A stretch of DNA of 64,000 nucleotides from Rhizobiales bacterium PAR1 (GTDB taxonomy: Bacteria; Pseudomonadota; Alphaproteobacteria; Rhizobiales; Beijerinckiaceae), in NCBI GenBank assembly GCA_002256205.1, contig NKIW01000004.1, positions 1 to 64,000 of the forward strand, read 5' to 3'. The notes beneath the pieces were generated by a model. The model was not told where the DNA came from. It ran no database searches and worked only from the letters and a program-made list of their open reading frames with translations. Shown piece after piece: positions 1 through 64,000 of the stretch (positions are counted from its first letter, which is position 1; each line of letters starts with the position of its first letter). A program made the position numbers and the translations under genes.

Positions 1-11
1 CAAGTCGGTTG

Positions 12-115
12 CGGTTCTGGTGCCTGAGAGTTTCCGGGGCGGTTGCTCCTTCGGCGTCACCTCCGCCCGATGCCCTAGCGGACAACGAGAGGCGGCAATC
101 TCTTCCGCGAGGGCC
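12..115 (-). ncRNA. Glycine riboswitch (single aptamer seen)
   Basis: Read on the minus strand, this stretch carries the hallmark blocks of the glycine riboswitch in the right order: GCGGAAGAGATTG (minus strand of 96-109), then the highly conserved CGCCGAAGGAGCAA (43-56), then GGAAACTCTCAGGCA (about 20-34). The aptamer reads leftward, so the controlled gene lies outside the window to the left. In this group it is usually gcvT or another glycine-cleavage or glycine-transport gene. Whether a second, tandem aptamer follows cannot be seen because the window ends. Recognition rests on consensus motifs and not on a computed fold. Confidence 0.85.
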
Positions 116-155
116 TTATGATGGAGACATCGCCGCCTGTCAACATGGTTGCAAT

Positions 156-653
156 TTACAACAAATTTTTCGGCACGCGGGACTTTTGCGGTCGCGCCTC
201 CGGAAAGCGCTCGATGATTTTCTCGGCATAACCGCCCTGAACCCAACCGAGTACGCTCGAAAGCATCGTCCGGAACGCTCCCTTTTCCGCTTCCGACAGC
301 GGCTCCAGCATCAGCGCTTCGAGTTCGAGGCTGAGGGGATCGGCCTTGTCGCAGAGCCCCTGCCCTTTTGCGGTGATGGTCAGCGTGAACTGGCGCGCAT
401 CTTCCGCCGAATTGGTGCGCTGGACGAGCCCGGCCTTGATCAGCCGCGAGAGCATCCTCGACGTCGCACTGCGCTCGAACTTCGTGAGGTGCGCCAACCG
501 CGTAAAGGTAATGCCTGGGAAATCCCGGATCAGCCGGAGGACGCGGATTTCATAGACATCCCAGCCGAACCGGCTTTCGAAAATCCGCGTGGCGTTGCCG
601 ATGCCGTCTTCGGCGACGGAAGCGAGATGATAGGTCAAGCTGCGATTGAGCAT
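156..653 (-). CDS. MarR-family transcriptional regulator
   Basis: This is a 165-residue protein of normal MarR length. It has a winged-helix region around residues 40-105 (FTRLAHLTKFERSATSRMLSRL is the recognition-helix part, with the wing RTNSAEDARQFTLTITAKG) flanked by dimerisation helices. MarR proteins usually repress a divergent transporter or enzyme gene and respond to small aromatic or other ligands. Here the divergent neighbour is a truncated MFS transporter, so the regulator may have lost its target. The start is the ATG at 653; the intergenic stretch beyond it is AT-rich (about 690-740) and probably holds the promoters. The ligand is unknown. Confidence 0.85.
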   Translation of the reverse strand: MLNRSLTYHLASVAEDGIGNATRIFESRFGWDVYEIRVLRLIRDFPGITFTRLAHLTKFERSATSRMLSRLIKAGLVQRTNSAEDARQFTLTITAKGQGLCDKADPLSLELEALMLEPLSEAEKGAFRTMLSSVLGWVQGGYAEKIIERFPEARPQKSRVPKNLL

Positions 654-731
654 GGATCATGGACCATAGGGCGAAGACGCATTTTCTAGCGGTTATGATT
701 GCAATGAACAATAGTTGTAAAATGCAATTAA

Positions 732-1118
732 AATGCTTGGTGTCCTCAGAAGCTGATCTCCTACCTCTTGATCCTCGTCCTGATCGATCCGGCCTTCCTC
801 TATCTCAACGCCAGCCCGACCGTAGGGACGCTGCTTGTCATCGTTGCCGCGCTCGCCAGCCTGAACGCGACCGGCGGTGCGACGGTGATCATCACGCTGG
901 CGGAGATTTTCCCCGTCAAGGTGCGCGCCACCAGCATGTCGCTGGTCTATGCGCTCGGTGTCGCGATCTTCGGCGGCTTCGGCCAGTTCATCGTCACATG
1001 GTTGATCTCGGCGACCGGAAGTCCGATTGCGCCAGCCTATTACGTCATGGCCTGCGCACAGGCGACCATCCTCGCGTTGCGGTCCGTGCCGGAAATGAAG
1101 GGGCAGGCCTTGAGCTAA
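732..1118 (+). pseudogene. 5'-truncated MFS transporter (C-terminal remnant)
   Basis: An open frame from 732 encodes only the last four or so membrane segments of a major-facilitator (metabolite:H+ symporter-like) protein. Hydrophobic helices alternate with the conserved loop EIFPVKVRATSMSL (residues about 45-60 from the TTG at 768), which is characteristic of helices 10-11 of that family. A full protein would be about 430 residues. The N-terminal two thirds is absent, no ATG or ribosome-binding site precedes the frame, and the coding sequence begins abruptly just downstream of the MarR promoter region. A deletion probably joined the intergenic region to the transporter tail. A functional short protein is unlikely. 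Confidence 0.75.
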
Positions 1119-1333
1119 CTTCGGTAGTGCAGGCAAGGGCAAGACAAGGCCCCTGCCGGGTTTGCCGCACGCCAGTTCAAGAGGCAACGCTGGGATAACC
1201 GTAGCCAGAGTTTTAGCAAACGCGGAAGCAATTGCTTCGCATAGGAACGACTTCCATTGACAGTGCTGTCGAACCACGTTCCACACTGCGCGCTGGCGGG
1301 ATTTTCACCCCACACGCCGGAGCGGGATCAATC

Positions 1334-1993
1334 ATGGGGCGGGAGCCTAGAACGCGGACAGACGAGATCGTCAATCGCCTGACGCAAAGCATCATTACCA
1401 AGCGGCTTGCTCCGGGCGTGGCGCTCGACGAGATCAGCCTCGCGCAAGATTTTTCTGTTTCACGCACGCCAATTCGGGAGGCGTTGCGCCAACTCGCGGC
1501 CAGCGGATTGGTGGAATTGCGTCCACATCGCGCCCCGATCGTCGCCAATGCCGACGATGCGCGGCTCTCCGACATGTTCGACATTATGGCTGAACTCGAA
1601 GCCCTCTGCGCCAGCCGCGCCTGCCAGTACATGAGCGCAGACGAGCGCCACATGCTAGAAAGCCACCATCACAGGATGGGCGACATGATGCGCCAGGCGG
1701 ATATGAACGCCTACCGGCAGGCCAATCTCGTTTTTCACGCCATGATCTACGACGGGGCGCACAACAGCTACCTTCGTGAACTCGCGCTCGGCACGCGTGA
1801 GCGCCTCGCGCCTCATCGCGGCGTACAGCTCGAAATGCCGGAACGCCTCGCCACATCCTACGCCGAGCATGGCGAGATCGTCACCGCCGTCTTGCAAGGC
1901 GATGCGATAAAGGCCGCGCTGGCGGCGCGCCAGCACCTCGACCTGACACGCCGAACGCTCCGCATCATGCATACCGAAGAGCAAATCGCCTAA
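1334..1993 (+). CDS. GntR/FadR-type transcriptional regulator (FCD domain)
   Basis: This is a 219-residue regulator. The N-terminal winged helix (residues about 8-75) includes the typical GntR recognition helix LAQDFSVSRTPIREALRQL. A C-terminal all-helical FCD ligand domain (about 85-215) has metal-binding-type acidic and His residues (AELEALCASR, HAMIYDGAHNSYL). The ATG at 1334 is preferred over the upstream in-frame start at 1232 because the intervening residues are not family-like. It lies directly upstream of, and co-oriented with, the allophanate hydrolase and ABC importer genes, so it probably controls them. A TGCATACAAT motif sits just after its stop codon. Confidence 0.88.
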   Translation: MGREPRTRTDEIVNRLTQSIITKRLAPGVALDEISLAQDFSVSRTPIREALRQLAASGLVELRPHRAPIVANADDARLSDMFDIMAELEALCASRACQYMSADERHMLESHHHRMGDMMRQADMNAYRQANLVFHAMIYDGAHNSYLRELALGTRERLAPHRGVQLEMPERLATSYAEHGEIVTAVLQGDAIKAALAARQHLDLTRRTLRIMHTEEQIA

Positions 1994-2015
1994 TTTTTCA
2001 GCATTCTGTGGCAAC

Positions 2016-2025
2016 TGCATACAAT
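2016..2025 (+). promoter_or_regulatory. Candidate GntR operator half-site
   Basis: The 10-mer TGCATACAAT lies between the GntR gene and the allophanate hydrolase gene. The same 10-mer recurs at 28584-28593, where it forms one arm of a perfect palindrome between two divergent operons. FCD-type GntR operators commonly have this sort of AT-rich inverted half-site with a short spacer. Here only one arm is clear, so the call is tentative. Confidence 0.35.
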
Positions 2026-2185
2026 AGAATACTGACTGGCAATGCGGGATTCCGCTGCTATTTCACGCATCGCAGCGCATTTTCACTGCCAAATCCCGGA
2101 CATCGCAACCATCGGGCCGCTTCCGACCCTTGGCATGGTTCGTGCTCATCAAGGTGTATGTCACCTTGCCACGGGAAGAGCGCGC

Positions 2186-3556
2186 TTGCCGGACGTTTCG
2201 CTTGATCTGTCAACACTGGAAGCCGCCTACGCGGGTGGACTGACACCGGAAACGGTGCTGCGGCAGATTCACGCGCGGCTGGCAGCCATTGATGACCCTG
2301 CGATTTTCATCGATCTGATCCCGTTGAGTGAGGTGTTGGCCCATGCCCGCGCGCTGCCGCCGCGTGACCTCGGAAAATATCCGCTCTGGGGCATCCCCTT
2401 CGCGATCAAGGACAACATTGATCTCGCCGGGCGTCCGACTACCGCCGCCTGTCCCGCGTTCGCCTATGTTCCGGGAGAAGATGCCACTCTAGTTGCGCGG
2501 CTTAAGGCTGTAGGGGCAATTCCCGTTGGTAAGACCAATCTCGATCAGTTTGCCACGGGCCTTGTCGGCGTCCGTTCACCCTATGGCGTCCCGCGCAACG
2601 CGTTCGACTCCGACATCGTGCCGGGCGGCTCCAGTTCCGGCTCGGCGATTGCGGTAGCGCAGGGGCTCGCGAGCTTCTCACTGGGGACGGATACCGCCGG
2701 TTCGGGGCGTGTTCCTGCGGGGCTCAACAACCTCGTCGGCCTCAAGCCAAGCCTCGGCGCGCTCTCGACGCGCGGCGTTGTACCAGCATGTCGCACGCTT
2801 GATTGTGTTTCGATCTTTGCGCTTAGCGTTGGCGACGCACGCAAGGTTTTCGATATTGCCGCCGGCTATGACGCTGCGGATCCCTATTCGCGCCCACGGG
2901 TGCCTAACAACAGCGCGCCGATGCGACGGGTCGGCGTTCCGCGAAACGCAGACCGGCTGTTCTTCGGCGACACCACAATGCAAGCTGCATTCGAGGCCGC
3001 CATCAGCCAATTTGCCTCGCTCAATGTCGAAATGATCGACATCGATATGTCTGACTTTTTTGCCGTGGCGCAGCTTCTTTACGAGGGGCCGTGGGTGGCG
3101 GAACGCCGTGCGGCTATTCGCGACTTCATGGATAAACATCCGGATGCGCTGCATCCGGTGACACGCGCGATCATCAACAAGGCCGATAGCATTTCGGCAA
3201 CGGATACTTTCGTGGCGATGTATCGACTCGTCGAACTCCGCCGGAAGACTGAGCCAGTCTGGTCTGAAATTGATGCGTTGATGGTGCCGACCGCGCCACT
3301 CGCACCGACACTGACCGACCTTGTCGCCGATCCGATCACACCAAATTCACGTCTCGGCACCTATACGAACTTCGTCAACCTGCTCGATCTGGCCGCGCTC
3401 GCCGTCCCCGGCCCGTTCCGGACCGACGGTTTTCCGGCCGGCGTCACCTTCATCGCGCCGCGCGACAGCGATCACCGCCTCGCGGACCTCGGTGCCCGGT
3501 TCTTTCCCGGCATCGGCGGGCGCACCGGTTCACCGACTTCAAAGGCCAGACCATGA
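2186..3556 (+). CDS. atzF: Allophanate hydrolase, amidase part
   Basis: This 456-residue amidase-signature enzyme most resembles allophanate hydrolase (AtzF, or the amidase half of urea amidolyase). It hydrolyses allophanate to ammonia and CO2 in the cytoplasm. The catalytic Ser-cisSer-Lys set is visible: the lysine in PFAIKDNIDLAG and the glycine/serine-rich block GGSSSGSAIAVAQG followed by DTAGSGRVPAG with the nucleophile serine. The start is judged to be the TTG at 2186, which is preceded by GGAAGAG and gives the family-typical N-terminus DLSTLEAAYAGGLTP; an ATG at 2135 lacks a ribosome-binding site. The usual C-terminal domain is not in the same frame but in the next gene, overlapping by four bases (ATGA). 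Confidence 0.85.
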   Translation: MPDVSLDLSTLEAAYAGGLTPETVLRQIHARLAAIDDPAIFIDLIPLSEVLAHARALPPRDLGKYPLWGIPFAIKDNIDLAGRPTTAACPAFAYVPGEDATLVARLKAVGAIPVGKTNLDQFATGLVGVRSPYGVPRNAFDSDIVPGGSSSGSAIAVAQGLASFSLGTDTAGSGRVPAGLNNLVGLKPSLGALSTRGVVPACRTLDCVSIFALSVGDARKVFDIAAGYDAADPYSRPRVPNNSAPMRRVGVPRNADRLFFGDTTMQAAFEAAISQFASLNVEMIDIDMSDFFAVAQLLYEGPWVAERRAAIRDFMDKHPDALHPVTRAIINKADSISATDTFVAMYRLVELRRKTEPVWSEIDALMVPTAPLAPTLTDLVADPITPNSRLGTYTNFVNLLDLAALAVPGPFRTDGFPAGVTFIAPRDSDHRLADLGARFFPGIGGRTGSPTSKARP

Positions 3557-3975
3557 GCGAACCCGAAATCGATATCGCGGTTGTCGGCGCGCATCTCTCC
3601 GGCATGCCGCTCAACCATGAACTGACCACGCGCGGGGGACGCCTTTTGCGCGCGACCGAGACCGAAGCGCTCTACACCCTGAGCGCCCTGCCCGGCGGCC
3701 CGCCCAAACGCCCCGGCCTGCTGCGCGTCGGAGAAGGCGCGGGGCACGCGATCGCGGTAGAGGTCTGGTCGCTGCCAGCGGCGGGCTTCGGCACTTTCGT
3801 CGCTGGTATTCCCGCCCCGCTTTGCATCGGCACGCTCCGGCTGGCGGATGGCTCGACCCCCAAGGGATTTCTCGTTGAGCCCGCCGGGCTGATCGGCGCC
3901 ACGGACGTTTCCTCTTTCGGCGGCTGGCGAGCCTATATCGCCAGCCTTTCTGCCGCCGCGACCACCGCGGCGTGA
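3553..3975 (+). CDS. Allophanate hydrolase C-terminal domain as a separate gene
   Basis: This 140-residue protein matches the C-terminal domain normally fused to allophanate hydrolase (gamma-glutamylcyclotransferase-like fold). It starts with the linker motif IAVVGAHLSGMPLNHELT and ends with TDVSSFGGWRAYI, both characteristic. In fused enzymes this domain is reported to act on the N-carboxycarbamate produced by the amidase domain. It overlaps the amidase gene by ATGA, so the two are translationally coupled and could form a two-subunit enzyme. The alternative is a frameshift in an ancestral fused gene. The clean start codon and overlap favour a genuine split. Confidence 0.8.
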   Translation: MSEPEIDIAVVGAHLSGMPLNHELTTRGGRLLRATETEALYTLSALPGGPPKRPGLLRVGEGAGHAIAVEVWSLPAAGFGTFVAGIPAPLCIGTLRLADGSTPKGFLVEPAGLIGATDVSSFGGWRAYIASLSAAATTAA

Positions 3976-4029
3976 CCCCGCATTTGAACCGGTGCTGACA
4001 AGCACGCGACACCAGAAAGGCTTCTTCCC

Positions 4030-4986
4030 ATGATTCATCGTCGCCATCTTCTTGCCGGTGCGAGCGCCGGCCTCGGTCTTGTTGCCATGCCCGCCGTGCT
4101 GCGTGCCCAGACGCGGACCGTCAAAATGGGTTCGCTCCGGCTCATCCATTCGATGACGCCGCATTTTTACGAGAAATTCGCGCCGGCGAACCTCAAGATC
4201 GAAATCATCACCTTCGATAGCCCAACCGATGGCAAGAACGCCGTTGTAACGAAATCTGTCGATTTCGGCGGTTTCGGCATCGCTGCCGCGACGCTGGGTG
4301 CGGCTGCGGGCGAGCCTGTGGTGGTGGTCGGCGCCTTCTGCAACAAGGGCATGGGTGTCATCGCCAAGGCGGGCTCGGACATCAAATCCGTGAAGGATCT
4401 CAAGGGCAAGAAGGTCGGCATCTGGCCGGGCTCGACCCAGGAGGTCTTCATCATGGAGCGTCTCAGGCTCGAAGGCCTGTCGATCAGGGATGTGGTCGCA
4501 ACCCGCGTGCCCTTCGGCGAAATGAACGCCATGCTCTCGCGCGGCGATATCGACGCCTATGTTGGTGCGGAACCGGGGCCGGGCTTGTCGCTCGCCACCG
4601 GCGTCGGCCAGCTTGTCGAATACCCCTACAACACCGCGATGGGCGGGCTGAACATGATCTTCGCCACCTCCGAGGAGGTGATCGCGAAGGATCCCGAACT
4701 CGTCAAGATCATGCTCGGCATTCATCGCAAGGCCTCCGAATACATGATGGCCAACAAGGACGCGGTCGCGGAGATGACCGTCGCCAAGCTCGGCGCGAAC
4801 AAGGCCGCCGTGGAGAATGCACTCAAGGCCGATAACGTCGAATACATCTGGAAGCTCGACGAAACCGTGCTCAAGCAGTCCCACGTCTACGCCGAGCAGA
4901 TGCTGGCGCTGAAGCAGATCCGCGCGCTGCCGGATTTTGCGAAGTTCCTCAATCCGAGCTTCTCGAACGCCATTGCTTCGGCCTGA
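4030..4986 (+). CDS. ABC importer substrate-binding protein (SsuA/TauA/NMT1-like)
   Basis: This 318-residue periplasmic binding protein has an export signal with a twin-arginine-like start (MIHRRHLLAGASAGLGLV, cleavage after about VLRAQ). The NMT1/SsuA-type fold shows in GSLRLIHSMTPHFYEKF, the K-DLKGKKVGIWPGS hinge and the DAYVGAEPGPGL region. Homologues bind sulfonates, nitrate, thiamine precursors, riboflavin or pyrimidines, so the ligand cannot be read off. Position between allophanate hydrolase and its own permease and ATPase suggests a nitrogenous compound that ends as allophanate or urea-like intermediates. A small hairpin (GTGCT/AGCAC) lies just upstream. Confidence 0.88.
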   Translation: MIHRRHLLAGASAGLGLVAMPAVLRAQTRTVKMGSLRLIHSMTPHFYEKFAPANLKIEIITFDSPTDGKNAVVTKSVDFGGFGIAAATLGAAAGEPVVVVGAFCNKGMGVIAKAGSDIKSVKDLKGKKVGIWPGSTQEVFIMERLRLEGLSIRDVVATRVPFGEMNAMLSRGDIDAYVGAEPGPGLSLATGVGQLVEYPYNTAMGGLNMIFATSEEVIAKDPELVKIMLGIHRKASEYMMANKDAVAEMTVAKLGANKAAVENALKADNVEYIWKLDETVLKQSHVYAEQMLALKQIRALPDFAKFLNPSFSNAIASA

Positions 4987-5042
4987 TCTTCGGGGCGCCC
5001 GCCTTCGGGCGGGTGCCTCGCCGCGTTTCATGGAGGCTTTCG

Positions 5043-5867
5043 ATGGCCGAACCTGTGTTTTCAGTCAAACGGACTTCGCCCTTCCTTGAGCGAGCGAAAG
5101 CCATGGGGTTGGCCCTCATCGTTCCCGGCTTACTGCTGCTCCTGTGGCAAGTAGCAACCACGCATCGCTGGACGCGGCTGATCCCCACCCCCAGCGAAAC
5201 CGCGAATTACATGGTCGATTTCGCGATTGGCGGAATTTACGACGACGCATTCTCTGCCACGCTCCATATTCACCTCCTGGCCTCGATGGGCCGGGTTTAT
5301 GGCGGGTTTCTGCTCGCGGCAGCGGTGGCGCTGCCGCTCGGCATGTTGATCGGCCGCATTCCACTGGCGCGCCAGACGCTCGACCCCTTCTTCCAGCTGA
5401 TGCGCCCCATTCCAGTGACCGCATGGCTGCCGCTCTCGATGATCCTTTTCGGGTTGGGGGCCAAGTCAGCTTTTGCTCTGGTATTTCTCGGCGCGTTCTA
5501 TCCTATCCTGCTCAATACGATTTTCGGCGTACGGAACGTCGATCCCAAGCTCTTCGAGGCCGCATCCATGCTCGGCTGCCGGGGTAATGCGCAGTTCTTC
5601 CGCGTGGTCCTACCTGCCGCCCTGCCCTCGATCTTCACCGGGCTACGGCTTGGGCTTGGCCTTGCATGGTTCGTGATTGTCGTCGGCGAGATGACCGGCG
5701 TTCCGCAAGGCCTCGGCGCGGTCATCATGGACGGACGGACGCTCTCGCGCACCGAACTCGTGATCTGCGGCATGATTGTCATCGGTGTGGTCGGCTATCT
5801 CTCCGATCGGCTGGTGATGATGCTCGGCAATTACCTCCTGCGCTGGAGCCCGACGCACCATGGCTGA
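5043..5867 (+). CDS. ABC importer permease (SsuC/TauC-like)
   Basis: This 274-residue inner-membrane permease of the BPD_transp_1 family has about six transmembrane segments and the cytoplasmic EAA loop (EAASMLGCRGNAQFFRVVLPAALPSIFTGLRL) that docks on the ATPase. The start is the ATG at 5043, nine bases after a GGAGG ribosome-binding site; the longer frame from 5013 is not needed. It overlaps the ATPase gene by eight bases. With the neighbouring binding protein and ATPase it forms one complete importer. Confidence 0.9.
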   Translation: MAEPVFSVKRTSPFLERAKAMGLALIVPGLLLLLWQVATTHRWTRLIPTPSETANYMVDFAIGGIYDDAFSATLHIHLLASMGRVYGGFLLAAAVALPLGMLIGRIPLARQTLDPFFQLMRPIPVTAWLPLSMILFGLGAKSAFALVFLGAFYPILLNTIFGVRNVDPKLFEAASMLGCRGNAQFFRVVLPAALPSIFTGLRLGLGLAWFVIVVGEMTGVPQGLGAVIMDGRTLSRTELVICGMIVIGVVGYLSDRLVMMLGNYLLRWSPTHHG

Positions 5868-6639
5868 AGAACCACTGCCCATCATTGATATCCGCAATGT
5901 TTCCAAGAGTTTCCAGTTTGGCGATCAACGGATCGACGCGCTCTCGGGCGCCAATCTCCAGATTCGCAAGGGCGAGTTCATCTGCCTGATCGGCGCCTCG
6001 GGCTGCGGAAAATCAACGCTCCTGCGCATCATGGCCGGGTTCGAGCAGCCGACCTCGGGCGAAGCGCTGATGTGGGGCAAGCCCATCGGCGAACCCGGTC
6101 CCAGCCGGGGGATGGTGTTTCAGGACTATGCGCTGTTCCCCTGGCTCACGGTGCGCAACAACATCGCCTTCGGGCCAAAATCGCAAGGACGCTCGACGGG
6201 AGAAGTGAGGGACATCTGCGACCGCTTCATCGAGATGGTCGGTTTGCAGAAGTTCGCCAATGCCTATCCGCACCAGCTTTCTGGCGGCATGCGCCAGCGC
6301 GTTGCGATCGCACGCGTGCTCGCGAACGATGCCGAACTCGTGCTGATGGACGAGCCTTTCGGCGCGCTCGACGCCATGACGCGCGAGCGGTTGCAGGATG
6401 AGTTGCTCGAGATCTGGCAGCGCACAAAACTGACGGTGGTGTTCGTTACGCATGCGATCGAGGAGGCGATTTTCCTCGCCGACCGCGTAGTGGTGATGAC
6501 ACCGGGCCCTGGCCGGATCGAGAGCGACAATCGCCTCATCCTTCCACGCCCACGGGATGTCGCCTCGCCCGAGTTCAACGAGATCCGGCGCGAACTCTCG
6601 GCAAAACTCCATTCCCATCACGCCAAAAAGGCCGCCTGA
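5860..6639 (+). CDS. ABC importer ATPase (SsuB/TauB-like)
   Basis: This 259-residue ATP-binding subunit has Walker A GASGCGKST (about residue 47), Q-loop VFQDYALFPWLTV, signature LSGGMRQRVAIARVL and Walker B LVLMDEPFGALD, then the H-loop VTHAIEEAIFLADRV. This is the nitrate/sulfonate/taurine importer type without a TOBE regulatory domain. Its first codons overlap the permease gene, and its stop overlaps the start of the following deacetylase gene (TGATG), so the module is one transcription unit. Confidence 0.92.
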   Translation: MAEEPLPIIDIRNVSKSFQFGDQRIDALSGANLQIRKGEFICLIGASGCGKSTLLRIMAGFEQPTSGEALMWGKPIGEPGPSRGMVFQDYALFPWLTVRNNIAFGPKSQGRSTGEVRDICDRFIEMVGLQKFANAYPHQLSGGMRQRVAIARVLANDAELVLMDEPFGALDAMTRERLQDELLEIWQRTKLTVVFVTHAIEEAIFLADRVVVMTPGPGRIESDNRLILPRPRDVASPEFNEIRRELSAKLHSHHAKKAA

Positions 6640-7520
6640 TGCGCCCCGAGCACCGTCTGCCGTATCGCGCCGCAATGGACCGTCCGCCGCAAGCGGCGCC
6701 AGACGACAAGGCGATCATCTGCTGGCCGATCGTCAACGTCGAGCATTGGCTGATCGATAATCCCATGCCGCGTCAGGTTCTGGTGGCGCCCACGGGCGCC
6801 GCGCTTCAGCCCGATCTCGCCAACTGGGCCTGGCACGAATACGGCATGCGTGCGGGGTTCTGGCGGCTGCTTGGCGCCTTCGAGACGCGTGGCATCCGCC
6901 CGACGCTTTCGATCAATGGCTCGGTCATCACAGCTTATCCGCGCCTTGCGACAGCCGCGCGCGATGCAGGCTGGGAGTTCATGGGCCATGGCTTCGTGCA
7001 GCAGCCTATCCATCGCGAGGCCGATCAGCGCGGGATGATCTTTCAAACAGCGGCCACGATTCGGACATTCACAGGCACAGCCTGCATCGGATGGCTCGGT
7101 CCGGGCCTGACGGAGACGCTGGATACACCTGATTTTCTCGCCGAAGCCGGCATTCGCTACATCGCGGATTGGGTGGTGGATGACCTGCCCTGCCGCCTGA
7201 AGACCGCGCACGGCACGGTTCTCACGATGCCCTATACGGTTGAGATGAACGATATCCCGGTGCAGATGATCCAGCATCACGCCGGCGGCGAGCTGGAAGC
7301 CCGCGCACGTCGCACAGCGGATCGTCTTGCGCGTGAAGCAAAGGCCGGCGCGGGCGCCAAAGTGATGAGCCTCGCGATACACCCCTACATTACCGGCGTT
7401 CCTCACCGAATCGACGCTTTTGAGGCGCTGCTCGACGACCTCCTCGCGCGAGGTGATGTCGCCTTCATGCAGGGACGCACGATCCACGATTGGTATCTGG
7501 CAGGGTCCGATGACACCTGA
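6639..7520 (+). CDS. Polysaccharide deacetylase / allantoinase-like protein (first)
   Basis: This 293-residue NodB-fold protein resembles cofactor-independent (PuuE-type) allantoinases and related polysaccharide deacetylases. It has a central WPIVNVEHW segment, GWEFMGHGFVQQPIH where deacetylases carry the metal-binding HS(T)xxH motif, and a C-terminal SLAIHPYITGVPHR with the catalytic-type histidine. It is embedded between the ABC ATPase and an alpha/beta hydrolase with overlapping ends, arguing for action on the imported small molecule and not on cell-wall polysaccharide. A C-N hydrolase activity on a cyclic ureide or amide is an inference. No signal peptide is seen, so it is cytoplasmic. 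Confidence 0.75.
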   Translation: MRPEHRLPYRAAMDRPPQAAPDDKAIICWPIVNVEHWLIDNPMPRQVLVAPTGAALQPDLANWAWHEYGMRAGFWRLLGAFETRGIRPTLSINGSVITAYPRLATAARDAGWEFMGHGFVQQPIHREADQRGMIFQTAATIRTFTGTACIGWLGPGLTETLDTPDFLAEAGIRYIADWVVDDLPCRLKTAHGTVLTMPYTVEMNDIPVQMIQHHAGGELEARARRTADRLAREAKAGAGAKVMSLAIHPYITGVPHRIDAFEALLDDLLARGDVAFMQGRTIHDWYLAGSDDT

Positions 7521-8373
7521 GCCGGAAATCTGGAACGGGTTCACCCGCGCGGCGCTCGATATCGCCTACAACAACACCGCCGCCTGCCCGCATGCGGCTG
7601 AGACTCTTTCGGCGCTGGCATCGCGATCAGACATTACGCGCGCTCGCTTTTGCACAGCGCGCGATGTCGCCTATGGCACGAAGGAGCGGCAACGCTTCGA
7701 CCTCCTGAGCTGTGGCAAGGCAAATGCGCCCCTCTTCGTGTTCATCCACGGCGGGTACTGGCAGCGCAACCACAAGGACATGTTCAGCGCCATGGCCGAC
7801 GGGCCAATGGCGCAAGGCTTTGATGCCGCGCTGATCGGCTATACGCTCGCACCGGAAGCCACCCTCAAAGCGATCATCGCCGAGTGCGAAGCGGCGATCC
7901 GCGCGATTCTTGCTGAAATGGGACCGCGAAGGCTGATCGTTTCGGGGTGGTCTGCCGGCGGCCATCTCGCGGCACGGCTTGTCGAAATGCCGGAAGTGGA
8001 TGCGGCGCTCGCCATCAGCGGGATCTTCGACCTCGAACCGATTCGCCTTGGCGAACTCAATGACAAGGTCCGCCTGACGGTAGAAGAATCCATCGTGGAG
8101 AGCCCGCTTCATCGGCTGGATCAGGCGACGAAGCCCGTCATTCTGGCCTATGGCATGGGCGAACTACCGGAGCTTCAGCGTCAATCGCGGGACTATTTCC
8201 TCGCCCGGGAAAAGCTCGGGCTTCCGGGGAGCCTCCTGCCGCTCGCTGACAAGGACCATTTCACGATACTCGCCGAACTGGCTGAGCCGGAAGGCGCGTT
8301 GGCCTCGGCACTTCCCGGAATTCTCGTATTCGATGCTTCGGTTGAACGGCAGTCCCCCATCCTTCCGCAGTGA
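7510..8373 (+). CDS. Alpha/beta hydrolase (kynurenine-formamidase-like)
   Basis: This 287-residue hydrolase has the HGGYWQ oxyanion motif (about residue 78) typical of the kynurenine formamidase/esterase branch, the nucleophile elbow GWSAGG (about 148) and a late KDHFT histidine, completing a Ser-Asp-His triad. The ATG at 7510 lies within the preceding gene (11-base overlap); the longer frame from 7420 runs through that gene and is rejected. Family members hydrolyse N-formyl or other small amides and esters. Its context, with allophanate hydrolase and two deacetylase-like proteins, suggests a step releasing nitrogen from the imported substrate. Confidence 0.8.
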   Translation: MTPEPEIWNGFTRAALDIAYNNTAACPHAAETLSALASRSDITRARFCTARDVAYGTKERQRFDLLSCGKANAPLFVFIHGGYWQRNHKDMFSAMADGPMAQGFDAALIGYTLAPEATLKAIIAECEAAIRAILAEMGPRRLIVSGWSAGGHLAARLVEMPEVDAALAISGIFDLEPIRLGELNDKVRLTVEESIVESPLHRLDQATKPVILAYGMGELPELQRQSRDYFLAREKLGLPGSLLPLADKDHFTILAELAEPEGALASALPGILVFDASVERQSPILPQ

Positions 8374-8543
8374 CAGCTAATTTTCTGTGACAGGGCAGCG
8401 ACGTGAGAACCTCCATCAGGCGGGGAAACGGTTCGGTTTCATCCGCGAGATGGCATGGGGGCTGCATGCGAAGCGCCGGACTGAACGGGATCTTGGACTG
8501 ATCCTGCCTTTTTCTGGTTCTGGGCGAGATTTTGGAGTTCACG

Positions 8544-9488
8544 ATGCCGGCAAGTACTCAGGCGGATCAACCGGCATCGAGCGAGCCGGCACGGTCGCAA
8601 GCCTCCCCCTGGCCAGATGGCGCGCGCCTCGCGGTATCTGTCGTTGTCAACGTCGAGGAAGGCGCGGAGCTCTCGCTGGCCGACGGCGATGAACGCAACG
8701 AGAGCGTCTATGAAGCCGTGGAAGAGGTGATCGGGACGCGCGATCTCTGCATGGAAAGCCATTTCCAGTACGGTTTGCACAGGGGCTGGCCACGCATTCG
8801 GGATTGCCTCGCCGAACGGGGTGTTGTCGCAACGCTCAATGCCTGCGGTCGCGCCATCGAAAAATCCCCTTGGCTCGCCAAGGAAGCCTTGGCGCTAGGC
8901 CACGAGATTTCATGCCATGGCTGGCGCTGGGAGCGTCATGCGGGCATGGAAGAAGCGCATGAGCGCGCGGTAATCGCCCGGAGCGTTGCCGCAATCGAAC
9001 AGGCCTGCGGCGTACGCCCCACGGGCTGGCACACGCGCTCGGCGACATCAATCCATACGCGCCGCCTTTTGCTGGAGGAAGGCGGCTTTCTCTACGATTC
9101 CAACGCCTATGACGACGATGCGCCCTATGTGGTGAAGGAGGCAGGACAGGATCATGTGGTGCTGCCCTACGCGTTCGACAGCAACGACATGCGCTTCCAG
9201 CGCAACGGCGGCTTCGTCTTTGCCGAGGATTTCTCTCGCTACTGCATCGATGCCTTTGACCGTCTTTATGCCGAAGGTGGCGAGACCCCGCGAATGATGT
9301 CGGTTGGTCTGCACCTCCGGATCATCGGCAAAGCCGCGCGCATCAAGGGACTGGAACAGTTTCTCGATCATGCCCGGTCGCGGCCGGGCGTCTGGTTTGC
9401 GCGGCGCGATGAGATTGCGCATGCGTGGCGCCGGCATTGCCGCTTGCCGGATTGGCGCCCGCGCGCGCCGCTGGAGGCGACTGCATAA
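8544..9488 (+). CDS. PuuE/allantoinase-like polysaccharide deacetylase (second)
   Basis: This 314-residue protein is closer to PuuE-type allantoinase than its neighbour. It has the N-terminal VVVNVEEGAELSLADGD block, GHEISCHGWRWERH (PuuE: HEIxSHGWRW) and a C-terminal GLHLRIIGKAARIKGLEQFLDH typical of this subgroup. Such enzymes open hydantoin-like rings. The ATG at 8544 follows TTGGAG at 8533. About 170 non-coding bases separate it from the alpha/beta hydrolase, so it may have its own promoter or share the upstream one. With allophanate hydrolase nearby, a ring-opening role on a ureide is a reasonable inference, unproven. Confidence 0.78.
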   Translation: MPASTQADQPASSEPARSQASPWPDGARLAVSVVVNVEEGAELSLADGDERNESVYEAVEEVIGTRDLCMESHFQYGLHRGWPRIRDCLAERGVVATLNACGRAIEKSPWLAKEALALGHEISCHGWRWERHAGMEEAHERAVIARSVAAIEQACGVRPTGWHTRSATSIHTRRLLLEEGGFLYDSNAYDDDAPYVVKEAGQDHVVLPYAFDSNDMRFQRNGGFVFAEDFSRYCIDAFDRLYAEGGETPRMMSVGLHLRIIGKAARIKGLEQFLDHARSRPGVWFARRDEIAHAWRRHCRLPDWRPRAPLEATA

Positions 9489-9511
9489 ACAGGCAAAGTG
9501 CCTGCTTTATC

Positions 9512-9555
9512 GGCATTCAGGACTGGCATAGCCTCAGCTTTTGGCCCTGAATGCC
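9512..9555 (+). repeat. 10-bp inverted repeat upstream of the sigma-54 promoter
   Basis: GGCATTCAGG (9512-9521) and its exact reverse complement CCTGAATGCC (9546-9555) are separated by 24 bases, and the second arm ends 10 bases before the -24 box at 9566. It could be a hairpin terminating the upstream gene (no T-run follows) or part of an activator-binding region. Confidence 0.5.
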
Positions 9556-9565
9556 CATCACACCG

Positions 9566-9581
9566 TGGCACAGTGCTTGCA
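9566..9581 (+). promoter_or_regulatory. Sigma-54 (RpoN) -24/-12 promoter
   Basis: The sequence TGGCACAGTGCTTGCA matches the RpoN consensus (TGGCAC-N5-TTGCA), with the invariant GG and GC dinucleotides exactly 10 bases apart. It lies 58 bases upstream of the ATG of the PotD-like binding protein at 9639, in the right orientation, in a non-coding gap. RpoN promoters need an NtrC-type activator and are typical of nitrogen-responsive uptake systems. Confidence 0.8.
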
Positions 9582-9638
9582 GAAACCTTGAGGCCGTCCG
9601 GCATGCCGGACCTTTCAGGTTACTGGCTCGGAGCTGTC

Positions 9639-10688
9639 ATGGAAAATTCCCGCCCCCTTTCTCTTGATCGTCGCAATTTTGTCGTCGGCGCGACGGCCCT
9701 TGCCTCGGCGCTTGCGGCACCCAGCATTCTGCGCGCCCAGACCCGCGAACTGGTGGTTGGCGCCGCTTCGAGCCAGAAGTCGTGGTCCGAGGAAATCATG
9801 ATCCCGGCTTTCGAGAAAAAGCACAACGTCAAGGTCATTTTCGAAGGCACACGCTCACTCGTGAACCTCGAAAAGATGCAGAAAAACAAGGACAAGCAAT
9901 ATCTCTCGGTCGTTCAGATGGACGATCCGGTGATGATCACCGCTGTCGCCGAGGGCCTGCTCGATCCGATCACCACGGCGCGGGTACCGAATGCGGCGCT
10001 CCTGAAGCCTAATCTCACCCATATGGACGGGATGTGGGTCAACTATCTCCAGCCCTGGGTCGGGATCGCCTACAATACCGCGAAGGTGACGACGCCACCG
10101 GGAAGCTGGGCCGAGGTTTTCGACCAGAAATTCAAGAGCCGCGTCATCCTGCCGTCGCTCCAGAACACCGAAGGCGTCCTCGCGCTGTTCATCGCCTCCT
10201 ACCTCAAAACGGGCAAGCCAATGAGCGAAGCGCAGAAGGACATTGATTCCGCGTTTGCCAAGCTCGTCGAGATGAAACCGAATGTGCTGATGTCCTATAC
10301 GCAGGAAGCACAGGCCTACAATCTGCTGGAACAAGGCGAGGCCTACCTCGTCGCGGGCGCGATTTCCTCGGTCGCCATGGCGAGAAAATCGCGCGGCGCC
10401 CCGGTCGAATTGGCCGCGCCCAAGGAAGGGACCTTCTCCATGCCGTCGGGCATCGCGCTGGTGAAGGGTGGCCCTCAGCCGGAGCTCGCAGCGGCCTATA
10501 TCGATATGCTGATCAGCGCGGAATTGCAGAGCAAGATTTCCGCCGCGACTTTTGCGCTGCCGGTCAACAAAACGGTCGCGGCACCTGCGGGCTTGGAAAA
10601 TCTGATCATCCATCCCGTTGACTGGGCGAACGTCTCGAAGAACCGGGCGAGCTGGGTCGCGCGCTGGGATCGTGAACTCTCGCTGTGA
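9639..10688 (+). CDS. ABC importer substrate-binding protein (PotD/polyamine-opine type)
   Basis: This 349-residue periplasmic binding protein has a twin-arginine-like signal (DRRNFVVGATALASALAAPSILRAQ). The mature part carries type-2 periplasmic-binding features of the spermidine/putrescine/iron family (W-VNYLQPWVGIAYNT, PPGSWAEVFDQKFKSRVILP). The ATG at 9639 is used; the frame from 9498 would run across the promoter. It heads a four-gene importer with an ATPase and two permeases. The ligand could be a polyamine, opine or other amino compound; the sigma-54 promoter suggests it is a nitrogen source. Confidence 0.87.
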   Translation: MENSRPLSLDRRNFVVGATALASALAAPSILRAQTRELVVGAASSQKSWSEEIMIPAFEKKHNVKVIFEGTRSLVNLEKMQKNKDKQYLSVVQMDDPVMITAVAEGLLDPITTARVPNAALLKPNLTHMDGMWVNYLQPWVGIAYNTAKVTTPPGSWAEVFDQKFKSRVILPSLQNTEGVLALFIASYLKTGKPMSEAQKDIDSAFAKLVEMKPNVLMSYTQEAQAYNLLEQGEAYLVAGAISSVAMARKSRGAPVELAAPKEGTFSMPSGIALVKGGPQPELAAAYIDMLISAELQSKISAATFALPVNKTVAAPAGLENLIIHPVDWANVSKNRASWVARWDRELSL

Positions 10689-10748
10689 TGTCTCGCCTTT
10701 GGGCATGAAAACCAGATGGTCCGGCTGATCCACCGCGAGTGATTTTGC

Positions 10749-11828
10749 ATGCAAAACAGCGTCCTTGAAGTTGCCGGTGCCGAGAAAGCGTTTGGATCGA
10801 CGACCGTTCTTTCGGGTGTCGATCTCGCGGTCGAGAACGGCGAATTCATTTCGCTGCTCGGCCCTTCCGGCTGCGGAAAAACAACGCTGCTCCGGATCGT
10901 CGCAGGCTTGCTCTCGGCGGATCGTGGCACGGTCAAACTCTCGGGCGCTGACATCACCGGACTCCCGACGCATATGCGCGGCGTCGGGGTCGTGTTTCAG
11001 AACTACGCCCTGTTTCCCCACCTGACGGTTGCCCAGAATGTCGCGTTCGGGCTGAAGGCGCAGCAGATTTCGGCCGGGGATATTCGCGCGACTGTCGCCA
11101 AGTATCTCGATCTCGTGCAGCTGACCTCGATGGCGGATCGGCCTATCCGGGGGCTTTCCGGTGGCCAGCAGCAACGCGTCGCGGTCGCACGCGCCCTTGC
11201 CGTTTCGCCCAAGTTGCTGCTCCTCGATGAGCCGTTCTCGGCGCTGGACCGGAAATTGCGCGAGCTGATGCAGATCGAGCTCAAGCGCATTCTTCGGGAA
11301 GTTGGCATCACCACCGTGCTTGTCACACACGATCAGGAAGAAGCCTTGGTGATGTCGGATCGCATTGCGGTCATGAACAAGGGCGCGATTGAGCAGTTCG
11401 CCGCGCCCGGTCTGATCTATCAGAAGCCGGCCTCCCGCTTCGTGCTGGATTTCGTCGGCCATTCCACGCGGATCGCGGGAACGACGGCGAAGACCACTGA
11501 TGGCTTGCTGGCGATTGAAACCGCGTTCGGCACCCTGCATGCGCAGTCGGGCTATATTCCAGGCTCGCCCGTGACTGTCGCGATCCGCCCGGAGCGGATT
11601 TCGATGAGCATGGCACAGGAGACGCCGCCATCGGTCAACGTGCTCTCGGCACGCCTCACCGACATCATATTCCAGGGATCGAAATATCATCTGCTGTTCG
11701 AAAATCAGGGTGATTCCCATCTGCTGGTTGAGGCAGGCCGCATTCCCGAGGGCATGGCTGTCGGCGCCAATGTCCATCTGCATTGGTCGCTGGAAGATAC
11801 CCTCGTCTTCCCCGGAGCGCAGGAATGA
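10749..11828 (+). CDS. ABC importer ATPase (PotA/FbpC-like)
   Basis: This 359-residue ATP-binding subunit has Walker A GPSGCGKTT, Q-loop VFQNYALFPHLTV, signature LSGGQQQRVAVARAL and Walker B LLLLDEPFSALD, plus a C-terminal TOBE-type domain (about residues 270-355, with VTVAIRPERISM). This domain layout is typical of polyamine, iron and sugar importers. Its stop overlaps the start of the next permease (ATGA), so the operon is tightly coupled. Confidence 0.92.
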   Translation: MQNSVLEVAGAEKAFGSTTVLSGVDLAVENGEFISLLGPSGCGKTTLLRIVAGLLSADRGTVKLSGADITGLPTHMRGVGVVFQNYALFPHLTVAQNVAFGLKAQQISAGDIRATVAKYLDLVQLTSMADRPIRGLSGGQQQRVAVARALAVSPKLLLLDEPFSALDRKLRELMQIELKRILREVGITTVLVTHDQEEALVMSDRIAVMNKGAIEQFAAPGLIYQKPASRFVLDFVGHSTRIAGTTAKTTDGLLAIETAFGTLHAQSGYIPGSPVTVAIRPERISMSMAQETPPSVNVLSARLTDIIFQGSKYHLLFENQGDSHLLVEAGRIPEGMAVGANVHLHWSLEDTLVFPGAQE

Positions 11829-12658
11829 GTGACAGAACGCCCGACCGTGTCGCGCTGCTGGCGCTGCCCGCGCTGGTCTACATGGTCATCGTCTTTGCGA
11901 TTCCGGTAATGGTGCTGATCGGACGCAGTTTTTTCGGGCCGAGCGGCCTCAGCGTCACGCCTTACATCGACTTCCTGTCGGATGGGTTCAACTGGCGCGT
12001 CATCTTCAATACGCTGCGAACGGCAGCGCTGACCACCTTGGTCTGTCTCGTGATCGGCTATCCAACGGCGCTGGCGCTTTCATGGTCAAAAGGCTTCGTG
12101 CAGGCGATCATGCTGGTGGCGATCATCTTGCCGCTGTCCGTGGGTGTCATCGTCAAAGCTTTCGCCTGGCAGATCGTTCTCCGGCGCGATGGCATCGTGG
12201 CCTCGCTTCTGATGGCAACCGGCGTCTGGGATGAGCCAAAGCTTCTGCTTTTCACCGAAACAGGGCTCGTTCTGGGCGCAGCCAATATCTTCCTGCCATT
12301 CATGATCCTTCCGATCTATTCGGTGCTCAAACTGATCGACCCGAGCCTGCAACATGCCGCAGCGACCTTGGGCGCGCCGCCGGTCTATCGGTTTTTCCGC
12401 CTGTCGCTGCCGCTTGCCGCGTCGGGGATTATTTCCGGCTGCTCCATCGTCTTTTCGCTCGCGACCTCGATGTACGTCATCCCGAGCCTGCTGATCGGTG
12501 ATCGCTACCAGACCCTGCCGACCTTGACCGCGCGGGCTTTCCTGCTGATGCGCAACGAAAGACTCGGCTCGACAACCGCAACAATCCTGCTGTTCCTCAC
12601 CATCGCGATTGTCATGCTCACGGCATGGCTCGTCCGTCGCCGGGAGGTGCAGACATGA
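11825..12658 (+). CDS. ABC importer permease 1 (PotB-like)
   Basis: This 277-residue membrane protein has six predicted helices and the EAA-type loop HAAATLGAPPVYRFFRLSLPLAASGIISG. The ATG at 11825 overlaps the ATPase stop by four bases; the longer frame from 11783 is rejected. It pairs with the next gene as a heterodimeric channel for the PotD-like binding protein. Confidence 0.9.
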   Translation: MSDRTPDRVALLALPALVYMVIVFAIPVMVLIGRSFFGPSGLSVTPYIDFLSDGFNWRVIFNTLRTAALTTLVCLVIGYPTALALSWSKGFVQAIMLVAIILPLSVGVIVKAFAWQIVLRRDGIVASLLMATGVWDEPKLLLFTETGLVLGAANIFLPFMILPIYSVLKLIDPSLQHAAATLGAPPVYRFFRLSLPLAASGIISGCSIVFSLATSMYVIPSLLIGDRYQTLPTLTARAFLLMRNERLGSTTATILLFLTIAIVMLTAWLVRRREVQT

Positions 12659-13458
12659 CGGCGACCGAGCGGATCTGGACGTTTGTCACCTGCCTTGTCG
12701 CGACGCTGGTCGTTGTGTTTCTCGCAACGCCGCTGGTCGTCACGATCCTGACCTCCTTTGGCTCTTCGTCACTTTTTACCCTGCCACCGCCGAGCTGGTC
12801 AGTGCGCTGGTATCAGCGCCTCACCAGTGTGCGCGGCCTTGGCTCGACACTTCTGGTTTCTGTCGAGATCGCAGCTCTTTCGACCTTCAGCTCGATTGTC
12901 ATCGGCGGGCTGGCGTCGATCGCACTGGTGCGCGGCCGCTTTCCAGGCCGCACCGCAATCGGCACGTTCCTGACCTCGCCTCTGATGCTGCCGGGGCTCG
13001 TGATTGGCATCGCCCTTCTACAGGCCTTCCGCTTTGCCGGACTGCGCGATGTCTGGACGAGCCTGCTGCTCGCCCACATGATCGTGACCCTGCCCTACGC
13101 CGTGCGTACGATCTATTCCTCGCTGCTGCTGTTCGATTTCACGCTGGTTGAGGCCGCACGGACGCTAGGCTGCTCGCCGATGCAAGCCTATATCCGGGTT
13201 CTGATTCCCGCCCTTGCACCAGCGTTCATCACCTCCGGGATTTTCGCATTTCTCGCCTCGATGGATAACTACGCGGTGTCGATTTTCTTCACCGACGCCT
13301 GGACGAAAACACTGCCCATCATGATGCTCAATCTCGCTGAGGAACAGCCGGACCCGACCATTGCCGCGATTTCGAGCCTGCTGATCGGGCTCGTGCTGAT
13401 CTTCCTGATCATCTGCGATCGCGCGATCGGTCTGCGACGCATTGTCGATCAGCATTGA
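12655..13458 (+). CDS. ABC importer permease 2 (PotC-like)
   Basis: This 267-residue permease partner has six helices and the EAA loop EAARTLGCSPMQAYIRVLIPALAPAFITSG. It starts at the ATG at 12655, which overlaps the previous stop (ATGA). It completes the importer of 9.6-13.5 kb; no catabolic enzyme follows in the same operon. Confidence 0.9.
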   Translation: MTATERIWTFVTCLVATLVVVFLATPLVVTILTSFGSSSLFTLPPPSWSVRWYQRLTSVRGLGSTLLVSVEIAALSTFSSIVIGGLASIALVRGRFPGRTAIGTFLTSPLMLPGLVIGIALLQAFRFAGLRDVWTSLLLAHMIVTLPYAVRTIYSSLLLFDFTLVEAARTLGCSPMQAYIRVLIPALAPAFITSGIFAFLASMDNYAVSIFFTDAWTKTLPIMMLNLAEEQPDPTIAAISSLLIGLVLIFLIICDRAIGLRRIVDQH

Positions 13459-13930
13459 ACTTGGCGTCCCCGGAAAACATCCACGTCTGAATCCGGCCAC
13501 ACATCGACAAGGCGGTGGCCGTATCATCACAATCGTATCGAGATCGATGGCGACAGACGAAAGGGCAGGAATACGCCAGTCACTATTAACCTACGTCAAA
13601 GCCGCCGCGGCAGGATCCTTCTCGCTGGGACCCAAGCTGTCGGTTAGAGGACATCCAAGCGATCCGGTTTAATCCTGTTCAGCAAGCGGAATGCCCTCTG
13701 ATACTGCCGGGTGGGGACACCAAAAGCAGCGGTTAAACAAACACGGATAAAATCTGGCATCAGTACCCCGTCGATTGACAATCTTGAGCGGTGGGATATT
13801 CGTCCAAACGAACTGGATGCTGTTGGAGCGGCTTTTTTGGGCTTGTTCCGCGTGACTGCCGGGCGCACACTGGACGACATGGCATCCTTCATTTGCGCCC
13901 AATTTGGCATTGATGACTGAAATAATTCCC
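13459..13930. other. 472-bp region without a convincing gene
   Basis: No open frame here has both a good start and a recognisable family. A GTG-initiated frame (13711-13920, 69 codons) on the plus strand is not recognised. On the minus strand, about 13760-13644, the translation DFIRVCLTAAFGVPTRQYQ resembles the last helix-turn-helix of AraC-type regulators (cf. xHFxRxFxxAFGxxPxxYR), followed by a stop. It may be a remnant of a lost AraC regulator. The 3' part must hold the promoter of the GntR gene at 13931. Confidence 0.35.
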
Positions 13931-14587
13931 ATGAGCCTGACGGACACGGTCGACACGCCGGGAGGCTATAATCTCTCGAATTTGGCCTATCGCGCCGTAA
14001 CGGAAATGATCGTGACCCGTCGTCTGCGCGGCGGAGAGTTGATTGTCGAAGCACGGCTGGCTGAATTGCTCGGCATTTCTCGAACACCTTTGCGGGAAGC
14101 CCTTCAGCGACTTGAGGGTGAAGGGCTTGTCGTCAAGGCAGGCAATCGTTCCTTCATGTGCCGCAATGTCGATCTCGCGGAATATCTTCAAAGCCTCAAG
14201 GTCCGGGAAATCCTCGAAGGGGAGGCCGCTGCGCTGGCGACGAGCCATATCCCGAGGGAGCGTCTCCGAGCGGTGCGTCGGGAGATCGAGGAATTGATGG
14301 CCGCGACGAGCTACCATACGGATGCCCATTGGCGCTCTGATGATAACGTCCACGGGCTCTACATCGACGGCTGCGGCAACGCGGTCATGGGCCAGATGAT
14401 CCGATCCTTGCGCGTGACCACACGCCTTTTCGAAATTGCCCGCCTGTCAGATCGGGTTGAGCCGGATTCCCTTGAGCATCTCGATATTGTTGCCGCGTTC
14501 GAATCCGAAGATGCCAAGGCGGCTCGCAAAGCTGTCAGCGTCCATATCCGGAGCCTGACACGCTTCGCGCTGGACAAGATTTCCTGA
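13931..14587 (+). CDS. GntR/FadR-type transcriptional regulator (FCD domain), second
   Basis: This 218-residue regulator has an N-terminal winged helix with LAELLGISRTPLREALQRLEGEG (residues about 48-70) and a C-terminal FCD ligand-binding domain (KVREILEGEAAALA, HGLYIDGCGNAVM, HLDIVAAFESEDA). It is convergent with the EamA transporter gene and lies at the left edge of the oxidase/ABC cluster, so it is the best local candidate regulator of the 14.6-32.4 kb genes. The ATG at 13931 gives the usual N-terminus; the upstream 13904 frame adds non-family residues. Confidence 0.87.
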   Translation: MSLTDTVDTPGGYNLSNLAYRAVTEMIVTRRLRGGELIVEARLAELLGISRTPLREALQRLEGEGLVVKAGNRSFMCRNVDLAEYLQSLKVREILEGEAAALATSHIPRERLRAVRREIEELMAATSYHTDAHWRSDDNVHGLYIDGCGNAVMGQMIRSLRVTTRLFEIARLSDRVEPDSLEHLDIVAAFESEDAKAARKAVSVHIRSLTRFALDKIS

Positions 14588-14608
14588 GTTCAGGCCCTTT
14601 TTATGAGT

Positions 14609-15475
14609 TCAGGTCTTGGAGCGGATCAGTGCGATTCCGCTCACGATAACAATGACAGCGCCGAGTAGGGTCGCTGTGGTCGGAACTTCGCCAAAGGCCA
14701 GATAGCCGACCGCCGACGCAGAAACGATCTGGAAATAGATCATGGGCGACACGACAGCTGTCGGTGCCAGCCGGAACGCCAGGGCCAGCATCAGGTGGGC
14801 CAGCGTGCCGAAAACGCTGGCAAGCGCGAGCATGCCCCATTCATCCAGCCGCATGGTCGACCATGTCCAGGGCAAGGAGAGCGACGAGATCAGCGTTGCC
14901 GTGAGCGCGACAAAAAAGTTCATCGCCAGCGGATCTTCTTCCTGCGCGATGGATCGCGACAGAACATGGAAGGCACCGTTCGAAATGGCCAGCATCAATG
15001 GGAAAATCAGATGCGCCCCGGCGTTCGGCGCACCCGGCTGAAGCGCGACAAGCACCCCGACAAACCCGATGATGATGAGCACCCAGCGCTGCAAGGAGGG
15101 ACGTTCACGCAGAAAGATCGCTGCCAGAACGGTTGCAATCAGCGGGGCAGAAAATCCGATGGAATAGGCTTGAGCCAGCGGGATCGTCTTGAGAGCGAAA
15201 ACGATCGAGAGCGTCGTGGTGATGAGCAGAACGCCCCGAAAGACATGGACCACGGGATGACGCGTCGTGATCATGCGCCGGGCCCCCAGCAGAGGCATCA
15301 GCAGGATGAGATAGGCGAGCTGAAAGCCGTTGCGACCCCAGACAAGAAACAGCACGTCATGCGTGCGGGAAAGCACCTTCAGGATTGAATCAAGCAGGAC
15401 GAAACAAAGCGTCGCGCCGATCATCAGCAGCGCGCCTGAAACAATCGCCCGGCGCGCGGGAACCGGCGGCGGCAT
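14609..15475 (-). CDS. EamA/DMT-superfamily transporter
   Basis: This protein of about 288 residues has ten hydrophobic helices in two five-helix EamA repeats (VWGRNGFQLAYLILL; SIGFSAPLIATVLAAIFLRERPS; AFRLAPTAVVSPMIYFQIV). Members export or import amino acids, nucleosides and other metabolites. The start is set at the ATG at 15475 because a terminator hairpin lies at 15535-15568, so longer starts would overlap it. It is downstream of a binding-protein gene on the same strand but separated by that terminator. Its possible role is efflux of a metabolite from the neighbouring catabolic cluster. Confidence 0.85.
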   Translation of the reverse strand: MPPPVPARRAIVSGALLMIGATLCFVLLDSILKVLSRTHDVLFLVWGRNGFQLAYLILLMPLLGARRMITTRHPVVHVFRGVLLITTTLSIVFALKTIPLAQAYSIGFSAPLIATVLAAIFLRERPSLQRWVLIIIGFVGVLVALQPGAPNAGAHLIFPLMLAISNGAFHVLSRSIAQEEDPLAMNFFVALTATLISSLSLPWTWSTMRLDEWGMLALASVFGTLAHLMLALAFRLAPTAVVSPMIYFQIVSASAVGYLAFGEVPTTATLLGAVIVIVSGIALIRSKT

Positions 15476-15534
15476 GGGCTGCGACACGGAAGTTTCCGAA
15501 CTCAAGGTGCCGCTGCTTTCATGTCTGCCGATGA

Positions 15535-15568
15535 CAAAAAACAACCGTGGCTGCAATGGCCACGGTTG
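15535..15568 (-). terminator. Rho-independent terminator
   Basis: On the minus strand a perfect 9-bp stem, CAACCGTGG / CCACGGTTG (15560-15568 pairing with 15542-15550), has a 9-base loop and is followed by a run of six T. It ends transcription of the substrate-binding protein gene at 15609-16421. Confidence 0.88.
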
Positions 15569-15608
15569 CAAGAGATTGTTGCCTCAATGATGAGCGGCAA
15601 AGAGTCAA

Positions 15609-16421
15609 TCAGAAGTAGGGCGTGAAGCCGGTCGGGTTGATCATCTTGATGCCAAACCATTTCTCCCACATCGCATCGGTCTTGCCGCGGCGATGCATCT
15701 CGAAAATCGCGACATTCAGCCAATCCTTGAGGCCCGTTGAATTCTTGGCCACGCCGAAGCTGCAGTAATAAACGTCAACCGGCGTTTCGACGACTTTCCA
15801 CTTCACGTCCTTGTGGCGGTTCATATGCTCGCCGACGAAATCGATCACGTCGATCATGGCGTCGCCGCGCCCTTGCGCCAACGCCCGTACGGCATCGGGG
15901 TAATTATCGAGCAGCGTCACCTTGGCCTGCTTGAGATTGTCTTCAATGAACTTCACCGGAGTGGTGCCACGCACCTGAACGAGATTGACGCCGGGCGCAT
16001 CGAGCTCTTTCCAACTCTTGTACGGCTTGGCTTCTGTGGTCAGCACGCCAAAGACTTCGGTATGAACCGGCACGGTAAAGTCGATCACCTTCGCCCGTTC
16101 GGGGTTTCGCGTCATGGCCCCCATGACCAGATCGATCTTGCCGGAAGCGACAAACGGAATGCGATCTGGCGAGCCAACCTGCACAATCTCGACCTTAACG
16201 CCGAGCATCTTGGCGATCTCGGTAGCAAAATCGACGTCAAAGCCGACAATTTCGTTCTTTTCGTCGAATTTTGCCAAAGGCGGCAACGTCGGGTTGACAC
16301 CAACCTTCAGCGTTCCTGATTTGAGCACCTCATCGAGTGTGCGGGCGATGGAGGGGAGCGGGGTCATCGACGCCGCGATTGTGAAGGCTGTGAGAAGGCC
16401 GAGTGCTGCTTTCCGGAGCAT
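15609..16421 (-). CDS. Amino-acid ABC importer substrate-binding protein
   Basis: This 270-residue periplasmic protein of the SBP_bac_3 family has a Sec signal peptide (residues 1-27, ending near PSIARTLD), then SGTLKVGVNPTLPPLAKFDEKNEIVGFDVDFATEIA, PFVASGKIDLVMGAMTRNPERAKVIDFTVP and a C-terminal GKTDAMWEKWFG. This is the polar-amino-acid type. It is transcribed alone, divergently from the oxidase operon. It probably supplies ligand to the permeases at 20645 and 21319, which have no adjacent binding protein of their own. Confidence 0.88.
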   Translation of the reverse strand: MLRKAALGLLTAFTIAASMTPLPSIARTLDEVLKSGTLKVGVNPTLPPLAKFDEKNEIVGFDVDFATEIAKMLGVKVEIVQVGSPDRIPFVASGKIDLVMGAMTRNPERAKVIDFTVPVHTEVFGVLTTEAKPYKSWKELDAPGVNLVQVRGTTPVKFIEDNLKQAKVTLLDNYPDAVRALAQGRGDAMIDVIDFVGEHMNRHKDVKWKVVETPVDVYYCSFGVAKNSTGLKDWLNVAIFEMHRRGKTDAMWEKWFGIKMINPTGFTPYF

Positions 16422-16746
16422 GATAAACCTCTGCTATTCGGGAGGGCGGCCGAAGGATGCGGAGAACCGCAACATCCGGATAGACAATTTGTACGAACGG
16501 TCTATGAAATGTATACAAACGTACTCCCTTGTAAAGCAGCCATCAGAGAGAAATGCACCTCTCTGAAAACCTCTGACAACAAAATGCTAGGCCCCGGAAT
16601 CGCGTCATGCTCCGTGCTTTCATCCCAGTGAGCCAATTCAGCGCAGCAAGGACCGGAATCGGTCACGCCGAGCAGGCTGAAGCCCATTCATGCGCCAGAA
16701 ACAGCCTGACCAGCGGCTATTTTTTCGCAAGCCCGGATGACCACCC
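16422..16746. promoter_or_regulatory. Divergent control region of the oxidase operon
   Basis: This 325-bp non-coding gap lies between the divergent binding-protein gene and the ferredoxin-like gene. It contains an AT-richer stretch (16484-16525) with TTTGTACGAA and ATGTATACAAACGTAC, which look like GntR-type half-sites. A perfect 7-bp inverted repeat, CAGAGAG-N8-CTCTCTG, lies at 16544-16565. No open frame here is convincing. Promoters for both directions must lie here, but -35/-10 boxes cannot be assigned with confidence. Confidence 0.5.
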
Positions 16747-17031
16747 ATGACGGCTCAGCGCATGGCGGGGATAGGACGCGGAGCGCCAGTTTCGATTGTT
16801 GTCGACGGTTCTCCTGTTGAGGCTTTTGGTGGCGAATCGCTGGCTGCAGCCTTGCTGGCGGCGAATATCGTTCAGCTCCGGAAAAGCCCGCGTGAGGGCG
16901 GCGTTCGGGGCGCATTCTGCTTCATGGGCGTGTGTCAGGAATGTGCAATCATCGTGGATGGCACAGTGCAACAGGCCTGCCTTGTCCCGGTCCACGATGG
17001 CATGACCGTCACGTTACGCGGATCGGTCTGA
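16747..17031 (+). CDS. (2Fe-2S)-binding subunit of a HcnA-like/opine-oxidase dehydrogenase
   Basis: This 94-residue ferredoxin-like protein has the cysteine pattern C-x4-C-x2-C (CFMGVCQEC, about residues 58-66) and a fourth Cys in QQACLVPV. It corresponds to HcnA, or the small subunit of D-hydroxyproline dehydrogenases and opine oxidases. It would carry electrons from the flavin subunits towards the respiratory chain. It is followed after one base by the FAD/NAD-binding subunit and then the DadA-like subunit, the same order as in hcnABC. The same domain is the N-terminus of the fused protein at 23688-26567. Confidence 0.85.
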   Translation: MTAQRMAGIGRGAPVSIVVDGSPVEAFGGESLAAALLAANIVQLRKSPREGGVRGAFCFMGVCQECAIIVDGTVQQACLVPVHDGMTVTLRGSV

Positions 17032-17032
17032 T

Positions 17033-18475
17033 ATGGCTTTGCCTCTGGTTTTACCCTTCGATCTTGTCGTGATCGGTGCTGGCCCTGCTGGCGGTGCGGC
17101 AGCGCTGGCCGCAAGCGAAGCGGGACTGCGCGTTGTCCTGATTGACGAATCGGCGGCTCCGGGTGGGCAGGTCTACAGGGCCATGCCGGCTGGATTGTCC
17201 CATTCCGATGGCGCTCTGGGGCCGGATGAAAGGGCCGGGCAGGCTTTGCGCGAGGCGATCGCGGCCTCTTCGGTGACGTGGAAGGGTGGTGCGCGGGTCT
17301 GGTCGATTTCCGGGCGCTACCGGATTGATACGGCCTCCACTGCAGGATGCGAGAGCTTTGAAGCGCCGCGTCTCGTCGCAGCGACAGGTGCGCATGAGCG
17401 GATCGTCCCCTTCCCCGGCTGGACCTTGCCTGGCGTGATCGGCCTCGCCGGGGCGACGATCCTGATGAAATCGCAGGGCATGGTGCCCGGCCGCCGGACG
17501 CTGGTTGCAGGCTGCGGCCCCCTGTTGGCCGCTGTGGCGGCCAAGATCATCGCCGGTGGTGGGGAAGTTGCAGCGATCGTCGACCTTTCAAGCCGTGCCG
17601 ATTGGTTGAAGGCCCTTCCCGGTCTTGCTTCGCGCCCCGCCTTGCTCAAACAGGGGATCAACTGGTTTCTGGCGATCGGCATGGCGCGCGTGCCAGTGCT
17701 GTTTCGCCATACCATCGTCCGTGCTGAAGGCGAGAACGCCGTAGCATCGGTGACGGCTTCACCGGTCGATGGTAACGGCCGCCTGAGCGGCGGACCTGAG
17801 CGCACCTTCGAGGTCGATTCGCTGGCTGTCGGGCATGGGTTGGTGCCGGGCGCAGAAATTCCTCGCTTGCTGCGCTCCAAGCTGGCGTTCAGCGCGGCTT
17901 CGGGCGGCTGGATCCCGGTGCGCGACACATTTGGGCGCTGTTCCGTCGAAGGGCTTTACGCCGCAGGCGACGGGGCAGAAATCGCTGGCGCCTTGCCGGC
18001 CGCCATCACCGGCAGGTTGGCTGGACTGGCTGCCGCACGCGATTCGGGCGCGCTGGATTCTGCGCGTTTTGAAATCCTTTCGGAAGTGACACTGGCCGCC
18101 TTTCGAAAGACGCTGGCGTTCTCCGGTGCCGCGCGCGATCTGATGCGCCCTCGCCCTGCCATGATCGAGGATATCGCGCCCGATACCGTCGTCTGTCGCT
18201 GCGAGGATATCCGCCGCAGCGAAATCGAAGCGGCGATTGCGGCTGGCGCGAGCGAGGTCAACCAGCTCAAGCATTTCTCCCGGTGCGGCATGGGCCCCTG
18301 CCAGGGGCGGATGTGCGGCGATACGGTCGCGGGCCTTGTTGCCCTTCATGCCGGTTCGCGCGAAGCGGCCGGATACTGGACCGGTCGACCGCCGCTACGC
18401 CCGGTGCCGCTTTCGATGCTGCTCGGCGAGTTTGACTATTCCGATATTCCAGTGCCGGAGCCCGCTCCGCTATGA
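17033..18475 (+). CDS. HcnB-like FAD/NAD-dependent oxidoreductase with BFD-type [2Fe-2S] domain
   Basis: This 480-residue protein begins with a dinucleotide fold (LVVIGAGPAGGAAALAASEAG, about residues 12-32). It has a second NAD-type fold (PGRRTLVAGCGPLLAAVAAKI) and a C-terminal BFD-like [2Fe-2S] domain with CRCED and CGMGPCQGRMC. This is the alpha/B subunit of HCN synthase, octopine/nopaline oxidase and D-hydroxyproline dehydrogenase complexes. Its end overlaps the start of the next gene by four bases. The complex is probably membrane-associated and feeds electrons to quinone or cytochrome, as known for family members. Confidence 0.88.
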   Translation: MALPLVLPFDLVVIGAGPAGGAAALAASEAGLRVVLIDESAAPGGQVYRAMPAGLSHSDGALGPDERAGQALREAIAASSVTWKGGARVWSISGRYRIDTASTAGCESFEAPRLVAATGAHERIVPFPGWTLPGVIGLAGATILMKSQGMVPGRRTLVAGCGPLLAAVAAKIIAGGGEVAAIVDLSSRADWLKALPGLASRPALLKQGINWFLAIGMARVPVLFRHTIVRAEGENAVASVTASPVDGNGRLSGGPERTFEVDSLAVGHGLVPGAEIPRLLRSKLAFSAASGGWIPVRDTFGRCSVEGLYAAGDGAEIAGALPAAITGRLAGLAAARDSGALDSARFEILSEVTLAAFRKTLAFSGAARDLMRPRPAMIEDIAPDTVVCRCEDIRRSEIEAAIAAGASEVNQLKHFSRCGMGPCQGRMCGDTVAGLVALHAGSREAAGYWTGRPPLRPVPLSMLLGEFDYSDIPVPEPAPL

Positions 18476-19653
18476 AACCGGCTTATGATCTCGGCATTGT
18501 CGGCGGAGGGGTCCACGGCGCAACGGTCGCGCTGTTCTGTGCCCGCGCCGGGTTGAAAACGGTGCTGTTCGAGCGCGGAAGCCTGTGCCGTGAGGCATCC
18601 GGCGTCAATGCCGGTACGCTGACGATGCAGATGACGCGGGTGGCGCTCATCCCCTACGCGCTCCAAGCCCATGCGATGTGGGCCTCGGCGCGCGAATGGC
18701 TCGGGCATGATGTCGGCGTTGTTGTGTGCGACGGGCTCTCGCTCGCCTTCACTGAGCGCGAGGCCGAGCTTCTGACCTTCCGGGCGGGCAAGCGCCGCGA
18801 GGCTGGCGCACCGATTTCGATCATCTCGCCTTCCGAGGCCATGGCGGTCGAGCCGGGCCTCTCAGAGAAGGTGCTCTGCGCCGGGCATTGCAAGGTCGAC
18901 GGCTATGCCAATGCCTATCTGACCGGCCTCGCCTTCCGCCGTGCCTTGCTTGAAGCCGGAGTCGACCTCAGGGAACAGACGCCGGTGAGCGGGATTTCGC
19001 GCGAGGAACAGGGCTTCGGCGTGGCCACTGCGCAAGAGACTGTCCCGGTCAAACGTCTGGTTCTGGCGGGCGGCGTCTGGCTCGAAGACATGATGGCCTG
19101 GTTCGGGCTGCATCTGCCGATCAAGGTCCTGATCAATCAGCTCGCCGTCACAGAGCGTATCCGGCCAGTGATGCGGACGGTGGTTGGGATTGCGAGCGGC
19201 CTTCTGTCGCTCAAACAATATCCGCACGGCACCGTGGTCATCGGTGGCGGCTGGCAGGGCGTTGGGGACCGCAAGCGGGGCGGCGTTGAACTCCTGCCGG
19301 AGAACCTCGTCGGCAACATGCGGCTAGCCTGCCATGCCATTCCAGCCCTGAAGGAAGCCCGGCTTGCGCGTGCCTGGGCAGGCCTTGAGGCTGAAACGCG
19401 CGATGCGTTGCCTGCTGCCGGGCCGATCCCCGGCATTCCCGACGCCTATATCTGCGGCAGCGTCCATTCCGGCTACACCAGCGGTCCCTACATCGCGAAA
19501 TTGCTCGCGGATCGCATCCTGGAACGCGAACCGATCGATCCCCTGTTTCCCATTGACCGCCTGCTCGCGCCACAAGACGCGGCGCAAGCCACACGCCCCC
19601 TTTCCACCCATCCTGAGCTGGCAGGCGCCGATGAAACCCCGCACTCTCTCTGA
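18472..19653 (+). CDS. HcnC/DadA-like FAD amine oxidoreductase subunit
   Basis: This 393-residue D-amino-acid-oxidase-fold flavoprotein has the N-terminal FAD motif LGIVGGGVHGATVALFCARAG, the DAO-type LSLKQYPHGTVVIGGGWQG block, and RAWAGLEAETRDALPAAGPIPG followed by GYTSGPYIAKLLAD near the C-terminus. It is the catalytic (C/beta) subunit that oxidises a C-N bond of glycine, an opine, D-hydroxyproline or sarcosine-like substrates in related complexes. It overlaps the downstream DapA-family gene by 23 bases. Substrate specificity cannot be read from motifs. Confidence 0.87.
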   Translation: MKPAYDLGIVGGGVHGATVALFCARAGLKTVLFERGSLCREASGVNAGTLTMQMTRVALIPYALQAHAMWASAREWLGHDVGVVVCDGLSLAFTEREAELLTFRAGKRREAGAPISIISPSEAMAVEPGLSEKVLCAGHCKVDGYANAYLTGLAFRRALLEAGVDLREQTPVSGISREEQGFGVATAQETVPVKRLVLAGGVWLEDMMAWFGLHLPIKVLINQLAVTERIRPVMRTVVGIASGLLSLKQYPHGTVVIGGGWQGVGDRKRGGVELLPENLVGNMRLACHAIPALKEARLARAWAGLEAETRDALPAAGPIPGIPDAYICGSVHSGYTSGPYIAKLLADRILEREPIDPLFPIDRLLAPQDAAQATRPLSTHPELAGADETPHSL

Positions 19654-20617
19654 AGCACCGAGCCCCCATTCGCGCGTAGAGGCCGCCATCCGGCGTCTCA
19701 CCGGCATTCATGCTGCGACCATCTGCCCGATGCGACCAGATTTCAGCGTCGACGAGGCCGCTCTTGCTGCGCATGTCGGCATGGTCGGTACCGCCGATGG
19801 CATCGAGGGGCTACTGATCAACGGACATGCGGGCGAGAATTTTCTGCTTTCGCGCGAGGAAAAGCGGCGCGTGATCGAGATCTGTCGCTCGGTTCTGGGA
19901 CCGAATGCCTTTCTGACGAGTGGCGTGAATGCAGAATCAAGCCTCGACGCTGCCGTGCATGCGGCGGATGCCGAAGCGGCGGGTGCGGATGCGATCCTGC
20001 TCTTCCCGCCCAACGCCTGGGGTCTGTTTCAGGATGAGGATTCCGCTTTCCTCCATCACCAGCACGTGATGGCTGGCTGTGGCTTGCCGCTGATGCTCTA
20101 TCAGGCGCCCGTGCGCGCCGGCACCATGCCCTATTCCACGGATATTCTCGCACGCCTCGTCGCCCTGCCCCGCGTTGCCGGAATCAAGGAAGGGAGCTGG
20201 GAGGTCGCGACCTATGACGAGAACCGCCGCGTGGCCAAGGCGCTCCGGCCTGAACTTGCCGTGCTTGGTTCCGGCGATGAGCACCTTCTGACCAGCTATC
20301 TCATCGGCTCGGAAGGCAGTCAGGTCAGCCTTGCTGCGGTGACACCCGCACCAGTTGTTGCGCTCTGGCGTGCGGCACAAGCGGGCGACTGGGCGGCGGC
20401 ACGGCATTGGCATGATGTGATCTATCCGCTGGCGGGCGCGATTTATCGGCAGGCACCGGGCGGGCGGGCGACGCCACGGCTCAAAGCCTGTCTGAAAATC
20501 CTCGGGCACCTCGAATGCGATACGGTACGCCCGCCTTTTGCCCCCTTGCCGGTGGAGGAATACCGCAGGCTGGAGCGTGCGCTGATCCAAGTCCAGAATG
20601 CCGGTTCGCCATCATGA
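19631..20617 (+). CDS. DapA-family (dihydrodipicolinate synthase/NAL) lyase, first
   Basis: This 328-residue class I aldolase-fold enzyme shows the Schiff-base lysine in GIKEGSWE and the upstream tyrosine in PLMLYQAPV. Besides DHDPS the family includes N-acetylneuraminate lyase, 4-hydroxy-2-oxoglutarate aldolase and delta1-pyrroline-4-hydroxy-2-carboxylate deaminase; the last acts directly after D-hydroxyproline dehydrogenase. The ATG at 19631 lies inside the preceding gene, which indicates coupling to the oxidase. A second, divergent homologue (26564-27481) is coupled to the fused oxidase. A role on the oxidase product is inferred. Confidence 0.85.
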   Translation: MKPRTLSEAPSPHSRVEAAIRRLTGIHAATICPMRPDFSVDEAALAAHVGMVGTADGIEGLLINGHAGENFLLSREEKRRVIEICRSVLGPNAFLTSGVNAESSLDAAVHAADAEAAGADAILLFPPNAWGLFQDEDSAFLHHQHVMAGCGLPLMLYQAPVRAGTMPYSTDILARLVALPRVAGIKEGSWEVATYDENRRVAKALRPELAVLGSGDEHLLTSYLIGSEGSQVSLAAVTPAPVVALWRAAQAGDWAAARHWHDVIYPLAGAIYRQAPGGRATPRLKACLKILGHLECDTVRPPFAPLPVEEYRRLERALIQVQNAGSPS

Positions 20618-20644
20618 TGCGTCACAGAATCGGACTGGCCTGAG

Positions 20645-21319
20645 ATGTCCTACACGCTTCAATTCGGACAGGTGACACCCTACCTCGGCTATCTCGCCGG
20701 TGGGGCCTGGCTGGCGCTGCAACTCGCGGCGATTGCCTTCGTTCTCGGCTGGGCCATTGGGCTCGGATGCGCGTCGACGCTCCATTACGGGCCACGCTGG
20801 GCGCGCTGGCCGATCCGCGCCTACGTGGTGTTCTTCCTCAACACCCCGCTGCTGGTGCAGATCTTCTTCCTGTATTTTGCCTTGCCGGATTGGGGCATCC
20901 TTCTGGGCTCCTTTCAGGCGGTTGTGCTCGGAATGTCGCTCAACGCAGGCGCTTATCTCACGGAGATCCAGCGGGCAGGCTTCAATTCAATCCGTCAGGC
21001 CGAGGTTGAGGCCGCCGAAACGCTCGGGTTCACGCGGGTGCAATCCATCCGCTACGTCGTGCTGCCGCATATCCTGAAGGTGCTGTTTCCGCCGCTTTCG
21101 AACCAGTACATCATCCTGACTATGACCACCTCCATCGCCGCGATTTTCGGCGTTGAGGAACTCACCGGGCGCACCTACAACATCAACGCGCAGACCTTCC
21201 GCTCGCTTGAGATCTTTTCCATCGCCGCGCTCTATTATGTCGTGCTGACACTGATCGCGAGTGCGGCCCTCTACGCCGTCGGCCGCTACTTCTTCCGGAT
21301 CAAGAGGAGCCCGTTCTGA
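20645..21319 (+). CDS. Amino-acid ABC importer permease 1 (HisM/GlnP type)
   Basis: This 224-residue permease has the His/Glu/Gln/Arg/opine family signature: GGAWLALQLAAIAFVLGW at the N-terminus, RAYVVFFLNTPLLVQIFF and the EAA loop EAAETLGFTRVQSIRYVVLPHILKVLFPPLSNQ. It has five or six membrane segments. Its stop and the next gene's start share a base (TGATG). The family name includes opine transporters, in keeping with the neighbouring opine-oxidase-like enzymes. Confidence 0.9.
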   Translation: MSYTLQFGQVTPYLGYLAGGAWLALQLAAIAFVLGWAIGLGCASTLHYGPRWARWPIRAYVVFFLNTPLLVQIFFLYFALPDWGILLGSFQAVVLGMSLNAGAYLTEIQRAGFNSIRQAEVEAAETLGFTRVQSIRYVVLPHILKVLFPPLSNQYIILTMTTSIAAIFGVEELTGRTYNINAQTFRSLEIFSIAALYYVVLTLIASAALYAVGRYFFRIKRSPF

Positions 21320-22005
21320 TGGCCGCCCTGATCGAGGAAGCCGGACGCTTCTACTCCTATTACAATCTCATCTATCTTGGAAAAGCGTTCCTTTTCACAA
21401 TCCTGCTGTCGTTTGCCGGCTGCGGGATCGGTTTCGTGCTGGGCGCGGGCCTTGCGGTCATGCGTCATCCCCGCATTGTCTCTTTTGCCCCGCTGCGCTG
21501 GTTCGCGCTGCTCTATGTCGAGCTGTTCCGGCGCATCCCCTTCCTCGTTCTGCTGATGGTGGTGTTCTTCGCGTTCCAGCTTGCAGGCGCGGATGTGACG
21601 ATGTTCACGGTGGCCGCAACTACCGTGGCGCTCTCTGCTTCGGCCTTTTCGGCGGAGAATGTGCGGGCGGGCCTCGAATCCATACATCCCAACCAGTGGG
21701 ATGCCGCCGAGGCGATGAACATGGGCGGGCTGACGGCCCTGCGCCGCGTGGTGTTGCCGCAATCCTGGCGCGTCATCATCCCGCCGTCGATGACCTATTC
21801 GGTGGGGCTGGTGAAGGCGACCTCAATCGCCTCGCAGATCGGCGTTCTCGAACTCACCTATGCCGCCAAGATCCTCAACCAGAAGGGATTTTCCGCTGCA
21901 CTCTGCTTCGGGACCATCCTCGTTCTCTATTTCTGCCTTTGCTACCCACTCAATCTTTTCGCGACCTCCCTGGAGAAGCGGCTTGCCCCATCTCGCAATC
22001 GATAA
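21319..22005 (+). CDS. Amino-acid ABC importer permease 2
   Basis: This 228-residue partner permease has the motif LYVELFRRIPFLVLLMVVFF and the EAA loop DAAEAMNMGGLTALRRVVLPQSWRVIIPP. It forms a heterodimer with the preceding gene product. It overlaps the ATPase gene by 23 bases. Confidence 0.9.
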   Translation: MAALIEEAGRFYSYYNLIYLGKAFLFTILLSFAGCGIGFVLGAGLAVMRHPRIVSFAPLRWFALLYVELFRRIPFLVLLMVVFFAFQLAGADVTMFTVAATTVALSASAFSAENVRAGLESIHPNQWDAAEAMNMGGLTALRRVVLPQSWRVIIPPSMTYSVGLVKATSIASQIGVLELTYAAKILNQKGFSAALCFGTILVLYFCLCYPLNLFATSLEKRLAPSRNR

Positions 22006-22720
22006 CCTCAACGCCGATTATGGCGCGACACCCATCCTCCGGGATGTCGATCTTTCCGTAGAGCGCGGCGAAATTGTCGCGATCATCGGGCCGTCCGGCT
22101 CGGGAAAAAGCACCCTGTTGCGTGTGCTGACGGGCCTCCTCAAACCGCGCTCCGGCAGGGTCGAGATCGCTGGCGAGGTTGTGAATTACACCAGCGCAGC
22201 CGCGCTGCGGAAGGTGAGGGACCGCTTCGCTATCGTGTTCCAGCAGTACAACCTTTTCCAGAACATGACGGCGCTGCGCAACGTGACCATCGCACCCACC
22301 ATCGTGAAGAAGCGCAATGCCGCCGAAGTCGAGCGTGAGGCCCGAGCGCTGCTGGAAAAAGTCGGTCTCTCGCATCGCATCGACGCTTATCCGGATGAGA
22401 TGTCCGGTGGTCAGCAACAGCGTGTGGCGATTGCGCGTGCGCTGGCCCTGAAGCCCGAGATCCTGCTGCTCGACGAGGTGACCTCTGCGCTCGATCCCGA
22501 GCTTGTAGCCGAAGTGCTCGATACCATCCGAACGCTCGCCTCGGAGGGCATGACGATGCTGATCGTCAGCCACGAGATGGCCTTCGTGCGCGAAGTGGCG
22601 ACCAAGGTCGTTTTCATGGCCGATGGGCGGATCGTCGAAGTCGGGCCACCCGCCCAGATTTTCGACGCCCCTCAGACCGAACGCTGTGCGGAATTCGTCA
22701 GGCGCATCCTGCGTCACTAA
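21983..22720 (+). CDS. Amino-acid ABC importer ATPase (HisP/GlnQ type)
   Basis: This 245-residue ATPase has Walker A GPSGSGKST, Q-loop VFQQYNLFQNMTAL, signature MSGGQQQRVAIARAL, Walker B ILLLDEVTSALD and the H-loop VSHEMAFVREVA typical of amino-acid importers. No ATG is available at the right place; the TTG at 21983, preceded by TGGAGAAG, gives the family-like N-terminus PHLAIDNLNADYG. It may also energise the permease at 29567, which has no ATPase of its own. Confidence 0.88.
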   Translation: MPHLAIDNLNADYGATPILRDVDLSVERGEIVAIIGPSGSGKSTLLRVLTGLLKPRSGRVEIAGEVVNYTSAAALRKVRDRFAIVFQQYNLFQNMTALRNVTIAPTIVKKRNAAEVEREARALLEKVGLSHRIDAYPDEMSGGQQQRVAIARALALKPEILLLDEVTSALDPELVAEVLDTIRTLASEGMTMLIVSHEMAFVREVATKVVFMADGRIVEVGPPAQIFDAPQTERCAEFVRRILRH

Positions 22721-22731
22721 ACGACCGGAGA

Positions 22732-23628
22732 ATGGCCATGTACGGAATGCAGCTTCTCAAAGGCGCGGTGGATTGCCATGTGCACAGCTGCCCTCATCTC
22801 AACGGTCGCAGCGTTTCTGTGCTGGAATCGGTGCGGCAAGCCGCTGCCGCGGGCATGCGCGCCGTCGGCCTCATGGACAATTTTCAGAACTCTTCGGGCT
22901 ATGCGGCGCTTGCAATGGCCGAACTCGGTCAACTCGGCGTCGCGGTCTTTGGCGGGCTGATCATGCAGCCGACAGCAGGCGGGGTCAGCTATGAAGCGGC
23001 CAGAAACGCAGTCGACTATGGCTATGGCCCCGGAACCGGTGCGCGTTTCATTTCGCTGCCAACGCATCACACCCGCGCGGTAGCCTTGGCCGAGGGTCGC
23101 AGCCCGGCCTTTCTGGAAACGACCTTTTCTGTGCCATCCAGCGGCAAGGTGCCGGACCCTGTCCCCGCGATTATGGCGCTCTGCGCCGAGCGCGACATCG
23201 TTTTCGATTGCGGGCATGTCGACGGGCCGGAAGCCGTTGCGCTTGCCGAGGAGGCCAAACGGAAGGGGGTGACGCGTCTGCGAACCCATGCTGGTGCCTA
23301 TGCCGAGGATTCCATCCGCGAGATTGTCGCGCTCGGCGGGTATTGTGAATTCTCGTTCTTCCAGCTCAGCCACGCGACGCAGGTTGGCCTGACCCATGTC
23401 GACCGCGAAAAGCACAAGGCGGCGGGCATGACGATTGACGACATGGCGCCGCGCATTCGCGCGGCGGGCGATCGGGCGATCGTTTCGGGTGACGCGGGGG
23501 TGTTCCTGCTGGCCCCGCCGGTGGAATCGTTCCGCCAGTTCATGGTGCTGCTGGAAGCCGCGGGCTTTTCGGAGAGCGATATCCGCCGCATGAACACGAC
23601 AAATCCTGTCGCGCTGTTCGGCCTCTGA
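22732..23628 (+). CDS. DUF6282-family metal-dependent hydrolase-like protein
   Basis: This 298-residue protein is of the amidohydrolase-like type I recognise as DUF6282. It has an N-terminal DCHVHSCPH (HxH metal site, about residues 14-22), central SLPTHH, FDCGHVDGPEAV and LRTHAG histidines, and a late VSGDAG aspartate. This set is consistent with a TIM-barrel metallohydrolase. It lies 11 bases after the ABC ATPase and ends the operon. The reaction is unknown; lactone, imide or cyclic amide hydrolysis would suit the context, but this is only inference. Confidence 0.72.
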   Translation: MAMYGMQLLKGAVDCHVHSCPHLNGRSVSVLESVRQAAAAGMRAVGLMDNFQNSSGYAALAMAELGQLGVAVFGGLIMQPTAGGVSYEAARNAVDYGYGPGTGARFISLPTHHTRAVALAEGRSPAFLETTFSVPSSGKVPDPVPAIMALCAERDIVFDCGHVDGPEAVALAEEAKRKGVTRLRTHAGAYAEDSIREIVALGGYCEFSFFQLSHATQVGLTHVDREKHKAAGMTIDDMAPRIRAAGDRAIVSGDAGVFLLAPPVESFRQFMVLLEAAGFSESDIRRMNTTNPVALFGL

Positions 23629-23687
23629 TCCAGGCTATCCAGTCGCGGGTCATGGAGCGCAGCGATATGCGGTTCTCCGCGCCAGCT

Positions 23688-26567
23688 TCAGCCAAATCGC
23701 TCGATCAGGAACGGCGATAAGTCTCGGCCGGGATCGTCTCCGTTGACCAACGCCGCCGTCATTTGTCCCATCAATGGGCCGAGCGTGTAACCGTTCGACG
23801 TCACGCAATTAAAGAAACCGGGCGCGGTGGGATGTTCGCCGAGGATCGGAGCGCCATCGATATTGATGTTCATCGCCGCCCAACTCCGGAGCACATGGAG
23901 ACGGCGCAGCGCCGGCACCACATGCTGGGCGACCCAGAGATTACCCTCGATGCTGGCGAGCTGCGGTCGCGGATGGCCATGGATCGGATCAAGCCCGGCA
24001 GTCCACCCCCCACCGATGATGAAATTGCCGTTGGCTGCCTGCTTCAACGTCAGGTGTCGGTCGGCGTGAGCGACCAGCCGGGAGATCAGCGGCTCGGCAG
24101 GTTCGGTGACGATCATCTGCAACGGCGCGCCAAACACCGGCACGGCCAGATTGAGCATCGCGCCGATGCGGGACGCAAAACCGCCCGCCGCATTCACCAG
24201 ACGGCCGGCGACAAGATCACCCCGGTTGGTCACAAGGCGGAATCCCGCCCCAGCTCGCTCAAGGGCGATCACCTGCGCGCCCGTGAAGACCCGCGCGCCA
24301 GCCGCCAGCGCAGCGGTATAGAGCCCTTGCGTCGCCACCAGCGGATTGATCTTGCCTTCCTGCGGGCAGAAGGCCGCGCCGACAAACCGCTCGTCCAGCG
24401 CCGGTTCGAGCCGCCGCAGATCGGCGCGCGAAATAACCGAGCAATCGATACCTTGCGCGCGCTCCACCGCCGTTTTGGCCTCGATGAAGCGTAAATGCGC
24501 CTCGCTCTCGGCCACCATCAGACCGCCTGAGATCGAAATCTCGAAATCCGCCGCCAGTTCTTGTTCCAGCGTACGCCACAGGGCGATCGAGGCTAGCTGG
24601 AGAGGGAGCGTTCGTGCCGCCGGACCGCCGCCCGCTTCGGCCTTGGAGCCGTGATCGAACGACAGCAGTTGCGCGTGCAGGCTTCCGGCATTGCCGCCGG
24701 ATGCGCCGCTGTTGACCGCATTGCGATCCAGCACCACCACATCGTGCCCGGCGCGGGCTAGAAACAGCGCCGTGCTCAGTCCTGCCACACCCGCCCCGAT
24801 AATCACGGTCTGCGCCTGTTTGACGGGCAACGCTTCTGCCTCAGGCGATGTCCATGCCGGCAGGTTGGCGCGGCGATGACCGCCCCATTCCGCCTTTTCA
24901 ATCGCGAGCGCGGCAAGCGGCACAGGCCTCACCGGTATTTGCGGCGCGGGAAGTGCACGCTCCTGTGCTGGTGCGCCTGTAAGCGTTCGCAAGGACTGCG
25001 CACAATAGCGCCCCTGGCATCTCCCCATTCCCGCGCGCGTCAGGCGTTTGAGCGCACTGGCGTCCCGAACGCCAAATCGTGTGACGGTGTCGGCCAAGGT
25101 TGCGCGCGAGACGGCCTCGCACCGGCACGCCAAGGCGTTTGCCGCTGAAGGCAATTTCGAAGCGTCCGCCTCAAAAAGAGACCACAGGTTGCGCTGAAAC
25201 CGGCGATGCCGCGCCAGCGCCCGCCGCGCGGCATCCGCTCCGGGATTAGGCTGAAAGCCCAGTTTTTCTGCCGCCGCGAGACCCGCCAGCGCCCCCATCG
25301 CGCCAGCGATATGTGCGCCGCCAAAGCCACCGGCCTCACCCACAACGAACACGTCGGGCTGCTCCGTGGCGCCATCATCCCCGCGTTCGATACGAAGTTC
25401 GCCGCGAACATCCGTGGTGAACGGCAATCCCAGCAGGCGCGCAAGATCGGCCGCAGGTGCAAAGCCGTCGCTGGCGCAGATGATGTCGCAGACGATCCGC
25501 TCGCTGACACCGCGTTGGCTGACCATCGCCGCGGTACAACCTTCCTGCCCCTCGACGGCAATCAGCCGCGCGTTGAAGCGGACCTGTGCGCCGGACTTCC
25601 TGAGTGCTGCGAGATCGCGCAAGCCCTGAAGCGTCAGCGCCGGGTCCGCCAGAGCGAGACGCAGGGCGGCTATCGGTCTCGTCCATGGCGCGGGCGCAGC
25701 CTCAACGACAGTAACTTCACACCCGGCTTCAGCCAGTTCACGCGCCACCTGAAGGTTGAGCGGTCCATTGCCGGCGAGTACCACCCGGCGACCGGGAACA
25801 ACCCCATAGCTGCGCCAGAGTGTTTGCGCGGCGCCCGGCGTCATCACGCCCGGCATGGTCCAACCGGGAACAACGGTGGGTTGCTCATAGGCACCGGTCG
25901 CGATGATCAAAGCCCGTGGTCGAATGATCGACGCCTGCCCATGCGCATAAATCGATAGCAACAAGGCCCCCGCTTCGCCGCGTTCGACACCGAACACCAG
26001 CGTTTCCCATTCCAGCACAACACCGCTGGCGCGAACCGCCGCAATCAGTTCCGCCCCTGCCGCCATCTGCCCATCGGGCGCAGGTGCAGCAGCGCTCGCG
26101 GCTTGCTTGAAATACTGTCCACCCGCGAGGGAGCGCTCATCCATCAACAGCACCTGCGCACCCGATTGCGCTGCGGCCAATGCGGCGCGCAAACCCGCTG
26201 GCCCCGCCCCGACCACGAGCACATCCGTCTGGCGAATGGGCATGGGGCCAGTCGGCAAAGTGGCGAGATCGGCCTGCGCCTCATCAAGCCGGACCTTGCC
26301 GGTGTGCTGGGCGCGCACCTGCATCCCATCCGCCACCTTGGTCATGCACGCGCGAACGCCAGCGCGACCGTCGACCGTCACGAGGCAATCGTGGCACACG
26401 CCCATGCCGCAGTAATGACCGCGCGCCGCGCCATCCTTGCCGACGCCCTGCGCCAGAATGCCATGTGCAATCAGGGTAGCGGCGATGCTTTCGCCCGCAA
26501 CCGCCTGCAAGCGCTGGCCGTCAAACGTCAGGGTGAGCTGCGCGTGGCGCCTGTCAGCCAAGATCAA
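23688..26567 (-). CDS. Single-chain fusion of HcnA-, HcnB- and DadA-like dehydrogenase subunits
   Basis: This 959-residue protein contains in order a 2Fe-2S ferredoxin domain (residues about 1-90, CGMGVCHDC), an HcnB-like FAD/NAD oxidoreductase (about 112-430, VLVVGAGPAGLRAALAAAQSG), a BFD-type [2Fe-2S] domain (CRCEAV ... GMGRCQGRYC, about 465-515), and a DadA/HcnC-like oxidase (about 578-959, VIIGAGVAGLSTALFLARAG ... FIIGGGWTAGLD). This is the same set as the three genes at 16747-19653, joined in one chain. The start is a TTG overlapping the stop of the DapA-like gene (TTGA). It probably oxidises a secondary amine or D-amino acid; the substrate may differ from that of the split complex. Confidence 0.87.
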   Translation of the reverse strand: MILADRRHAQLTLTFDGQRLQAVAGESIAATLIAHGILAQGVGKDGAARGHYCGMGVCHDCLVTVDGRAGVRACMTKVADGMQVRAQHTGKVRLDEAQADLATLPTGPMPIRQTDVLVVGAGPAGLRAALAAAQSGAQVLLMDERSLAGGQYFKQAASAAAPAPDGQMAAGAELIAAVRASGVVLEWETLVFGVERGEAGALLLSIYAHGQASIIRPRALIIATGAYEQPTVVPGWTMPGVMTPGAAQTLWRSYGVVPGRRVVLAGNGPLNLQVARELAEAGCEVTVVEAAPAPWTRPIAALRLALADPALTLQGLRDLAALRKSGAQVRFNARLIAVEGQEGCTAAMVSQRGVSERIVCDIICASDGFAPAADLARLLGLPFTTDVRGELRIERGDDGATEQPDVFVVGEAGGFGGAHIAGAMGALAGLAAAEKLGFQPNPGADAARRALARHRRFQRNLWSLFEADASKLPSAANALACRCEAVSRATLADTVTRFGVRDASALKRLTRAGMGRCQGRYCAQSLRTLTGAPAQERALPAPQIPVRPVPLAALAIEKAEWGGHRRANLPAWTSPEAEALPVKQAQTVIIGAGVAGLSTALFLARAGHDVVVLDRNAVNSGASGGNAGSLHAQLLSFDHGSKAEAGGGPAARTLPLQLASIALWRTLEQELAADFEISISGGLMVAESEAHLRFIEAKTAVERAQGIDCSVISRADLRRLEPALDERFVGAAFCPQEGKINPLVATQGLYTAALAAGARVFTGAQVIALERAGAGFRLVTNRGDLVAGRLVNAAGGFASRIGAMLNLAVPVFGAPLQMIVTEPAEPLISRLVAHADRHLTLKQAANGNFIIGGGWTAGLDPIHGHPRPQLASIEGNLWVAQHVVPALRRLHVLRSWAAMNINIDGAPILGEHPTAPGFFNCVTSNGYTLGPLMGQMTAALVNGDDPGRDLSPFLIERFG

Positions 26568-27481
26568 GCCTCGGTCCCAAGGTCAAACTTCAGCCCAAAA
26601 TGCTTCACCAGCGCAGCCATGCGGGCATCCCGCTCGGCCGGCAATGGCAGACGCGGAGGCTGGGGAATGCCGGCAGGAAAACCCATATGGTTCAAAAGCG
26701 CTTTGGTTCCACCGACGTAATATTGCCCGAAAACCGCTTCGATGATCGGCAGCCAGTGCAGATAGAGATCACGCGCCTCAAAGACCTTGCCTTCATCAGC
26801 GACCAGTTCGAACAGCCGCGCCATGGGTCCGGGGGCAACATTCGACGCCACAGCCACCCAGCCCTGCGCGCCATCGACAAAGGATTCAAACCCCAGAATG
26901 CCGCCGAAAACCGTCATGTTGTCGCCGCACAGCCGGATGATGTCGCGCACCCGTGTTACTTCCAGTGTCGACTCCTTGATGTAGTCGCAGCCCTTGATTT
27001 CGGCGATGCGCGCAACCAGTTCCGGCTTGAGATCGACGTTCGACGTCGCGGGATTGTTATAGACCATGATCGGGATGGTGATGGCCTCGGCGACGGCGCG
27101 ATAATGCTGCACAAGCTCATCATCCGTCGGCGTCGAATAGAACGGCGGAATGATCATGACGCCATCGGCGCCCAGCTTTTCCGCGCGCCGGCTCAACCGA
27201 ACCACCTGCCGCGTATCTTCCGCGCCGGTTCCTATCAACACGGGAACCCGGCCCGCCGCCTGCTGGATCACGATATCAGCAACCTGATGGAGCTGATCAT
27301 CGGATTGTGAGAGGAACTCGCCGGTCGAACCAAGCGGGATCAGCCCATGAATACCCTGACGGATCTGCCATTCGGTCAGGTCCGCCAACGCCTTGGTGTT
27401 GACGGCGCCATCGGCGTCAAACGGCGTGATCATCACGGTGTAGGTACCGCGAAACGGCTTCTTGCTCTTGATCCGGGTCAT
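26564..27481 (-). CDS. DapA-family lyase, second
   Basis: This 305-residue DHDPS/NAL-family protein has the pyruvate-type motif GSTGEFLSQSD, the tyrosine in PIMVYNNPATSNVD and the Schiff-base lysine in YIKEST. It resembles the branch that includes 2-keto-acid aldolases and pyrroline-hydroxycarboxylate deaminase more than biosynthetic DapA. It is co-transcribed with the fused oxidase (overlapping) and the phosphotriesterase-like gene (36-base gap). It probably handles the imine or keto product of that oxidase. Confidence 0.86.
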   Translation of the reverse strand: MTRIKSKKPFRGTYTVMITPFDADGAVNTKALADLTEWQIRQGIHGLIPLGSTGEFLSQSDDQLHQVADIVIQQAAGRVPVLIGTGAEDTRQVVRLSRRAEKLGADGVMIIPPFYSTPTDDELVQHYRAVAEAITIPIMVYNNPATSNVDLKPELVARIAEIKGCDYIKESTLEVTRVRDIIRLCGDNMTVFGGILGFESFVDGAQGWVAVASNVAPGPMARLFELVADEGKVFEARDLYLHWLPIIEAVFGQYYVGGTKALLNHMGFPAGIPQPPRLPLPAERDARMAALVKHFGLKFDLGTEA

Positions 27482-27517
27482 GAGGCACTCATTCGTTCTG
27501 GTTTCATCAGGATGGTG

Positions 27518-28546
27518 TCATAGAGGGCGCGCGAGCAGACGCCTCGGCGTTTCAATCAAGAGCCGGTCAATCTCGCCTTGCGTAAAGCCGCGTTCAATCA
27601 TCAGCGGTGCGACATTGCGCAAAAGGTGGCCATAGCCGTGGCCCCCGAGAGTTTGGAGCCGTGACCGGGTACAGATGTCATGTGACACAACAACGCGGTC
27701 CGCCAGACCGGCATCAAATAGTCTGCGGATGCAGCGCAAACGCATCCAGTCCGTCGGAAGATCAGCGACACCCATCCAGTATTTCGACGTCTCGATGCCA
27801 AAAAAATCGAATTCCACGACACACCCACGCCGTGCCAGTGCAACGATTTCGCCGTCGTCTTCATAGGTGCGATCCATATGGTCGATGATGACGCGGGAGA
27901 TATCCGCACCGGCCTTGTCCAGAATGGTCAGAATATCGTGCGGCGCCTGCGGATGCCGGCCGGGATGAACTGTGATCGCAGCGCCCGTCTGTCTTTGGGC
28001 GCGCGCGCCAGCCTGCAATGAGCGGTTCTCGAACGGGGTCAGCGGCCAGGAGCAACCGATCTCGCCGATGATACCGCATCGAACAGCGGTGCCGCGCGCT
28101 CCGACCGACAACTCCTCGACAATGACTTCCGTCAGCGCTTCTACTGGCAGTGAAAGCGTTTCGGGGTCGAGATAAGGCTCGGTGTAATAGCCCGCAGAGG
28201 CAATGACATGAACACCCGTGGCGCGCGAAATCCGCGCCAGCCCCTCCAGATCGGGTGCGATCCCCGCCGTCGTCATCTCAACGATCGTGCCACCGCCCTG
28301 CTGCGCAAACAGCGTGACTTCCCGCGCAGCAAGCGCCTCGTCCGCCAGCCGGTGATTGCCAAAAAACTCTCCCGGCCGATAGTTCACGTCGAAGGCGTTT
28401 TCGAGCGTGATCTCGACAGCCGGTTCTCCGCTCCCCCGACGTGCGAGCGGGGTCAGATCGCACAGGATGTGCTCGTGCATCAGCACCGCGCCAAGGGCGT
28501 CGGGTGCGACAGGTCCCAGCACAGTCATGACCTTGGGTTCAGACAT
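27518..28546 (-). CDS. Phosphotriesterase-related (Php-like) metallohydrolase
   Basis: This 342-residue amidohydrolase-superfamily protein has the HEH metal site in LMHEHILCDLTPLA, a glutamate in GIIGEIGCSWPLT where classic phosphotriesterases have the carboxylated lysine (as in E. coli Php), ITVHPGRHP, IIDHMDRTYEDDG and the final VVSHDICTRSRL aspartate. Family members are lactonases or amidases more often than phosphotriesterases. The ATG at 28546 is preferred to the longer frame, which crosses the divergent promoter region. It is first in the minus operon with the DapA-like and fused oxidase genes. Confidence 0.84.
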   Translation of the reverse strand: MSEPKVMTVLGPVAPDALGAVLMHEHILCDLTPLARRGSGEPAVEITLENAFDVNYRPGEFFGNHRLADEALAAREVTLFAQQGGGTIVEMTTAGIAPDLEGLARISRATGVHVIASAGYYTEPYLDPETLSLPVEALTEVIVEELSVGARGTAVRCGIIGEIGCSWPLTPFENRSLQAGARAQRQTGAAITVHPGRHPQAPHDILTILDKAGADISRVIIDHMDRTYEDDGEIVALARRGCVVEFDFFGIETSKYWMGVADLPTDWMRLRCIRRLFDAGLADRVVVSHDICTRSRLQTLGGHGYGHLLRNVAPLMIERGFTQGEIDRLLIETPRRLLARPL

Positions 28547-28584
28547 ATTACTGCCTTTCGCACTTGCGGGGTGGTTCGTAGTTT

Positions 28585-28601
28585 GCATACAATGTGTATG
28601 C
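28585..28601. promoter_or_regulatory. Perfect palindromic operator between divergent operons
   Basis: GCATACA-ATG-TGTATGC is a 17-bp palindrome with perfect 7-bp arms. It lies 38 bases from the start of the minus-strand php-like gene and 40 bases from the plus-strand binding-protein gene at 28642. Size and spacing suit a FCD-type GntR dimer, and its left arm recurs at 2016-2025. Confidence 0.65.
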
Positions 28602-28641
28602 GCAATTTGCCAGCCGTCTTCAACCCGATGAGGCATGCTCC

Positions 28642-29502
28642 ATGACAATCGACAAGACCAAACTCCCGACGACGCTTGATCGCCGCGCCGTGCTCGCCGG
28701 CGCTGCCACGACCCTGCTGTTCGGCGCGAGCGCGGCAAAGGCGCAGGCGAAATTGTCCACGCCCAACATCATCAAGACGGGCACATTGGTGATGTCGATC
28801 AACCCGACACTGCCGCCGCTGCAGTTTGTTGACGACAAGGGCGAGCTGAAGGGCATGCGGGTCGAACTTGGCAACGAAATCGCCAAGGTTCTGGGCCTGA
28901 CGCCGGAATACATCCGCATCGAATTCGCGGCCATGGTGCCGGGCCTCGCAGCGAAGCGCTGGGACATGATCAACACGGGCATCTTCTGGACCGAAGAACG
29001 CTCCAAGCTGATGTATATGGTGCCTTATGAGCGGGCGGCGATCAGTTTCCTCGCTGCGCGCGGCAACCCGCTGAAGATCGCGAAATGGGAAGATCTGTCC
29101 GGGCGCGCCGTGGGCGTCGAACTGGGCGGCATTGAAGAACGCCGCACCCGCGAAGTCGATGACATGCTCAAAAAGGCCGGCAAGCCGGGCCTGACCGTGC
29201 GCACCTTCAACAACTTCGCCGAGGCATTCCAGGCGCTGCGCGCCGGGCAGGTCGACGCGGCGACGTCCATCGACGCGACGGCGATGTACTGGCAAGGACG
29301 CGGAGACTTCACCCGCGCAATTTCCGGTCTGTTCCCGCAGGTCGCGACCTTCGCCTTCTCGAACAAGACTTTGGCAACAGAAGTGGTTGGCGCCCTGAAT
29401 AGCCTCAGGGGATCTGGCTACTACGATAAGCTCTTCGACCAGTTTGGCGTCCTCAAGATTGAGGAGAAGGAATTCTCGATCATGGGGCCTGGCCCAGCCT
29501 GA
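28642..29502 (+). CDS. Amino-acid-type ABC substrate-binding protein with Tat-like signal
   Basis: This 286-residue SBP_bac_3 protein has a twin-arginine-like signal (DRRAVLAGAATTLLFG, cleavage after about SAAKAQ). The mature region has TLVMSINPTLPPLQFVDDKGELKG and LRAGQVDAATSIDATAMYW. It is related to the protein at 15609 (shared INPTLPPL-F segment) but exported by a different route. It heads the plus operon with a permease, an aspartate-dehydrogenase-like protein and an M20 protein. The ATG at 28642 is used; an upstream frame from 28594 would overlap the operator. Confidence 0.86.
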   Translation: MTIDKTKLPTTLDRRAVLAGAATTLLFGASAAKAQAKLSTPNIIKTGTLVMSINPTLPPLQFVDDKGELKGMRVELGNEIAKVLGLTPEYIRIEFAAMVPGLAAKRWDMINTGIFWTEERSKLMYMVPYERAAISFLAARGNPLKIAKWEDLSGRAVGVELGGIEERRTREVDDMLKKAGKPGLTVRTFNNFAEAFQALRAGQVDAATSIDATAMYWQGRGDFTRAISGLFPQVATFAFSNKTLATEVVGALNSLRGSGYYDKLFDQFGVLKIEEKEFSIMGPGPA

Positions 29503-29566
29503 TCATCCGGCGGACCGAGAGTCCGGCGGCGCAACAGTGTCGCCGGACCCAACAAGGAATTGTGCC

Positions 29567-30280
29567 ATGCAGGCTTGGAGCTGGTCCGGCTTCTGGAGTT
29601 ACTTCGTTAATCCCTATCTGCTCGGCGGCGCGGGCGTCACGCTTGGACTGACAGCGGCGACGCTGGTGCTCGGTCTCGCACTGGCGTTCGCGCTGGTGCT
29701 ATGCCGGCTTTCCGGCAATCCCGTTCTCGTCGGGATCGCACGGTTTCACGTCTGGCTATTCCGCGGCACCCCGCTGCTGGTCCAGCTCATCATTATCTAC
29801 ACCGGCCTGCCTCAGCTCGGACTGGTACGGTTATCTGTTATCCAGTCAGCCCTGCTCGGGCTCGTGCTGAATGAGGCGGCTTATCTGTCGGAAATTCTGC
29901 GCGGCGGGATCGAGGCCATTCCGCGCGGCCAGCGCGACGCGGCCATGGCGTTGGGGCTGAACCGCTGGAAGGCCTTCATCCTCGTGATTGTGCCGCAAGT
30001 GATGCGGATGATCGTGCCAGCACTGGGCAACTCGGTGAACGGCCTGCTGAAAACGACCTCCATCGCCTCGGTGATTTCGATGGAAGAACTGCTCCGGCGC
30101 GGTCAGGTTCTAATGCAGCAACGGTTCGAGGTACTGGAGGTCTTCACCGTCATCGCGATCATTTATCTTTGCATGACAACGGTTTGGGACATGGTTCAAC
30201 GCCGCATCGAGGCCCATTACAGCAAGGCCTATCTGATGACCAGCGGCAACAACAAGGACCTTGCCCGGGATGCCCGCTGA
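29567..30280 (+). CDS. Amino-acid ABC importer permease without adjacent ATPase
   Basis: This 237-residue permease of the HisM/GlnP family has GGAGVTLGLTAATLVLGLAL, FRGTPLLVQLIIIYTGLPQ and the EAA loop DAAMALGLNRWKAFILVIVPQVMRMIVPALGNS. It follows the Tat-exported binding protein. No ATPase and no second permease lie in this operon, so it probably forms a homodimer and uses the ATPase at 21983 or another elsewhere. Its 3' end overlaps the next gene. Confidence 0.88.
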   Translation: MQAWSWSGFWSYFVNPYLLGGAGVTLGLTAATLVLGLALAFALVLCRLSGNPVLVGIARFHVWLFRGTPLLVQLIIIYTGLPQLGLVRLSVIQSALLGLVLNEAAYLSEILRGGIEAIPRGQRDAAMALGLNRWKAFILVIVPQVMRMIVPALGNSVNGLLKTTSIASVISMEELLRRGQVLMQQRFEVLEVFTVIAIIYLCMTTVWDMVQRRIEAHYSKAYLMTSGNNKDLARDAR

Positions 30281-31094
30281 CGCTCCGGGCAATCCCTTGC
30301 GCATCGGCCTCATCGGCTTTGGACGCATTGGACAGCGCCTTGCCCGGTATCTGGCTGCCAGTCCCGACAGGACGCAGCTCGTCGCGATCCTGCTGCGTCC
30401 TGAACAGCGGGAAGCGGCGCAACAGCTCGTCAACGGGGTGCATATCTGCACAACATGGGATGAATTCCGCGCGACGCATCCCATGATCGCCGTAGAATGC
30501 GCGTCGGCCCAGACGCTGGTGTCGCTCGGAACCCTGATCCTTGGCGCCGGGATCGATCTTATCCCGCTTTCCCTTGCCGCTCTTGTCGACCCGGCGATCG
30601 AAAAGGCACTTCTCGCGGCAGCGTCAGCCGGTCCCGGCCGGTTGGAAATCGCGGCAGGTGCGATGGGCTCGATTGATTTTCTGGCTGCCGGCCGGCTTGA
30701 CGACCTCCGGGCCGTCACGTTTCGCGCGATCTATCCCGCCGCGCGCTGGGTGGGCACGCCTGCTGAAGGCATGATCAATCTGCCCGCCGTGGCGAAGCGC
30801 ACCATCTTCCTGCGCACCAGCGTGCGTGAAGCTGCGGCCTTGTTCCCGCGCCATATCAATGTGGCTGTCGGCGTGGCGCTGGCCGGGCTCGGACTGGATC
30901 AAACGATCGCCGAACTCGCTGCCGATCCTGTCCTGACGCAAGCCATGTTCGAGATCGACGCCGATGCAGGACCGGGACCGGTTCACCTGACCGTAGCGGG
31001 CAGGAACGTCGCGCTTGGCGCTGACCCTGTCGACTACACGACGTTCAGCGTGCTGCGTCTGCTGCGGCGCAGGACCGAAAGGATTGCGATATGA
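30270..31094 (+). CDS. Aspartate dehydrogenase-like (NadX family) protein
   Basis: This 274-residue protein has an N-terminal Rossmann motif (IGLIGFGRIGQRLARYLA, about residues 11-28) and a C-terminal domain of the L-aspartate dehydrogenase/DUF108 type (IAAGAMGSIDFLAAGRLDD, RHINVAVGVALAGLG). NadX oxidises or reductively aminates aspartate/oxaloacetate with NAD(P). In this catabolic operon it might work as an amino-acid or imine reductase/dehydrogenase. It starts within the permease gene (11-base overlap) and ends overlapping the M20 gene. Confidence 0.78.
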   Translation: MPADAPGNPLRIGLIGFGRIGQRLARYLAASPDRTQLVAILLRPEQREAAQQLVNGVHICTTWDEFRATHPMIAVECASAQTLVSLGTLILGAGIDLIPLSLAALVDPAIEKALLAAASAGPGRLEIAAGAMGSIDFLAAGRLDDLRAVTFRAIYPAARWVGTPAEGMINLPAVAKRTIFLRTSVREAAALFPRHINVAVGVALAGLGLDQTIAELAADPVLTQAMFEIDADAGPGPVHLTVAGRNVALGADPVDYTTFSVLRLLRRRTERIAI

Positions 31095-32368
31095 TGGATG
31101 ACAGTAGCATCGCTGTGTTACGGTCGCTGATCGCAGCGGGTGAATCGGGCGAGACAGCGGTCCAGAACTGTTTTGCTGATGCCGTCGGCGCGCTGGGCGG
31201 CCTCGTTGAGCATCACGCCTATCGGCCCTGTGATATCCCGGTGATCGACGAATTCACCAGCGGCTTGCTCTTGCCGACCGAGGAACGCGTCAGTGTTCTC
31301 GGCCGCTTCCCCGGCACCGGTGGTGGCCGAAGCCTTATCCTGTTCGCCCATCCCGACAGCGAACCGGCCACCGATACGGACCGCTGGAGCAAAGCGCCTT
31401 TCGCCGGACTCATCTCCGAAGGACGCATCTATGGATGGGGCGTCGCCGACGACCGGGCTGGCGTCGCGATCATGGTCGATGCGATGGCGACCCTTCATCG
31501 CAGGGGGATCATGCTGGCTGGCGACGTGATTCTGGCCAGCACGCCGAGCAAGCGGCAGGCGCGCGGGGTTTCAGCGCTACTCCATTCCGGATTGACCGCC
31601 GATGCCGCACTTTATCTGCACCCTGCTGAATCTGGTGCTGGAACCGGCGAGATCAAAGCCGTGACCTGCGGACAGCTGACATTCCGACTGCGGATCGAAG
31701 GAAAGGCGCCACCGACAACAGAGCCCCTTCAAACCGGCTTTGCGCATCTCGCCATCAACCCGATCACCAAAGCCCAGAGTTTGATGTCCGCACTGGCGGC
31801 TTTCGATGAGGAGCGGTCCAGCCGCGTCTTCCATCCGCTGATTCATCAGGCGGTTGGCCGGTCAACCAACCTGATGATCAGCTCGATTTCCTCCGGCGAC
31901 ACCGACCTCTCGGCGCGTATGTCGTTGACGTGCGAAATTGGCGCAGCGATCTCGTTTCCGCCCGGCGAAGGCCTGAATGATATCAAAACAGCCGTCGAGG
32001 CTGCGCTGGCAAAGGCGGTGGCGGATGATCCGTGGCTAACACTGCATCCGCCGCTTCTGGCGTGGGATACCGGAACCGCCGCAGCAGAAGTCAGGCTGGA
32101 TCATCCCTTTTTCGTCACAGCCAAAGAAGCGGTCCGTGCCGCGACGGGAACCGAACCTGTCTGCAATCCGATGCATACCGGATCGGATATCCGCAATCCC
32201 ATCGTGCAGAAGGGCATCCCCACGCTCGGCCTTGGCCCTCTTTGCGGTAATCTCTCACAGAATGGCCAGCACGATGAATGGGTTGATCTGGCCGATTATC
32301 GCAACGCCGTCCTCGCGACAGCGGACATCATCCAGAAATGGTGCACACCATCCCATGGCAGGCAATAA
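31091..32368 (+). CDS. M20-family peptidase-like protein with altered active site
   Basis: This 425-residue ArgE/DapE/ACY1-family protein keeps H87 and D89 (FAHPDSEP), the bridging Asp in GWGVADDRAG (about 120-121) and E180 in LHPAES. The catalytic Glu-Glu normally found in a DEExG motif is replaced by TPSKRQARG (151-159). The late MHTGSDIRNPI block is present. Family members cleave N-acyl or peptide bonds with two zinc ions. Without the general-base glutamate it may be inactive, act as a binding protein or use another base. It overlaps the preceding gene by four bases and ends the operon. Confidence 0.8.
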   Translation: MMDDSSIAVLRSLIAAGESGETAVQNCFADAVGALGGLVEHHAYRPCDIPVIDEFTSGLLLPTEERVSVLGRFPGTGGGRSLILFAHPDSEPATDTDRWSKAPFAGLISEGRIYGWGVADDRAGVAIMVDAMATLHRRGIMLAGDVILASTPSKRQARGVSALLHSGLTADAALYLHPAESGAGTGEIKAVTCGQLTFRLRIEGKAPPTTEPLQTGFAHLAINPITKAQSLMSALAAFDEERSSRVFHPLIHQAVGRSTNLMISSISSGDTDLSARMSLTCEIGAAISFPPGEGLNDIKTAVEAALAKAVADDPWLTLHPPLLAWDTGTAAAEVRLDHPFFVTAKEAVRAATGTEPVCNPMHTGSDIRNPIVQKGIPTLGLGPLCGNLSQNGQHDEWVDLADYRNAVLATADIIQKWCTPSHGRQ

Positions 32369-32386
32369 TCTCGCTCGCGCTGCTTG

Positions 32387-32644
32387 TTAGGCCTGGAGCA
32401 CGGCATTCATGCGCGCCATTTGGCCAAGCAGATCAACGAGACCGTCGACGAAGCTCGCCCCAACAAACCGACCGAAAGAAAAAAGCCGAGAAATCGTTCG
32501 TCGCGGATGAAGACGCTCCCGGATCAGCGCCTCGAACCAAGCGTTTGGATCCGTAATGAATGAAAATGTGCGGGGTAGACGCCGACGCCAACAATAAATC
32601 GCGCCACGCCGAAAAACATGGGGAATCATGCTCATATGTCTCAA
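32387..32644 (-). pseudogene. Integrase N-terminal remnant (DUF6538-like start)
   Basis: The minus-strand frame starts MIPHVFRRGAIYCWRRRLP, very like the N-terminus of tyrosine integrases of alphaproteobacterial islands (xLFRRGxxYYWRRRLP). After about 30 residues the resemblance is lost, and the frame ends after 85 codons without the catalytic domain. It begins 89 bases from the 3' end of tRNA-Gln and is transcribed away from it, which is the usual place of an island integrase. It is best read as a decayed integrase gene. The identification rests on one motif. Confidence 0.5.
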
Positions 32645-32732
32645 ACATGTGCGACAGCTCTGTGCATCAATGGGGTTCTCTACCCCCGGCCGGGCGAAAA
32701 ATGATCAGTGAAATCAATCGCTTATCGAGATT

Positions 32733-32807
32733 TGGCTGGGGCGCCAGGATTCGAACCTGGGAATGGCGGAATCAAAATCCACTGCCTTACCACTTGGCTA
32801 CGCCCCA
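32733..32807 (-). tRNA. tRNA-Gln (anticodon TTG)
   Basis: The minus strand folds as a cloverleaf of 75 bases including an encoded CCA. The acceptor stem is TGGGGCG/CGCCCCA-type, the anticodon stem GTGGA/TCCGC encloses TTTTGAT with anticodon TTG, and the T-arm has GGTTCGAATCC. Its 3' end faces the catabolic region and the integrase remnant. Confidence 0.95.
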
Positions 32808-33006
32808 ATAGGCTGCATCCACAGCCGCCGGGATCGTTTAACGATTTTGCGTCCCATCATCAACCTTCGTTTTTGTGAAGTGCGAGGCAAAGTGGTTGCG
32901 GCATCGTCCGGCAAAAAAGAAATCGTCGCTTGAGCAAACTTTTCTCGCCTTGCACCCTTGCGGCATTGCAACAGGGCATCTATAGAACCGCCTCTCGCTG
33001 GTCTTA

Positions 33007-33083
33007 CGGAGTGTAGCGCAGCCTGGTAGCGCACCTCGTTCGGGACGAGGGGGTCGCAGGTTCGAATCCTGCCACTCCGACCA
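33007..33083 (+). tRNA. tRNA-Pro (anticodon CGG)
   Basis: This is a 77-base cloverleaf with encoded CCA. The acceptor stem is CGGAGTG...CACTCCG, the anticodon stem CCTCG/CGAGG encloses TTCGGGA (anticodon CGG), and the T-arm is AGGTTCGAATCCT. Its last 25 bases plus 13 following bases are repeated at 33174-33211. Confidence 0.96.
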
Positions 33084-33122
33084 GTGAAGTTCCCGAGATT
33101 CTATCGAACCTGCGCATTTTCC

Positions 33123-33162
33123 CGATCCAGCGGTCGGGCTTTGCCCGGAGCGGGATCGGAAT
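33123..33162. repeat. Two-tier hairpin between tRNA-Pro and its 3' repeat
   Basis: An outer stem CCGATCC / GGATCGG encloses an inner stem CGGGC-TTT-GCCCG. No T-run follows, so it is a structured element and not a clear terminator. It may be the remains of sequence inserted between the two tRNA-Pro 3' ends. Confidence 0.5.
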
Positions 33163-33173
33163 GAAGGAATCCG

Positions 33174-33211
33174 GGTTCGAATCATGCCACTCCGACCAGT
33201 GAAGTTCCCGA
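33174..33211 (+). repeat. Direct repeat of the tRNA-Pro 3' end
   Basis: These 38 bases repeat 33059-33096 (T-arm, acceptor 3' strand, CCA and 13 flanking bases) with a single mismatch, 115 bp downstream. Duplication of a tRNA 3' end is the typical product of site-specific integration. The interval between copies is too short to hold an element, so this looks like an excision scar or a deleted tandem tRNA. Confidence 0.8.
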
Positions 33212-33278
33212 AAATTTAGAAAGGATATCACGCTTTGGGAATCAGGTGCCCGGCGGGCACCCGACACCTGGGTTCACC

Positions 33279-34484
33279 TCAGCGCCCCATCACCCGGTCG
33301 GCCTCCGCCGTCGCAAGGAAGATGTGATAAAGCGTGCTTGCAGGCACCGTATCAATGCCGATTCCGCCACTCACCGTGTAGCAATCATAATAGCCGCCGG
33401 GAAATGGGCCGGAGAGGTAGGTCGCCATTAAATTGTCGATCAGCATGTCCGCCGCCTGATCTGCCCGGTCGGCACCCGTTTCACATTGGGCAAGCCACGC
33501 CTTGATGAGTTCGGTCTGCGGCCAGAGGCGCCGCGATGATTTACGAACCTGCTGGCGCGAATCGATCTCATCGATCAGGAAGCCGTATTGCGGTTCGGCC
33601 GCGCGCAGCGCCGCTCCCAGAAGGTGGGTGCCAAGCGGCGAGGTCTTCTGACCGAACAGACGTTCGTATTTGCGCATGAGCCAGACCCATTCGGCCATGT
33701 GCCCCGGCTCCACCACGGAAGCCTCGTCCTCGACGATCGGGCGCCAGTTGTTGTCATAAAACTCGAGCAACATGCCGGTCGAGCGATCAAGGAAGGTCTT
33801 TTCCAGCAGTTTGCGATAGCGTTGGGCGCGCAAGGCGGCCTCGGGGTGGCTGACAGTCTCGACCGCCGCCATCATAGCTTCGAGCATATGCATATGCGGA
33901 TTCTGGCGCCGCGGCAGTTGCTCGGGCAGCGATTCGATCAGATAGCCGTTGGCATCCGTCAGCTTCTGCTCGCAGAAATCGAGCACGAGATCGAGCAGCG
34001 CCCTGACCTGCGCGTCGCCTGTTGTGCGCGCGAGCCAGGAGAGTGCAAGAATCGCAAAGGCATGATCGTAGGAATCGCGCTTGGCATTTGCGACGGAACC
34101 ATCCGGCGCAAGGATATGCACGAAGCCGGGCTTGCCATCCGGCGCCCAGGCCTTTTCAAGAAGATGCTCAAGACCCCTGAAGGCGAGCCTGAGGCCGTCA
34201 CACCAGCCGAGTTCACTGGCGTGGGCCAGTGTGTAGATCTGCCGCCACTGGACGAGTGTGCGCCGCTCGACGAGATCATCCGGCGTGCCGTCGAAGAAGA
34301 AGCGCTCGTGAAAGCCGCCGCGTTTGGCGTCCCACCCCTTGGTGGACCAGAAGGGCAGCGCGCTCGTTTTCATCCATTTGACGAGCTGGCGCGCCGAAGG
34401 GCTCGGACCACCACGCAAGCGACGGGCCGATGTGTGCAACGATTGGGGAGAGTTGCTCACCGCCGCCTGTGCTTCTTGCGCCAT
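33279..34484 (-). CDS. AGE-family epimerase/isomerase
   Basis: This 401-residue (alpha/alpha)6-barrel protein belongs to the N-acylglucosamine 2-epimerase / mannose isomerase family. Typical features are GGFHERFFFDGTP, RRTLVQWRQIYTLAHASELGW, RDSYDHAFAILALSW, QNPHMHMLEAMMA with the catalytic histidine region, EPGHMAEWVWLM and the C-terminal RLWPQTELIKAWL. It interconverts sugars such as mannose and fructose or mannose-6-phosphate; the exact substrate is not decidable. It is divergent from folP and not obviously tied to the folate genes. No signal peptide is seen, so it is cytoplasmic. Confidence 0.87.
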   Translation of the reverse strand: MAQEAQAAVSNSPQSLHTSARRLRGGPSPSARQLVKWMKTSALPFWSTKGWDAKRGGFHERFFFDGTPDDLVERRTLVQWRQIYTLAHASELGWCDGLRLAFRGLEHLLEKAWAPDGKPGFVHILAPDGSVANAKRDSYDHAFAILALSWLARTTGDAQVRALLDLVLDFCEQKLTDANGYLIESLPEQLPRRQNPHMHMLEAMMAAVETVSHPEAALRAQRYRKLLEKTFLDRSTGMLLEFYDNNWRPIVEDEASVVEPGHMAEWVWLMRKYERLFGQKTSPLGTHLLGAALRAAEPQYGFLIDEIDSRQQVRKSSRRLWPQTELIKAWLAQCETGADRADQAADMLIDNLMATYLSGPFPGGYYDCYTVSGGIGIDTVPASTLYHIFLATAEADRVMGR

Positions 34485-34578
34485 CGCCGATCCCTTCTTT
34501 CTGTCAAGACGATTCCAGTTTCGCTGATGGAAGTCCAGATTTGGTTAACCGGACCTTCTTTTGGTGTCGGCGAAGGCG

Positions 34579-34616
34579 CAGCAAAACCGGTTTCCCTTTT
34601 GCGAGAGCATGCTTTA
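34579..34616. repeat. Intergenic palindromic repeat, copy 1
   Basis: CGCAGCAAAACCGGTTTCCC-type element with GCAAAA/TTTTGC arms, followed by GAGAGCATGCTTTA. A related copy, with the same order AAA-GCGGTTTCCACTTT-GC-CATGCTTT, occurs at 36489-36526. This sort of element is common between genes in Hyphomicrobiales; its function is unknown. Confidence 0.6.
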
Positions 34617-34681
34617 TGGAGCGCTGGCATCTTTCGCCCGAGGGGCATTTCACCCGTTTCCCGTCAGGACCAGCCTGCCCC

Positions 34682-35548
34682 ATGTTGCCGCCTGCTGCAT
34701 CCCGCGCTTTGCCGACCGCTCTGGCCGCACCATGGCCGGTTGCGCCGGAGCCCCGCGCGCTACTGATGGGTATCGTCAACGTGACACCGGATTCGTTTTC
34801 CGATGGTGGCCAGTTCTCGGATCATGATCTGGCGATCCGCCATGCCCGCGCGCTCGAAGGGGAAGGCGCGGATATCCTCGATATCGGTGGCGAATCGACC
34901 CGGCCGGGCGCTGCGATCGTTACGCAGGAAGAGGAAGCGGCCCGCGTCCTCCCGGTGATCGAAGCGCTGATGGCCGAAGCGCCGGTGCGGATGATCTCCA
35001 TCGACACCTACAAGGCCGCGACAGCCCGCTCGGCGCTTACGCTGGGCGCACGGATCGTCAACGACGTCTGGGCGCTTCAGCGCGATCCTGCAATGGCAGA
35101 AACGGTGGCTGAATTCGGCGCAGGACTCGTGATGATGCACAATCGCGACGGCATCGACCCCGACCTTGATATTGCCTCTGATATGGAGCGCTACTTCACG
35201 CGCGCACTGGAACTGGCGGCCCGCGCCGGGATTGCGCTCTCGCGCATTGCGCTCGACCCCGGCATTGGCTTTGGCAAGACGCTGGAGCAGAACCTTGCCG
35301 CGATCCGCATGCTGCCGCGTCTGAGGGCCTTCGGCTGCGCGACGCTGCTGGGGATTTCGCGCAAGTCCTTTCTCGGCCTCATCACCGGGCGTCCAGTCGG
35401 CGAGCGCCTTGCCGGAACCCTCGCAGCGGATTGCTACGGCCTCCTTGTCGGGGCTGATGTGATCCGCGTTCATGACGTCGCGGCGCATCGCGATGCCGCC
35501 CGCGTCATTGCCGCGCTCGCGCCCCGCGAGAGCGCCCTCAGGAGTTGA
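34682..35548 (+). CDS. folP: Dihydropteroate synthase
   Basis: This 288-residue enzyme joins 6-hydroxymethyl-dihydropterin diphosphate to p-aminobenzoate in folate synthesis. DHPS signatures are all visible: LLMGIVNVTPDSFSDGGQF, ILDIGGESTRPGA, SIDTYKAATARSAL, IVNDVWALQRD, LDPGIGFGKTLEQN and LLGISRKSFLG. The ATG at 34682 gives normal length; an upstream ATG at 34616 lies inside the palindromic repeat and is less likely. It is followed by folB (two-base gap) and folK, forming a folate operon. Confidence 0.95.
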   Translation: MLPPAASRALPTALAAPWPVAPEPRALLMGIVNVTPDSFSDGGQFSDHDLAIRHARALEGEGADILDIGGESTRPGAAIVTQEEEAARVLPVIEALMAEAPVRMISIDTYKAATARSALTLGARIVNDVWALQRDPAMAETVAEFGAGLVMMHNRDGIDPDLDIASDMERYFTRALELAARAGIALSRIALDPGIGFGKTLEQNLAAIRMLPRLRAFGCATLLGISRKSFLGLITGRPVGERLAGTLAADCYGLLVGADVIRVHDVAAHRDAARVIAALAPRESALRS

Positions 35549-35550
35549 CC

Positions 35551-35952
35551 ATGCATAGCCCCGCACCGTTCCCCCCTATCGCCCACCGCGACCGGATTTC
35601 CATCCAGCGGATCGGCGTCTTCGCCTATCACGGGGTTTATGAGGAAGAGGGCCGACTCGGCCAGCGCTTCTATGTCTCGATCGACGCCTGGCTCGACCTT
35701 GCGCCCGCCGGACAGGAGGATAACCTCGAGAAATCGGTGTCCTATGCGGATATCGCGGCACAGGTGCAGGAAATCGCGGTGGGGCAACGCTACCAGATCA
35801 TCGAGGCGCTCGCCGAAGCCATTGCCGGCGAACTCCTGCGCAGTTTTCCGCGCATCGAGGAGATTTCGGTGACGGTTGAGAAGCCGAACGCCGCCGTGGC
35901 CGCCATTCTCGATTCGATCTTCGTCACCATTCATCGCGCACGGGCCGGCTAA
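35551..35952 (+). CDS. folB: Dihydroneopterin aldolase
   Basis: This 133-residue enzyme cleaves 7,8-dihydroneopterin to 6-hydroxymethyl-dihydropterin and glycolaldehyde. It has the family features IQRIGVFAYHGVYEEEGRLGQRFYVSIDAWLD (with the substrate-binding Glu) and the SVSYADIAAQVQEIA helix, and ends with the ITV-type strand VTVEKPNAAV. The ATG at 35551 is used, with a TTG two codons earlier. It lies between folP and folK, matching pathway order. Confidence 0.93.
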   Translation: MHSPAPFPPIAHRDRISIQRIGVFAYHGVYEEEGRLGQRFYVSIDAWLDLAPAGQEDNLEKSVSYADIAAQVQEIAVGQRYQIIEALAEAIAGELLRSFPRIEEISVTVEKPNAAVAAILDSIFVTIHRARAG

Positions 35953-35955
35953 AGC

Positions 35956-36465
35956 ATGTCGCATTGTGCCGATACGCCAGTTCCGGTGCGGGCCTATCTC
36001 GCGCTCGGCAGCAACATCGGCGACAAGATCGAGCATCTTCGTGCGGCAGTGGCGGCGGTGGCTGCACTACCGCACGTGCGCGTTATCGCCCGATCCGCAA
36101 TTTACCGTACCCCGCCGTGGGGCAAGACAGATCAGGACTGGTTCGCCAATGCGGTGATCGCGGTCGAAACCGCGCTCTCGCCGCGCGCGCTGCTCGATGC
36201 CTGTCTCGCTATCGAGATCGAGCAGGGGCGCGTCCGCATCGAGCGCTGGGGGCCTCGCGTCATCGATATCGATGTGCTGATCCATGGCGAGGCGCGGATG
36301 GCCACGGAACGCCTGACCCTGCCGCATCCGGCGATGCAGGAACGCGCCTTCGTGCTGATTCCGTTGGCGGAGATTGTGCCGGAGCTCGTGCTCGACGGAA
36401 CGCCGATCGCAGAGCGGATCGCTGGCCTCGACAGCGCTGGGATCGCCCCAATCGCGACGCTTTAG
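35956..36465 (+). CDS. folK: 6-hydroxymethyl-7,8-dihydropterin pyrophosphokinase (HPPK)
   Basis: This 169-residue enzyme transfers pyrophosphate from ATP to hydroxymethyl-dihydropterin. HPPK motifs are present: AYLALGSNIGDKIEHLRAAV, YRTPPWGKTDQDWFANAV, the metal-binding WGPRVIDIDVLIHG and LPHPAMQERAFVLIPLAEI. It is the last gene of the fol operon, with a terminator-type hairpin shared with bioY downstream. Confidence 0.95.
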   Translation: MSHCADTPVPVRAYLALGSNIGDKIEHLRAAVAAVAALPHVRVIARSAIYRTPPWGKTDQDWFANAVIAVETALSPRALLDACLAIEIEQGRVRIERWGPRVIDIDVLIHGEARMATERLTLPHPAMQERAFVLIPLAEIVPELVLDGTPIAERIAGLDSAGIAPIATL

Positions 36466-36488
36466 TGCCCATTCTGACACAGGTTGTT

Positions 36489-36526
36489 TCGCAAAAAGCG
36501 GTTTCCACTTTGGCGCAACATGCTTT
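36489..36526. repeat. Intergenic palindromic repeat, copy 2
   Basis: TCGCAAAAAGCGGTTTCCAC followed by TTTGGCGCAACATGCTTTG resembles the element at 34579-34616 in order and core (GGTTTCC-CTTT-GCATGCTTT). It lies after folK and before the terminator. Confidence 0.55.
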
Positions 36527-36533
36527 GGCGCAT

Positions 36534-36560
36534 AAAAAAGCCGGGCTTGCAGCCCGGCTT
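36534..36560 (-). terminator. Rho-independent terminator of bioY
   Basis: AAGCCGGGC-TTGCA-GCCCGGCTT is a 9-bp stem. On the minus strand it is followed by a T-run (the A-run at 36534-36539 on the plus strand), so it ends bioY transcription; it may also serve folK. Confidence 0.85.
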
Positions 36561-36586
36561 CAATCTTAATAATGAGCGCCTCAGGC

Positions 36587-37168
36587 TCAGGTACGGCGGG
36601 CGCGCTCAACCATCGCCCAAGCTGCCGGCAGCAGGGCCGCGCCAAGACCGGTCTTGATCGCGGTCGCGGCATAGAACGGTGCGATGCCGACGAGATAGGC
36701 CTTCTCGGCACCGAAGAGCGTCGCGAGCCAGGCGTAGCCCGGCACGAAAATCACGAGGTGGCCGAGGCTCATCACGGCTAGCGCGCCAAGGACCGACTTG
36801 GTGTAGCCGCGCTCGGCGAGGAAGCCGGTCAGCGCCGCTGCCAGCACGAAGCCCGCGAGATAGCCCGCCGTCGGGCCCATGAAATAAGCAGGGCCGGCAA
36901 CAGCACCAGCGAACACCGGCAGCCCAGCAAGGCCTTCAGCGAGGTAAGCGAGAACCGTTGCCGCGCCGAGGCGCCAGCCGAAGGTCGTGCCGATCACCAG
37001 CACCGCGAGGGTCTGGAGGGTCATCGGGACCGGGAAGCCGACCTGAACCTTGGCCGAGAGAGCAAGAAGCCCGGTGCCGACAAGGGCGAGGCCCGCGTCG
37101 CGGACGAGGCTCGAGCGGCCCTTCTGACCGAATGCTTCATTGATGAGGGTTGCCGTCGCGCCGCGCAT
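36587..37168 (-). CDS. bioY: Biotin transporter BioY
   Basis: This 193-residue integral membrane S-component binds and imports biotin, either alone or with an ECF energising module. It has about six helices and family landmarks: GFPVPMTLQTLAVLVIGTTFGWRLGAATVLAYLAEGLAGLPVF and FMGPTAGYLAGFVLAAALTGFLAERG. No bioM/bioN genes are near. I saw no clear BioR-type palindrome upstream. The start is the ATG at 37168. Confidence 0.93.
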   Translation of the reverse strand: MRGATATLINEAFGQKGRSSLVRDAGLALVGTGLLALSAKVQVGFPVPMTLQTLAVLVIGTTFGWRLGAATVLAYLAEGLAGLPVFAGAVAGPAYFMGPTAGYLAGFVLAAALTGFLAERGYTKSVLGALAVMSLGHLVIFVPGYAWLATLFGAEKAYLVGIAPFYAATAIKTGLGAALLPAAWAMVERARRT

Positions 37169-37327
37169 CGCCTTCTCCTGCTTTGACTCGTAAAATTCTG
37201 TACCGTGAGACGACCGATAGCCATCGACGTTTCATTCGGCCTTCTTGTCGTATAAGCAAGTCCGGCGAAAACGTAAAACCCGTTTTTCGTCGGATACCTT
37301 TCCTTTTTGGCGAATGGAGCCTTTCGT

Positions 37328-38236
37328 TTGGACCCTGAATTCGATCGCTCGGCCCCTGCCCAATCCGGCGTTCTGATGACCGTGGCGCCGGATATCCGCC
37401 GGATCATCGCCAATAATCCGAGCCCTTTTACCTTCACCGGCACCTGCACTTACGTTGTCGGGCGCGGCGATGTCACTGTGATCGATCCCGGCCCTGAAGA
37501 TGAGGCGCATATCGATGCGCTGCTCGCGGCTCTTCCGAACGAGCGTATCGGACGCATTCTGATCACGCATACTCACCGCGATCATTCGCCGGGTGCACGG
37601 ATGCTGAAGGCCCGCACCGGCGCACCGATCATCGGCTGCGCACCCCACCGCGCCTCGCGCGAGGCGCTGGCGGGGGAGACAAGGCGGCTCGATGCCAGCT
37701 CGGACTCCGAGCACGCACCGGAACGGGTGCTCGTGGATAACGAGATTTACGAGGCTGAGGATCACGCCTTCCGCGTACTCGAAACGCCAGGGCATACGGC
37801 GAACCATCTCGCCTTCGAGCTGATCGGCACCGGCATGGTATTCTCCGGCGATCACGTCATGGCGTGGTCAACCTCGATTGTCGCCCCCCCTGATGGCGCC
37901 ATGGGCCCTTATCTGGAAAGCCTCGAGAAGCTGATCGCACGTGAGGACGACCGCGCCTATTGGCCCGGCCATGGCGGCCCGGTGGCCGACCCGCGTCGCT
38001 TCACGCGGGCGCTGCTGAGCCATCGTCGCCAGCGGGAGACGCAGATCCTCGATTTCCTCGCGCGTGGCCCGGCCCGCATTCCGGCGATGGTTGCGGCGAA
38101 TTACCCCGGTCTCAACCCGGCTCTGGTAGGCGCGGCAGGACTTTCGGTCTTCGCGCATATCGAGGATCTCGTCGGGCGTGGAGAGATCGTCACCGAGGGC
38201 GATGCGACGCTCGAAAGCCTATTCGCGCTGAAATGA
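37328..38236 (+). CDS. MBL-fold metallohydrolase (LACTB2-like)
   Basis: This protein of about 302 residues has the metallo-beta-lactamase HxHxDH motif ITHTHRDHSPGARML (about residue 80), the GHTANHLAF histidine, GDHVMAWSTSIV and WPGHGGPV. A C-terminal winged-helix extension (RETQILDFLARGPARIPAMV) is typical of LACTB2-type RNA or thioester hydrolases. The TTG at 37328, eight bases after GGAG, is preferred; the ATG at 37376 is the alternative. It is convergent with the DUF1499 gene. The substrate is unknown. Confidence 0.85.
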   Translation: MDPEFDRSAPAQSGVLMTVAPDIRRIIANNPSPFTFTGTCTYVVGRGDVTVIDPGPEDEAHIDALLAALPNERIGRILITHTHRDHSPGARMLKARTGAPIIGCAPHRASREALAGETRRLDASSDSEHAPERVLVDNEIYEAEDHAFRVLETPGHTANHLAFELIGTGMVFSGDHVMAWSTSIVAPPDGAMGPYLESLEKLIAREDDRAYWPGHGGPVADPRRFTRALLSHRRQRETQILDFLARGPARIPAMVAANYPGLNPALVGAAGLSVFAHIEDLVGRGEIVTEGDATLESLFALK

Positions 38237-38239
38237 GCG

Positions 38240-39016
38240 CTACTTCTCGTCGGACGGGTTGGCGATTTCCTGCGCCAGCCGCTCGATTCGCGTGGCATTG
38301 GCGCCAAGGTCATGCCGCCCGACACGCGAGGCCGAACGGACATCAACACGCGTGATCCCGCCCTGCGCGCGCAAGCGGATGGTGATGTCGTCCTGCAGGC
38401 GCATCAACCGGCTCTCATCGATGGCATCGATCCGCCCGAGCCCGCGGCGATCGTCGGGGCGTATCTCCTCGATAACACGCCACTTCAACGTCTTGATCGC
38501 CTTGGCGACCTGCTGGAAGGCCTCTTCCGGCTCGGCGTCAATCATGATGGCTTTGATCGCGGGATAGGCGCGTTCCTGCGCCGAGCGGCGACGACGATCC
38601 ACATCCGGCGGCAGATAGCCACCACGCGCGGCGAGCGCGATGCGACTGGAGGAGAACACCGGCGGGTCGTCGAGATCGGTCGTGATGTCGTTTAGAACCG
38701 GCAGGCGCAACGCACGCGCGGCCAGCATTGCCGGATAAGCCAGCAGCAGGCTCGCCACCACCATCGCCCAGAAGGCGCGTCCGAGCCCGCGATAGCCGAA
38801 GCGCCAGATCTCCAACCCCGCGACCGCGCCGATCGCAATCGCTGCGGCGGCGAGCACCACAGCGCCGGTCACCACCACGATCCCGACCAACGGGTCAGCC
38901 TTGCCGGCACGAACCGCCAGCACGGCAACAACCATCATACTCACCGCCGCATAGGCCAACCGTTGGGAGAACAGCGAGAGCCGGGATTCCGGGATGGGCG
39001 GCAGGCGGTATCCCAT
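38240..39016 (-). CDS. DUF1499 family membrane protein
   Basis: This 258-residue protein has three N-terminal membrane helices (about residues 20-110) followed by a soluble DUF1499 domain (about 120-250, with PPVFSSSRI, AYPAIKAIMIDAEPEEAFQQVAKAIKTLKW and DDITIRLRAQGGITRVDVRSASRVG RHDLG). Its function is unknown. It is four bases downstream of the M48 peptidase gene, with which it and the DUF898 gene form a likely envelope-related operon. Confidence 0.83.
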   Translation of the reverse strand: MGYRLPPIPESRLSLFSQRLAYAAVSMMVVAVLAVRAGKADPLVGIVVVTGAVVLAAAAIAIGAVAGLEIWRFGYRGLGRAFWAMVVASLLLAYPAMLAARALRLPVLNDITTDLDDPPVFSSSRIALAARGGYLPPDVDRRRRSAQERAYPAIKAIMIDAEPEEAFQQVAKAIKTLKWRVIEEIRPDDRRGLGRIDAIDESRLMRLQDDITIRLRAQGGITRVDVRSASRVGRHDLGANATRIERLAQEIANPSDEK

Positions 39017-39019
39017 GTG

Positions 39020-40177
39020 TCAGGACTTTGCCGCCGGAGACGGGCGGGTCTGGTTGCAAATGCCGCGCAGCGCCTGCCATTCGGACGCAGAGAGGATCGG
39101 CTTGCCGCCCTGCGGGGCATCGGCTGCGAGCTTCTCAACCGCTGTGATCCGCTCTGCGGTCACCGGATGCGAACTCAGGGCATCGAGAATCGAGGGCGAG
39201 GATTTCTCACCCGCACCGAGCCGGCGGAAGAAACCATTGATCGCCCGCGGATCTGCCCCGGCATGGCGCATCAGATCAACGCTGACACGGTCCGCCTCGC
39301 TCTCATTCTCCCGCGAATAGGCGGAACCGGCCATCATTTTGGCCAGAACGGTCACAGTAGAGCCGCCGGTGACATCGCCGAGCACGGCACCGATGAGCAG
39401 CGAGAGCGCACCGTCATGGATCAACCCGCGCATCGCGTCGCGATGAACCACATGGCCGATCTCATGGGCGAGAACGCCGGCCACCTCGTCGGGCGAGCCG
39501 GCCTTCTCGATAATCGGGCGGAAGAGGTAAATATGCCCGCCCGGCAACGCAAAGGCATTGGTGATGGCGGTATCGAGCACTTCAACCTTGACCGGCGCCG
39601 GCAGTTTCGCGCCCGCAGAAAGCCGCGCGACCATGGCATCGAGCGCGGCCTTTCCGGGAGAGTTCTCCTCGCCGCACAACTGAACAGCCGAGCCCTTGCC
39701 GAACATCTCCAGCACCTGCGGCTCGACGCTCTTGCCGAGCGTCGTCTCCCACGACCACGGAACCAGCGGAGCAAGTACCCGTGCCAGCAGAGGAAGGCCA
39801 ACAAAGAACAGGAAAACCACCGAAGCAATCGCTCCCCCGGTCCAGAGCGCGATACGAAGGCCGCTGGCCTCCCCGGCGCGGCCCTTGCCGAAGGCTTTGA
39901 GATACGGCGCAAAGGCCGAGGCAAAAGCCTCAGCCTCCACGACCAGGCGCTCGCCGGTATCGATATTGCGGGACACCCGGTGCAGACGCGCCTCGGGCTT
40001 CAGGCTATCGAGCCTCGCCTCAGCAAAGGGCCAGACAATCGGCGGCACCTCACCGGACAGGCGAATCTCGACGCCCTGTGGCACGGCCCGTAGCATCACC
40101 GGCTGCGGCACCGGCCTGACGCCGTCGAAATAGCGCGCGGGAATATCCATGCCCTGGTCCATCCCTTCTCGGCCCAT
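39020..40177 (-). CDS. M48-family membrane metallopeptidase
   Basis: This protein of about 385 residues has one membrane helix (about residues 108-130) and a zinc peptidase domain with VLAHEIGHVVHRDAMRG (HExxH) and the downstream glutamate in SRENESEADRVSVDLM. It resembles HtpX/BepA-like quality-control proteases. The N-terminus (about 1-100) resembles no family I recognise. The ATG at 40177 follows TAAGGA; the ATG at 40150 is an alternative. It lies directly after the DUF898 gene, suggesting shared envelope function. Confidence 0.87.
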   Translation of the reverse strand: MGREGMDQGMDIPARYFDGVRPVPQPVMLRAVPQGVEIRLSGEVPPIVWPFAEARLDSLKPEARLHRVSRNIDTGERLVVEAEAFASAFAPYLKAFGKGRAGEASGLRIALWTGGAIASVVFLFFVGLPLLARVLAPLVPWSWETTLGKSVEPQVLEMFGKGSAVQLCGEENSPGKAALDAMVARLSAGAKLPAPVKVEVLDTAITNAFALPGGHIYLFRPIIEKAGSPDEVAGVLAHEIGHVVHRDAMRGLIHDGALSLLIGAVLGDVTGGSTVTVLAKMMAGSAYSRENESEADRVSVDLMRHAGADPRAINGFFRRLGAGEKSSPSILDALSSHPVTAERITAVEKLAADAPQGGKPILSASEWQALRGICNQTRPSPAAKS

Positions 40178-40183
40178 CAATCC

Positions 40184-41410
40184 TTAGCCAGCGACATCAA
40201 AGCCGGTATCGAAGGCGTCACCGACCCCACCCGTCTCGCTGCCGGCCTGCTGGATAATGCGATCCAGCGCCCCGAGATTGCCGACGGTGACCGATTGCGC
40301 CCGAAGCTGCCAGAGGCGCCGACGCAACAGGATTTCCGTCACCAGCGCAAAAAGCACGAACACGCCAAACGCCATCAGCGCCGACAGCGAGCCGCCCAGT
40401 GGGCCGGTAAGGAAGGTTTCAAGGCCGCCGTCCATCGCCGGGGAGACCTTTGCCTTGAGTGCCGTCATGACGCTCAGGCCGATCGGCACGGCGACAATCG
40501 CCAGCAGAATGAGGCCGTAGCGCACCTGCGCCCAGATGACCGAGCGCGTCCTGAGGCCCGACTCCAGCGTGATTCCCGCGAACTCGGTCCCCGCGAGGAA
40601 CAGGCGGAATTCGCAAACGCGATAATGCACCCACACGCCCCAGAGGGCGAGGCCGAGCATTGGCAACAGGGCGGTGAGCACCCCGCCAAGCGCCGTCATC
40701 CCGGAGGAATAGAGAATGGGCGCGCCGATGGAGAGGAAAATCACGAGCAAGGCGCCAAACCACAGCACGAGCCAGATTTTCATCAACGGCTTGACCGGTG
40801 CGGCGAAGCTGCCTTGCGCGCTGCCGTACCAGGTATTCTCGATCTTGTAACGCTCCAGCGCCCGGCGCAGATACGGCACGAGAATGCCGAGGGTCAGCGC
40901 GGTGAGGATCAGCCACTTCACGGTGCGAAGGAGATAGCCCATCCCGCTGCCGGTCTGGTGGAAGCGGACGCCGTAATAGCGGGTGCGGGCGAGACGATAG
41001 CGCCGCCCGCGATACGCCAGCATCAGAAACACCGCTGGCGCGATGCCCGAGGTCAGCACGGCCGCAAGAATTGGCCCGAGCAAGGCGCCGCCGAAAATAC
41101 TGACCAGGGTCACCGCGAAATAGAGCGGCAGCACAATTGCGATGCCGATGAGGAAACCGACAAACAACTCCTTGCCGGTGCCGGTGTATTCAAACCCATC
41201 ACCCGCAAGTGTCGTGTTGTTCCAGTAGTAGCGGCGGAGCGCCGTCTTGTACCAAAAGCGGTAGAACCCCAGCGTCACGATGGTCAGCAGCAACCCCTTG
41301 ATGACAAGGCCGGCCAGCGGCGCGAGAACCGGCACCAGACGCAGATTGGTCGGAAGCGCTGGCTCGGTAACAGGCGGTGCAGGAACCGGATCAATATTCG
41401 GCACAATCAT
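40184..41410 (-). CDS. DUF898 (YjgN-like) integral membrane protein
   Basis: This 408-residue protein has about eight hydrophobic segments and the DUF898 signature repeats GFYRFWYKTALRRYYWNNTTL, YRGRRYRLARTRYYGVRF, YLRRALERYKIENTWYGSA and YRVCEFRLFLAGTEFAGI. Its function is not established; E. coli YjgN is an inner-membrane homologue. It is the first gene of a three-gene minus-strand operon with the M48 peptidase and DUF1499 protein. Confidence 0.87.
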   Translation of the reverse strand: MIVPNIDPVPAPPVTEPALPTNLRLVPVLAPLAGLVIKGLLLTIVTLGFYRFWYKTALRRYYWNNTTLAGDGFEYTGTGKELFVGFLIGIAIVLPLYFAVTLVSIFGGALLGPILAAVLTSGIAPAVFLMLAYRGRRYRLARTRYYGVRFHQTGSGMGYLLRTVKWLILTALTLGILVPYLRRALERYKIENTWYGSAQGSFAAPVKPLMKIWLVLWFGALLVIFLSIGAPILYSSGMTALGGVLTALLPMLGLALWGVWVHYRVCEFRLFLAGTEFAGITLESGLRTRSVIWAQVRYGLILLAIVAVPIGLSVMTALKAKVSPAMDGGLETFLTGPLGGSLSALMAFGVFVLFALVTEILLRRRLWQLRAQSVTVGNLGALDRIIQQAGSETGGVGDAFDTGFDVAG

Positions 41411-41555
41411 GGTCCGGGGCCTTTCGCTTCGTTCAAGCAGTCAATGAAAACAGGTAACTCTTTAACCTGTCTTGTGGCATGGCTGTTGCCCAAGGAAAAG
41501 CGGATTGACAATTTCTCCCACCCATCGTGGAAGTCCGTAAACTCTGGATTTTCGC

Positions 41556-42059
41556 ATGCCAAATCGCGTTGCTGCCACACCCGCCCGCATCTGGTTCCGT
41601 TTTCTGCGCCTGCACCAGCGCGGCCACGCCGCGATGTCCCAGCGCCTGCGCGCGCTTGGGCTTTCGGTGGCGCAGTTCGACCTCCTCTCGACGCTGACGG
41701 AGAGCGAGGGCATCACCCAGCGCGACCTCGCCGAGCGGCTCTATGTTACCAAGGGCAATGTCTCGGGCCTTGTCGACCGCCTCGTCGAGGCGGGGATGGT
41801 GGATCGCCGCGCCATCCCCGGTGATCGACGCTCCTATGCGCTCCACCTCACCGAGGAAGGCCGCAAGGCCGCGCTCGCGGGCATGGAAGCGCAGCAGCAC
41901 TTCGTCGACGAGACCGTGGGCCAACTGCCGGGCGCAGACCTTGAAGTGCTCGACGCCGTGATCTCGCGCTGGCGGGAGACGTTCCGGGCGCTGGAGCCCA
42001 AGGCGGAAAGCGCTGAAGCCTCGCCAAAGGCCGCTACGCGGTCCGCCAAGAGCGGCTGA
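41556..42059 (+). CDS. MarR-family transcriptional regulator
   Basis: This 167-residue regulator has a winged helix (about residues 35-105) with GITQRDLAERLYVTKGNVSGLVDRLVEAG and the wing RAIPGDRRSYALHLTEEG. It is divergent from the DUF898-M48-DUF1499 operon across 145 bp, so that operon is its likely target. The C-terminal tail is alanine- and lysine-rich. Confidence 0.88.
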   Translation: MPNRVAATPARIWFRFLRLHQRGHAAMSQRLRALGLSVAQFDLLSTLTESEGITQRDLAERLYVTKGNVSGLVDRLVEAGMVDRRAIPGDRRSYALHLTEEGRKAALAGMEAQQHFVDETVGQLPGADLEVLDAVISRWRETFRALEPKAESAEASPKAATRSAKSG

Positions 42060-42270
42060 GCGCCTCGGCGCTGGCATCGCTGAAGGCCGCCTGCCACGAG
42101 CAGGTGGTGCCCGATAGCCTGTGGTCCCACGCTCCTGCCCTCCTTACAAATCCGTCATCTTTGCCGCGATTTCTCCTTTTTTCGGCCCAACGGCCCCCAT
42201 GATCGGCTGGCAAATAGTCCCCATCACCGGTTCAGCACGAGCCGGGACACAAAAACATGGGAAGAAAGAC

Positions 42271-42483
42271 ATGATGCCGGCCTCGATCTTTGCCGAAGCC
42301 ATTCGTAACGAAGAAGCCATCCACGTCGCTCGTGAGCGCCTCGCCACGCGGGAGCATATCGCGCAGAACTATCGGGCGGTGGCCCTGCCAGCTGTTGCCG
42401 CAGCGGTTCGACTGGTCAATTCGAGCCGCAAAACCGGCCGCGTGACCATCGGCAAGAAGACTCTCGCATCTCTTCCCCTTTAA
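42271..42483 (+). CDS. Small unknown protein
   Basis: This is a 70-residue protein, MMPASIFAEAIRNEEAIHVA at its start, mostly helical, Ala- and Arg-rich, with no membrane segment or family I recognise. The start ATG at 42271 follows GAAGAAAG at a suitable distance, and a bidirectional terminator follows at 42561. These make it a plausible real gene. No function is proposed. Confidence 0.5.
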   Translation: MMPASIFAEAIRNEEAIHVARERLATREHIAQNYRAVALPAVAAAVRLVNSSRKTGRVTIGKKTLASLPL

Positions 42484-42560
42484 CGACGGTTTCACCTCCA
42501 AAGGATTGCCGCTCCCGGACCCCCCACCTGAGCGACAGCCGAGACCCGAACAGACCATAA

Positions 42561-42588
42561 AAAAAGGCGGCCCCAAGGCCGCCTTTTT
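42561..42588. terminator. Bidirectional rho-independent terminator
   Basis: A-run, then stem GGCGGCC-CCAA-GGCCGCC, then a T-run, symmetrical for both strands. It ends the small gene at 42271 and the convergent L,D-transpeptidase gene. Confidence 0.9.
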
Positions 42589-42609
42589 GATTTCCAAGGG
42601 ATCATCCGC

Positions 42610-43230
42610 TCAGAGGACGACGCCCTTCGCCCCCACCTTCACGCGGGTATAAAGGTCAATCACGTCGATGTTATGCATCCGGATGCAGCCAAGCGAAACA
42701 GGCTGACCGATCATTTCCGGCTCGTTGGTACCGTGGATGCGGTATTCCGTGTCCTTGCCCTTCTCGTCGTGGAGATAGAGGCCGCGCGCGCCCAGCGGGT
42801 TGAGCGGGCCACCCTGCACGACACCCGGCAGGCTTGGCATCATCTGGCGGGCTGTGGTGCCCGGCGTCCACGACGGCCACTCGGTCTTGCGACCAATCTT
42901 GGCTGTGCCGGACCACTGATGGGCTTCTTGACCGGGCGAAATTTCATAACGCAGCACCGTGCCACCTTCCTCGACGAGGTAGAGGAAGCGCGCGGCCGAA
43001 TCGACCACGATGGTGCCGGGAACCTTCTCGCCGGTCGAGTTCGGCATCCGCATGCGGGCGCGGGCCGGATCGAGATCGCGGTTCATGGACTGGGGCGCGA
43101 GCGCGAGCAGTTGCACATCGCGGGCCGACAGGGTCGGATCCGGGAAAGATGCGTAATTGCAGGCGGCAGCCGCGAGACAAAGTCCGAGGGCGGCGACGGA
43201 GCGGATGATTCGATAAAGATTCGTTTGCAT
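42610..43230 (-). CDS. L,D-transpeptidase (YkuD) lipoprotein
   Basis: This 206-residue protein has a lipoprotein signal (ALGLCLAAAACNY, lipobox Cys about residue 23) and a YkuD catalytic domain (about 70-205) with HGTNEPEMIGQPVSLGCIRM, containing the catalytic Cys in SLGCIRMHN. It forms 3-3 crosslinks in peptidoglycan or attaches proteins to it. The ATG at 43230 gives the signal peptide; the longer frame is rejected. Confidence 0.9.
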   Translation of the reverse strand: MQTNLYRIIRSVAALGLCLAAAACNYASFPDPTLSARDVQLLALAPQSMNRDLDPARARMRMPNSTGEKVPGTIVVDSAARFLYLVEEGGTVLRYEISPGQEAHQWSGTAKIGRKTEWPSWTPGTTARQMMPSLPGVVQGGPLNPLGARGLYLHDEKGKDTEYRIHGTNEPEMIGQPVSLGCIRMHNIDVIDLYTRVKVGAKGVVL

Positions 43231-43393
43231 GACCGGACAACAGCAGAGGAAGGTTGCCGTTTGCTTAATGCCTCGTGCACGCCCCCGATAGTGCATCAAA
43301 GACACAGTCACGCCGAGCCATGTTTTTTCTTGACCAATTGCGTCTCGGCCCCGCACCAATGGGGTTTGTATAACAGGTTGAGGGCAGGCCTAG

Positions 43394-44320
43394 GTGACCA
43401 CGCTTCTGATCTCCGATCCGGTTTTTCTCGGTCATGCCATGCCCGCCGGACACCCCGAGCGGCCGGATCGCCTGCGTGCTGTCGAGCGCGCCCTGGCGAC
43501 GCCGAATTTCACGGCCCTTCACCGTGAGGGCGCATCACAGGGCACGCTCGATCTCGCGTTTCTCGCGCATCCGGAGGACCATGTGCGCGAGATTGCCGGG
43601 CATTCGCCTGCGGAGGGTTTTGCGTTTCTGGATGGCGATACCTCGATGTCCCCCGGTTCGATGCCCGCGATGCTCGCGGCGATGGGCTCGGCACGCCGCG
43701 CGATCGAGGGTGTGATGACGGGGGAGTTTGCCAATGCTTTTGTCGCGGCCCGTCCGCCCGGTCACCACGCTGAGCGCGAAACCGCCATGGGCTTCTGCCT
43801 CTTCAACACCATCGCGATTGCGGCAAGGCTTGCGCAAGCAAAGGGCGCGCAACGGATCGCCATCGTCGATTGGGATGTGCATCACGGCAATGGGACACAG
43901 GATATCTTCTGGGTCGACAAGGACGTGCTGTTCGCTTCCAGCCACGAGATGCCACTTTATCCCGGCACGGGCGCGCTCGATGAGCGCGGCGAGTATGACA
44001 GCATCGTCAATGTGCCGCTGCGCGCGGGCGATGATGGCGAGGTCTTCCGCGACGCCTTTGAAACGCGCATTTTCCCGCGCGTGATTGCGCATCAGCCCGA
44101 TCTGATCCTGATTTCCGCCGGTTTTGATGCGCATCGGCGCGATCCGCTCGGCAATCTCCGACTGGAGGCCAGCGATTTTGCTTGGGCGACTCGGCGCCTG
44201 GTGGAAATCGCAGCGAAAACCTGCGGCGGACGTATCGTCAGCCTGCTTGAAGGGGGCTACGACCTCGAAGGGCTTTCCACCTCGGTCGCCGCGCATGTCG
44301 AAGCGCTGATGGGGGCTTGA
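43394..44320 (+). CDS. Histone-deacetylase-family (AcuC/acetylpolyamine amidohydrolase-like) protein
   Basis: This 308-residue arginase/deacetylase-fold zinc hydrolase has the family active site RPPGHHAERE (His pair), VDWDVHHGNGTQ (metal Asp and His) and ISAGFDAHRRDPLG (metal Asp), with the late Tyr in LLEGGYDLEGL. Bacterial members deacetylate acetoin-utilisation proteins, polyamines or other acylated amines. The start is the GTG at 43394. It is convergent with ribBA; no partner gene clarifies its substrate. Confidence 0.88.
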   Translation: MTTLLISDPVFLGHAMPAGHPERPDRLRAVERALATPNFTALHREGASQGTLDLAFLAHPEDHVREIAGHSPAEGFAFLDGDTSMSPGSMPAMLAAMGSARRAIEGVMTGEFANAFVAARPPGHHAERETAMGFCLFNTIAIAARLAQAKGAQRIAIVDWDVHHGNGTQDIFWVDKDVLFASSHEMPLYPGTGALDERGEYDSIVNVPLRAGDDGEVFRDAFETRIFPRVIAHQPDLILISAGFDAHRRDPLGNLRLEASDFAWATRRLVEIAAKTCGGRIVSLLEGGYDLEGLSTSVAAHVEALMGA

Positions 44321-44334
44321 GGCTCACATCGAAG

Positions 44335-44357
44335 ATGGCCGGGCTCGTCCCGGCCAT
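44335..44357. terminator. Hairpin between convergent genes
   Basis: ATGGCCGGG-CTCGT-CCCGGCCAT is a perfect 9-bp stem between the convergent deacetylase-like and ribBA genes. There is no T-run, so it is a possible weak bidirectional terminator. Confidence 0.5.
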
Positions 44358-44368
44358 GAGAGTTTCGC

Positions 44369-45679
44369 TTACAGCGCCTCGGTCCCGTCGATCTCGATGC
44401 CAAAAGCCGAGAGCCCGACAAAGGCGCGCGTGCTGCCGGTCGAGAGGTTGCGGATGGACGAGACACCAAGATCCCGGAGGATCTGCGCGCCGAGCCCAAC
44501 CTCACGCCAGGCCTGCTGGCGCACGGCTTCCGACGATGTGCTGGTATCAAACCCGGCCTTTGGCACCCCCGCCGTGCCGTCGCGCAAGTAAACCAGTACG
44601 CCACGCCCTTCTGTCTTGAAGCGCTGGAGCGAAGCCTCGATGACCTTGCCGCCGGCGAACACATCGGTCAGCGCGTTGGCACGATGCAGGCGCGTGAGCA
44701 CCGAGCGGCCATCACCAATATCGCCGTGCACCAGTGCGAGGTGCTGCACTTCATCGAAAGGCGTCGAGAAGGCATAGCCCGTGAGCTTGCCAATCGCGGT
44801 TTCGACCGGGAACACCGCCACGCGCTCGACGAGCTTCTCGCGCGCCTGACGATAGGCAATCATATCCGCAATGGTAACGATGGTCAGGTTGTGCTTCTTG
44901 GCAAAGTCGATGACCTGCTGACCCTTGGTCACGGTTCCATCGTCGTTGACGAGCTCGGAAATCACGCCCACAGGCGGCAGGCTCGCAAGGCGGCAAAGAT
45001 CGACCGCCGCTTCCGTATGGCCCGAGCGCATCAGAACGCCGCCATCGCGCGCGATCAGCGGGAAGATATGGCCGGGCCGGACGAAATCACCGGCCTGCAC
45101 ATTGCCGTTGGTCAGCGCGCGCACGGTCAATGTGCGCTCCTCGGCGGAAATACCGGTCGTCAGCCCTTCGCGGTAATCGATGGAAACCGTGAAAGCCGTG
45201 GTATGGGCGCTGTCATTCACCGCGACCATGGGGTCGAGCCGCAAGCGGCGCGCATCCGCGACCGTAATCGGCGCGCAGACGATTCCGGAGGTATGGCGCA
45301 CGATGAAGGCCATTTTCTCCTGCGTGCAGAGCGAGGCGGCGACGATCAGATCGCCCTCGCCCTCACGGTCGTCATCATCGGTCACCACGACGATCTGGCC
45401 GGCCGCGATGGCCTTGATCGCCGCCTCAACACGGGTGCTGGTATCGTGCATGGAAAATCCTCTGGCGTGGGTGGCCAGCGACTGACAATCGCTGCCCAAA
45501 AAATCATTGGCGGTGACGGCACCACCGGTCGCGCGCGTGATCCGCTCGGCGGTCTCGCGCGAAATCCAAGGGGCATCCTCCTTGCAGAGCTGCGTGATGC
45601 TGGCGGGCGAAAGCCCCACCGCAGCAGCAAAATCGATGCGTTTGGTTTTGGTTCGGGTGAGCCAAGCGGAAAGCTTCAT
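44369..45679 (-). CDS. ribB: RibBA with N-terminal HTH: DHBP synthase + degenerate GTP cyclohydrolase II domain
   Basis: This is a 436-residue protein. Residues 1-65 form a Cro/YdaS-like helix-turn-helix (FAAAVGLSPASITQLCKE, TGGAVTANDFLGSD). Residues about 80-280 are 3,4-dihydroxy-2-butanone-4-phosphate synthase with DDDDREGEGDLI, HTSGIVCAPI and RSGHTEAAVDL. Residues about 290-436 are RibA-like but degenerate: the zinc-cysteine segment of GTP cyclohydrolase II reads LTRLHRANALTDVFAGGK with no cysteines. It therefore supplies only the RibB reaction of riboflavin synthesis. An internal ATG at residue 77 (45451) would make RibB without the HTH. A palindrome at 45740-45760 lies upstream. Confidence 0.88.
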   Translation of the reverse strand: MKLSAWLTRTKTKRIDFAAAVGLSPASITQLCKEDAPWISRETAERITRATGGAVTANDFLGSDCQSLATHARGFSMHDTSTRVEAAIKAIAAGQIVVVTDDDDREGEGDLIVAASLCTQEKMAFIVRHTSGIVCAPITVADARRLRLDPMVAVNDSAHTTAFTVSIDYREGLTTGISAEERTLTVRALTNGNVQAGDFVRPGHIFPLIARDGGVLMRSGHTEAAVDLCRLASLPPVGVISELVNDDGTVTKGQQVIDFAKKHNLTIVTIADMIAYRQAREKLVERVAVFPVETAIGKLTGYAFSTPFDEVQHLALVHGDIGDGRSVLTRLHRANALTDVFAGGKVIEASLQRFKTEGRGVLVYLRDGTAGVPKAGFDTSTSSEAVRQQAWREVGLGAQILRDLGVSSIRNLSTGSTRAFVGLSAFGIEIDGTEAL

Positions 45680-45739
45680 GCCCTAGAAATGGGCGGAGAG
45701 ACACGCGCTGTCAATGAAAACAGCAGTAATATGAGCGTG

Positions 45740-45760
45740 AATTTTAGTGATACTAAAATT
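45740..45760. promoter_or_regulatory. Perfect palindrome upstream of ribBA
   Basis: AATTTTAGT-GAT-ACTAAAATT has perfect 9-bp arms and is strikingly AT-rich for this genome. Its nearer edge is 61 bases upstream of the ribBA start. Size and symmetry suit a dimeric HTH operator, possibly bound by the HTH fused to RibBA itself. Confidence 0.6.
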
Positions 45761-45818
45761 TATGTGGCGTGTGGTGGGCTTTAGAATTGGCTTCCCGCTC
45801 GCGCCTGCGGCACGTCGA

Positions 45819-45873
45819 GAATGACACGCCCACCTTGTCATTCCCGACCGAGCATCGCGAGGAACGGGAATCC
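45819..45873. repeat. Compound palindromic intergenic element
   Basis: GAATGACA-N9-TGTCATTC (45819-45843) overlaps ATTCCCG...CGGGAAT (45840-45871). The TGTCATTCCCG...CGGGAATCCA pattern is like dispersed intergenic repeats of Hyphomicrobiales. It lies downstream of aroC and upstream of ribBA. Confidence 0.6.
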
Positions 45874-45926
45874 AGTCTTTTTCTGTCGAGATCGATGTCG
45901 TGAGCCCCTTGGGTGGAAGGGGTTGG

Positions 45927-47012
45927 TCACCCCACCTGCCCACGATGGCGGAGGTAATGATCCGCCAGCACAATCGCCATCATTGCCTCGCCAACAGGCA
46001 CGGCGCGGATGCCGACGCAGGGATCGTGACGCCCCTTGGTAAGAATTTCCGTCTCATTGCCAAAGCGGTCCACCGTCTCGCGCGGCGTTAGGATCGATGA
46101 GGTCGGCTTGACGGCAAAGCGGACGACAATCGGCTGCCCCGTTGAGATGCCGCCGAGAATGCCGCCGGCGTGGTTCGCCATGAATACCGGCTTGCCATCG
46201 TTGCCAATGCGCATGGTGTCGGCGTTTTCCTCGCCCGTGAGTTCGGCAGCCTCGAAACCGGCACCGATCTCGACACCCTTGACGGCGTTGATCGACATCA
46301 TCGCGGCGGCGAGATCACTATCGAGCTTGCCGTAGATCGGCGCGCCGAGCCCTGCCGGAACGCCTTCAGCGACGATTTCCAGCACCGCGCCGATGGAGGA
46401 ACCGGATTTGCGGATGCCTCCGAGATATTCCTCGTAAAGCGCAGCGGCCTTGGCATCCGGGCAGAAGAACGGGTTATTGGAAACCTCGTTCCAATCCCAG
46501 TTGTTGCGGTCGATCTTATGCGGCCCCATCTGCACCAGCGCACCGCGCACGCGCATGCCCGGTACGACCTTGCGGGCAATTGCCCCTGCTGCGACGCGCA
46601 TCGCGGTTTCGCGCGCCGAAGAGCGCCCGCCACCACGGGGGTCGCGGATGCCATATTTCGCATCATAGGTGAAATCAGCATGGCCGGGGCGATAGGCCTG
46701 CGCAATTGCCGCATAGTCCTTCGAGCGCTGGTCGACATTCTGGATCAGAAGGCCAATCGAGGTGCCGGTGGTGCGCTGGATGCCGTCGCTCTCCGTGAAG
46801 ACGCCCGAGAGGATTTTCACCTCATCCGGCTCCTGCCGCTGCGTCGTGAACTTGCTCTGGCCGGGCCGACGGCGATCAAGGTCCGCCTGAATCTCGGCTT
46901 CGGTGATCGGGATCAGCGGCGGACAACCATCGACGACACAGCCGATGGCCGGACCATGGCTTTCGCCGAAGGTGGTAAAGCGGAAGAGATGACCGAAGGA
47001 ATTGTGCGACAT
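45927..47012 (-). CDS. aroC: Chorismate synthase
   Basis: This 361-residue enzyme eliminates phosphate from EPSP to give chorismate, using reduced FMN. All signatures are present: [65 protein letters not shown] and [13 protein letters not shown]. The ATG at 47012 is used. It is one gene downstream of the large Pls-like synthetase on the same strand, with a 70-bp gap. FMN dependence makes proximity to ribBA notable but probably fortuitous. Confidence 0.96.
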
Positions 47013-47082
47013 GAGAAGGGCTCTAATCCAAGCCCTTCCCGTTGGCAAATACTGGGTGTGTGAAGCCGCCCGGAGAGCTGCA

Positions 47083-50000
47083 TTACCCGTGGAACTTCAC
47101 CGGCTGTGCCGGCGCGCCGCCCCAGATCGAGTTCGCCGGAAGATGCTCGCCCTTCATGACCAGCGTGAGCGGCTGGAGGCGGGCAAAATCACCAACCTTG
47201 GTGTCATAGAGCACCGTGGCGAAAGAGCCGATGGTGACGCCGTTGCCGATCTCGACACGCCCGATCTTCATCACGCGGTCCTCGTAGAGGTGCGTCTGAA
47301 GGCAGGAGAGATCGTTCATCATCGCGTAGTCCCCGATGGAGACGCAATCGAACTCGGTGAGATCGGTCGAGTCCATATAGACGCCCTTGCCCATCTTGGT
47401 GCCGAAGCAGCGCAAGACCCACGGCAGGAAGGGCGTGCCGCGCAGGTGCTCAAGCAGCACCTTGCCGCCGAGACCCCAGTAGAGCACCGCCACAGCCTCG
47501 GTCTTCATCGCCCACCACGACCACATCGGCTTGGCGACCGGTTTGTAAGTACCCATCAACGCCCATTTGATCGCGCAGACGCAGGCCACCATGATCACGG
47601 GCATCGCGATGCTGGCAGCGACAAACCAGCCGACCATGGCAACATAATCACCGCGGTCATCCGCCGGATTGATGAAACCATAGACCGCCGCCGAACCGAG
47701 CGTCAGGAACAGCATGGTCGGGAAAGTGGTGTGCAGCGCCTCAAACAAGGCGCGCGCGAGCTTCATCTTCAGCGGCGGATCGAAGGTCCAATGCTTGTCG
47801 ATACCGCCGAACTGCTGACGCACCGGGAACTTGATCGGCGGCGAGCCGAACCAGGTCTCGTTGGCCTCCGCGACTTCTGAATCCGGCGCGCGGGATTTGA
47901 CGCCGATCAGGCTGCCCTCTTTCAGGTGGGTGCCATGCGCGATCACCGCATTATTGCCGACGAAGACGCGGTTTTCGATGATCGTCCGCTTGAAGGTCAC
48001 CCAGCCACGATGGTTGTCCTCGTCGCCGAGCACGCATTCATCCGCCATGAACGAGCCTTCGCCGATGGAAATCAGGTCGTAACGCGCGCCAATATTGGTC
48101 GAGATTTCCGCGCCCTTGCCAATCCGGCAGCCCATCAGGCGATACCAGGCGCGCATGTACACGGTTGCGTAGAGCGAGGAGAGCGTATCAAGCGAGACCT
48201 CGGTTGCGAGGTTGATGATCCACTGGCGGAGGTAAATGCCGGAATGGATCGAATGCGTGCCGGGCTGCAGCCGCTTCGGCATCACGATCCAGCGGACGGC
48301 AATGACGAAGGCCATGGTGAAAACCACCAGCGCGCCGCCCATGGTCCAGGAGACGATGGGAAGAACATGGTACCATTCCACGCCCGGAACGTTGTCGACC
48401 AGAAACGCCTCAAGGCTATCGAAGACGAAAAACGCCGGGAACAGCGGGATCAGGCCGATGGCCGAGAAGGCCAGAATGAGGAAGCCGTAGACCCAATACT
48501 GGAGATGCCGCCAGATCGGGCCAGGCATCGACTTCGCCGGCAGCGATGCAACGTCGACCATGCCGATCTTTTTCGCGGGCGAACCATCCCAGATTTCCGC
48601 CGGGGCGACGACCGTATCCTCGATCAGCGCGGTCATGTCCTCAATGCGCGCGTCGTTACCGATGTCGCAGCCGATCGGGACGATGGACTGGTTGCCGATA
48701 TAGGCATCGCGGCCGATTTTCACGCGGCCGATCAGCAGCTGGCCGCCGATCACCTCGGCATTGGCGATATTCGCCTTGTGGCCGATGGAGGCGCCAGCGC
48801 CGACCTCGACGAGGTCGGCCGCGCCGAATTCGGCATGCGCAATCACCACGCCCGAGCCGAGCTTCGCGCCCATCAGACGCAGATAAAGCCGCATGATCGG
48901 CGAATTGGCGAGGTAGCTCGGGTGCACCAGCGCGTTGAGGCGCTGCACGAACCACCAGCGGAAGAAATAGGCGCCCCAGAGCGGGTAACGGCCCGGCTTC
49001 GTCCGCCCGATCACCAGCCACTTCAGGATGACCACAAGGAACAGCGTGCCAAACTTGATGCCGACATAGGTGCCGCAAAGCACGCCGACGGTATCCCAGA
49101 ACGAGAGTTCCTTCTCATTGACCATCATGAAGGCGATGAAGACGCCGAGCCATTGCAGGGTCGAGATCGAGAGAATGAGCGGCATTGCCGCCGCCTGCGC
49201 GACGCCGCACCAGAAGCGGCGCATGAACGGCGGCGGCGCGAACGACAGGTCCGGCGCCGGGCCGGTCGCGGCTCCGAAGCGCTCGTCGAGCATCGCGCCA
49301 ATCTTGCGCAGGGTGCGGAGCTGATAGATGTCCTGAAGGGTGATGCCCGCAAGAGACGGCGTCTCGCGGATGATCGAGATGAACTGCGCCGCGATCAGGG
49401 AATGACCGCCGAGGTCCATGAAGAAATCGGCATCAAAGGTGATGACGCGACCCGGAAGGACGCGCTTGGCAGCGGCAAGCAGTAGCGCCTCGTTTTCGGT
49501 CGAGGGATGTTCTTCCTCGCCCGCCGGGATGATGATCTCGGAGAGCGTCATCGCCTTGAGGGCCTTGCGGTCCACCTTGCCCGAGATCATGCGCGGCAGC
49601 GACTCCACCGGCTCGAAGCGCTCGGGGATCATGTAGGGCGGCAGGCGGCGCTGGAGTTCCTCGCGCAGCGTCGTCGGAACGATGATGCTCTTGGCCTCTG
49701 GCACGACGAACGCGACGAGGCGATCCATGCCGCCATCGGAGCGCACCACCACTGCGGCCTGAAGCACATCGTCGGTATCGGCGAGCGCGCTTTCGATCTC
49801 GCCCAGCTCAACGCGGAAACCACGGATCTTGACCTGATCGTCGATGCGGCCATGAAACGCTAGGTTGCCATCCGCATTGAGGCTGACCGCATCGCCGGAG
49901 CGATAAAGGATCGGGTCCCAGCCATCGTTCTCGAACGGGTTGGCGATGAATTTATCCGCCGTCAGTTCCGGACGGGCGAGATAGCCCTTGGCGACACCGG

Positions 50001-51096
50001 GGCCGCCGATCAGGAGTTCGCCCTCCTGCCCGTGGCCGAGGAGGTTCAGCGCCTCATCGACAACGTAGCAGGTGTAATTCGGGATCGGGCGACCAATCGT
50101 CACCGGACGACCGGGGAAAACCTCTTCGAGCGTGGCAACAACGGTCGCCTCGGTCGGGCCATAGGTGTTGAAGATCTTGCGGCCCGGCTTCGACCAGCGC
50201 TCGACAATTGCCGGCGGCAGGGCTTCGCCACCGAGCAGGATCAGCTTGAGGCCCGGAATATCCTGCGGAATCACCGAGAGCAGCGTCGGGACGGTATCGA
50301 TCACCGTTACACTCTCGCGCGTCATCAGCGCGGGCAACTTCTCGATGTCCGAGAGGATTTCCGGCGTCGCGACATAGAGCGTCGCGCCAGCCAGATAAGG
50401 CACCCAGATCTCTTCCATGGAGAGATCGAAGGCCACCGAAGCGCTCTGGAACACCACATCGTCGCGCGTGACACCATAAACCGCGTTACCGGAGCGCAGG
50501 AAATGGCAGATGTTGCGCTGGGAGATGACGATGCCCTTCGGCACACCAGTCGAACCCGAGGTGTAGATGAGATACGCTGGATCTTCCGACTTGGCCGGCA
50601 CGACCGGTGCGCTCGCCATGTCGTTCTCGGCGAAAAGCGCGCTGGCCGAGTGCTGCGGCAGCGAGAGCGAACGGGCTTTCACAAGCCCTGAGTCATCCGT
50701 CACGAGGCCGATACCAGACGCGTCGGAAAGGCAGGTGGCGATGCGGTCGACCGGCGCATCGGCATCGAACGGCAGGAAGGCCGCGCCGCTTTTGGCAATC
50801 GCGACCTGCGCCATCAGAAGATCGATGCCGCGCGGCATCCAGAGGCCCAGAACCGTACCTGGCCCTGCGCCGAGTGCGGCCAGTTTGGCCGCCGCACGAT
50901 CCGTGATCGCCTCGGCCTCACGCCAAGTAACGACGCGATCACCCGAACGGTAAAGCACCTTGTCGCCTTCGCGGGCGGCGCTGGCACGGAAGATATCGGC
51001 GAGGACTTCATCGCGCAGAAGCGATGGATCGCGCAGGCCGGAGAGGAACGCCACGCCGCTATCCGTCGCCTTGCGCTCGGTTTCAATGCCAGTCAT
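47083..51096 (-). CDS. Pls/PosA-type single-module non-ribosomal peptide synthetase
   Basis: This 1337-residue membrane protein has an adenylation domain (about residues 20-515: [11 protein letters not shown] 178-188, NTYGPTE 310-316, YRSGD, GKVDRK about 507-512) and a carrier domain (DLGGHSL about 561-567, phosphopantetheine Ser 566). Then come about six membrane helices alternating with three left-handed-helix/acetyltransferase-like domains ([40 protein letters not shown]). This is exactly the layout of epsilon-poly-L-lysine synthetase Pls (about 1300 residues), which makes an isopeptide homopolymer without a thioesterase. The ATG at 51096 is preferred to 51192. By eye the substrate pocket reads D-L-E-D-I-L-T-V-V-K, suggesting a basic amino acid. 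No tailoring genes adjoin. Confidence 0.9.
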
Positions 51097-51288
51097 GTCG
51101 TCTCCGCTGCCCCTGCCAGAGGGGACTTTGCCGCCAAGTTCCGCCCGATACACTCGAAATCGCCCGAGATAGTCAATCCGATCCCTCTGCAAACAGACGT
51201 GATTGGGCGGGAATTTCGCTATATTTGTCCGGCAATCCTAATTCTGGCGCCCTTCTGACATGTCAGGCGTGAACCCCGACTGAATGAC

Positions 51289-51900
51289 TCAGCCATGCCC
51301 CGGTTTTGGTAGCCAGCGCATCTCGCCCTCTTCAAAGAGAAGGACCTTGCCCTGCCAGATGTCAGCTTCAAGTGCCTGTTCCGGCGTCAACCCGCCGCAG
51401 AGCACCATCATTACGCGGGCAACACCGCCATGCGCGACAACGCAAGTATCCTGCTGCACCGTGTCGAACCATGGTTGAACACGCTCCAGCACATTGGCAT
51501 AGCTCTCGCCGCCGGGTGGCACAAACCGCCAGCGATCCTTGTCGCGGTCACGCGCGCCGATGGGATCGCGACTGCGCACTTCCGGCCATGTCTTGCCTTC
51601 CCAGGCGCCAAAACCGATTTCGCGCAGGCGTTCCTCTGGCTGATAGTCTGCCGGATCAAGCCCGGCGGATTCACGCAGGATTTCGATGGTCTGGCGGGTT
51701 CTGAGTAACGGACTGGCGTAAAAAGGGATGCTGGCGAAGCGTTCCGCCCCCTCAGCTCCGACGAGATCGACAAGATGCTTACCGACGCTCGCCGCCTGCC
51801 GGCGCCCGTGCGCATTGAGGCTGGTATCGGTCCGCCCTTGCAGGCGCCCTTCCCGGTTCCAGTCGGTCTCGCCGTGGCGAATGAAGTAAAGCCGCGCCAT
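51289..51900 (-). CDS. Histidine phosphatase (phosphoglycerate-mutase-like) family protein
   Basis: This 203-residue protein has the N-terminal RHG motif LYFIRHGETDWNREGRLQG (catalytic His about residue 8), the FYASPLLRTRQTIEIL arginine and a late VVAHGGVARVMM histidine. Members dephosphorylate sugar phosphates, cobalamin precursors or others; the substrate is unknown. It lies 192 bp upstream of the Pls-like gene on the same strand and six bases after the secreted-protein gene at 51906. Confidence 0.9.
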   Translation of the reverse strand: MARLYFIRHGETDWNREGRLQGRTDTSLNAHGRRQAASVGKHLVDLVGAEGAERFASIPFYASPLLRTRQTIEILRESAGLDPADYQPEERLREIGFGAWEGKTWPEVRSRDPIGARDRDKDRWRFVPPGGESYANVLERVQPWFDTVQQDTCVVAHGGVARVMMVLCGGLTPEQALEADIWQGKVLLFEEGEMRWLPKPGHG

Positions 51901-51905
51901 GATCC

Positions 51906-52418
51906 TTACTGGATCACAACTTTTGCCGAGACCTCGCGGACATCACCCGTGGGATAGACCACGCGATAAACGAAGGTATCCTCACCCTTGAAGCGACGCT
52001 CCGCACGGTAGAACACGCCCACGCCATAAGGCGAGGTGCCGATGCAATTGGTCTTCGGCGCACCCGGAACAGCGCGGAGATTGATCGCATTCGGGCGGAT
52101 GTTGATCTTGCCGTTCTTCGGCGGCGTCGTGACCTCGACCTTCGGATTCGCGCCGACCTTGCACTCCTTAGAGAGCGTGAGATAGGTGCTCAGGAAGGTA
52201 TCGAACCCGATACGCCCCTTGCGCTCGACCTCGGACTTCACGATTTTCACTTCGCTCGGCGCAGCAGCGGGCTGGCCTGTCGATGCCGGGAGAGACTGAA
52301 ACCCCGGAGTCTGGGTTCCCGGTGCCTGCGGCTGGATAGCCTGTGCATGTGCCGCGCCCGCTAAAGCGCAGAAACCGGCGAGCGACGCGACGCGAAGGGC
52401 CAGAGCGAGACTCTTCAT
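51906..52418 (-). CDS. Secreted protein of unknown function
   Basis: This 170-residue protein has a Sec signal peptide (residues 1-25, cleavage after GAAHAQA), a Pro/Gln/Thr-rich linker (to about 55), then a compact beta-rich domain with KVEVTTPPKNGKINIRP and GEDTFVYRVVYPTGDV. It looks like an immunoglobulin-like fold with two cysteines (ECKVG, NCIG) that could pair. It is periplasmic. It lies between fabI and the histidine phosphatase gene with short gaps, probably in one operon. I do not recognise the family. Confidence 0.75.
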   Translation of the reverse strand: MKSLALALRVASLAGFCALAGAAHAQAIQPQAPGTQTPGFQSLPASTGQPAAAPSEVKIVKSEVERKGRIGFDTFLSTYLTLSKECKVGANPKVEVTTPPKNGKINIRPNAINLRAVPGAPKTNCIGTSPYGVGVFYRAERRFKGEDTFVYRVVYPTGDVREVSAKVVIQ

Positions 52419-52425
52419 GATGCGC

Positions 52426-53262
52426 TTAATCCTTGTCGAGCGAGAGGTCCGGCGCTTCCGGGTTCTTCATGCCAACGATGTGGTAACCCGCATCGACATG
52501 GCTGATTTCTCCGGTGACACCGCGTGACATGTCCGAGAGGAAATAGACGGCGCTTTCGCCGACTTCCTCGATAGTCACGGTGCGGCGCAGCGGCGCGTTA
52601 TATTCGTTCCACTTGAGGATGTAGCGGAAGTCGCCAATCCCCGAGGCGGCCAGTGTCTTGATCGGGCCGGCCGAGATCGCATTCACGCGGATCGCCTTCG
52701 GGCCGAGATCGGCAGCAAGGTAACGCACGGAGGCTTCCAGAGCGGCCTTGGCGACACCCATTACGTTGTAATGCGGCATCCACTTCTCGGCGCCGTAGTA
52801 GGTCAGCGTCAGGATCGAGCCGCCATCGGTCATCAGCTTCTCGGCGCGCTGCGCCACAGCGGTGAGGGAATAGCAGGAGATCAGCATCGTCTTGGTGAAG
52901 TTACCTTCGGTCGTCTCGACATAGCGACCGGTCAGCTCGTCCTTGTCCGAGAAGGCGATGGCATGGACGAGGAAGTCGATCTTGCCCCAGATGCGCTCGA
53001 CCTCGGCGAAGACGGCATCGATGGTCGCGCCATCGGTCACATCGCAATGGCCGACGACCGGTGCGCCAAGTTCACCGGCGAGCGGCTCGACGCGCTTCTT
53101 GAGCGCGTCACCCTGATAGGTGAAGGCGAGTTCAGCGCCGGCGGCATGTGCCGCCTTGGCGATACCCCAGGCGATCGACATCTTGTTCGCAACGCCCATG
53201 ATCAGGCCGCGTTTGCCGCGCATGACGCCGCTCAGTCGATTTTCTTCTTGTGATGTAGTCAT
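52426..53262 (-). CDS. fabI: Enoyl-[acyl-carrier-protein] reductase (NADH) FabI
   Basis: This 278-residue short-chain-dehydrogenase-type enzyme carries out the last step of each fatty-acid elongation round. It has the FabI nucleotide motif GLIMGVANKMSIAWGIA, FTYQGDALKKRV, FLVHAIAFSDKDELTG and the catalytic YGAEKWMPHYNVMGVAKAAL (Tyr-x6-Lys). The C-terminal RTVTIEEVGESAVYFLSD block is also typical. The ATG at 53262 is chosen; upstream in-frame codons are not conserved-looking. Confidence 0.94.
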   Translation of the reverse strand: MTTSQEENRLSGVMRGKRGLIMGVANKMSIAWGIAKAAHAAGAELAFTYQGDALKKRVEPLAGELGAPVVGHCDVTDGATIDAVFAEVERIWGKIDFLVHAIAFSDKDELTGRYVETTEGNFTKTMLISCYSLTAVAQRAEKLMTDGGSILTLTYYGAEKWMPHYNVMGVAKAALEASVRYLAADLGPKAIRVNAISAGPIKTLAASGIGDFRYILKWNEYNAPLRRTVTIEEVGESAVYFLSDMSRGVTGEISHVDAGYHIVGMKNPEAPDLSLDKD

Positions 53263-53404
53263 GCGTAATCGGTCCCCGACGGATGTGCTGGCCGCGATCC
53301 CCCCGGAGTTCCAAGGTTCTCCCGGAGTTTCAAGGCCAGAATTCAGCCTTCCATACCGCGTTCCGAGCAAGGTTCAAGCGGGGGCACGAAAAACTCCATG
53401 CCGA

Positions 53405-54319
53405 TTATGGCTTGCGGCGGCGGAAAAACCCCTCAATTTCGGGGTCATGAGACCCCAGATCGAGGTCGAGCGCAATCATAAGGTCGCCCGTCCGGTCTTT
53501 GAGTGGCAGCCCTTTGCCTTTGAGGCGAAGCACCTTTCCGCCGCTTGTCCAAGCCGGAACAGTGACTTCCACCTCGCCCTGGAGGGTCGGGACCCGCACG
53601 GAACCGCCTAAAACGGCGTCCCGGATTGGCACCGGCACCGAGGCTCTGAGGTCCGCCCCGTCGACCGTGAACCGGTTATGCCGATTGTAACGCAAAGTGA
53701 CCAGCACATCCCCCGTCTGGCCGCCAAACGGCGATGGTTGTCCCTGCCCCTTGAGTCGCAAGGTGGCGCCATTGGCCACGCCCTTGGGAACGGAAAGCTC
53801 GATCGTACGGCCATCCGGCAAGGTAATCCGGCGCGAGCCCCCCTTGGCGACATCTTCGAGATCAATCGCGGCTTCAAGCTCAACATCCTCGCCCGGTGGA
53901 ATCGAGGAGCGGCGTGCCCCGCCGCCCATGCCCCCGCCACGCGGCGCTTCCTTGCCCGAATCAAACTGGCGAAACAGATCCGAGAAAATATCGCGCGGGT
54001 CGGATTTCGCGCCGCCCCCCCCGAAATCGAACCGGAAGCCGCCAGGACCGCCGCTAAAGCCGGCAGGATCAAACCCCGAATTCATCGTCGCGCGCGGCTT
54101 GCCATCTGCGTCGATCTCGCCGCGATCAAAGGCCTTGCGCTTGGCATCATCGCCGAGAATTTCATAGGCGGAGTTGATCTCCGAGAAGCGCTCCTGCGCC
54201 TTCGGATCGCCCTTGTTGTAATCCGGGTGCGAGGATTTCGCGAGACGACGGAAGGCCTTCTTCACGTCATCGGCGCTCGCATCCCGTTTGACACCCAGAA
54301 CGGAATAGGGATCGCGCAT
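53405..54319 (-). CDS. DnaJ-type co-chaperone (CbpA-like)
   Basis: This 304-residue protein has an N-terminal J-domain (residues 1-70) with the invariant HPD in KSSHPDYNKGD, a Gly/Phe-rich linker (GFDPAGFSGGPGGFRFDFGG) and DnaJ C-terminal substrate-binding domains (GSRRITLPDGRTIELSVPKG, LRLKGQGQPS, LRLKGKGLP). There is no cysteine-rich zinc domain, so it is CbpA-like and not DnaJ proper. It stimulates Hsp70/DnaK. The start is the ATG at 54319. Confidence 0.92.
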   Translation of the reverse strand: MRDPYSVLGVKRDASADDVKKAFRRLAKSSHPDYNKGDPKAQERFSEINSAYEILGDDAKRKAFDRGEIDADGKPRATMNSGFDPAGFSGGPGGFRFDFGGGGAKSDPRDIFSDLFRQFDSGKEAPRGGGMGGGARRSSIPPGEDVELEAAIDLEDVAKGGSRRITLPDGRTIELSVPKGVANGATLRLKGQGQPSPFGGQTGDVLVTLRYNRHNRFTVDGADLRASVPVPIRDAVLGGSVRVPTLQGEVEVTVPAWTSGGKVLRLKGKGLPLKDRTGDLMIALDLDLGSHDPEIEGFFRRRKP

Positions 54320-54465
54320 GAATACCCCTTGGTTCAACTTGCGGTCTTCGAGGCGCATGGCGGCGCCCCCGTCAAACCCTAGATGGGCATGCTGCGTTTT
54401 TTATGCAACAGGGCAGAGGGGGGAATAGCGCGCTTTCCCGGCCTTTTCCGAAAAGGAACAGCGGC

Positions 54466-55008
54466 CTATTCTGCCTCGTCGCGCGCTTCGAGAATTGAGG
54501 TCGTCGGCAACGGCAAGGGTTGCTGGAGGTCCTTGCCGGCATTGAGGCCGCCCGCCTTTATCTTCGCCGTGGTCTCGGCTGGCGTTGTCTGACGCAAGGC
54601 CCATTCGCCCGGCCCGACCCGGCAGGCCTGCCCGGTATGGCGCGTCTCCCGCAGTGCGGCCTGACCGGAACCGGCCTGCACCAGCGTTGCCGTGAACGGA
54701 CGGCAGACCGTGTTATCGACGAGGACGAGGTTGCCCGCAGGGGCAAAGCTGCCTTTGCGTTTCGTCGTCGGATTATCCCAGTTGACCGGCTGGCCAGAGC
54801 CTTGCGGATCGACTGCCAGATTGAGCGCGGATTGCGCGCGACGCCAATCTTCCTCGTCGAGGGAAGGATCAAGCGGGGATGCCGTACGCTGCACTGTCGC
54901 AGTCGCGGTGGTCTCGGGATCGGCCTGAAGCGAAGCGAGATGCATCGTGAGGCTGCATCCGGCGGAGGAGAGTGCGAGGCCCAGCAGCACGATCTGCATT
55001 CCGATCAT
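54466..55008 (-). CDS. Putative lipoprotein, RT0821/17-kDa surface-antigen-like
   Basis: This 180-residue protein has a lipoprotein signal with the lipobox Cys (LALSSAGCSL, about residue 18). The mature part has WRRAQSALNLAVDPQGSGQPVNWDNP, PAGNLVLVDNTVCRPFTATL and TGQACRVGPGEWAL, a pattern like RT0821/Lpp0805 and 17-kDa surface-antigen C-termini (GSGxPVxWxNP ... CREF ... GxACRxxDGxW). It is probably anchored in the outer membrane. The ATG at 55008 gives the signal; it is divergent from pdxH. Confidence 0.72.
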   Translation of the reverse strand: MIGMQIVLLGLALSSAGCSLTMHLASLQADPETTATATVQRTASPLDPSLDEEDWRRAQSALNLAVDPQGSGQPVNWDNPTTKRKGSFAPAGNLVLVDNTVCRPFTATLVQAGSGQAALRETRHTGQACRVGPGEWALRQTTPAETTAKIKAGGLNAGKDLQQPLPLPTTSILEARDEAE

Positions 55009-55176
55009 GCCGAAGCGATTGCGCAAACGGGTTCGCGCATTATATCGATCAACAGACGCGTGCAGAAAATCGGCTCCGGAGATCGGACCGTTTCTCGGCT
55101 CGCAAGGGGACTTGGCGCAACGCAGCAAGACGCGACCTCAACAGACAACTCAGCCCATTAAAGATCGGAAGCGTTA

Positions 55177-55779
55177 ATGACCGGTGAGTCCGACGAGAGA
55201 ACGAATCCCTTTTCCCTGTTTGGCGAGTGGTTTGCCGAAGCCAAAACCAAAGAGCCGAACGATCCGAACGCCATGGCGCTCGCAACCGCGGATGCCCGCG
55301 GGTTGCCGAATGTCCGCATGGTGCTGATGAAGGATTATGACGAGCAAGGCGTTGTCTTCTACACCAACACCCAGAGCCAGAAAGGCTCGGAATTGCTGGA
55401 AAATCCGCAGGCCAGCGTAGTTTTTCACTGGAAAAGCCTGCGTCGACAGGTGCGTTTTCGTGGAACGATTTCGATCGTTACCGATGCCGAAGCGGATGCC
55501 TATTTCGCCTCCCGCCCGCGAGACAGCCGCATCGGCGCCTGGGCCTCTCAGCAGTCTCGCCCGCTCGAATCGCGCTTTGCGCTCGAAAAGGCTGTGGCGC
55601 GCGAAGCTGCCCGCTTCGGCCTTGGCGAGGTGCCGCGCCCGCCACACTGGACCGGTTTTCGCCTGACCCCGCTCTACATCGAGTTCTGGCAGGACAAGCC
55701 TTTCCGGCTGCATGATCGCCTGATCTTCACGCGTGATTCGGCGGATGCCGCCTTCCGCACGGAACGCTTTTACCCCTGA
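55177..55779 (+). CDS. pdxH: Pyridoxamine 5'-phosphate oxidase
   Basis: This 200-residue FMN enzyme oxidises PNP/PMP to pyridoxal 5'-phosphate. Motifs are [71 protein letters not shown] and the C-terminal [11 protein letters not shown]...RLHDRL. The length is normal. It heads a plus-strand run with an SDR, a NUDIX protein and a TIGR02301 protein. Confidence 0.95.
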
Positions 55780-55805
55780 CCTGACCGAAAGATCGGAACA
55801 CCGCC

Positions 55806-56564
55806 ATGGAATCGCCGCGCTCCAATACGCCCGCCGAAAGGCGCACGCTGCTTCTCACCGGAGCCAGCCGGGGGATCGGCCATGCCACGGTGAAGCGCTT
55901 CGCCTCCGCCGGCTGGCGGGTAATTGCCTGTTCGCGCCAGCCCTTCCCGGAGGATTGCCCCTGGGATGGCGGGCGCGACAACCATGTCCAGGTCGACCTC
56001 GCTGACCCCGCAGACACGGTGCGCGCGATTGACGAGATCAAGAGCCGCCTTCCGGATGGGCGCCTCCATGCGCTCGTCAACAACGCGGGGATTTCGCCCA
56101 AGGGTCCGGGTGGTTCGCGCCTTGCCTCGATCAACACCCCGGTCGAGGACTGGACCAAGGTGTTTCAGGTGAATTTCTTCGCGCCGATCCTGCTGGCGCG
56201 TGGCCTCATCGATGAACTCACCGCGACCAAGGGCGCGGTCGTCAATGTCACCTCCATTGCCGGGAGCCGCGTGCATCCCTTCGCCGGGGCGGCTTACGCG
56301 ACCTCCAAAGCCGCGCTTGCCTCGCTGACCCGCGAGATGGCGGCGGATTTCGGCCCCGTCGGCGTGCGGGTGAACTCAATTTCGCCGGGTGAAATCGACA
56401 CCGCGATTCTCTCGCCGGGCACGGAAAAAATCGTCGAGACCCTGCCGCTCCGCCGCCTCGGCACGCCGGAGGAAGTGGCGAAAGCGATCTACTTCCTGTG
56501 CACAGAAGCCTCGTCCTATGTGACCGGCGCGGAGTTGCACATCAACGGCGGGCAGCATGTCTGA
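55806..56564 (+). CDS. Short-chain dehydrogenase/reductase (SDR)
   Basis: This 252-residue classical SDR has the nucleotide motif TGASRGIGHATVKRF, the structural NNAG, a catalytic serine in VNVTSIAGSR and YATSKAALASLTREMAADFG (YxxxK), and ends with TGAELHINGGQ. The substrate is unknown. It overlaps the NUDIX gene by eight bases. Confidence 0.9.
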   Translation: MESPRSNTPAERRTLLLTGASRGIGHATVKRFASAGWRVIACSRQPFPEDCPWDGGRDNHVQVDLADPADTVRAIDEIKSRLPDGRLHALVNNAGISPKGPGGSRLASINTPVEDWTKVFQVNFFAPILLARGLIDELTATKGAVVNVTSIAGSRVHPFAGAAYATSKAALASLTREMAADFGPVGVRVNSISPGEIDTAILSPGTEKIVETLPLRRLGTPEEVAKAIYFLCTEASSYVTGAELHINGGQHV

Positions 56565-57000
56565 TCCTTCTGCCGTGCAGCGCCCGGTGCTGGCGGCCTC
56601 CATCGCGGTGTTCCGCGACGGCAAGGTGCTGCTGGCCCAGCGCGGCAAGGCGCCGGGCCTTGGCCTCTATTCGCTGCCCGGCGGGCGAATCGAACCCGGC
56701 GAGACGATGCGTGAAGGCGCGCTCCGGGAATTGCTGGAAGAAGTCGGGCTTGAGGCCGAAATCCTCGCCTTTATTGATCATGTCGAGCATATCGAGCGCG
56801 CTGACGATGGCGTGATCCGTGCGCATGCTGTTGTCGCGGCCTTCGTCGGCGTCTGGCGCGGGGGCGAAGCCATCCTCACCGATGAAGCCTCGGATGTTCT
56901 CTGGGTTGACCCACTTGAGCCCGGTGACCTGCCCATGACGCGCGGCCTGCCCGCGATTCTCGCCCGCGCTGCGCATCTCGTCGCCGGGGCGCTGCCGTGA
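56557..57000 (+). CDS. NUDIX hydrolase
   Basis: This 147-residue protein has the full Nudix box GGRIEPGETMREGALREL followed by LEEVGLEAE (about residues 45-68). Such enzymes hydrolyse nucleoside diphosphate derivatives such as ADP-ribose or oxidised nucleotides. It is translationally coupled on both sides (overlaps with the SDR and the next gene). Confidence 0.9.
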   Translation: MSDPSAVQRPVLAASIAVFRDGKVLLAQRGKAPGLGLYSLPGGRIEPGETMREGALRELLEEVGLEAEILAFIDHVEHIERADDGVIRAHAVVAAFVGVWRGGEAILTDEASDVLWVDPLEPGDLPMTRGLPAILARAAHLVAGALP

Positions 57001-57467
57001 TTCGGATTACGCGCCTCCTGCCGGTGATGCTGGCGCTCGTTCTGAGCGCTGAAGCCCTTCCGGCCCATGCGCAACAAGCGAATGAGCGTCCGCGCACCGC
57101 GCCGCGCAGGAAGGCGGCGGAACCAGCCCCTTTGCCCGCTCCAAAAGCCCCACCTCCGCCCGCCAACGCGCAGGAAAAGCCTTTGGCCGATCTCTCCGAG
57201 ACCATCGGCGCGTTGACCTTCCTCACGCAGATCTGCTCGCCGGCCACGAGCCCCAATCCGTGGCGGGTGCGGATGGAAGCCCTGCTCGACAGCGAGGGTG
57301 AAAATTCCGGCACCCGCGAAAAAATGACCGGCGCGTTCAATCAGGGCTTTTCGGATTATTCCACGAGCTATCGCCAATGCACGGATGCGGCCCGCGCCGC
57401 CCGGCGTATTCTCGCGCGTGACGCCGCCCGCATGGCGCGCGATCTCGAACGGCGGTTCGGAACCTGA
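56997..57467 (+). CDS. TIGR02301 family secreted protein
   Basis: This 156-residue protein has a signal peptide (to about residue 25, ending PAHAQ) and a Pro/Ala-rich linker (about 30-60). The conserved C-terminal region (LADLSETIGALTFLTQIC...WRVRMEALLDSEGE...FNQGFSDYSTSYRQCTDAARAA) is one I recognise as TIGR02301, an alphaproteobacterial family of unknown function. Two cysteines may pair. The GTG start at 56997 overlaps the NUDIX stop. Confidence 0.82.
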   Translation: MIRITRLLPVMLALVLSAEALPAHAQQANERPRTAPRRKAAEPAPLPAPKAPPPPANAQEKPLADLSETIGALTFLTQICSPATSPNPWRVRMEALLDSEGENSGTREKMTGAFNQGFSDYSTSYRQCTDAARAARRILARDAARMARDLERRFGT

Positions 57468-57718
57468 TCATTCAGGCCTTGCCCGGCCGGATTTCCGGGC
57501 CTGAATTCCGCCCTGAAGCGGTGCAAAAATCGCACAAATCAGGTCTTCCACAAAGGCAAGCGTCCGCGTTAACGTTTTCTCAACGTAGTGCTCGCTTTCG
57601 CCCAACGCGCGGTCTAGGGTGAGCCTATGCACTCTTCCGGGGGGGATAAGACGGCGGTGGGGACCGCATACGACGACAAGCCCGACGACATGATCGGGCG
57701 TGACTGAACAGGACGGCG

Positions 57719-58036
57719 ATGACCGCACAACGCGGCGTGGCCAAGGCGTACAGGCAAAGTGACAGGATAGACGACGTGCAAACCAACGATCAGCTCGGTA
57801 ACGCCAATGACTCGCTTTACGCCGATCAGCGCCGCGCGGCCTATTCCTATGTCAGCGAAGCCTTCGCCGAAGGACGCTACGACGGGATCGACGGCGATTG
57901 CCTCGCCCATGCCGCGCTCTTTGCGGCGTTTGTCGAGCTGGTCGCGACCTATGGCGAGGAAGCCGTGACAAAATTCGCCGAGCGCCTGCCTGAGCGCATC
58001 AAGGCCGGGGAATATTCGCTTCGCACGAAGAATTGA
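57719..58036 (+). CDS. Small unknown cytoplasmic protein
   Basis: This is a 105-residue acidic, helical protein (AYSYVSEAFAEGRYDGIDGD, AAFVELVATYGEEAVTKFAE) without signal or membrane segment. A clear terminator follows at 58064. I do not recognise a named family. The 250-bp gap upstream suggests its own promoter. Confidence 0.7.
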   Translation: MTAQRGVAKAYRQSDRIDDVQTNDQLGNANDSLYADQRRAAYSYVSEAFAEGRYDGIDGDCLAHAALFAAFVELVATYGEEAVTKFAERLPERIKAGEYSLRTKN

Positions 58037-58063
58037 GTGCCTGAAGCGGCACTCAGTGTGAAG

Positions 58064-58087
58064 AAAGGGCCGGTTTTCCGGCCCTTT
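58064..58087 (+). terminator. Rho-independent terminator
   Basis: AAAGGGCCGG-TTTT-CCGGCCCTTT is a perfect 10-bp stem followed by TT after the T-rich arm. It ends the gene at 57719 and may also serve the convergent cupin gene. Confidence 0.88.
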
Positions 58088-58102
58088 TTGTTTGCGCGAT
58101 TT

Positions 58103-58429
58103 TCAGGCCGGTAGCATCATCCCCTTGAGCGCCTCGGGCTTCTTGACCTCGATTTCCACGAAAGCAATCGGGTGGTCGGAGCCGTTCATCACGTCATGAG
58201 TGATGCCCGCCGCGCGCATATAAGCTTGCCCCTGCTTCAGCGGCACATCGGTGACATCGGTGCCGTTATGGAGACGCAGGATGCCTTCCGTGATCATGAT
58301 CACGAAATAGGGCCAGCCGTGCTGATGCCAGCCGGTGACCGCGCCGGGCTCGAAATCATAGCGGGTGATGCGGATATTCTCGTCATCCTGCTGGAGCGTC
58401 GGCACAGCGGGGATCTTGCATTCGAACAT
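58103..58429 (-). CDS. Cupin-domain protein
   Basis: This 108-residue single-domain cupin has the first motif GWHQHGWPYFVIMITEG (metal histidines) and a second GQAYMRAAGITHDVMNGS. It is a small beta-barrel, possibly a metal-dependent enzyme or ligand-binding protein. No context points to a substrate. Confidence 0.85.
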   Translation of the reverse strand: MFECKIPAVPTLQQDDENIRITRYDFEPGAVTGWHQHGWPYFVIMITEGILRLHNGTDVTDVPLKQGQAYMRAAGITHDVMNGSDHPIAFVEIEVKKPEALKGMMLPA

Positions 58430-58506
58430 GATGTTTTTCCTTTTTTGACCCCTCGCATCAGCTCGGCGTCGCGTTCGCTCCTAGCGCTAAAGCGCCTGTG
58501 TCCGCA

Positions 58507-58809
58507 TTAGAACCCGTAGGCGCGCATCAACGCAATGACCCCGACGCCGGTGAAGGCCGCGATAATGTCATTTCCGGAAACCTTCATCATGAAAAGGACC
58601 GCTGCCGTCGCGCACCACTCGGGCGGGCCACCACGCATCGCGGCAATTGCGACGATGGCGGTCATCACGGAGATCGGGGTTGCCTTCAGCGCCGCCTCGA
58701 AACGCGGGGTCATCGGCACATAGCGCATCGCGAGAAAACCAATGGCGCGGCAGAAATATGTGGCCGCCGCCATGGCCGCGAGGAGGATTAGAAAATCCGC
58801 GTTCGACAT
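58507..58809 (-). CDS. azlD: AzlD-like small subunit of branched-chain amino-acid exporter
   Basis: This 100-residue membrane protein has three or four helices and AzlD features (FCRAIGFLAMRYVPMTPRFEAALKATPISVM). It works with AzlC in export of branched-chain amino acids or analogues. Its start overlaps the AzlC stop by one base. Confidence 0.88.
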   Translation of the reverse strand: MSNADFLILLAAMAAATYFCRAIGFLAMRYVPMTPRFEAALKATPISVMTAIVAIAAMRGGPPEWCATAAVLFMMKVSGNDIIAAFTGVGVIALMRAYGF

Positions 58810-59534
58810 CAGGCTGCCCTCGCCGGATCGGCCCGGAAATAAGCGATGGCCCCGCCGGAAAGCCCCGATACCACCACCGCCGCGCCAAAATTCGCAAAGC
58901 GCGCGGTGACCATCGCGACCACGGCAGCGGCAACGATAATCACATAATCGCTCCGCCCCTTGATCATGCCGACCATCATCGCGGCAGCAAAGGCGACGAG
59001 GAAGAAATCGAAACCCAGTTGATGCGGATCGGGCGCAAAGCCAATGGCGATGCAGCCAAGATAGGTGCCGAGCAGCCAGACGAAGAAGACACCCACGCTA
59101 GAGCCGAGCACGAAGCCGGCATCGCGCTCGCCGAGGTCATAGGCCTTCATCGAAAGAAGCCAGCTCGAATCGCCAAGGAAAAACAGCGTGCCGTAAGCCT
59201 GAAGCGGCGAGACCTGTGACAACCACGGCCGCAGCGTCGCGCTGAAGAGAATATAGCGCGCATTAATGACCACCAGGGTCGCGATCAGCGCCCAGATCGT
59301 CGCGAGCACCGAGGCTGCACCCGAGGCGAGCACGCCGACCGCGGCGAGTTGCGCCGAGCCGGAATAGATCGCCGCGCTCATCGCCAAGGCTTGCAGGATC
59401 GAGAGTTTCGCCTGCGCCGCGACCATACCGAATGCGATGCCATAGACGAAAATCCCCGGCGAGAGCACTTGAGACCGGCGGAACCCAGTCGCTATACCGC
59501 GCAGGGTGAAACGGATTGGGTCTCCTTCGGACAT
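58809..59534 (-). CDS. azlC: AzlC-like large subunit of branched-chain amino-acid exporter
   Basis: This 241-residue membrane protein is of the AzlC family, with about seven helices and the motifs FVYGIAFGMVAAQAKLS, YSGSAQLAAVGVLASGA, NARYILFSATLRPWL and FFLGDSSWLLSM. It forms an exporter with AzlD. It is 13 bases downstream of pyrC, which may drive it. Confidence 0.9.
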   Translation of the reverse strand: MSEGDPIRFTLRGIATGFRRSQVLSPGIFVYGIAFGMVAAQAKLSILQALAMSAAIYSGSAQLAAVGVLASGAASVLATIWALIATLVVINARYILFSATLRPWLSQVSPLQAYGTLFFLGDSSWLLSMKAYDLGERDAGFVLGSSVGVFFVWLLGTYLGCIAIGFAPDPHQLGFDFFLVAFAAAMMVGMIKGRSDYVIIVAAAVVAMVTARFANFGAAVVVSGLSGGAIAYFRADPARAA

Positions 59535-59547
59535 CAGGCTGGAGGTA

Positions 59548-60900
59548 TCACGCTGGTTGCAACGCGTCGCCGAAGCGCACGGCCTCGCCCTTGCCCGGCC
59601 CGGTCAATTCGCCCTGCCACATCACGCGATGGCCGCGCGAATAGGTGCCGACCGGCCAGCCCGTGACCGCCATGCCATCATAGGGCGTCCAGCCACATTT
59701 CGAGGCGATCCATTTGTTCGTGATGGTCTCACGGCGCTTCATGTCGACGACGGTGAGATCAGCGTCATAGCCGACCGCGATCCGCCCCTTGCTGGCAATG
59801 TTGAAAAGCCGTGCAGGGCCGGCGGAGGAGAGATCGACGAAGCGCTCCAGCGTCAGGCGGCCTGCGTTGACGTGGTTGAGCATCGTCGGCACCAGCGTCT
59901 GCACGCCGGTCATGCCCGAGTGCGAGGCCGGATAGGTGTGATGCTTTTCCTCATGGGTATGCGGCGCGTGATCCGAGCCCAGGATATCCGCGATGCCCTG
60001 ATTGATGCCCCACCAGAGCTTATTCTGATGCTCGATGCCGCGCACCGGCGGATTCATCTGGGCATAGGTGCCAAGGCGTTCGTAGCAATCGGGCGCATGG
60101 AGCGTGAGGTGATGCGGCGTGACTTCCACGCTCGCTACATCCTTGTGATCGGCGAGCCATTCCATCTCTTCGCCGGTCGAAAGGTGGAGCACATGGACGC
60201 GCTTGCCGAGTTTTCGCGCGAGGGTGACGAGGCGTTGGGTTGCCAGCAGCGCGGCGGTCTCATCGCGCCAGACCGGGTGCGAACGCGGATCGCCCGGCAC
60301 GCGCAGATCCATCCGGGCGCGCAGGCGGGCTTCATCCTCGCAATGGAAAGACGCACGGCGCGTAATCTTCTTGAGGATCTTAGCGAGATTCTCATCGTCT
60401 TCGACCAGCAGATTACCGGTCGAAGAGCCGATAAATACTTTGATTCCCGCTGCGCCGGGCAGCTTTTCGAGCATTGGGATCTCTTCAATGTTCTCCGCCG
60501 TACCGCCAACAAAGAAGGCAAAATCGCAGTGCATGCGATGATGCGCAATCGCGACCTTGGCCGCCAGCGCTTCCGCCGAGGTCGTGTTGGGGTTGGTGTT
60601 CGGCATCTCGAAGACGGCCGTCACACCACCCATCACGGCTGCGCGGGAGCCGGTTTCAAGGTCTTCCTTGTGGGTAAGGCCCGGCTCGCGGAAATGTACC
60701 TGCGTGTCGATCACGCCGGGAAGGATGGTGAGGCCCTTGCAATCGATGACATCCGCCGCCTTCGCGCCGGACAGCGCCCCGATCGCGGCGATTTTCCCGC
60801 CGGAGATCGCGAGATCGGCCATGGCACGGCCATTCTGGTTGACGATTTCCGCCCCGAGGAGAAGCGTGTCATAGGCTCTCTTGTGCAGCACTTCGGTCAT
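59548..60900 (-). CDS. pyrC: Dihydroorotase (class I)
   Basis: This 450-residue amidohydrolase closes the ring in pyrimidine synthesis, or may act as a dihydroorotase-like hydrolase. It has the metal motif DTQVHFREPGLTHKED, the carboxylated-lysine region GIKVFIGSS, HCEDE, VEVTPHHLTL and DILGSDHAPH. A GAGAGGG ribosome-binding site precedes the double ATG at 60903/60900. The 560-codon frame that extends upstream is rejected because it crosses the divergent ygfZ promoter and lacks family residues. A hydantoinase or allantoinase identity is less likely given HFREPG. Confidence 0.88.
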   Translation of the reverse strand: MTEVLHKRAYDTLLLGAEIVNQNGRAMADLAISGGKIAAIGALSGAKAADVIDCKGLTILPGVIDTQVHFREPGLTHKEDLETGSRAAVMGGVTAVFEMPNTNPNTTSAEALAAKVAIAHHRMHCDFAFFVGGTAENIEEIPMLEKLPGAAGIKVFIGSSTGNLLVEDDENLAKILKKITRRASFHCEDEARLRARMDLRVPGDPRSHPVWRDETAALLATQRLVTLARKLGKRVHVLHLSTGEEMEWLADHKDVASVEVTPHHLTLHAPDCYERLGTYAQMNPPVRGIEHQNKLWWGINQGIADILGSDHAPHTHEEKHHTYPASHSGMTGVQTLVPTMLNHVNAGRLTLERFVDLSSAGPARLFNIASKGRIAVGYDADLTVVDMKRRETITNKWIASKCGWTPYDGMAVTGWPVGTYSRGHRVMWQGELTGPGKGEAVRFGDALQPA

Positions 60901-60974
60901 CATCCCTCTCCTCGCAACATCCGCCGAACGTTGCAGCCCTTGCCGGGCCGCGCAAGGGGACTTATCTGCCGGAT

Positions 60975-61904
60975 ATGACCGAAACAAGCCCCGTTTCCGC
61001 TTCGCCCCCTTCGCCGCTCGCAATCCGCCTCGATGAGCGCCGGTTGATCGCGGTGGCGGGCGCCGATGCGACGCATTTTCTCCACAACCTTGTGACCGCG
61101 AATATCGAGGTGCTGAAGCCCGGTTCGGGCACGCTCGCCGCCCTTCTGACCCCGCAAGGCAAGATTGCGGCGGATATGCTGGTGTTCGACGCCTCGGACG
61201 AAGAGCCGCTGTATCTTCTTGATGTCTCATATGGTTTTGCGGAAGACTTGGTCCGCAGGCTCATGCTTTATCGGCTGCGCGCCAAGGTGAGCATCGATCT
61301 CCTGCCTGCGCCGACCGCCGTGATGGTGTGCCTCGATGCCCCGGCGATCACGGGGGAGGATTTTTATAGTTTTGCCGATCCACGCGCCGCGGCACTTGGG
61401 CAAAGGCTTTACGGCCCGGCTGATACACTGGCGGCTGCGACCAGCCCCCTCGCCACTGCCGGACCCGAAGTTTACCACCGTCACCGCCTCGCGCTTGGCA
61501 TTCCCGAGGGCGGGCGAGACTTTCTGATGCTCGACACATTCCCGCACGAGGCGAACATGGATCAGCTCGGCGGGGTCGATTTTACCAAAGGGTGTTATAT
61601 TGGGCAGGAGGTCGTCAGCCGCATGCAGCATCGCGGCACGGCGCGCACCCGCGCGGTGGGCGTACGCTTCCTCAACGGTTTTGGCGTGACTGGCGGGGCG
61701 GAAATTACCCTGGGCGACAAGACGATCGGCCGGGTCGGCGAATCATTCGGAGATCGCGCGATGGGGTTTGTTCGACTGGATCGAATCGCCGAGTTTTCCG
61801 GAATGCAGCAACCTCTGCTGGCAGGTGGCGTCCCTATTGCAATCGAGCAACCCCTTTATGCGGATTTCAAAGTTACACCCATAGGAATGAGTTCTTATTC
61901 TTGA
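60975..61904 (+). CDS. ygfZ: Folate-binding YgfZ/GcvT-like protein
   Basis: This 309-residue protein has the diagnostic motif KGCYIGQEVVSRMQHRGTAR (about residue 205) and the N-terminal RLIAVAGADATHFLHNLVTANIE. YgfZ binds tetrahydrofolate and supports assembly or repair of some iron-sulfur proteins. It is divergent from pyrC with a 74-bp gap. Confidence 0.93.
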   Translation: MTETSPVSASPPSPLAIRLDERRLIAVAGADATHFLHNLVTANIEVLKPGSGTLAALLTPQGKIAADMLVFDASDEEPLYLLDVSYGFAEDLVRRLMLYRLRAKVSIDLLPAPTAVMVCLDAPAITGEDFYSFADPRAAALGQRLYGPADTLAAATSPLATAGPEVYHRHRLALGIPEGGRDFLMLDTFPHEANMDQLGGVDFTKGCYIGQEVVSRMQHRGTARTRAVGVRFLNGFGVTGGAEITLGDKTIGRVGESFGDRAMGFVRLDRIAEFSGMQQPLLAGGVPIAIEQPLYADFKVTPIGMSSYS

Positions 61905-61953
61905 TCAAGCCGAAAAGCGTGGTAGTTGTTCGGCCTTGGAGCAGGAGCTACCT

Positions 61954-62325
61954 ATGAACTCCACGTCGATGCAGGGAGCGATTGAAGAAAATGCCTCTGA
62001 AGCGGAAGGGCTTCTGAGCATTCTCGCGAACAGGCGCAGACTGATCATTCTGTGTAATCTGATGGTCTCCGGCGAATTGCCTGTCGGTGAACTTGTCAGG
62101 CGCCTTGATCTGGCCCAATCCGCGCTTTCCCAACATCTTGCCTTGATGCGCGCCGCCGGTATTGTCTCGACACGGCGGGAGGGCACGACTATCTATTATT
62201 CGCTGACCGACGAGCGGACCCGTGCACTGCTCTACTCCATCAAGAAGCTCTATTTCCATGAGGTATTCAAGGAACTTGAGACCAAGGATGGCTTTTTGGA
62301 GAAGCCCTTCGAGGGTAAGAATTAG
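61954..62325 (+). CDS. ArsR/SmtB-family transcriptional regulator
   Basis: This 123-residue winged-helix protein has ILANRRRLIILCNLMVSGELPVGELVRRLDLAQSALSQHLALMRAAGIV and the wing REGTTIYYSLTD. The start is the ATG at 61954 behind AGGAGC; an earlier start at 61936 lacks support. There is only one cysteine (ILCNLM), so the classic ArsR metal site is not present and the effector is unclear. No operon partner is obvious. Confidence 0.88.
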   Translation: MNSTSMQGAIEENASEAEGLLSILANRRRLIILCNLMVSGELPVGELVRRLDLAQSALSQHLALMRAAGIVSTRREGTTIYYSLTDERTRALLYSIKKLYFHEVFKELETKDGFLEKPFEGKN

Positions 62326-62385
62326 CGCGGCTTTTTCGGTCCGTCCCGCTTGCAAGGCGCCGGGTAAGCGGGCAAACGACGCGTA

Positions 62386-63051
62386 ATGGCGAATACCGTG
62401 AAATCAGGGGCTCCAAAAAGCAAGACCGCACCGCCGCGCGTCTGGCAACGCATGCTTTCGGGCCGCAGGCTTGATCTTGCCGACCCCTCCCCGCTCGATA
62501 TCGAGATCGAGGATATCGCCCACGGCCTTGCGCGCGTCGCCCGCTGGAACGGCCAGACGCTCGGCCCGCACATCTATTCGGTCGCACAGCATTCGCTCTT
62601 TGTTGAAGCCATCGCCGACACTCTGAGCCCGCAGGCCGGCGTGCGTGTGCGCCTGGCCGTTCTGCTGCATGATGCAGCGGAATATGTCGTCGGCGACATG
62701 ATCTCGCCTTTCAAGGCGATGATCGGCGGCTCATACCGTGAGACAGAAAACCGTATTCTCGATGCGACAATGCGACGTTTCGGCTTGCCTGCTCCGATGA
62801 CACGGATTGCCTCGGCCCTTGCCAAGAAGGCGGACCGCGCGGCCGCTTATCACGAGGCGACGCGGCTGGCCGGCTTCACTCCTGCAGAAGCGCGCGAGAT
62901 TTTCGGTGACCCCTTGCGACTGAGTTCGGCTGTGCTGGCCCTGGCGGAGCCGATGCCCATCGATGCGGCAAAGGCCGCGTTTCTGGCCCGCTTCACAGCG
63001 CTTGATCGGGCGTTGCAGGCGGGCCAATCTGACGGCAACGCCACGCCGTAA
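62386..63051 (+). CDS. HD-domain hydrolase (YfbR-like)
   Basis: This 221-residue HD-superfamily phosphohydrolase has the metal site histidine in SVAQHSLFVEAIA, the HD pair in VLLHDAAEYVVGD (about residue 97) and the late aspartate in KKADRAAAYHEA. Such proteins act as 5'-nucleotidases of deoxynucleotides. Its start at 62386 is an ATG. It lies 25 bases upstream of the tyrosine-phosphatase-like gene. Confidence 0.85.
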   Translation: MANTVKSGAPKSKTAPPRVWQRMLSGRRLDLADPSPLDIEIEDIAHGLARVARWNGQTLGPHIYSVAQHSLFVEAIADTLSPQAGVRVRLAVLLHDAAEYVVGDMISPFKAMIGGSYRETENRILDATMRRFGLPAPMTRIASALAKKADRAAAYHEATRLAGFTPAEAREIFGDPLRLSSAVLALAEPMPIDAAKAAFLARFTALDRALQAGQSDGNATP

Positions 63052-63076
63052 ACCTCATGCCCCGAAAGAGCATATC

Positions 63077-63598
63077 ATGCCGCGCATTCACGTCTGCTCG
63101 CTTCGCCGCCTTCCGCAGACTGTCGAGGAGACCGGTGCGCGCGATGTCGTCACGCTGATCAAGAACATCGCGCAAGTCGCAACACCGCAACCCGTGGTGC
63201 GTGAGCGCCATCTCGCGCTCGATTTCGCCGATATCGTCGTTCCGACCGAGGGGCAGGTGATGGCAAACGAGACGCATGTCAGCGATCTCCTGCGCTTTGT
63301 GCGGCGCTGGGATCGGGTGGCGCCGCTGGTGGTGCATTGCTACGCCGGTGTCAGCCGCTCGACTGCTGGCGCCTTCATCACGGCCTGCGCGCTGCGACCG
63401 GATCAGCCGGAAGAGGTTTGGGCTGAGGCGATCCGCGCACAATCCCCCACCGCGACGCCCAACCTCCATCTCGTGACGTTGGCGGATCGCCTGCTCGCGC
63501 GGCGCGGGCGGATGATCGCCGCGATCGAGGCCATCGGCCGGGGAGAAGATTGCTTCGAGGGCGTGCCCTTCGCGCTCGATATCGGTCCGGCGGGCTGA
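63077..63598 (+). CDS. Tyrosine/dual-specificity-phosphatase-like protein
   Basis: This 173-residue protein has the CX5R active-site loop HCYAGVSRSTAGAFITACAL (about residue 90), typical of cysteine-based phosphatases. An upstream aspartate in LDFADIVVP may be the acid. The ATG at 63077 is preferred to the longer frame from 62963, which overlaps the HD gene. The substrate is unknown. Confidence 0.85.
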   Translation: MPRIHVCSLRRLPQTVEETGARDVVTLIKNIAQVATPQPVVRERHLALDFADIVVPTEGQVMANETHVSDLLRFVRRWDRVAPLVVHCYAGVSRSTAGAFITACALRPDQPEEVWAEAIRAQSPTATPNLHLVTLADRLLARRGRMIAAIEAIGRGEDCFEGVPFALDIGPAG

Positions 63599-63601
63599 GT
63601 A

Positions 63602-64000
63602 GTGGCAAGCCTTCAACCCATGACAAGCCTTCAGCCCATCGAAATCAACCTGACCGCTGTTGTCATGGCGGTGCATCAGGACCAGCCGGTGGTCTATGCC
63701 TCCTCGCTTGGCGATAACCTGCCGCTTGGCTTGCCTTCCGGCCCGTTCGACCCGGTGAACCACCGCACGCTGGAGCTGGGTTTGAGGGGTTTCGCGCAGG
63801 ACCAGGCCGGGCTTGACCTCGATTATGTCGAGCAGCTCTACACCTTCGGCGACCGGGGACGGAACCTGATCGATGCCTCGCCAAGCGATGGGTTTGGCGC
63901 GCCGCATATCGTCTCCATCGGGTATCTTGCGCTGACCCGGATTTTTCCCGGCGCGACCGAGCGAACCAATTTCCAGCCGCTCTACACGAGTTTTCCGTGG
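63602..64000 (+). CDS. NrtR-like NUDIX regulator (N-terminal part, cut by window end)
   Basis: From the GTG at 63602 an open frame of 133 codons runs to the window end. The translation (IEINLTAVVMAVHQDQPVVY, PSGPFDPVNHRTLELGLRG, DYVEQLYTFGDRGR) matches the NUDIX part of the alphaproteobacterial NrtR-like NAD-metabolism regulators. The C-terminal winged helix would lie to the right. Its regulatory role is inferred from the family. Confidence 0.75.
   Translation, partial: MASLQPMTSLQPIEINLTAVVMAVHQDQPVVYASSLGDNLPLGLPSGPFDPVNHRTLELGLRGFAQDQAGLDLDYVEQLYTFGDRGRNLIDASPSDGFGAPHIVSIGYLALTRIFPGATERTNFQPLYTSFPW

Follow-up and report, generated by a model that had tools for sequence, protein, structure and literature searches.

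Introduction

Heterotrimeric enzymes of the type studied here are dye-linked dehydrogenases that carry two FAD, one FMN and [2Fe-2S] centres, and, as far as PMC4575208 describes them, few of their substrates are known and the opine enzymes have long been difficult to purify. Annotated hydroxyproline clusters have the same layout as the locus described here, with genes for a GntR regulator, an amino-acid ABC importer, a DapA-family protein and an FAD dehydrogenase, and in the four plasmid hydroxyproline clusters that we examined the FAD enzyme was encoded by one gene. Our literature search, which covered few subscription journals, found no description of a single-chain form of these dehydrogenases or of its pairing with a heterotrimer, nor any paper on the opine dehydrogenase of PDB entry 7fgp or on DUF6282 and DUF3830.

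Here we analyzed a stretch of 64,000 nucleotides (the window) from the genome of Rhizobiales bacterium PAR1. An earlier sequence-only reading had claimed that the same enzyme occurs here as three coupled genes and as a 959-residue fusion with the same domain order, and both the open reading frames and the Pfam matches agree with it. The complex had also been described as present twice. The two sets in the window are real, and three further split sets bring the genome to five sets of this enzyme type.

Gene organization of the two modules

The split set is encoded on the forward strand and comprises a gamma subunit, a [2Fe-2S] protein (16747..17031; PF13510, Fer2_4; Cx4Cx2Cx11C), an alpha subunit with FAD and a BFD-type Fe-S centre (17033..18475; PF07992, Pyr_redox_2, and PF04324, Fer2_BFD; GxGxxG and CxC...Cx4C), and a catalytic beta subunit, a DAO-fold FAD protein (18472..19653; PF01266, DAO; GxGxxG and RAW). 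DapA-s, the DapA-family lyase of this module (19631..20617, forward strand; PF00701, E 1.3e-36), has a frame open from 19364 and, by codon scoring, a likelier start at about 19631; with that start it overlaps the beta gene by 23 bases. The importer genes of the module encode an amino-acid-type solute-binding protein (15609..16421, reverse strand; PF00497; 49–91% identical copies in 10 of 12 split loci) and two amino-acid ABC permeases (20645..21319, PF00528, and 21319..22005, both forward; the second assigned by homology, not Pfam, with a homologue adjoining each split set in L112–L121). Next come an ABC ATPase (21983..22720, forward; PF00005, scanned from 21860) and a DUF6282 amidohydrolase-like protein (22732..23628, forward; PF19799, with PF01979 under its cut-off), found in 6 of 12 split and 2 of 80 fusion loci. 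Upstream lie a GntR/FCD regulator of a type found with both modules (13913..14587, forward; PF00392 and PF07729) and an occasional partner, a DMT/EamA transporter (14609..15475, reverse; PF00892; 2 of 12 split loci, L112 and L117).

The single-chain gamma-alpha-beta fusion dehydrogenase (23688..26567, reverse strand; TTG start) has the Pfam order Fer2_4 (residues 8–87), Pyr_redox_2 (114–424), Fer2_BFD (480–526) and DAO (587–939), and its 959 residues compare with 967 summed over the three split subunits. Its own lyase gene, DapA-f (26564..27481, reverse; PF00701, E 2e-62), ends in four bases (TTGA) shared with the start of the fusion; it was present in 78 of 80 fusion loci, in 72 of them no more than 600 bp from the fusion. 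The sequence-only reading was thus right that each version is coupled to its own DapA-family gene. The Lys in GIKEGS of DapA-s aligned with that in YIKEST of DapA-f, which we take to be the Schiff-base Lys. Against TIGR00674 (DapA, 4-hydroxy-tetrahydrodipicolinate synthase; cut-off 206 bits), DapA-f scored 199 bits, just under the cut-off, and DapA-s 99 bits; a further DapA-family gene lies on contig C18 of the same genome (296 bits to PF00701).

Next to DapA-f is a phosphotriesterase-family (PTE) amidohydrolase (27518..28546, reverse; PF02126; 19 of 80 fusion and 4 of 12 split loci). It matched PDB 9efa with 306 bits, an entry named Phosphotriesterase-related protein, which we infer from that name to be the PTER of the published PTER work. 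The equivalents of mouse PTER E169, R204 and R233 were kept and H300 was Cys (columns counted by hand), a residue match that is at most suggestive of a PTER-like amidohydrolase. The forward strand then encodes an amino-acid-type solute-binding protein (28642..29502; PF00497; 72 of 80 fusion loci), an amino-acid ABC permease (29567..30280; PF00528; 70 of 80), an aspartate-dehydrogenase-like protein (30270..31094; PF01958 and PF03447; 8 of 80) and an M20 (ArgE/DapE-type) deacylase (31091..32368; PF01546; 27 of 80). When compared with the PDB, both solute-binding proteins matched general amino-acid binders, and no specific ligand was indicated. A consensus scan gave 4 promoters versus 4.3 in shuffles, and 20 terminators versus 15.2.

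Cofactor motifs and predicted structure

Both sets carry Cx4Cx2Cx11-12C, CxC...Cx4C, GxGxxG in each flavin domain, and RxW. The FAD, Fe-S and putative FMN motifs were intact in the split set and in the fusion, and the loss of FAD or Fe-S residues that the sequence-only reading had raised was seen in neither. Among 61 aligned fusions (L053 and L079, whose match ranges translate with stops, were excluded), the gamma [2Fe-2S] cysteines were conserved at 98% (C53) and 100% (C58, C61 and C74), and the alpha motif CxC...Cx4C at 100%. The inner spacing of this motif exceeds 30, and the range given in PMC4575208 is narrower, at 15–20.

The structure prediction for the fusion had a mean pLDDT of 90.4 and a pTM of 0.90, and the first PDB matches of the model were sarcosine oxidase alpha and L-proline dehydrogenase alpha; the VIA-align rows covered almost only residues 579–958. 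Judged from its sequence, the fusion is predicted to be a one-chain counterpart of the heterotrimeric dye-linked dehydrogenases.

Phylogeny and origin of the fusion

Identity between the split set and the fusion was 41% for gamma, 33% for alpha and 30% for beta. The 31 fusions included in the beta tree (from 61 sequences) all grouped together (99/99), and the 13 split betas likewise all fell into a clade of their own (100/99). The alpha tree also recovered the split set as one clade (100/100), but it nested three gamma-alpha-fused pairs among the fusions at low support (86/77), which leaves room for a later fission. The beta tree contained several long end branches and carried a warning of long-branch joining, which includes the joining of the remote split betas L122 and L123 with the fusions. 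The sequence-only reading had asked whether the fusion arose from a neighbour duplication; a local duplication of the neighbouring split set is ruled out by the 30–41% domain identity and the separate clades. By these trees the two sets are distantly related versions of separate ancestry, and both clades have members in other genera.

Oox and Nox, opine dehydrogenases of type 1, were kept outside both clades by a branch with 100/98 support in the alpha tree; the corresponding branch of the beta tree (94/81) was not starred and involved long branches. Neither set fell inside a characterised family among those placed on the trees, which did not include HCN synthase, heterotrimeric D-hydroxyproline dehydrogenase (D-HypDH) or OdhB2 of B. 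japonicum (a type-2 opine dehydrogenase). The betas of both clades have KQ...GGxW in common, and those of Oox and Nox have RQ and lack GGxW. This signature is not exclusive to the two clades, because a set on contig C24 of the same genome also has KQ, with GGGY.

Distribution and co-occurrence

Genomes were searched with the split alpha (family) or the split beta (class), and scoring was limited to the few top candidates of each genome (10, 5, 2 or 4). Among 149 genomes of the family, the split set occurred in 14 and the fusion in 16, with both in 9, the split set only in 5, the fusion only in 7 and neither in 128. Both modules together were expected in about 1.5 genomes (p about 2e-7, uncorrected for kinship); in 5 of the 9 they lie far apart or on separate contigs. 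In a class-wide sample, the fusion was found in 3 and the split beta in 8 of 385 genomes, and both modules occurred only in the PAR1 genome. The pairing is therefore mainly a feature of one family, and it recurs in some related genera.

The fusion was found across many rhizobia and relatives, and a split alpha of the window type (at least 40% identity) was present in 1 of 80 fusion loci (L078, where the locus ends inside the gene). The split set, DapA-s adjoining beta and the same importer occurred together in 10 of the 12 split loci L112–L123, with betas 72–80% identical to that of the window in 9 of the 12; set, DapA-s and importer were also present in L136–L138. Together with its DapA gene, the split set makes up a second conserved module. 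GntR/FCD copies of at least 40% identity were found in 66 of 80 fusion loci and in 9 of the 12 split loci. Hydantoinase-like genes lay near 43 of 80 fusion loci, 5 of the 12 split loci and 2 of the 4 loci L135–L138; the nearest hydantoinase-like (66%) and DUF3830 genes of PAR1 are on contig C5, outside the window.

The module region adjoins a tRNA-Gln gene, and in six congeners different genes occupy this site. A search of the window for another copy of the tRNA-Gln end, allowing up to 4 mismatches in 25 bases, found none, and the other end of the island is out of view because the window starts at the start of its contig (C19). Both modules were absent, at the cut-offs used, from all five same-genus genomes; joint transfer in islands could thus account for some of the co-occurrence.

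Proposed function

Because the pairing recurs in some related genera, the paired modules probably handle two related nitrogen compounds. Parallel modules of the same logic, the co-occurrence within the family and the common neighbours make the two-substrate or two-isomer proposal of the sequence-only reading the best one, and we judge the chances to be about even that the two modules of the island are parallel catabolic routes, each for one of two related amino or imino acids or one of two isomers. The substrate class, order of steps, electron path and two-substrate logic we infer as follows. Each module would take up its substrate through its own amino-acid-type ABC importer. The nearby amide or ring hydrolases (PTER-like, M20 and DUF6282) would act on a precursor, either N-acylated or cyclic, to release an amino or imino acid, and in relatives a hydantoinase-like enzyme and DUF3830 may often join this hydrolysis. 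The dye-type FAD/FMN/2Fe-2S dehydrogenase, in one module a heterotrimer and in the other presumably a long-standing fusion of these three subunits into one chain, would oxidise the released acid at its DAO-fold site and pass electrons through FMN, the Fe-S centres and the second FAD to the respiratory chain. The DapA-family Schiff-base enzyme would then cleave, dehydrate or deaminate the 2-oxo or imino acid. More tentatively, the modules could be the two branches of an undescribed catabolic pathway for a pair of related amino acids, cyclic or N-acylated; a single-chain FAD/FMN/2x[2Fe-2S] amine dehydrogenase would then operate alongside its heterotrimeric relative, and each would feed a dedicated new DapA-superfamily lyase.

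The two modules might also be functionally unrelated, their common place in an accessory island then reflecting that each is a mobile catabolic cassette. The adjoining tRNA-Gln gene with other genes in the six congeners, the absence of both modules from the same-genus genomes and their class-wide joint occurrence only in PAR1 fit such cassettes. The co-occurrence above chance within the family argues against them, as do the loci L115 and L116, in which the two sets and both DapA genes stand head to tail, and the GntR type, hydantoinase-like and PTE genes that accompany both modules; we consider this explanation rather unlikely. The head-to-tail order in L115 and L116 would equally suit two enzymes that act successively on one substrate, for instance at two of its amines or first on the substrate and then on its product, but the importer genes are separate for each module in the window and in L120, and each module also occurs alone in the family, which makes a serial arrangement improbable.

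A known-type D-hydroxyproline or opine dehydrogenase for one or both enzymes is very improbable: the architecture is the same, the importer type and DapA neighbours resemble those of hydroxyproline clusters and Oox and Nox are heterotrimers of the same kind, but the sole proline-racemase-family gene lies on contig C8 near another DapA gene, whose product is 30% (DapA-f) and 21% (DapA-s) identical to ours, and the alpha tree (type-2 opine dehydrogenase and heterotrimeric D-HypDH not included) places Oox and Nox outside both clades. Genome-wide, the C8 gene was the only match to the proline-racemase family, and the cluster contained no epimerase of that family and no orthologous DapA-type deaminase. 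HypD labels in this comparison were given by neighbourhood, with the C8 gene and L132 as the yardstick; the HypD-labelled protein of L133 was only 23% identical to that of L132. Of the substrates named in the sequence-only reading, hydroxyproline and, among opines, octopine and nopaline are hence unlikely, and sarcosine and D-amino acids may stay candidates.

The recurrent pairing with two DapA-family lyases and amide hydrolases suggests catabolism of a compound that growth and ligand-binding tests could reveal, and the natural single-chain form offers one polypeptide for purification and structure solution.

Comparison with known systems

The window sets have in common with the family of opine dehydrogenase (OpnDH), D-HypDH and HCN synthase, as described in PMC4575208, a gamma part with 2Fe-2S, an alpha part with FAD and Fe-S, a beta part with DAO-fold FAD, the Arg-X-Trp motif and amino-acid ABC neighbours. 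Dye-linked activity, FAD/FMN/Fe-S content and an alpha4beta4gamma4 assembly are traits of that class, which also takes in L-proline dehydrogenase (L-ProDH) and to which the window sets are likened from sequence. The split set consists of three separate subunits, as the heteromeric class does, and the fusion does not. Compared with Oox and Nox, the fusion is one chain, both window clades stand apart, and the neighbours are DapA and hydrolase genes rather than ornithine cyclodeaminase.

The OdhB1-C-A-B2 cluster of B. japonicum, as reported in PMC4575208, likewise has two diverged catalytic versions side by side, but its two betas share alpha and gamma, whereas each window version has all three parts, one set being fused. 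Heterotetrameric sarcosine oxidase and archaeal L-proline dehydrogenase (1vrq, 2gag and 1y56), which were among the top sequence and fold matches, resemble the fusion in combining Fer2 and FAD parts in one chain and in having a DAO-fold beta. Their beta is a separate chain, however, and the fusion scored far under the NCBIfam cut-offs for SoxA (TIGR01372, 132 versus 1164 bits) and SoxB (TIGR01373, 135 versus 529 bits). In the beta tree, the gamma-alpha-fused pairs on plasmids of Paracoccus, Roseicitreum and Antarctobacter (L124, L125 and L127) branched as the sister group of the fusions (94/80). Like the fusion, they had DapA-family genes in all three stretches; their lengths and matches indicate that gamma is joined to alpha alone, and beta, unlike in the fusion, is a separate gene.

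Gene sets in the window

The window encodes the same set of domains once as three genes and once as a single chain. The split set consists of gamma (16747–17031, + strand; Fer2_4 protein), alpha (17033–18475, +; Pyr_redox_2 and Fer2_BFD) and beta (18472–19653, +; DAO fold). The fusion (23688–26567), on the opposite (−) strand, contains Fer2_4, Pyr_redox_2, Fer2_BFD and DAO domains in the same order, with 959 residues versus 967 for the three split subunits. The TTG start of the fusion overlaps the end of its DapA-family gene (DapA-f, 26564–27481, −) by 4 bases, and the start of the split-module counterpart (DapA-s, about 19631–20617, +) is overlapped by the split beta gene. Each set retained its Fe-S motifs, the two GxGxxG sites and Arg-X-Trp, and the eight Fe-S cysteines were 98–100% conserved in 61 aligned fusions. 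The agreement in domains, order and lengths and the gene overlaps on both sides bear out the sequence-only reading, which described one enzyme in two architectures, each coupled to its own DapA-family gene; the loss of FAD or Fe-S binding residues that it had proposed to look for was not found in either set.

Both window sets are real, but the earlier description "present twice" does not hold for the whole PAR1 genome, which has three further split sets. A BFD-domain search of this genome gave eight matches over the cut-off. Two are in the window, and three belong to the further split sets (contigs C24, C16 and C1). The last three matches fall within two longer frames of contig C23, which we took for other enzymes. 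The C1 and C16 sets fell outside both the fusion and split clades in alpha and beta trees. The C24 set joined the octopine dehydrogenase Oox in the alpha tree; in the beta tree it grouped with C1 and C16. These three heterotrimeric sets (L093, L094 and L095 for C24, C16 and C1) have neighbours other than those in the window, with a RidA-like gene adjoining the C24 set and an aminotransferase and an aldehyde dehydrogenase near the C1 set (all named by eye).

Distribution of the two modules

Among 149 genomes of the same family, split alpha relatives (E ≤ 1e-90) were found in 14 and fusion relatives (E ≤ 1e-150) in 16, both cut-offs being our own choice. The split set is a module in its own right. 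In stretches from 12 of the 13 other family genomes with split alpha (L112–L123), ten had the split set, DapA-s beside beta and the same amino-acid-type ABC importer; nine of these ten had the same GntR type, and the stretch from the tenth (L118) covers only 5.7 kb. The other two (L122, L123) were remote (beta 41%), with no DapA-s beside beta. All four loci from other families (L135–L138) had the split set with DapA-s. The importer was present in three, and the fourth stretch spans 5.3 kb. A class-III-aminotransferase-like gene (by eye) separates split beta from DapA-s in L135 and L136. Positions 8532–13458 of the window hold an ABC importer and a polysaccharide-deacetylase gene that resembles PuuE by eye; these genes may belong to the same pathway as the split module, because 58–69% identical copies follow it in L121.

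The fusion is old and spread over many genera. Across bacterial genome contigs, 115 relatives were confirmed, and neighbours were counted for 80 of them, whose best segments showed 45–67% identity and whose hosts, by record title, were mostly Alphaproteobacteria, with some Burkholderiales and one Desulfovibrio. Of the 80 loci, 78 had a DapA-f relative (identity ≥ 40%), which lay at most 600 bp from the fusion in 72 (52 on the same strand, 20 on the opposite). Many of these loci end at contig ends, and the counts were 72 for a solute-binding protein, 70 for a permease, 66 for GntR, 27 for M20, 19 for phosphotriesterase-family (PTE) and 8 for AspDH-like genes. DUF3830 (60/80) and a hydantoinase-like gene (43/80) were counted with queries from two of the 80 loci themselves. 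The nearest known structures of the hydantoinase-like protein are D-hydantoinases. Its 66% homologue in PAR1 lies on contig C5, other than the window's (L134, 9265–11385), and adjoins a gene resembling hydantoin racemase (by eye). In L078, L064, L067 and L121, the neighbour of M20 or the fusion, at the place of the window's aspartate-dehydrogenase-like gene, is an ornithine-cyclodeaminase-like gene (by eye).

Co-occurrence and genomic setting

Both modules were present in 9 of the 149 family genomes, the split module only in 5, the fusion only in 7 and neither in 128 (Fisher p = 2.3e-7, or 1.4e-6 with PAR1 left out, kinship ignored). By genus (n = 43), with "both" meaning both modules in one genome, the numbers were 8, 3, 5 and 27 (p = 0.001, kinship ignored). 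Two genomes of one genus (G069 and G121; loci L115 and L116) carry both sets and both DapA genes head to tail, the fusion of L115 being interrupted by the contig end. The sets are ~9 kb apart in G025, and far apart or on separate contigs in G002, G004, G014, G086 and G101. The Phreatobacter locus L078 combines the fusion with split gamma, part of alpha (~50%) and the split importer in one stretch; L064 has split-module importer and DUF6282 genes beside the fusion, and its contig ends without a split set. A sample across the class (385 genomes, 276 genera) had the fusion in 3 genomes and split beta in 8. Since only PAR1 had both modules in this sample, the pairing is mainly a trait of this family.

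The region is an accessory catabolic island, with one end in the window at tRNA-Gln(ttg) (32733–32807; variable-site region noted as 32733–33083) and the second off the contig. A folate gene that lies near this tRNA in the window was found in 11 of 11 genomes of the genus. The tRNA-Gln end is a variable site, because folate genes, tRNA-Pro and tRNA-Gln were kept in all six other same-genus stretches analysed and the genes beyond tRNA-Gln were unlike the window's in all six. Neither module was detected in the five same-genus genomes of the family sample at the cut-offs used.

Ancestry of the fusion

An origin of the fusion by local duplication of the neighbouring split set, as raised by the sequence-only reading, was ruled out by the separate clades in the domain trees. 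In the beta tree, all 31 fusions formed one clade (99/99) and all 13 split betas another (100/99). In the alpha tree, the split clade (100/100) was separate from the fusions, which formed a 100/100 group together with four gamma-alpha-fused relatives; of these four, three were nested among fusions with weak support. Plasmids of Paracoccus, Roseicitreum and Antarctobacter encode a gamma-alpha fusion (by length and match) and a separate beta, plausibly a half-way stage or a product of fission. The plasmid loci L124, L125 and L127 have DapA-family genes within the fetched stretches, and in each of them an IclR regulator and a 3-hydroxyacyl-CoA-dehydrogenase-like gene adjoin the set.

Predicted function and comparison with known enzymes

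AlphaFold modelled the fusion from 56 sequences with a mean pLDDT of 90.4 and a pTM of 0.90. By sequence, the first part matched L-proline dehydrogenase alpha and sarcosine oxidase alpha, and the last part matched glycine oxidase, sarcosine oxidase beta and L-proline dehydrogenase beta; the same chains topped the fold matches. Electrons would follow the path of the heteromeric enzymes, within one chain. A KQ...GGxW motif is common to fusion and split betas, while the opine dehydrogenases Oox (octopine) and Nox (nopaline) have RQ and no GGxW, and KQ with GGGY occurs in the C24 set. Fusion betas have an extra loop following the ASG-NAG motif; this loop is absent from split betas. The loop difference and the common motif fit substrates that are related without being identical.

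DapA-f and DapA-s share 23% identity, and are 30% and 21% identical, respectively, to a DapA-family protein near an epimerase-family gene on contig C8; given these low identities, they are likely two further lyase specificities. A very close match (306 bits) to the PTE-family neighbour is the PDB entry with the name Phosphotriesterase-related protein, and mammalian PTER is described as hydrolysing N-acetyltaurine and N-acetyl-beta-alanine (PMC11374699, PMC13311154). The PTE, M20, DUF6282 and, in relatives, hydantoinase-like neighbours suggest that amide bonds or rings would be opened first and the amine oxidized afterwards, an order of catabolic steps that, like the substrate, we infer.

Enzymes of such architecture are described as dye-linked dehydrogenases of alpha4beta4gamma4 composition that contain two FAD, one FMN and a [2Fe-2S] cluster and act on nopaline, octopine or D-hydroxyproline (PMC4575208). 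The pairing of single-chain and heterotrimeric forms of this known enzyme type, in which each form has a lyase of its own, is real and recurrent.
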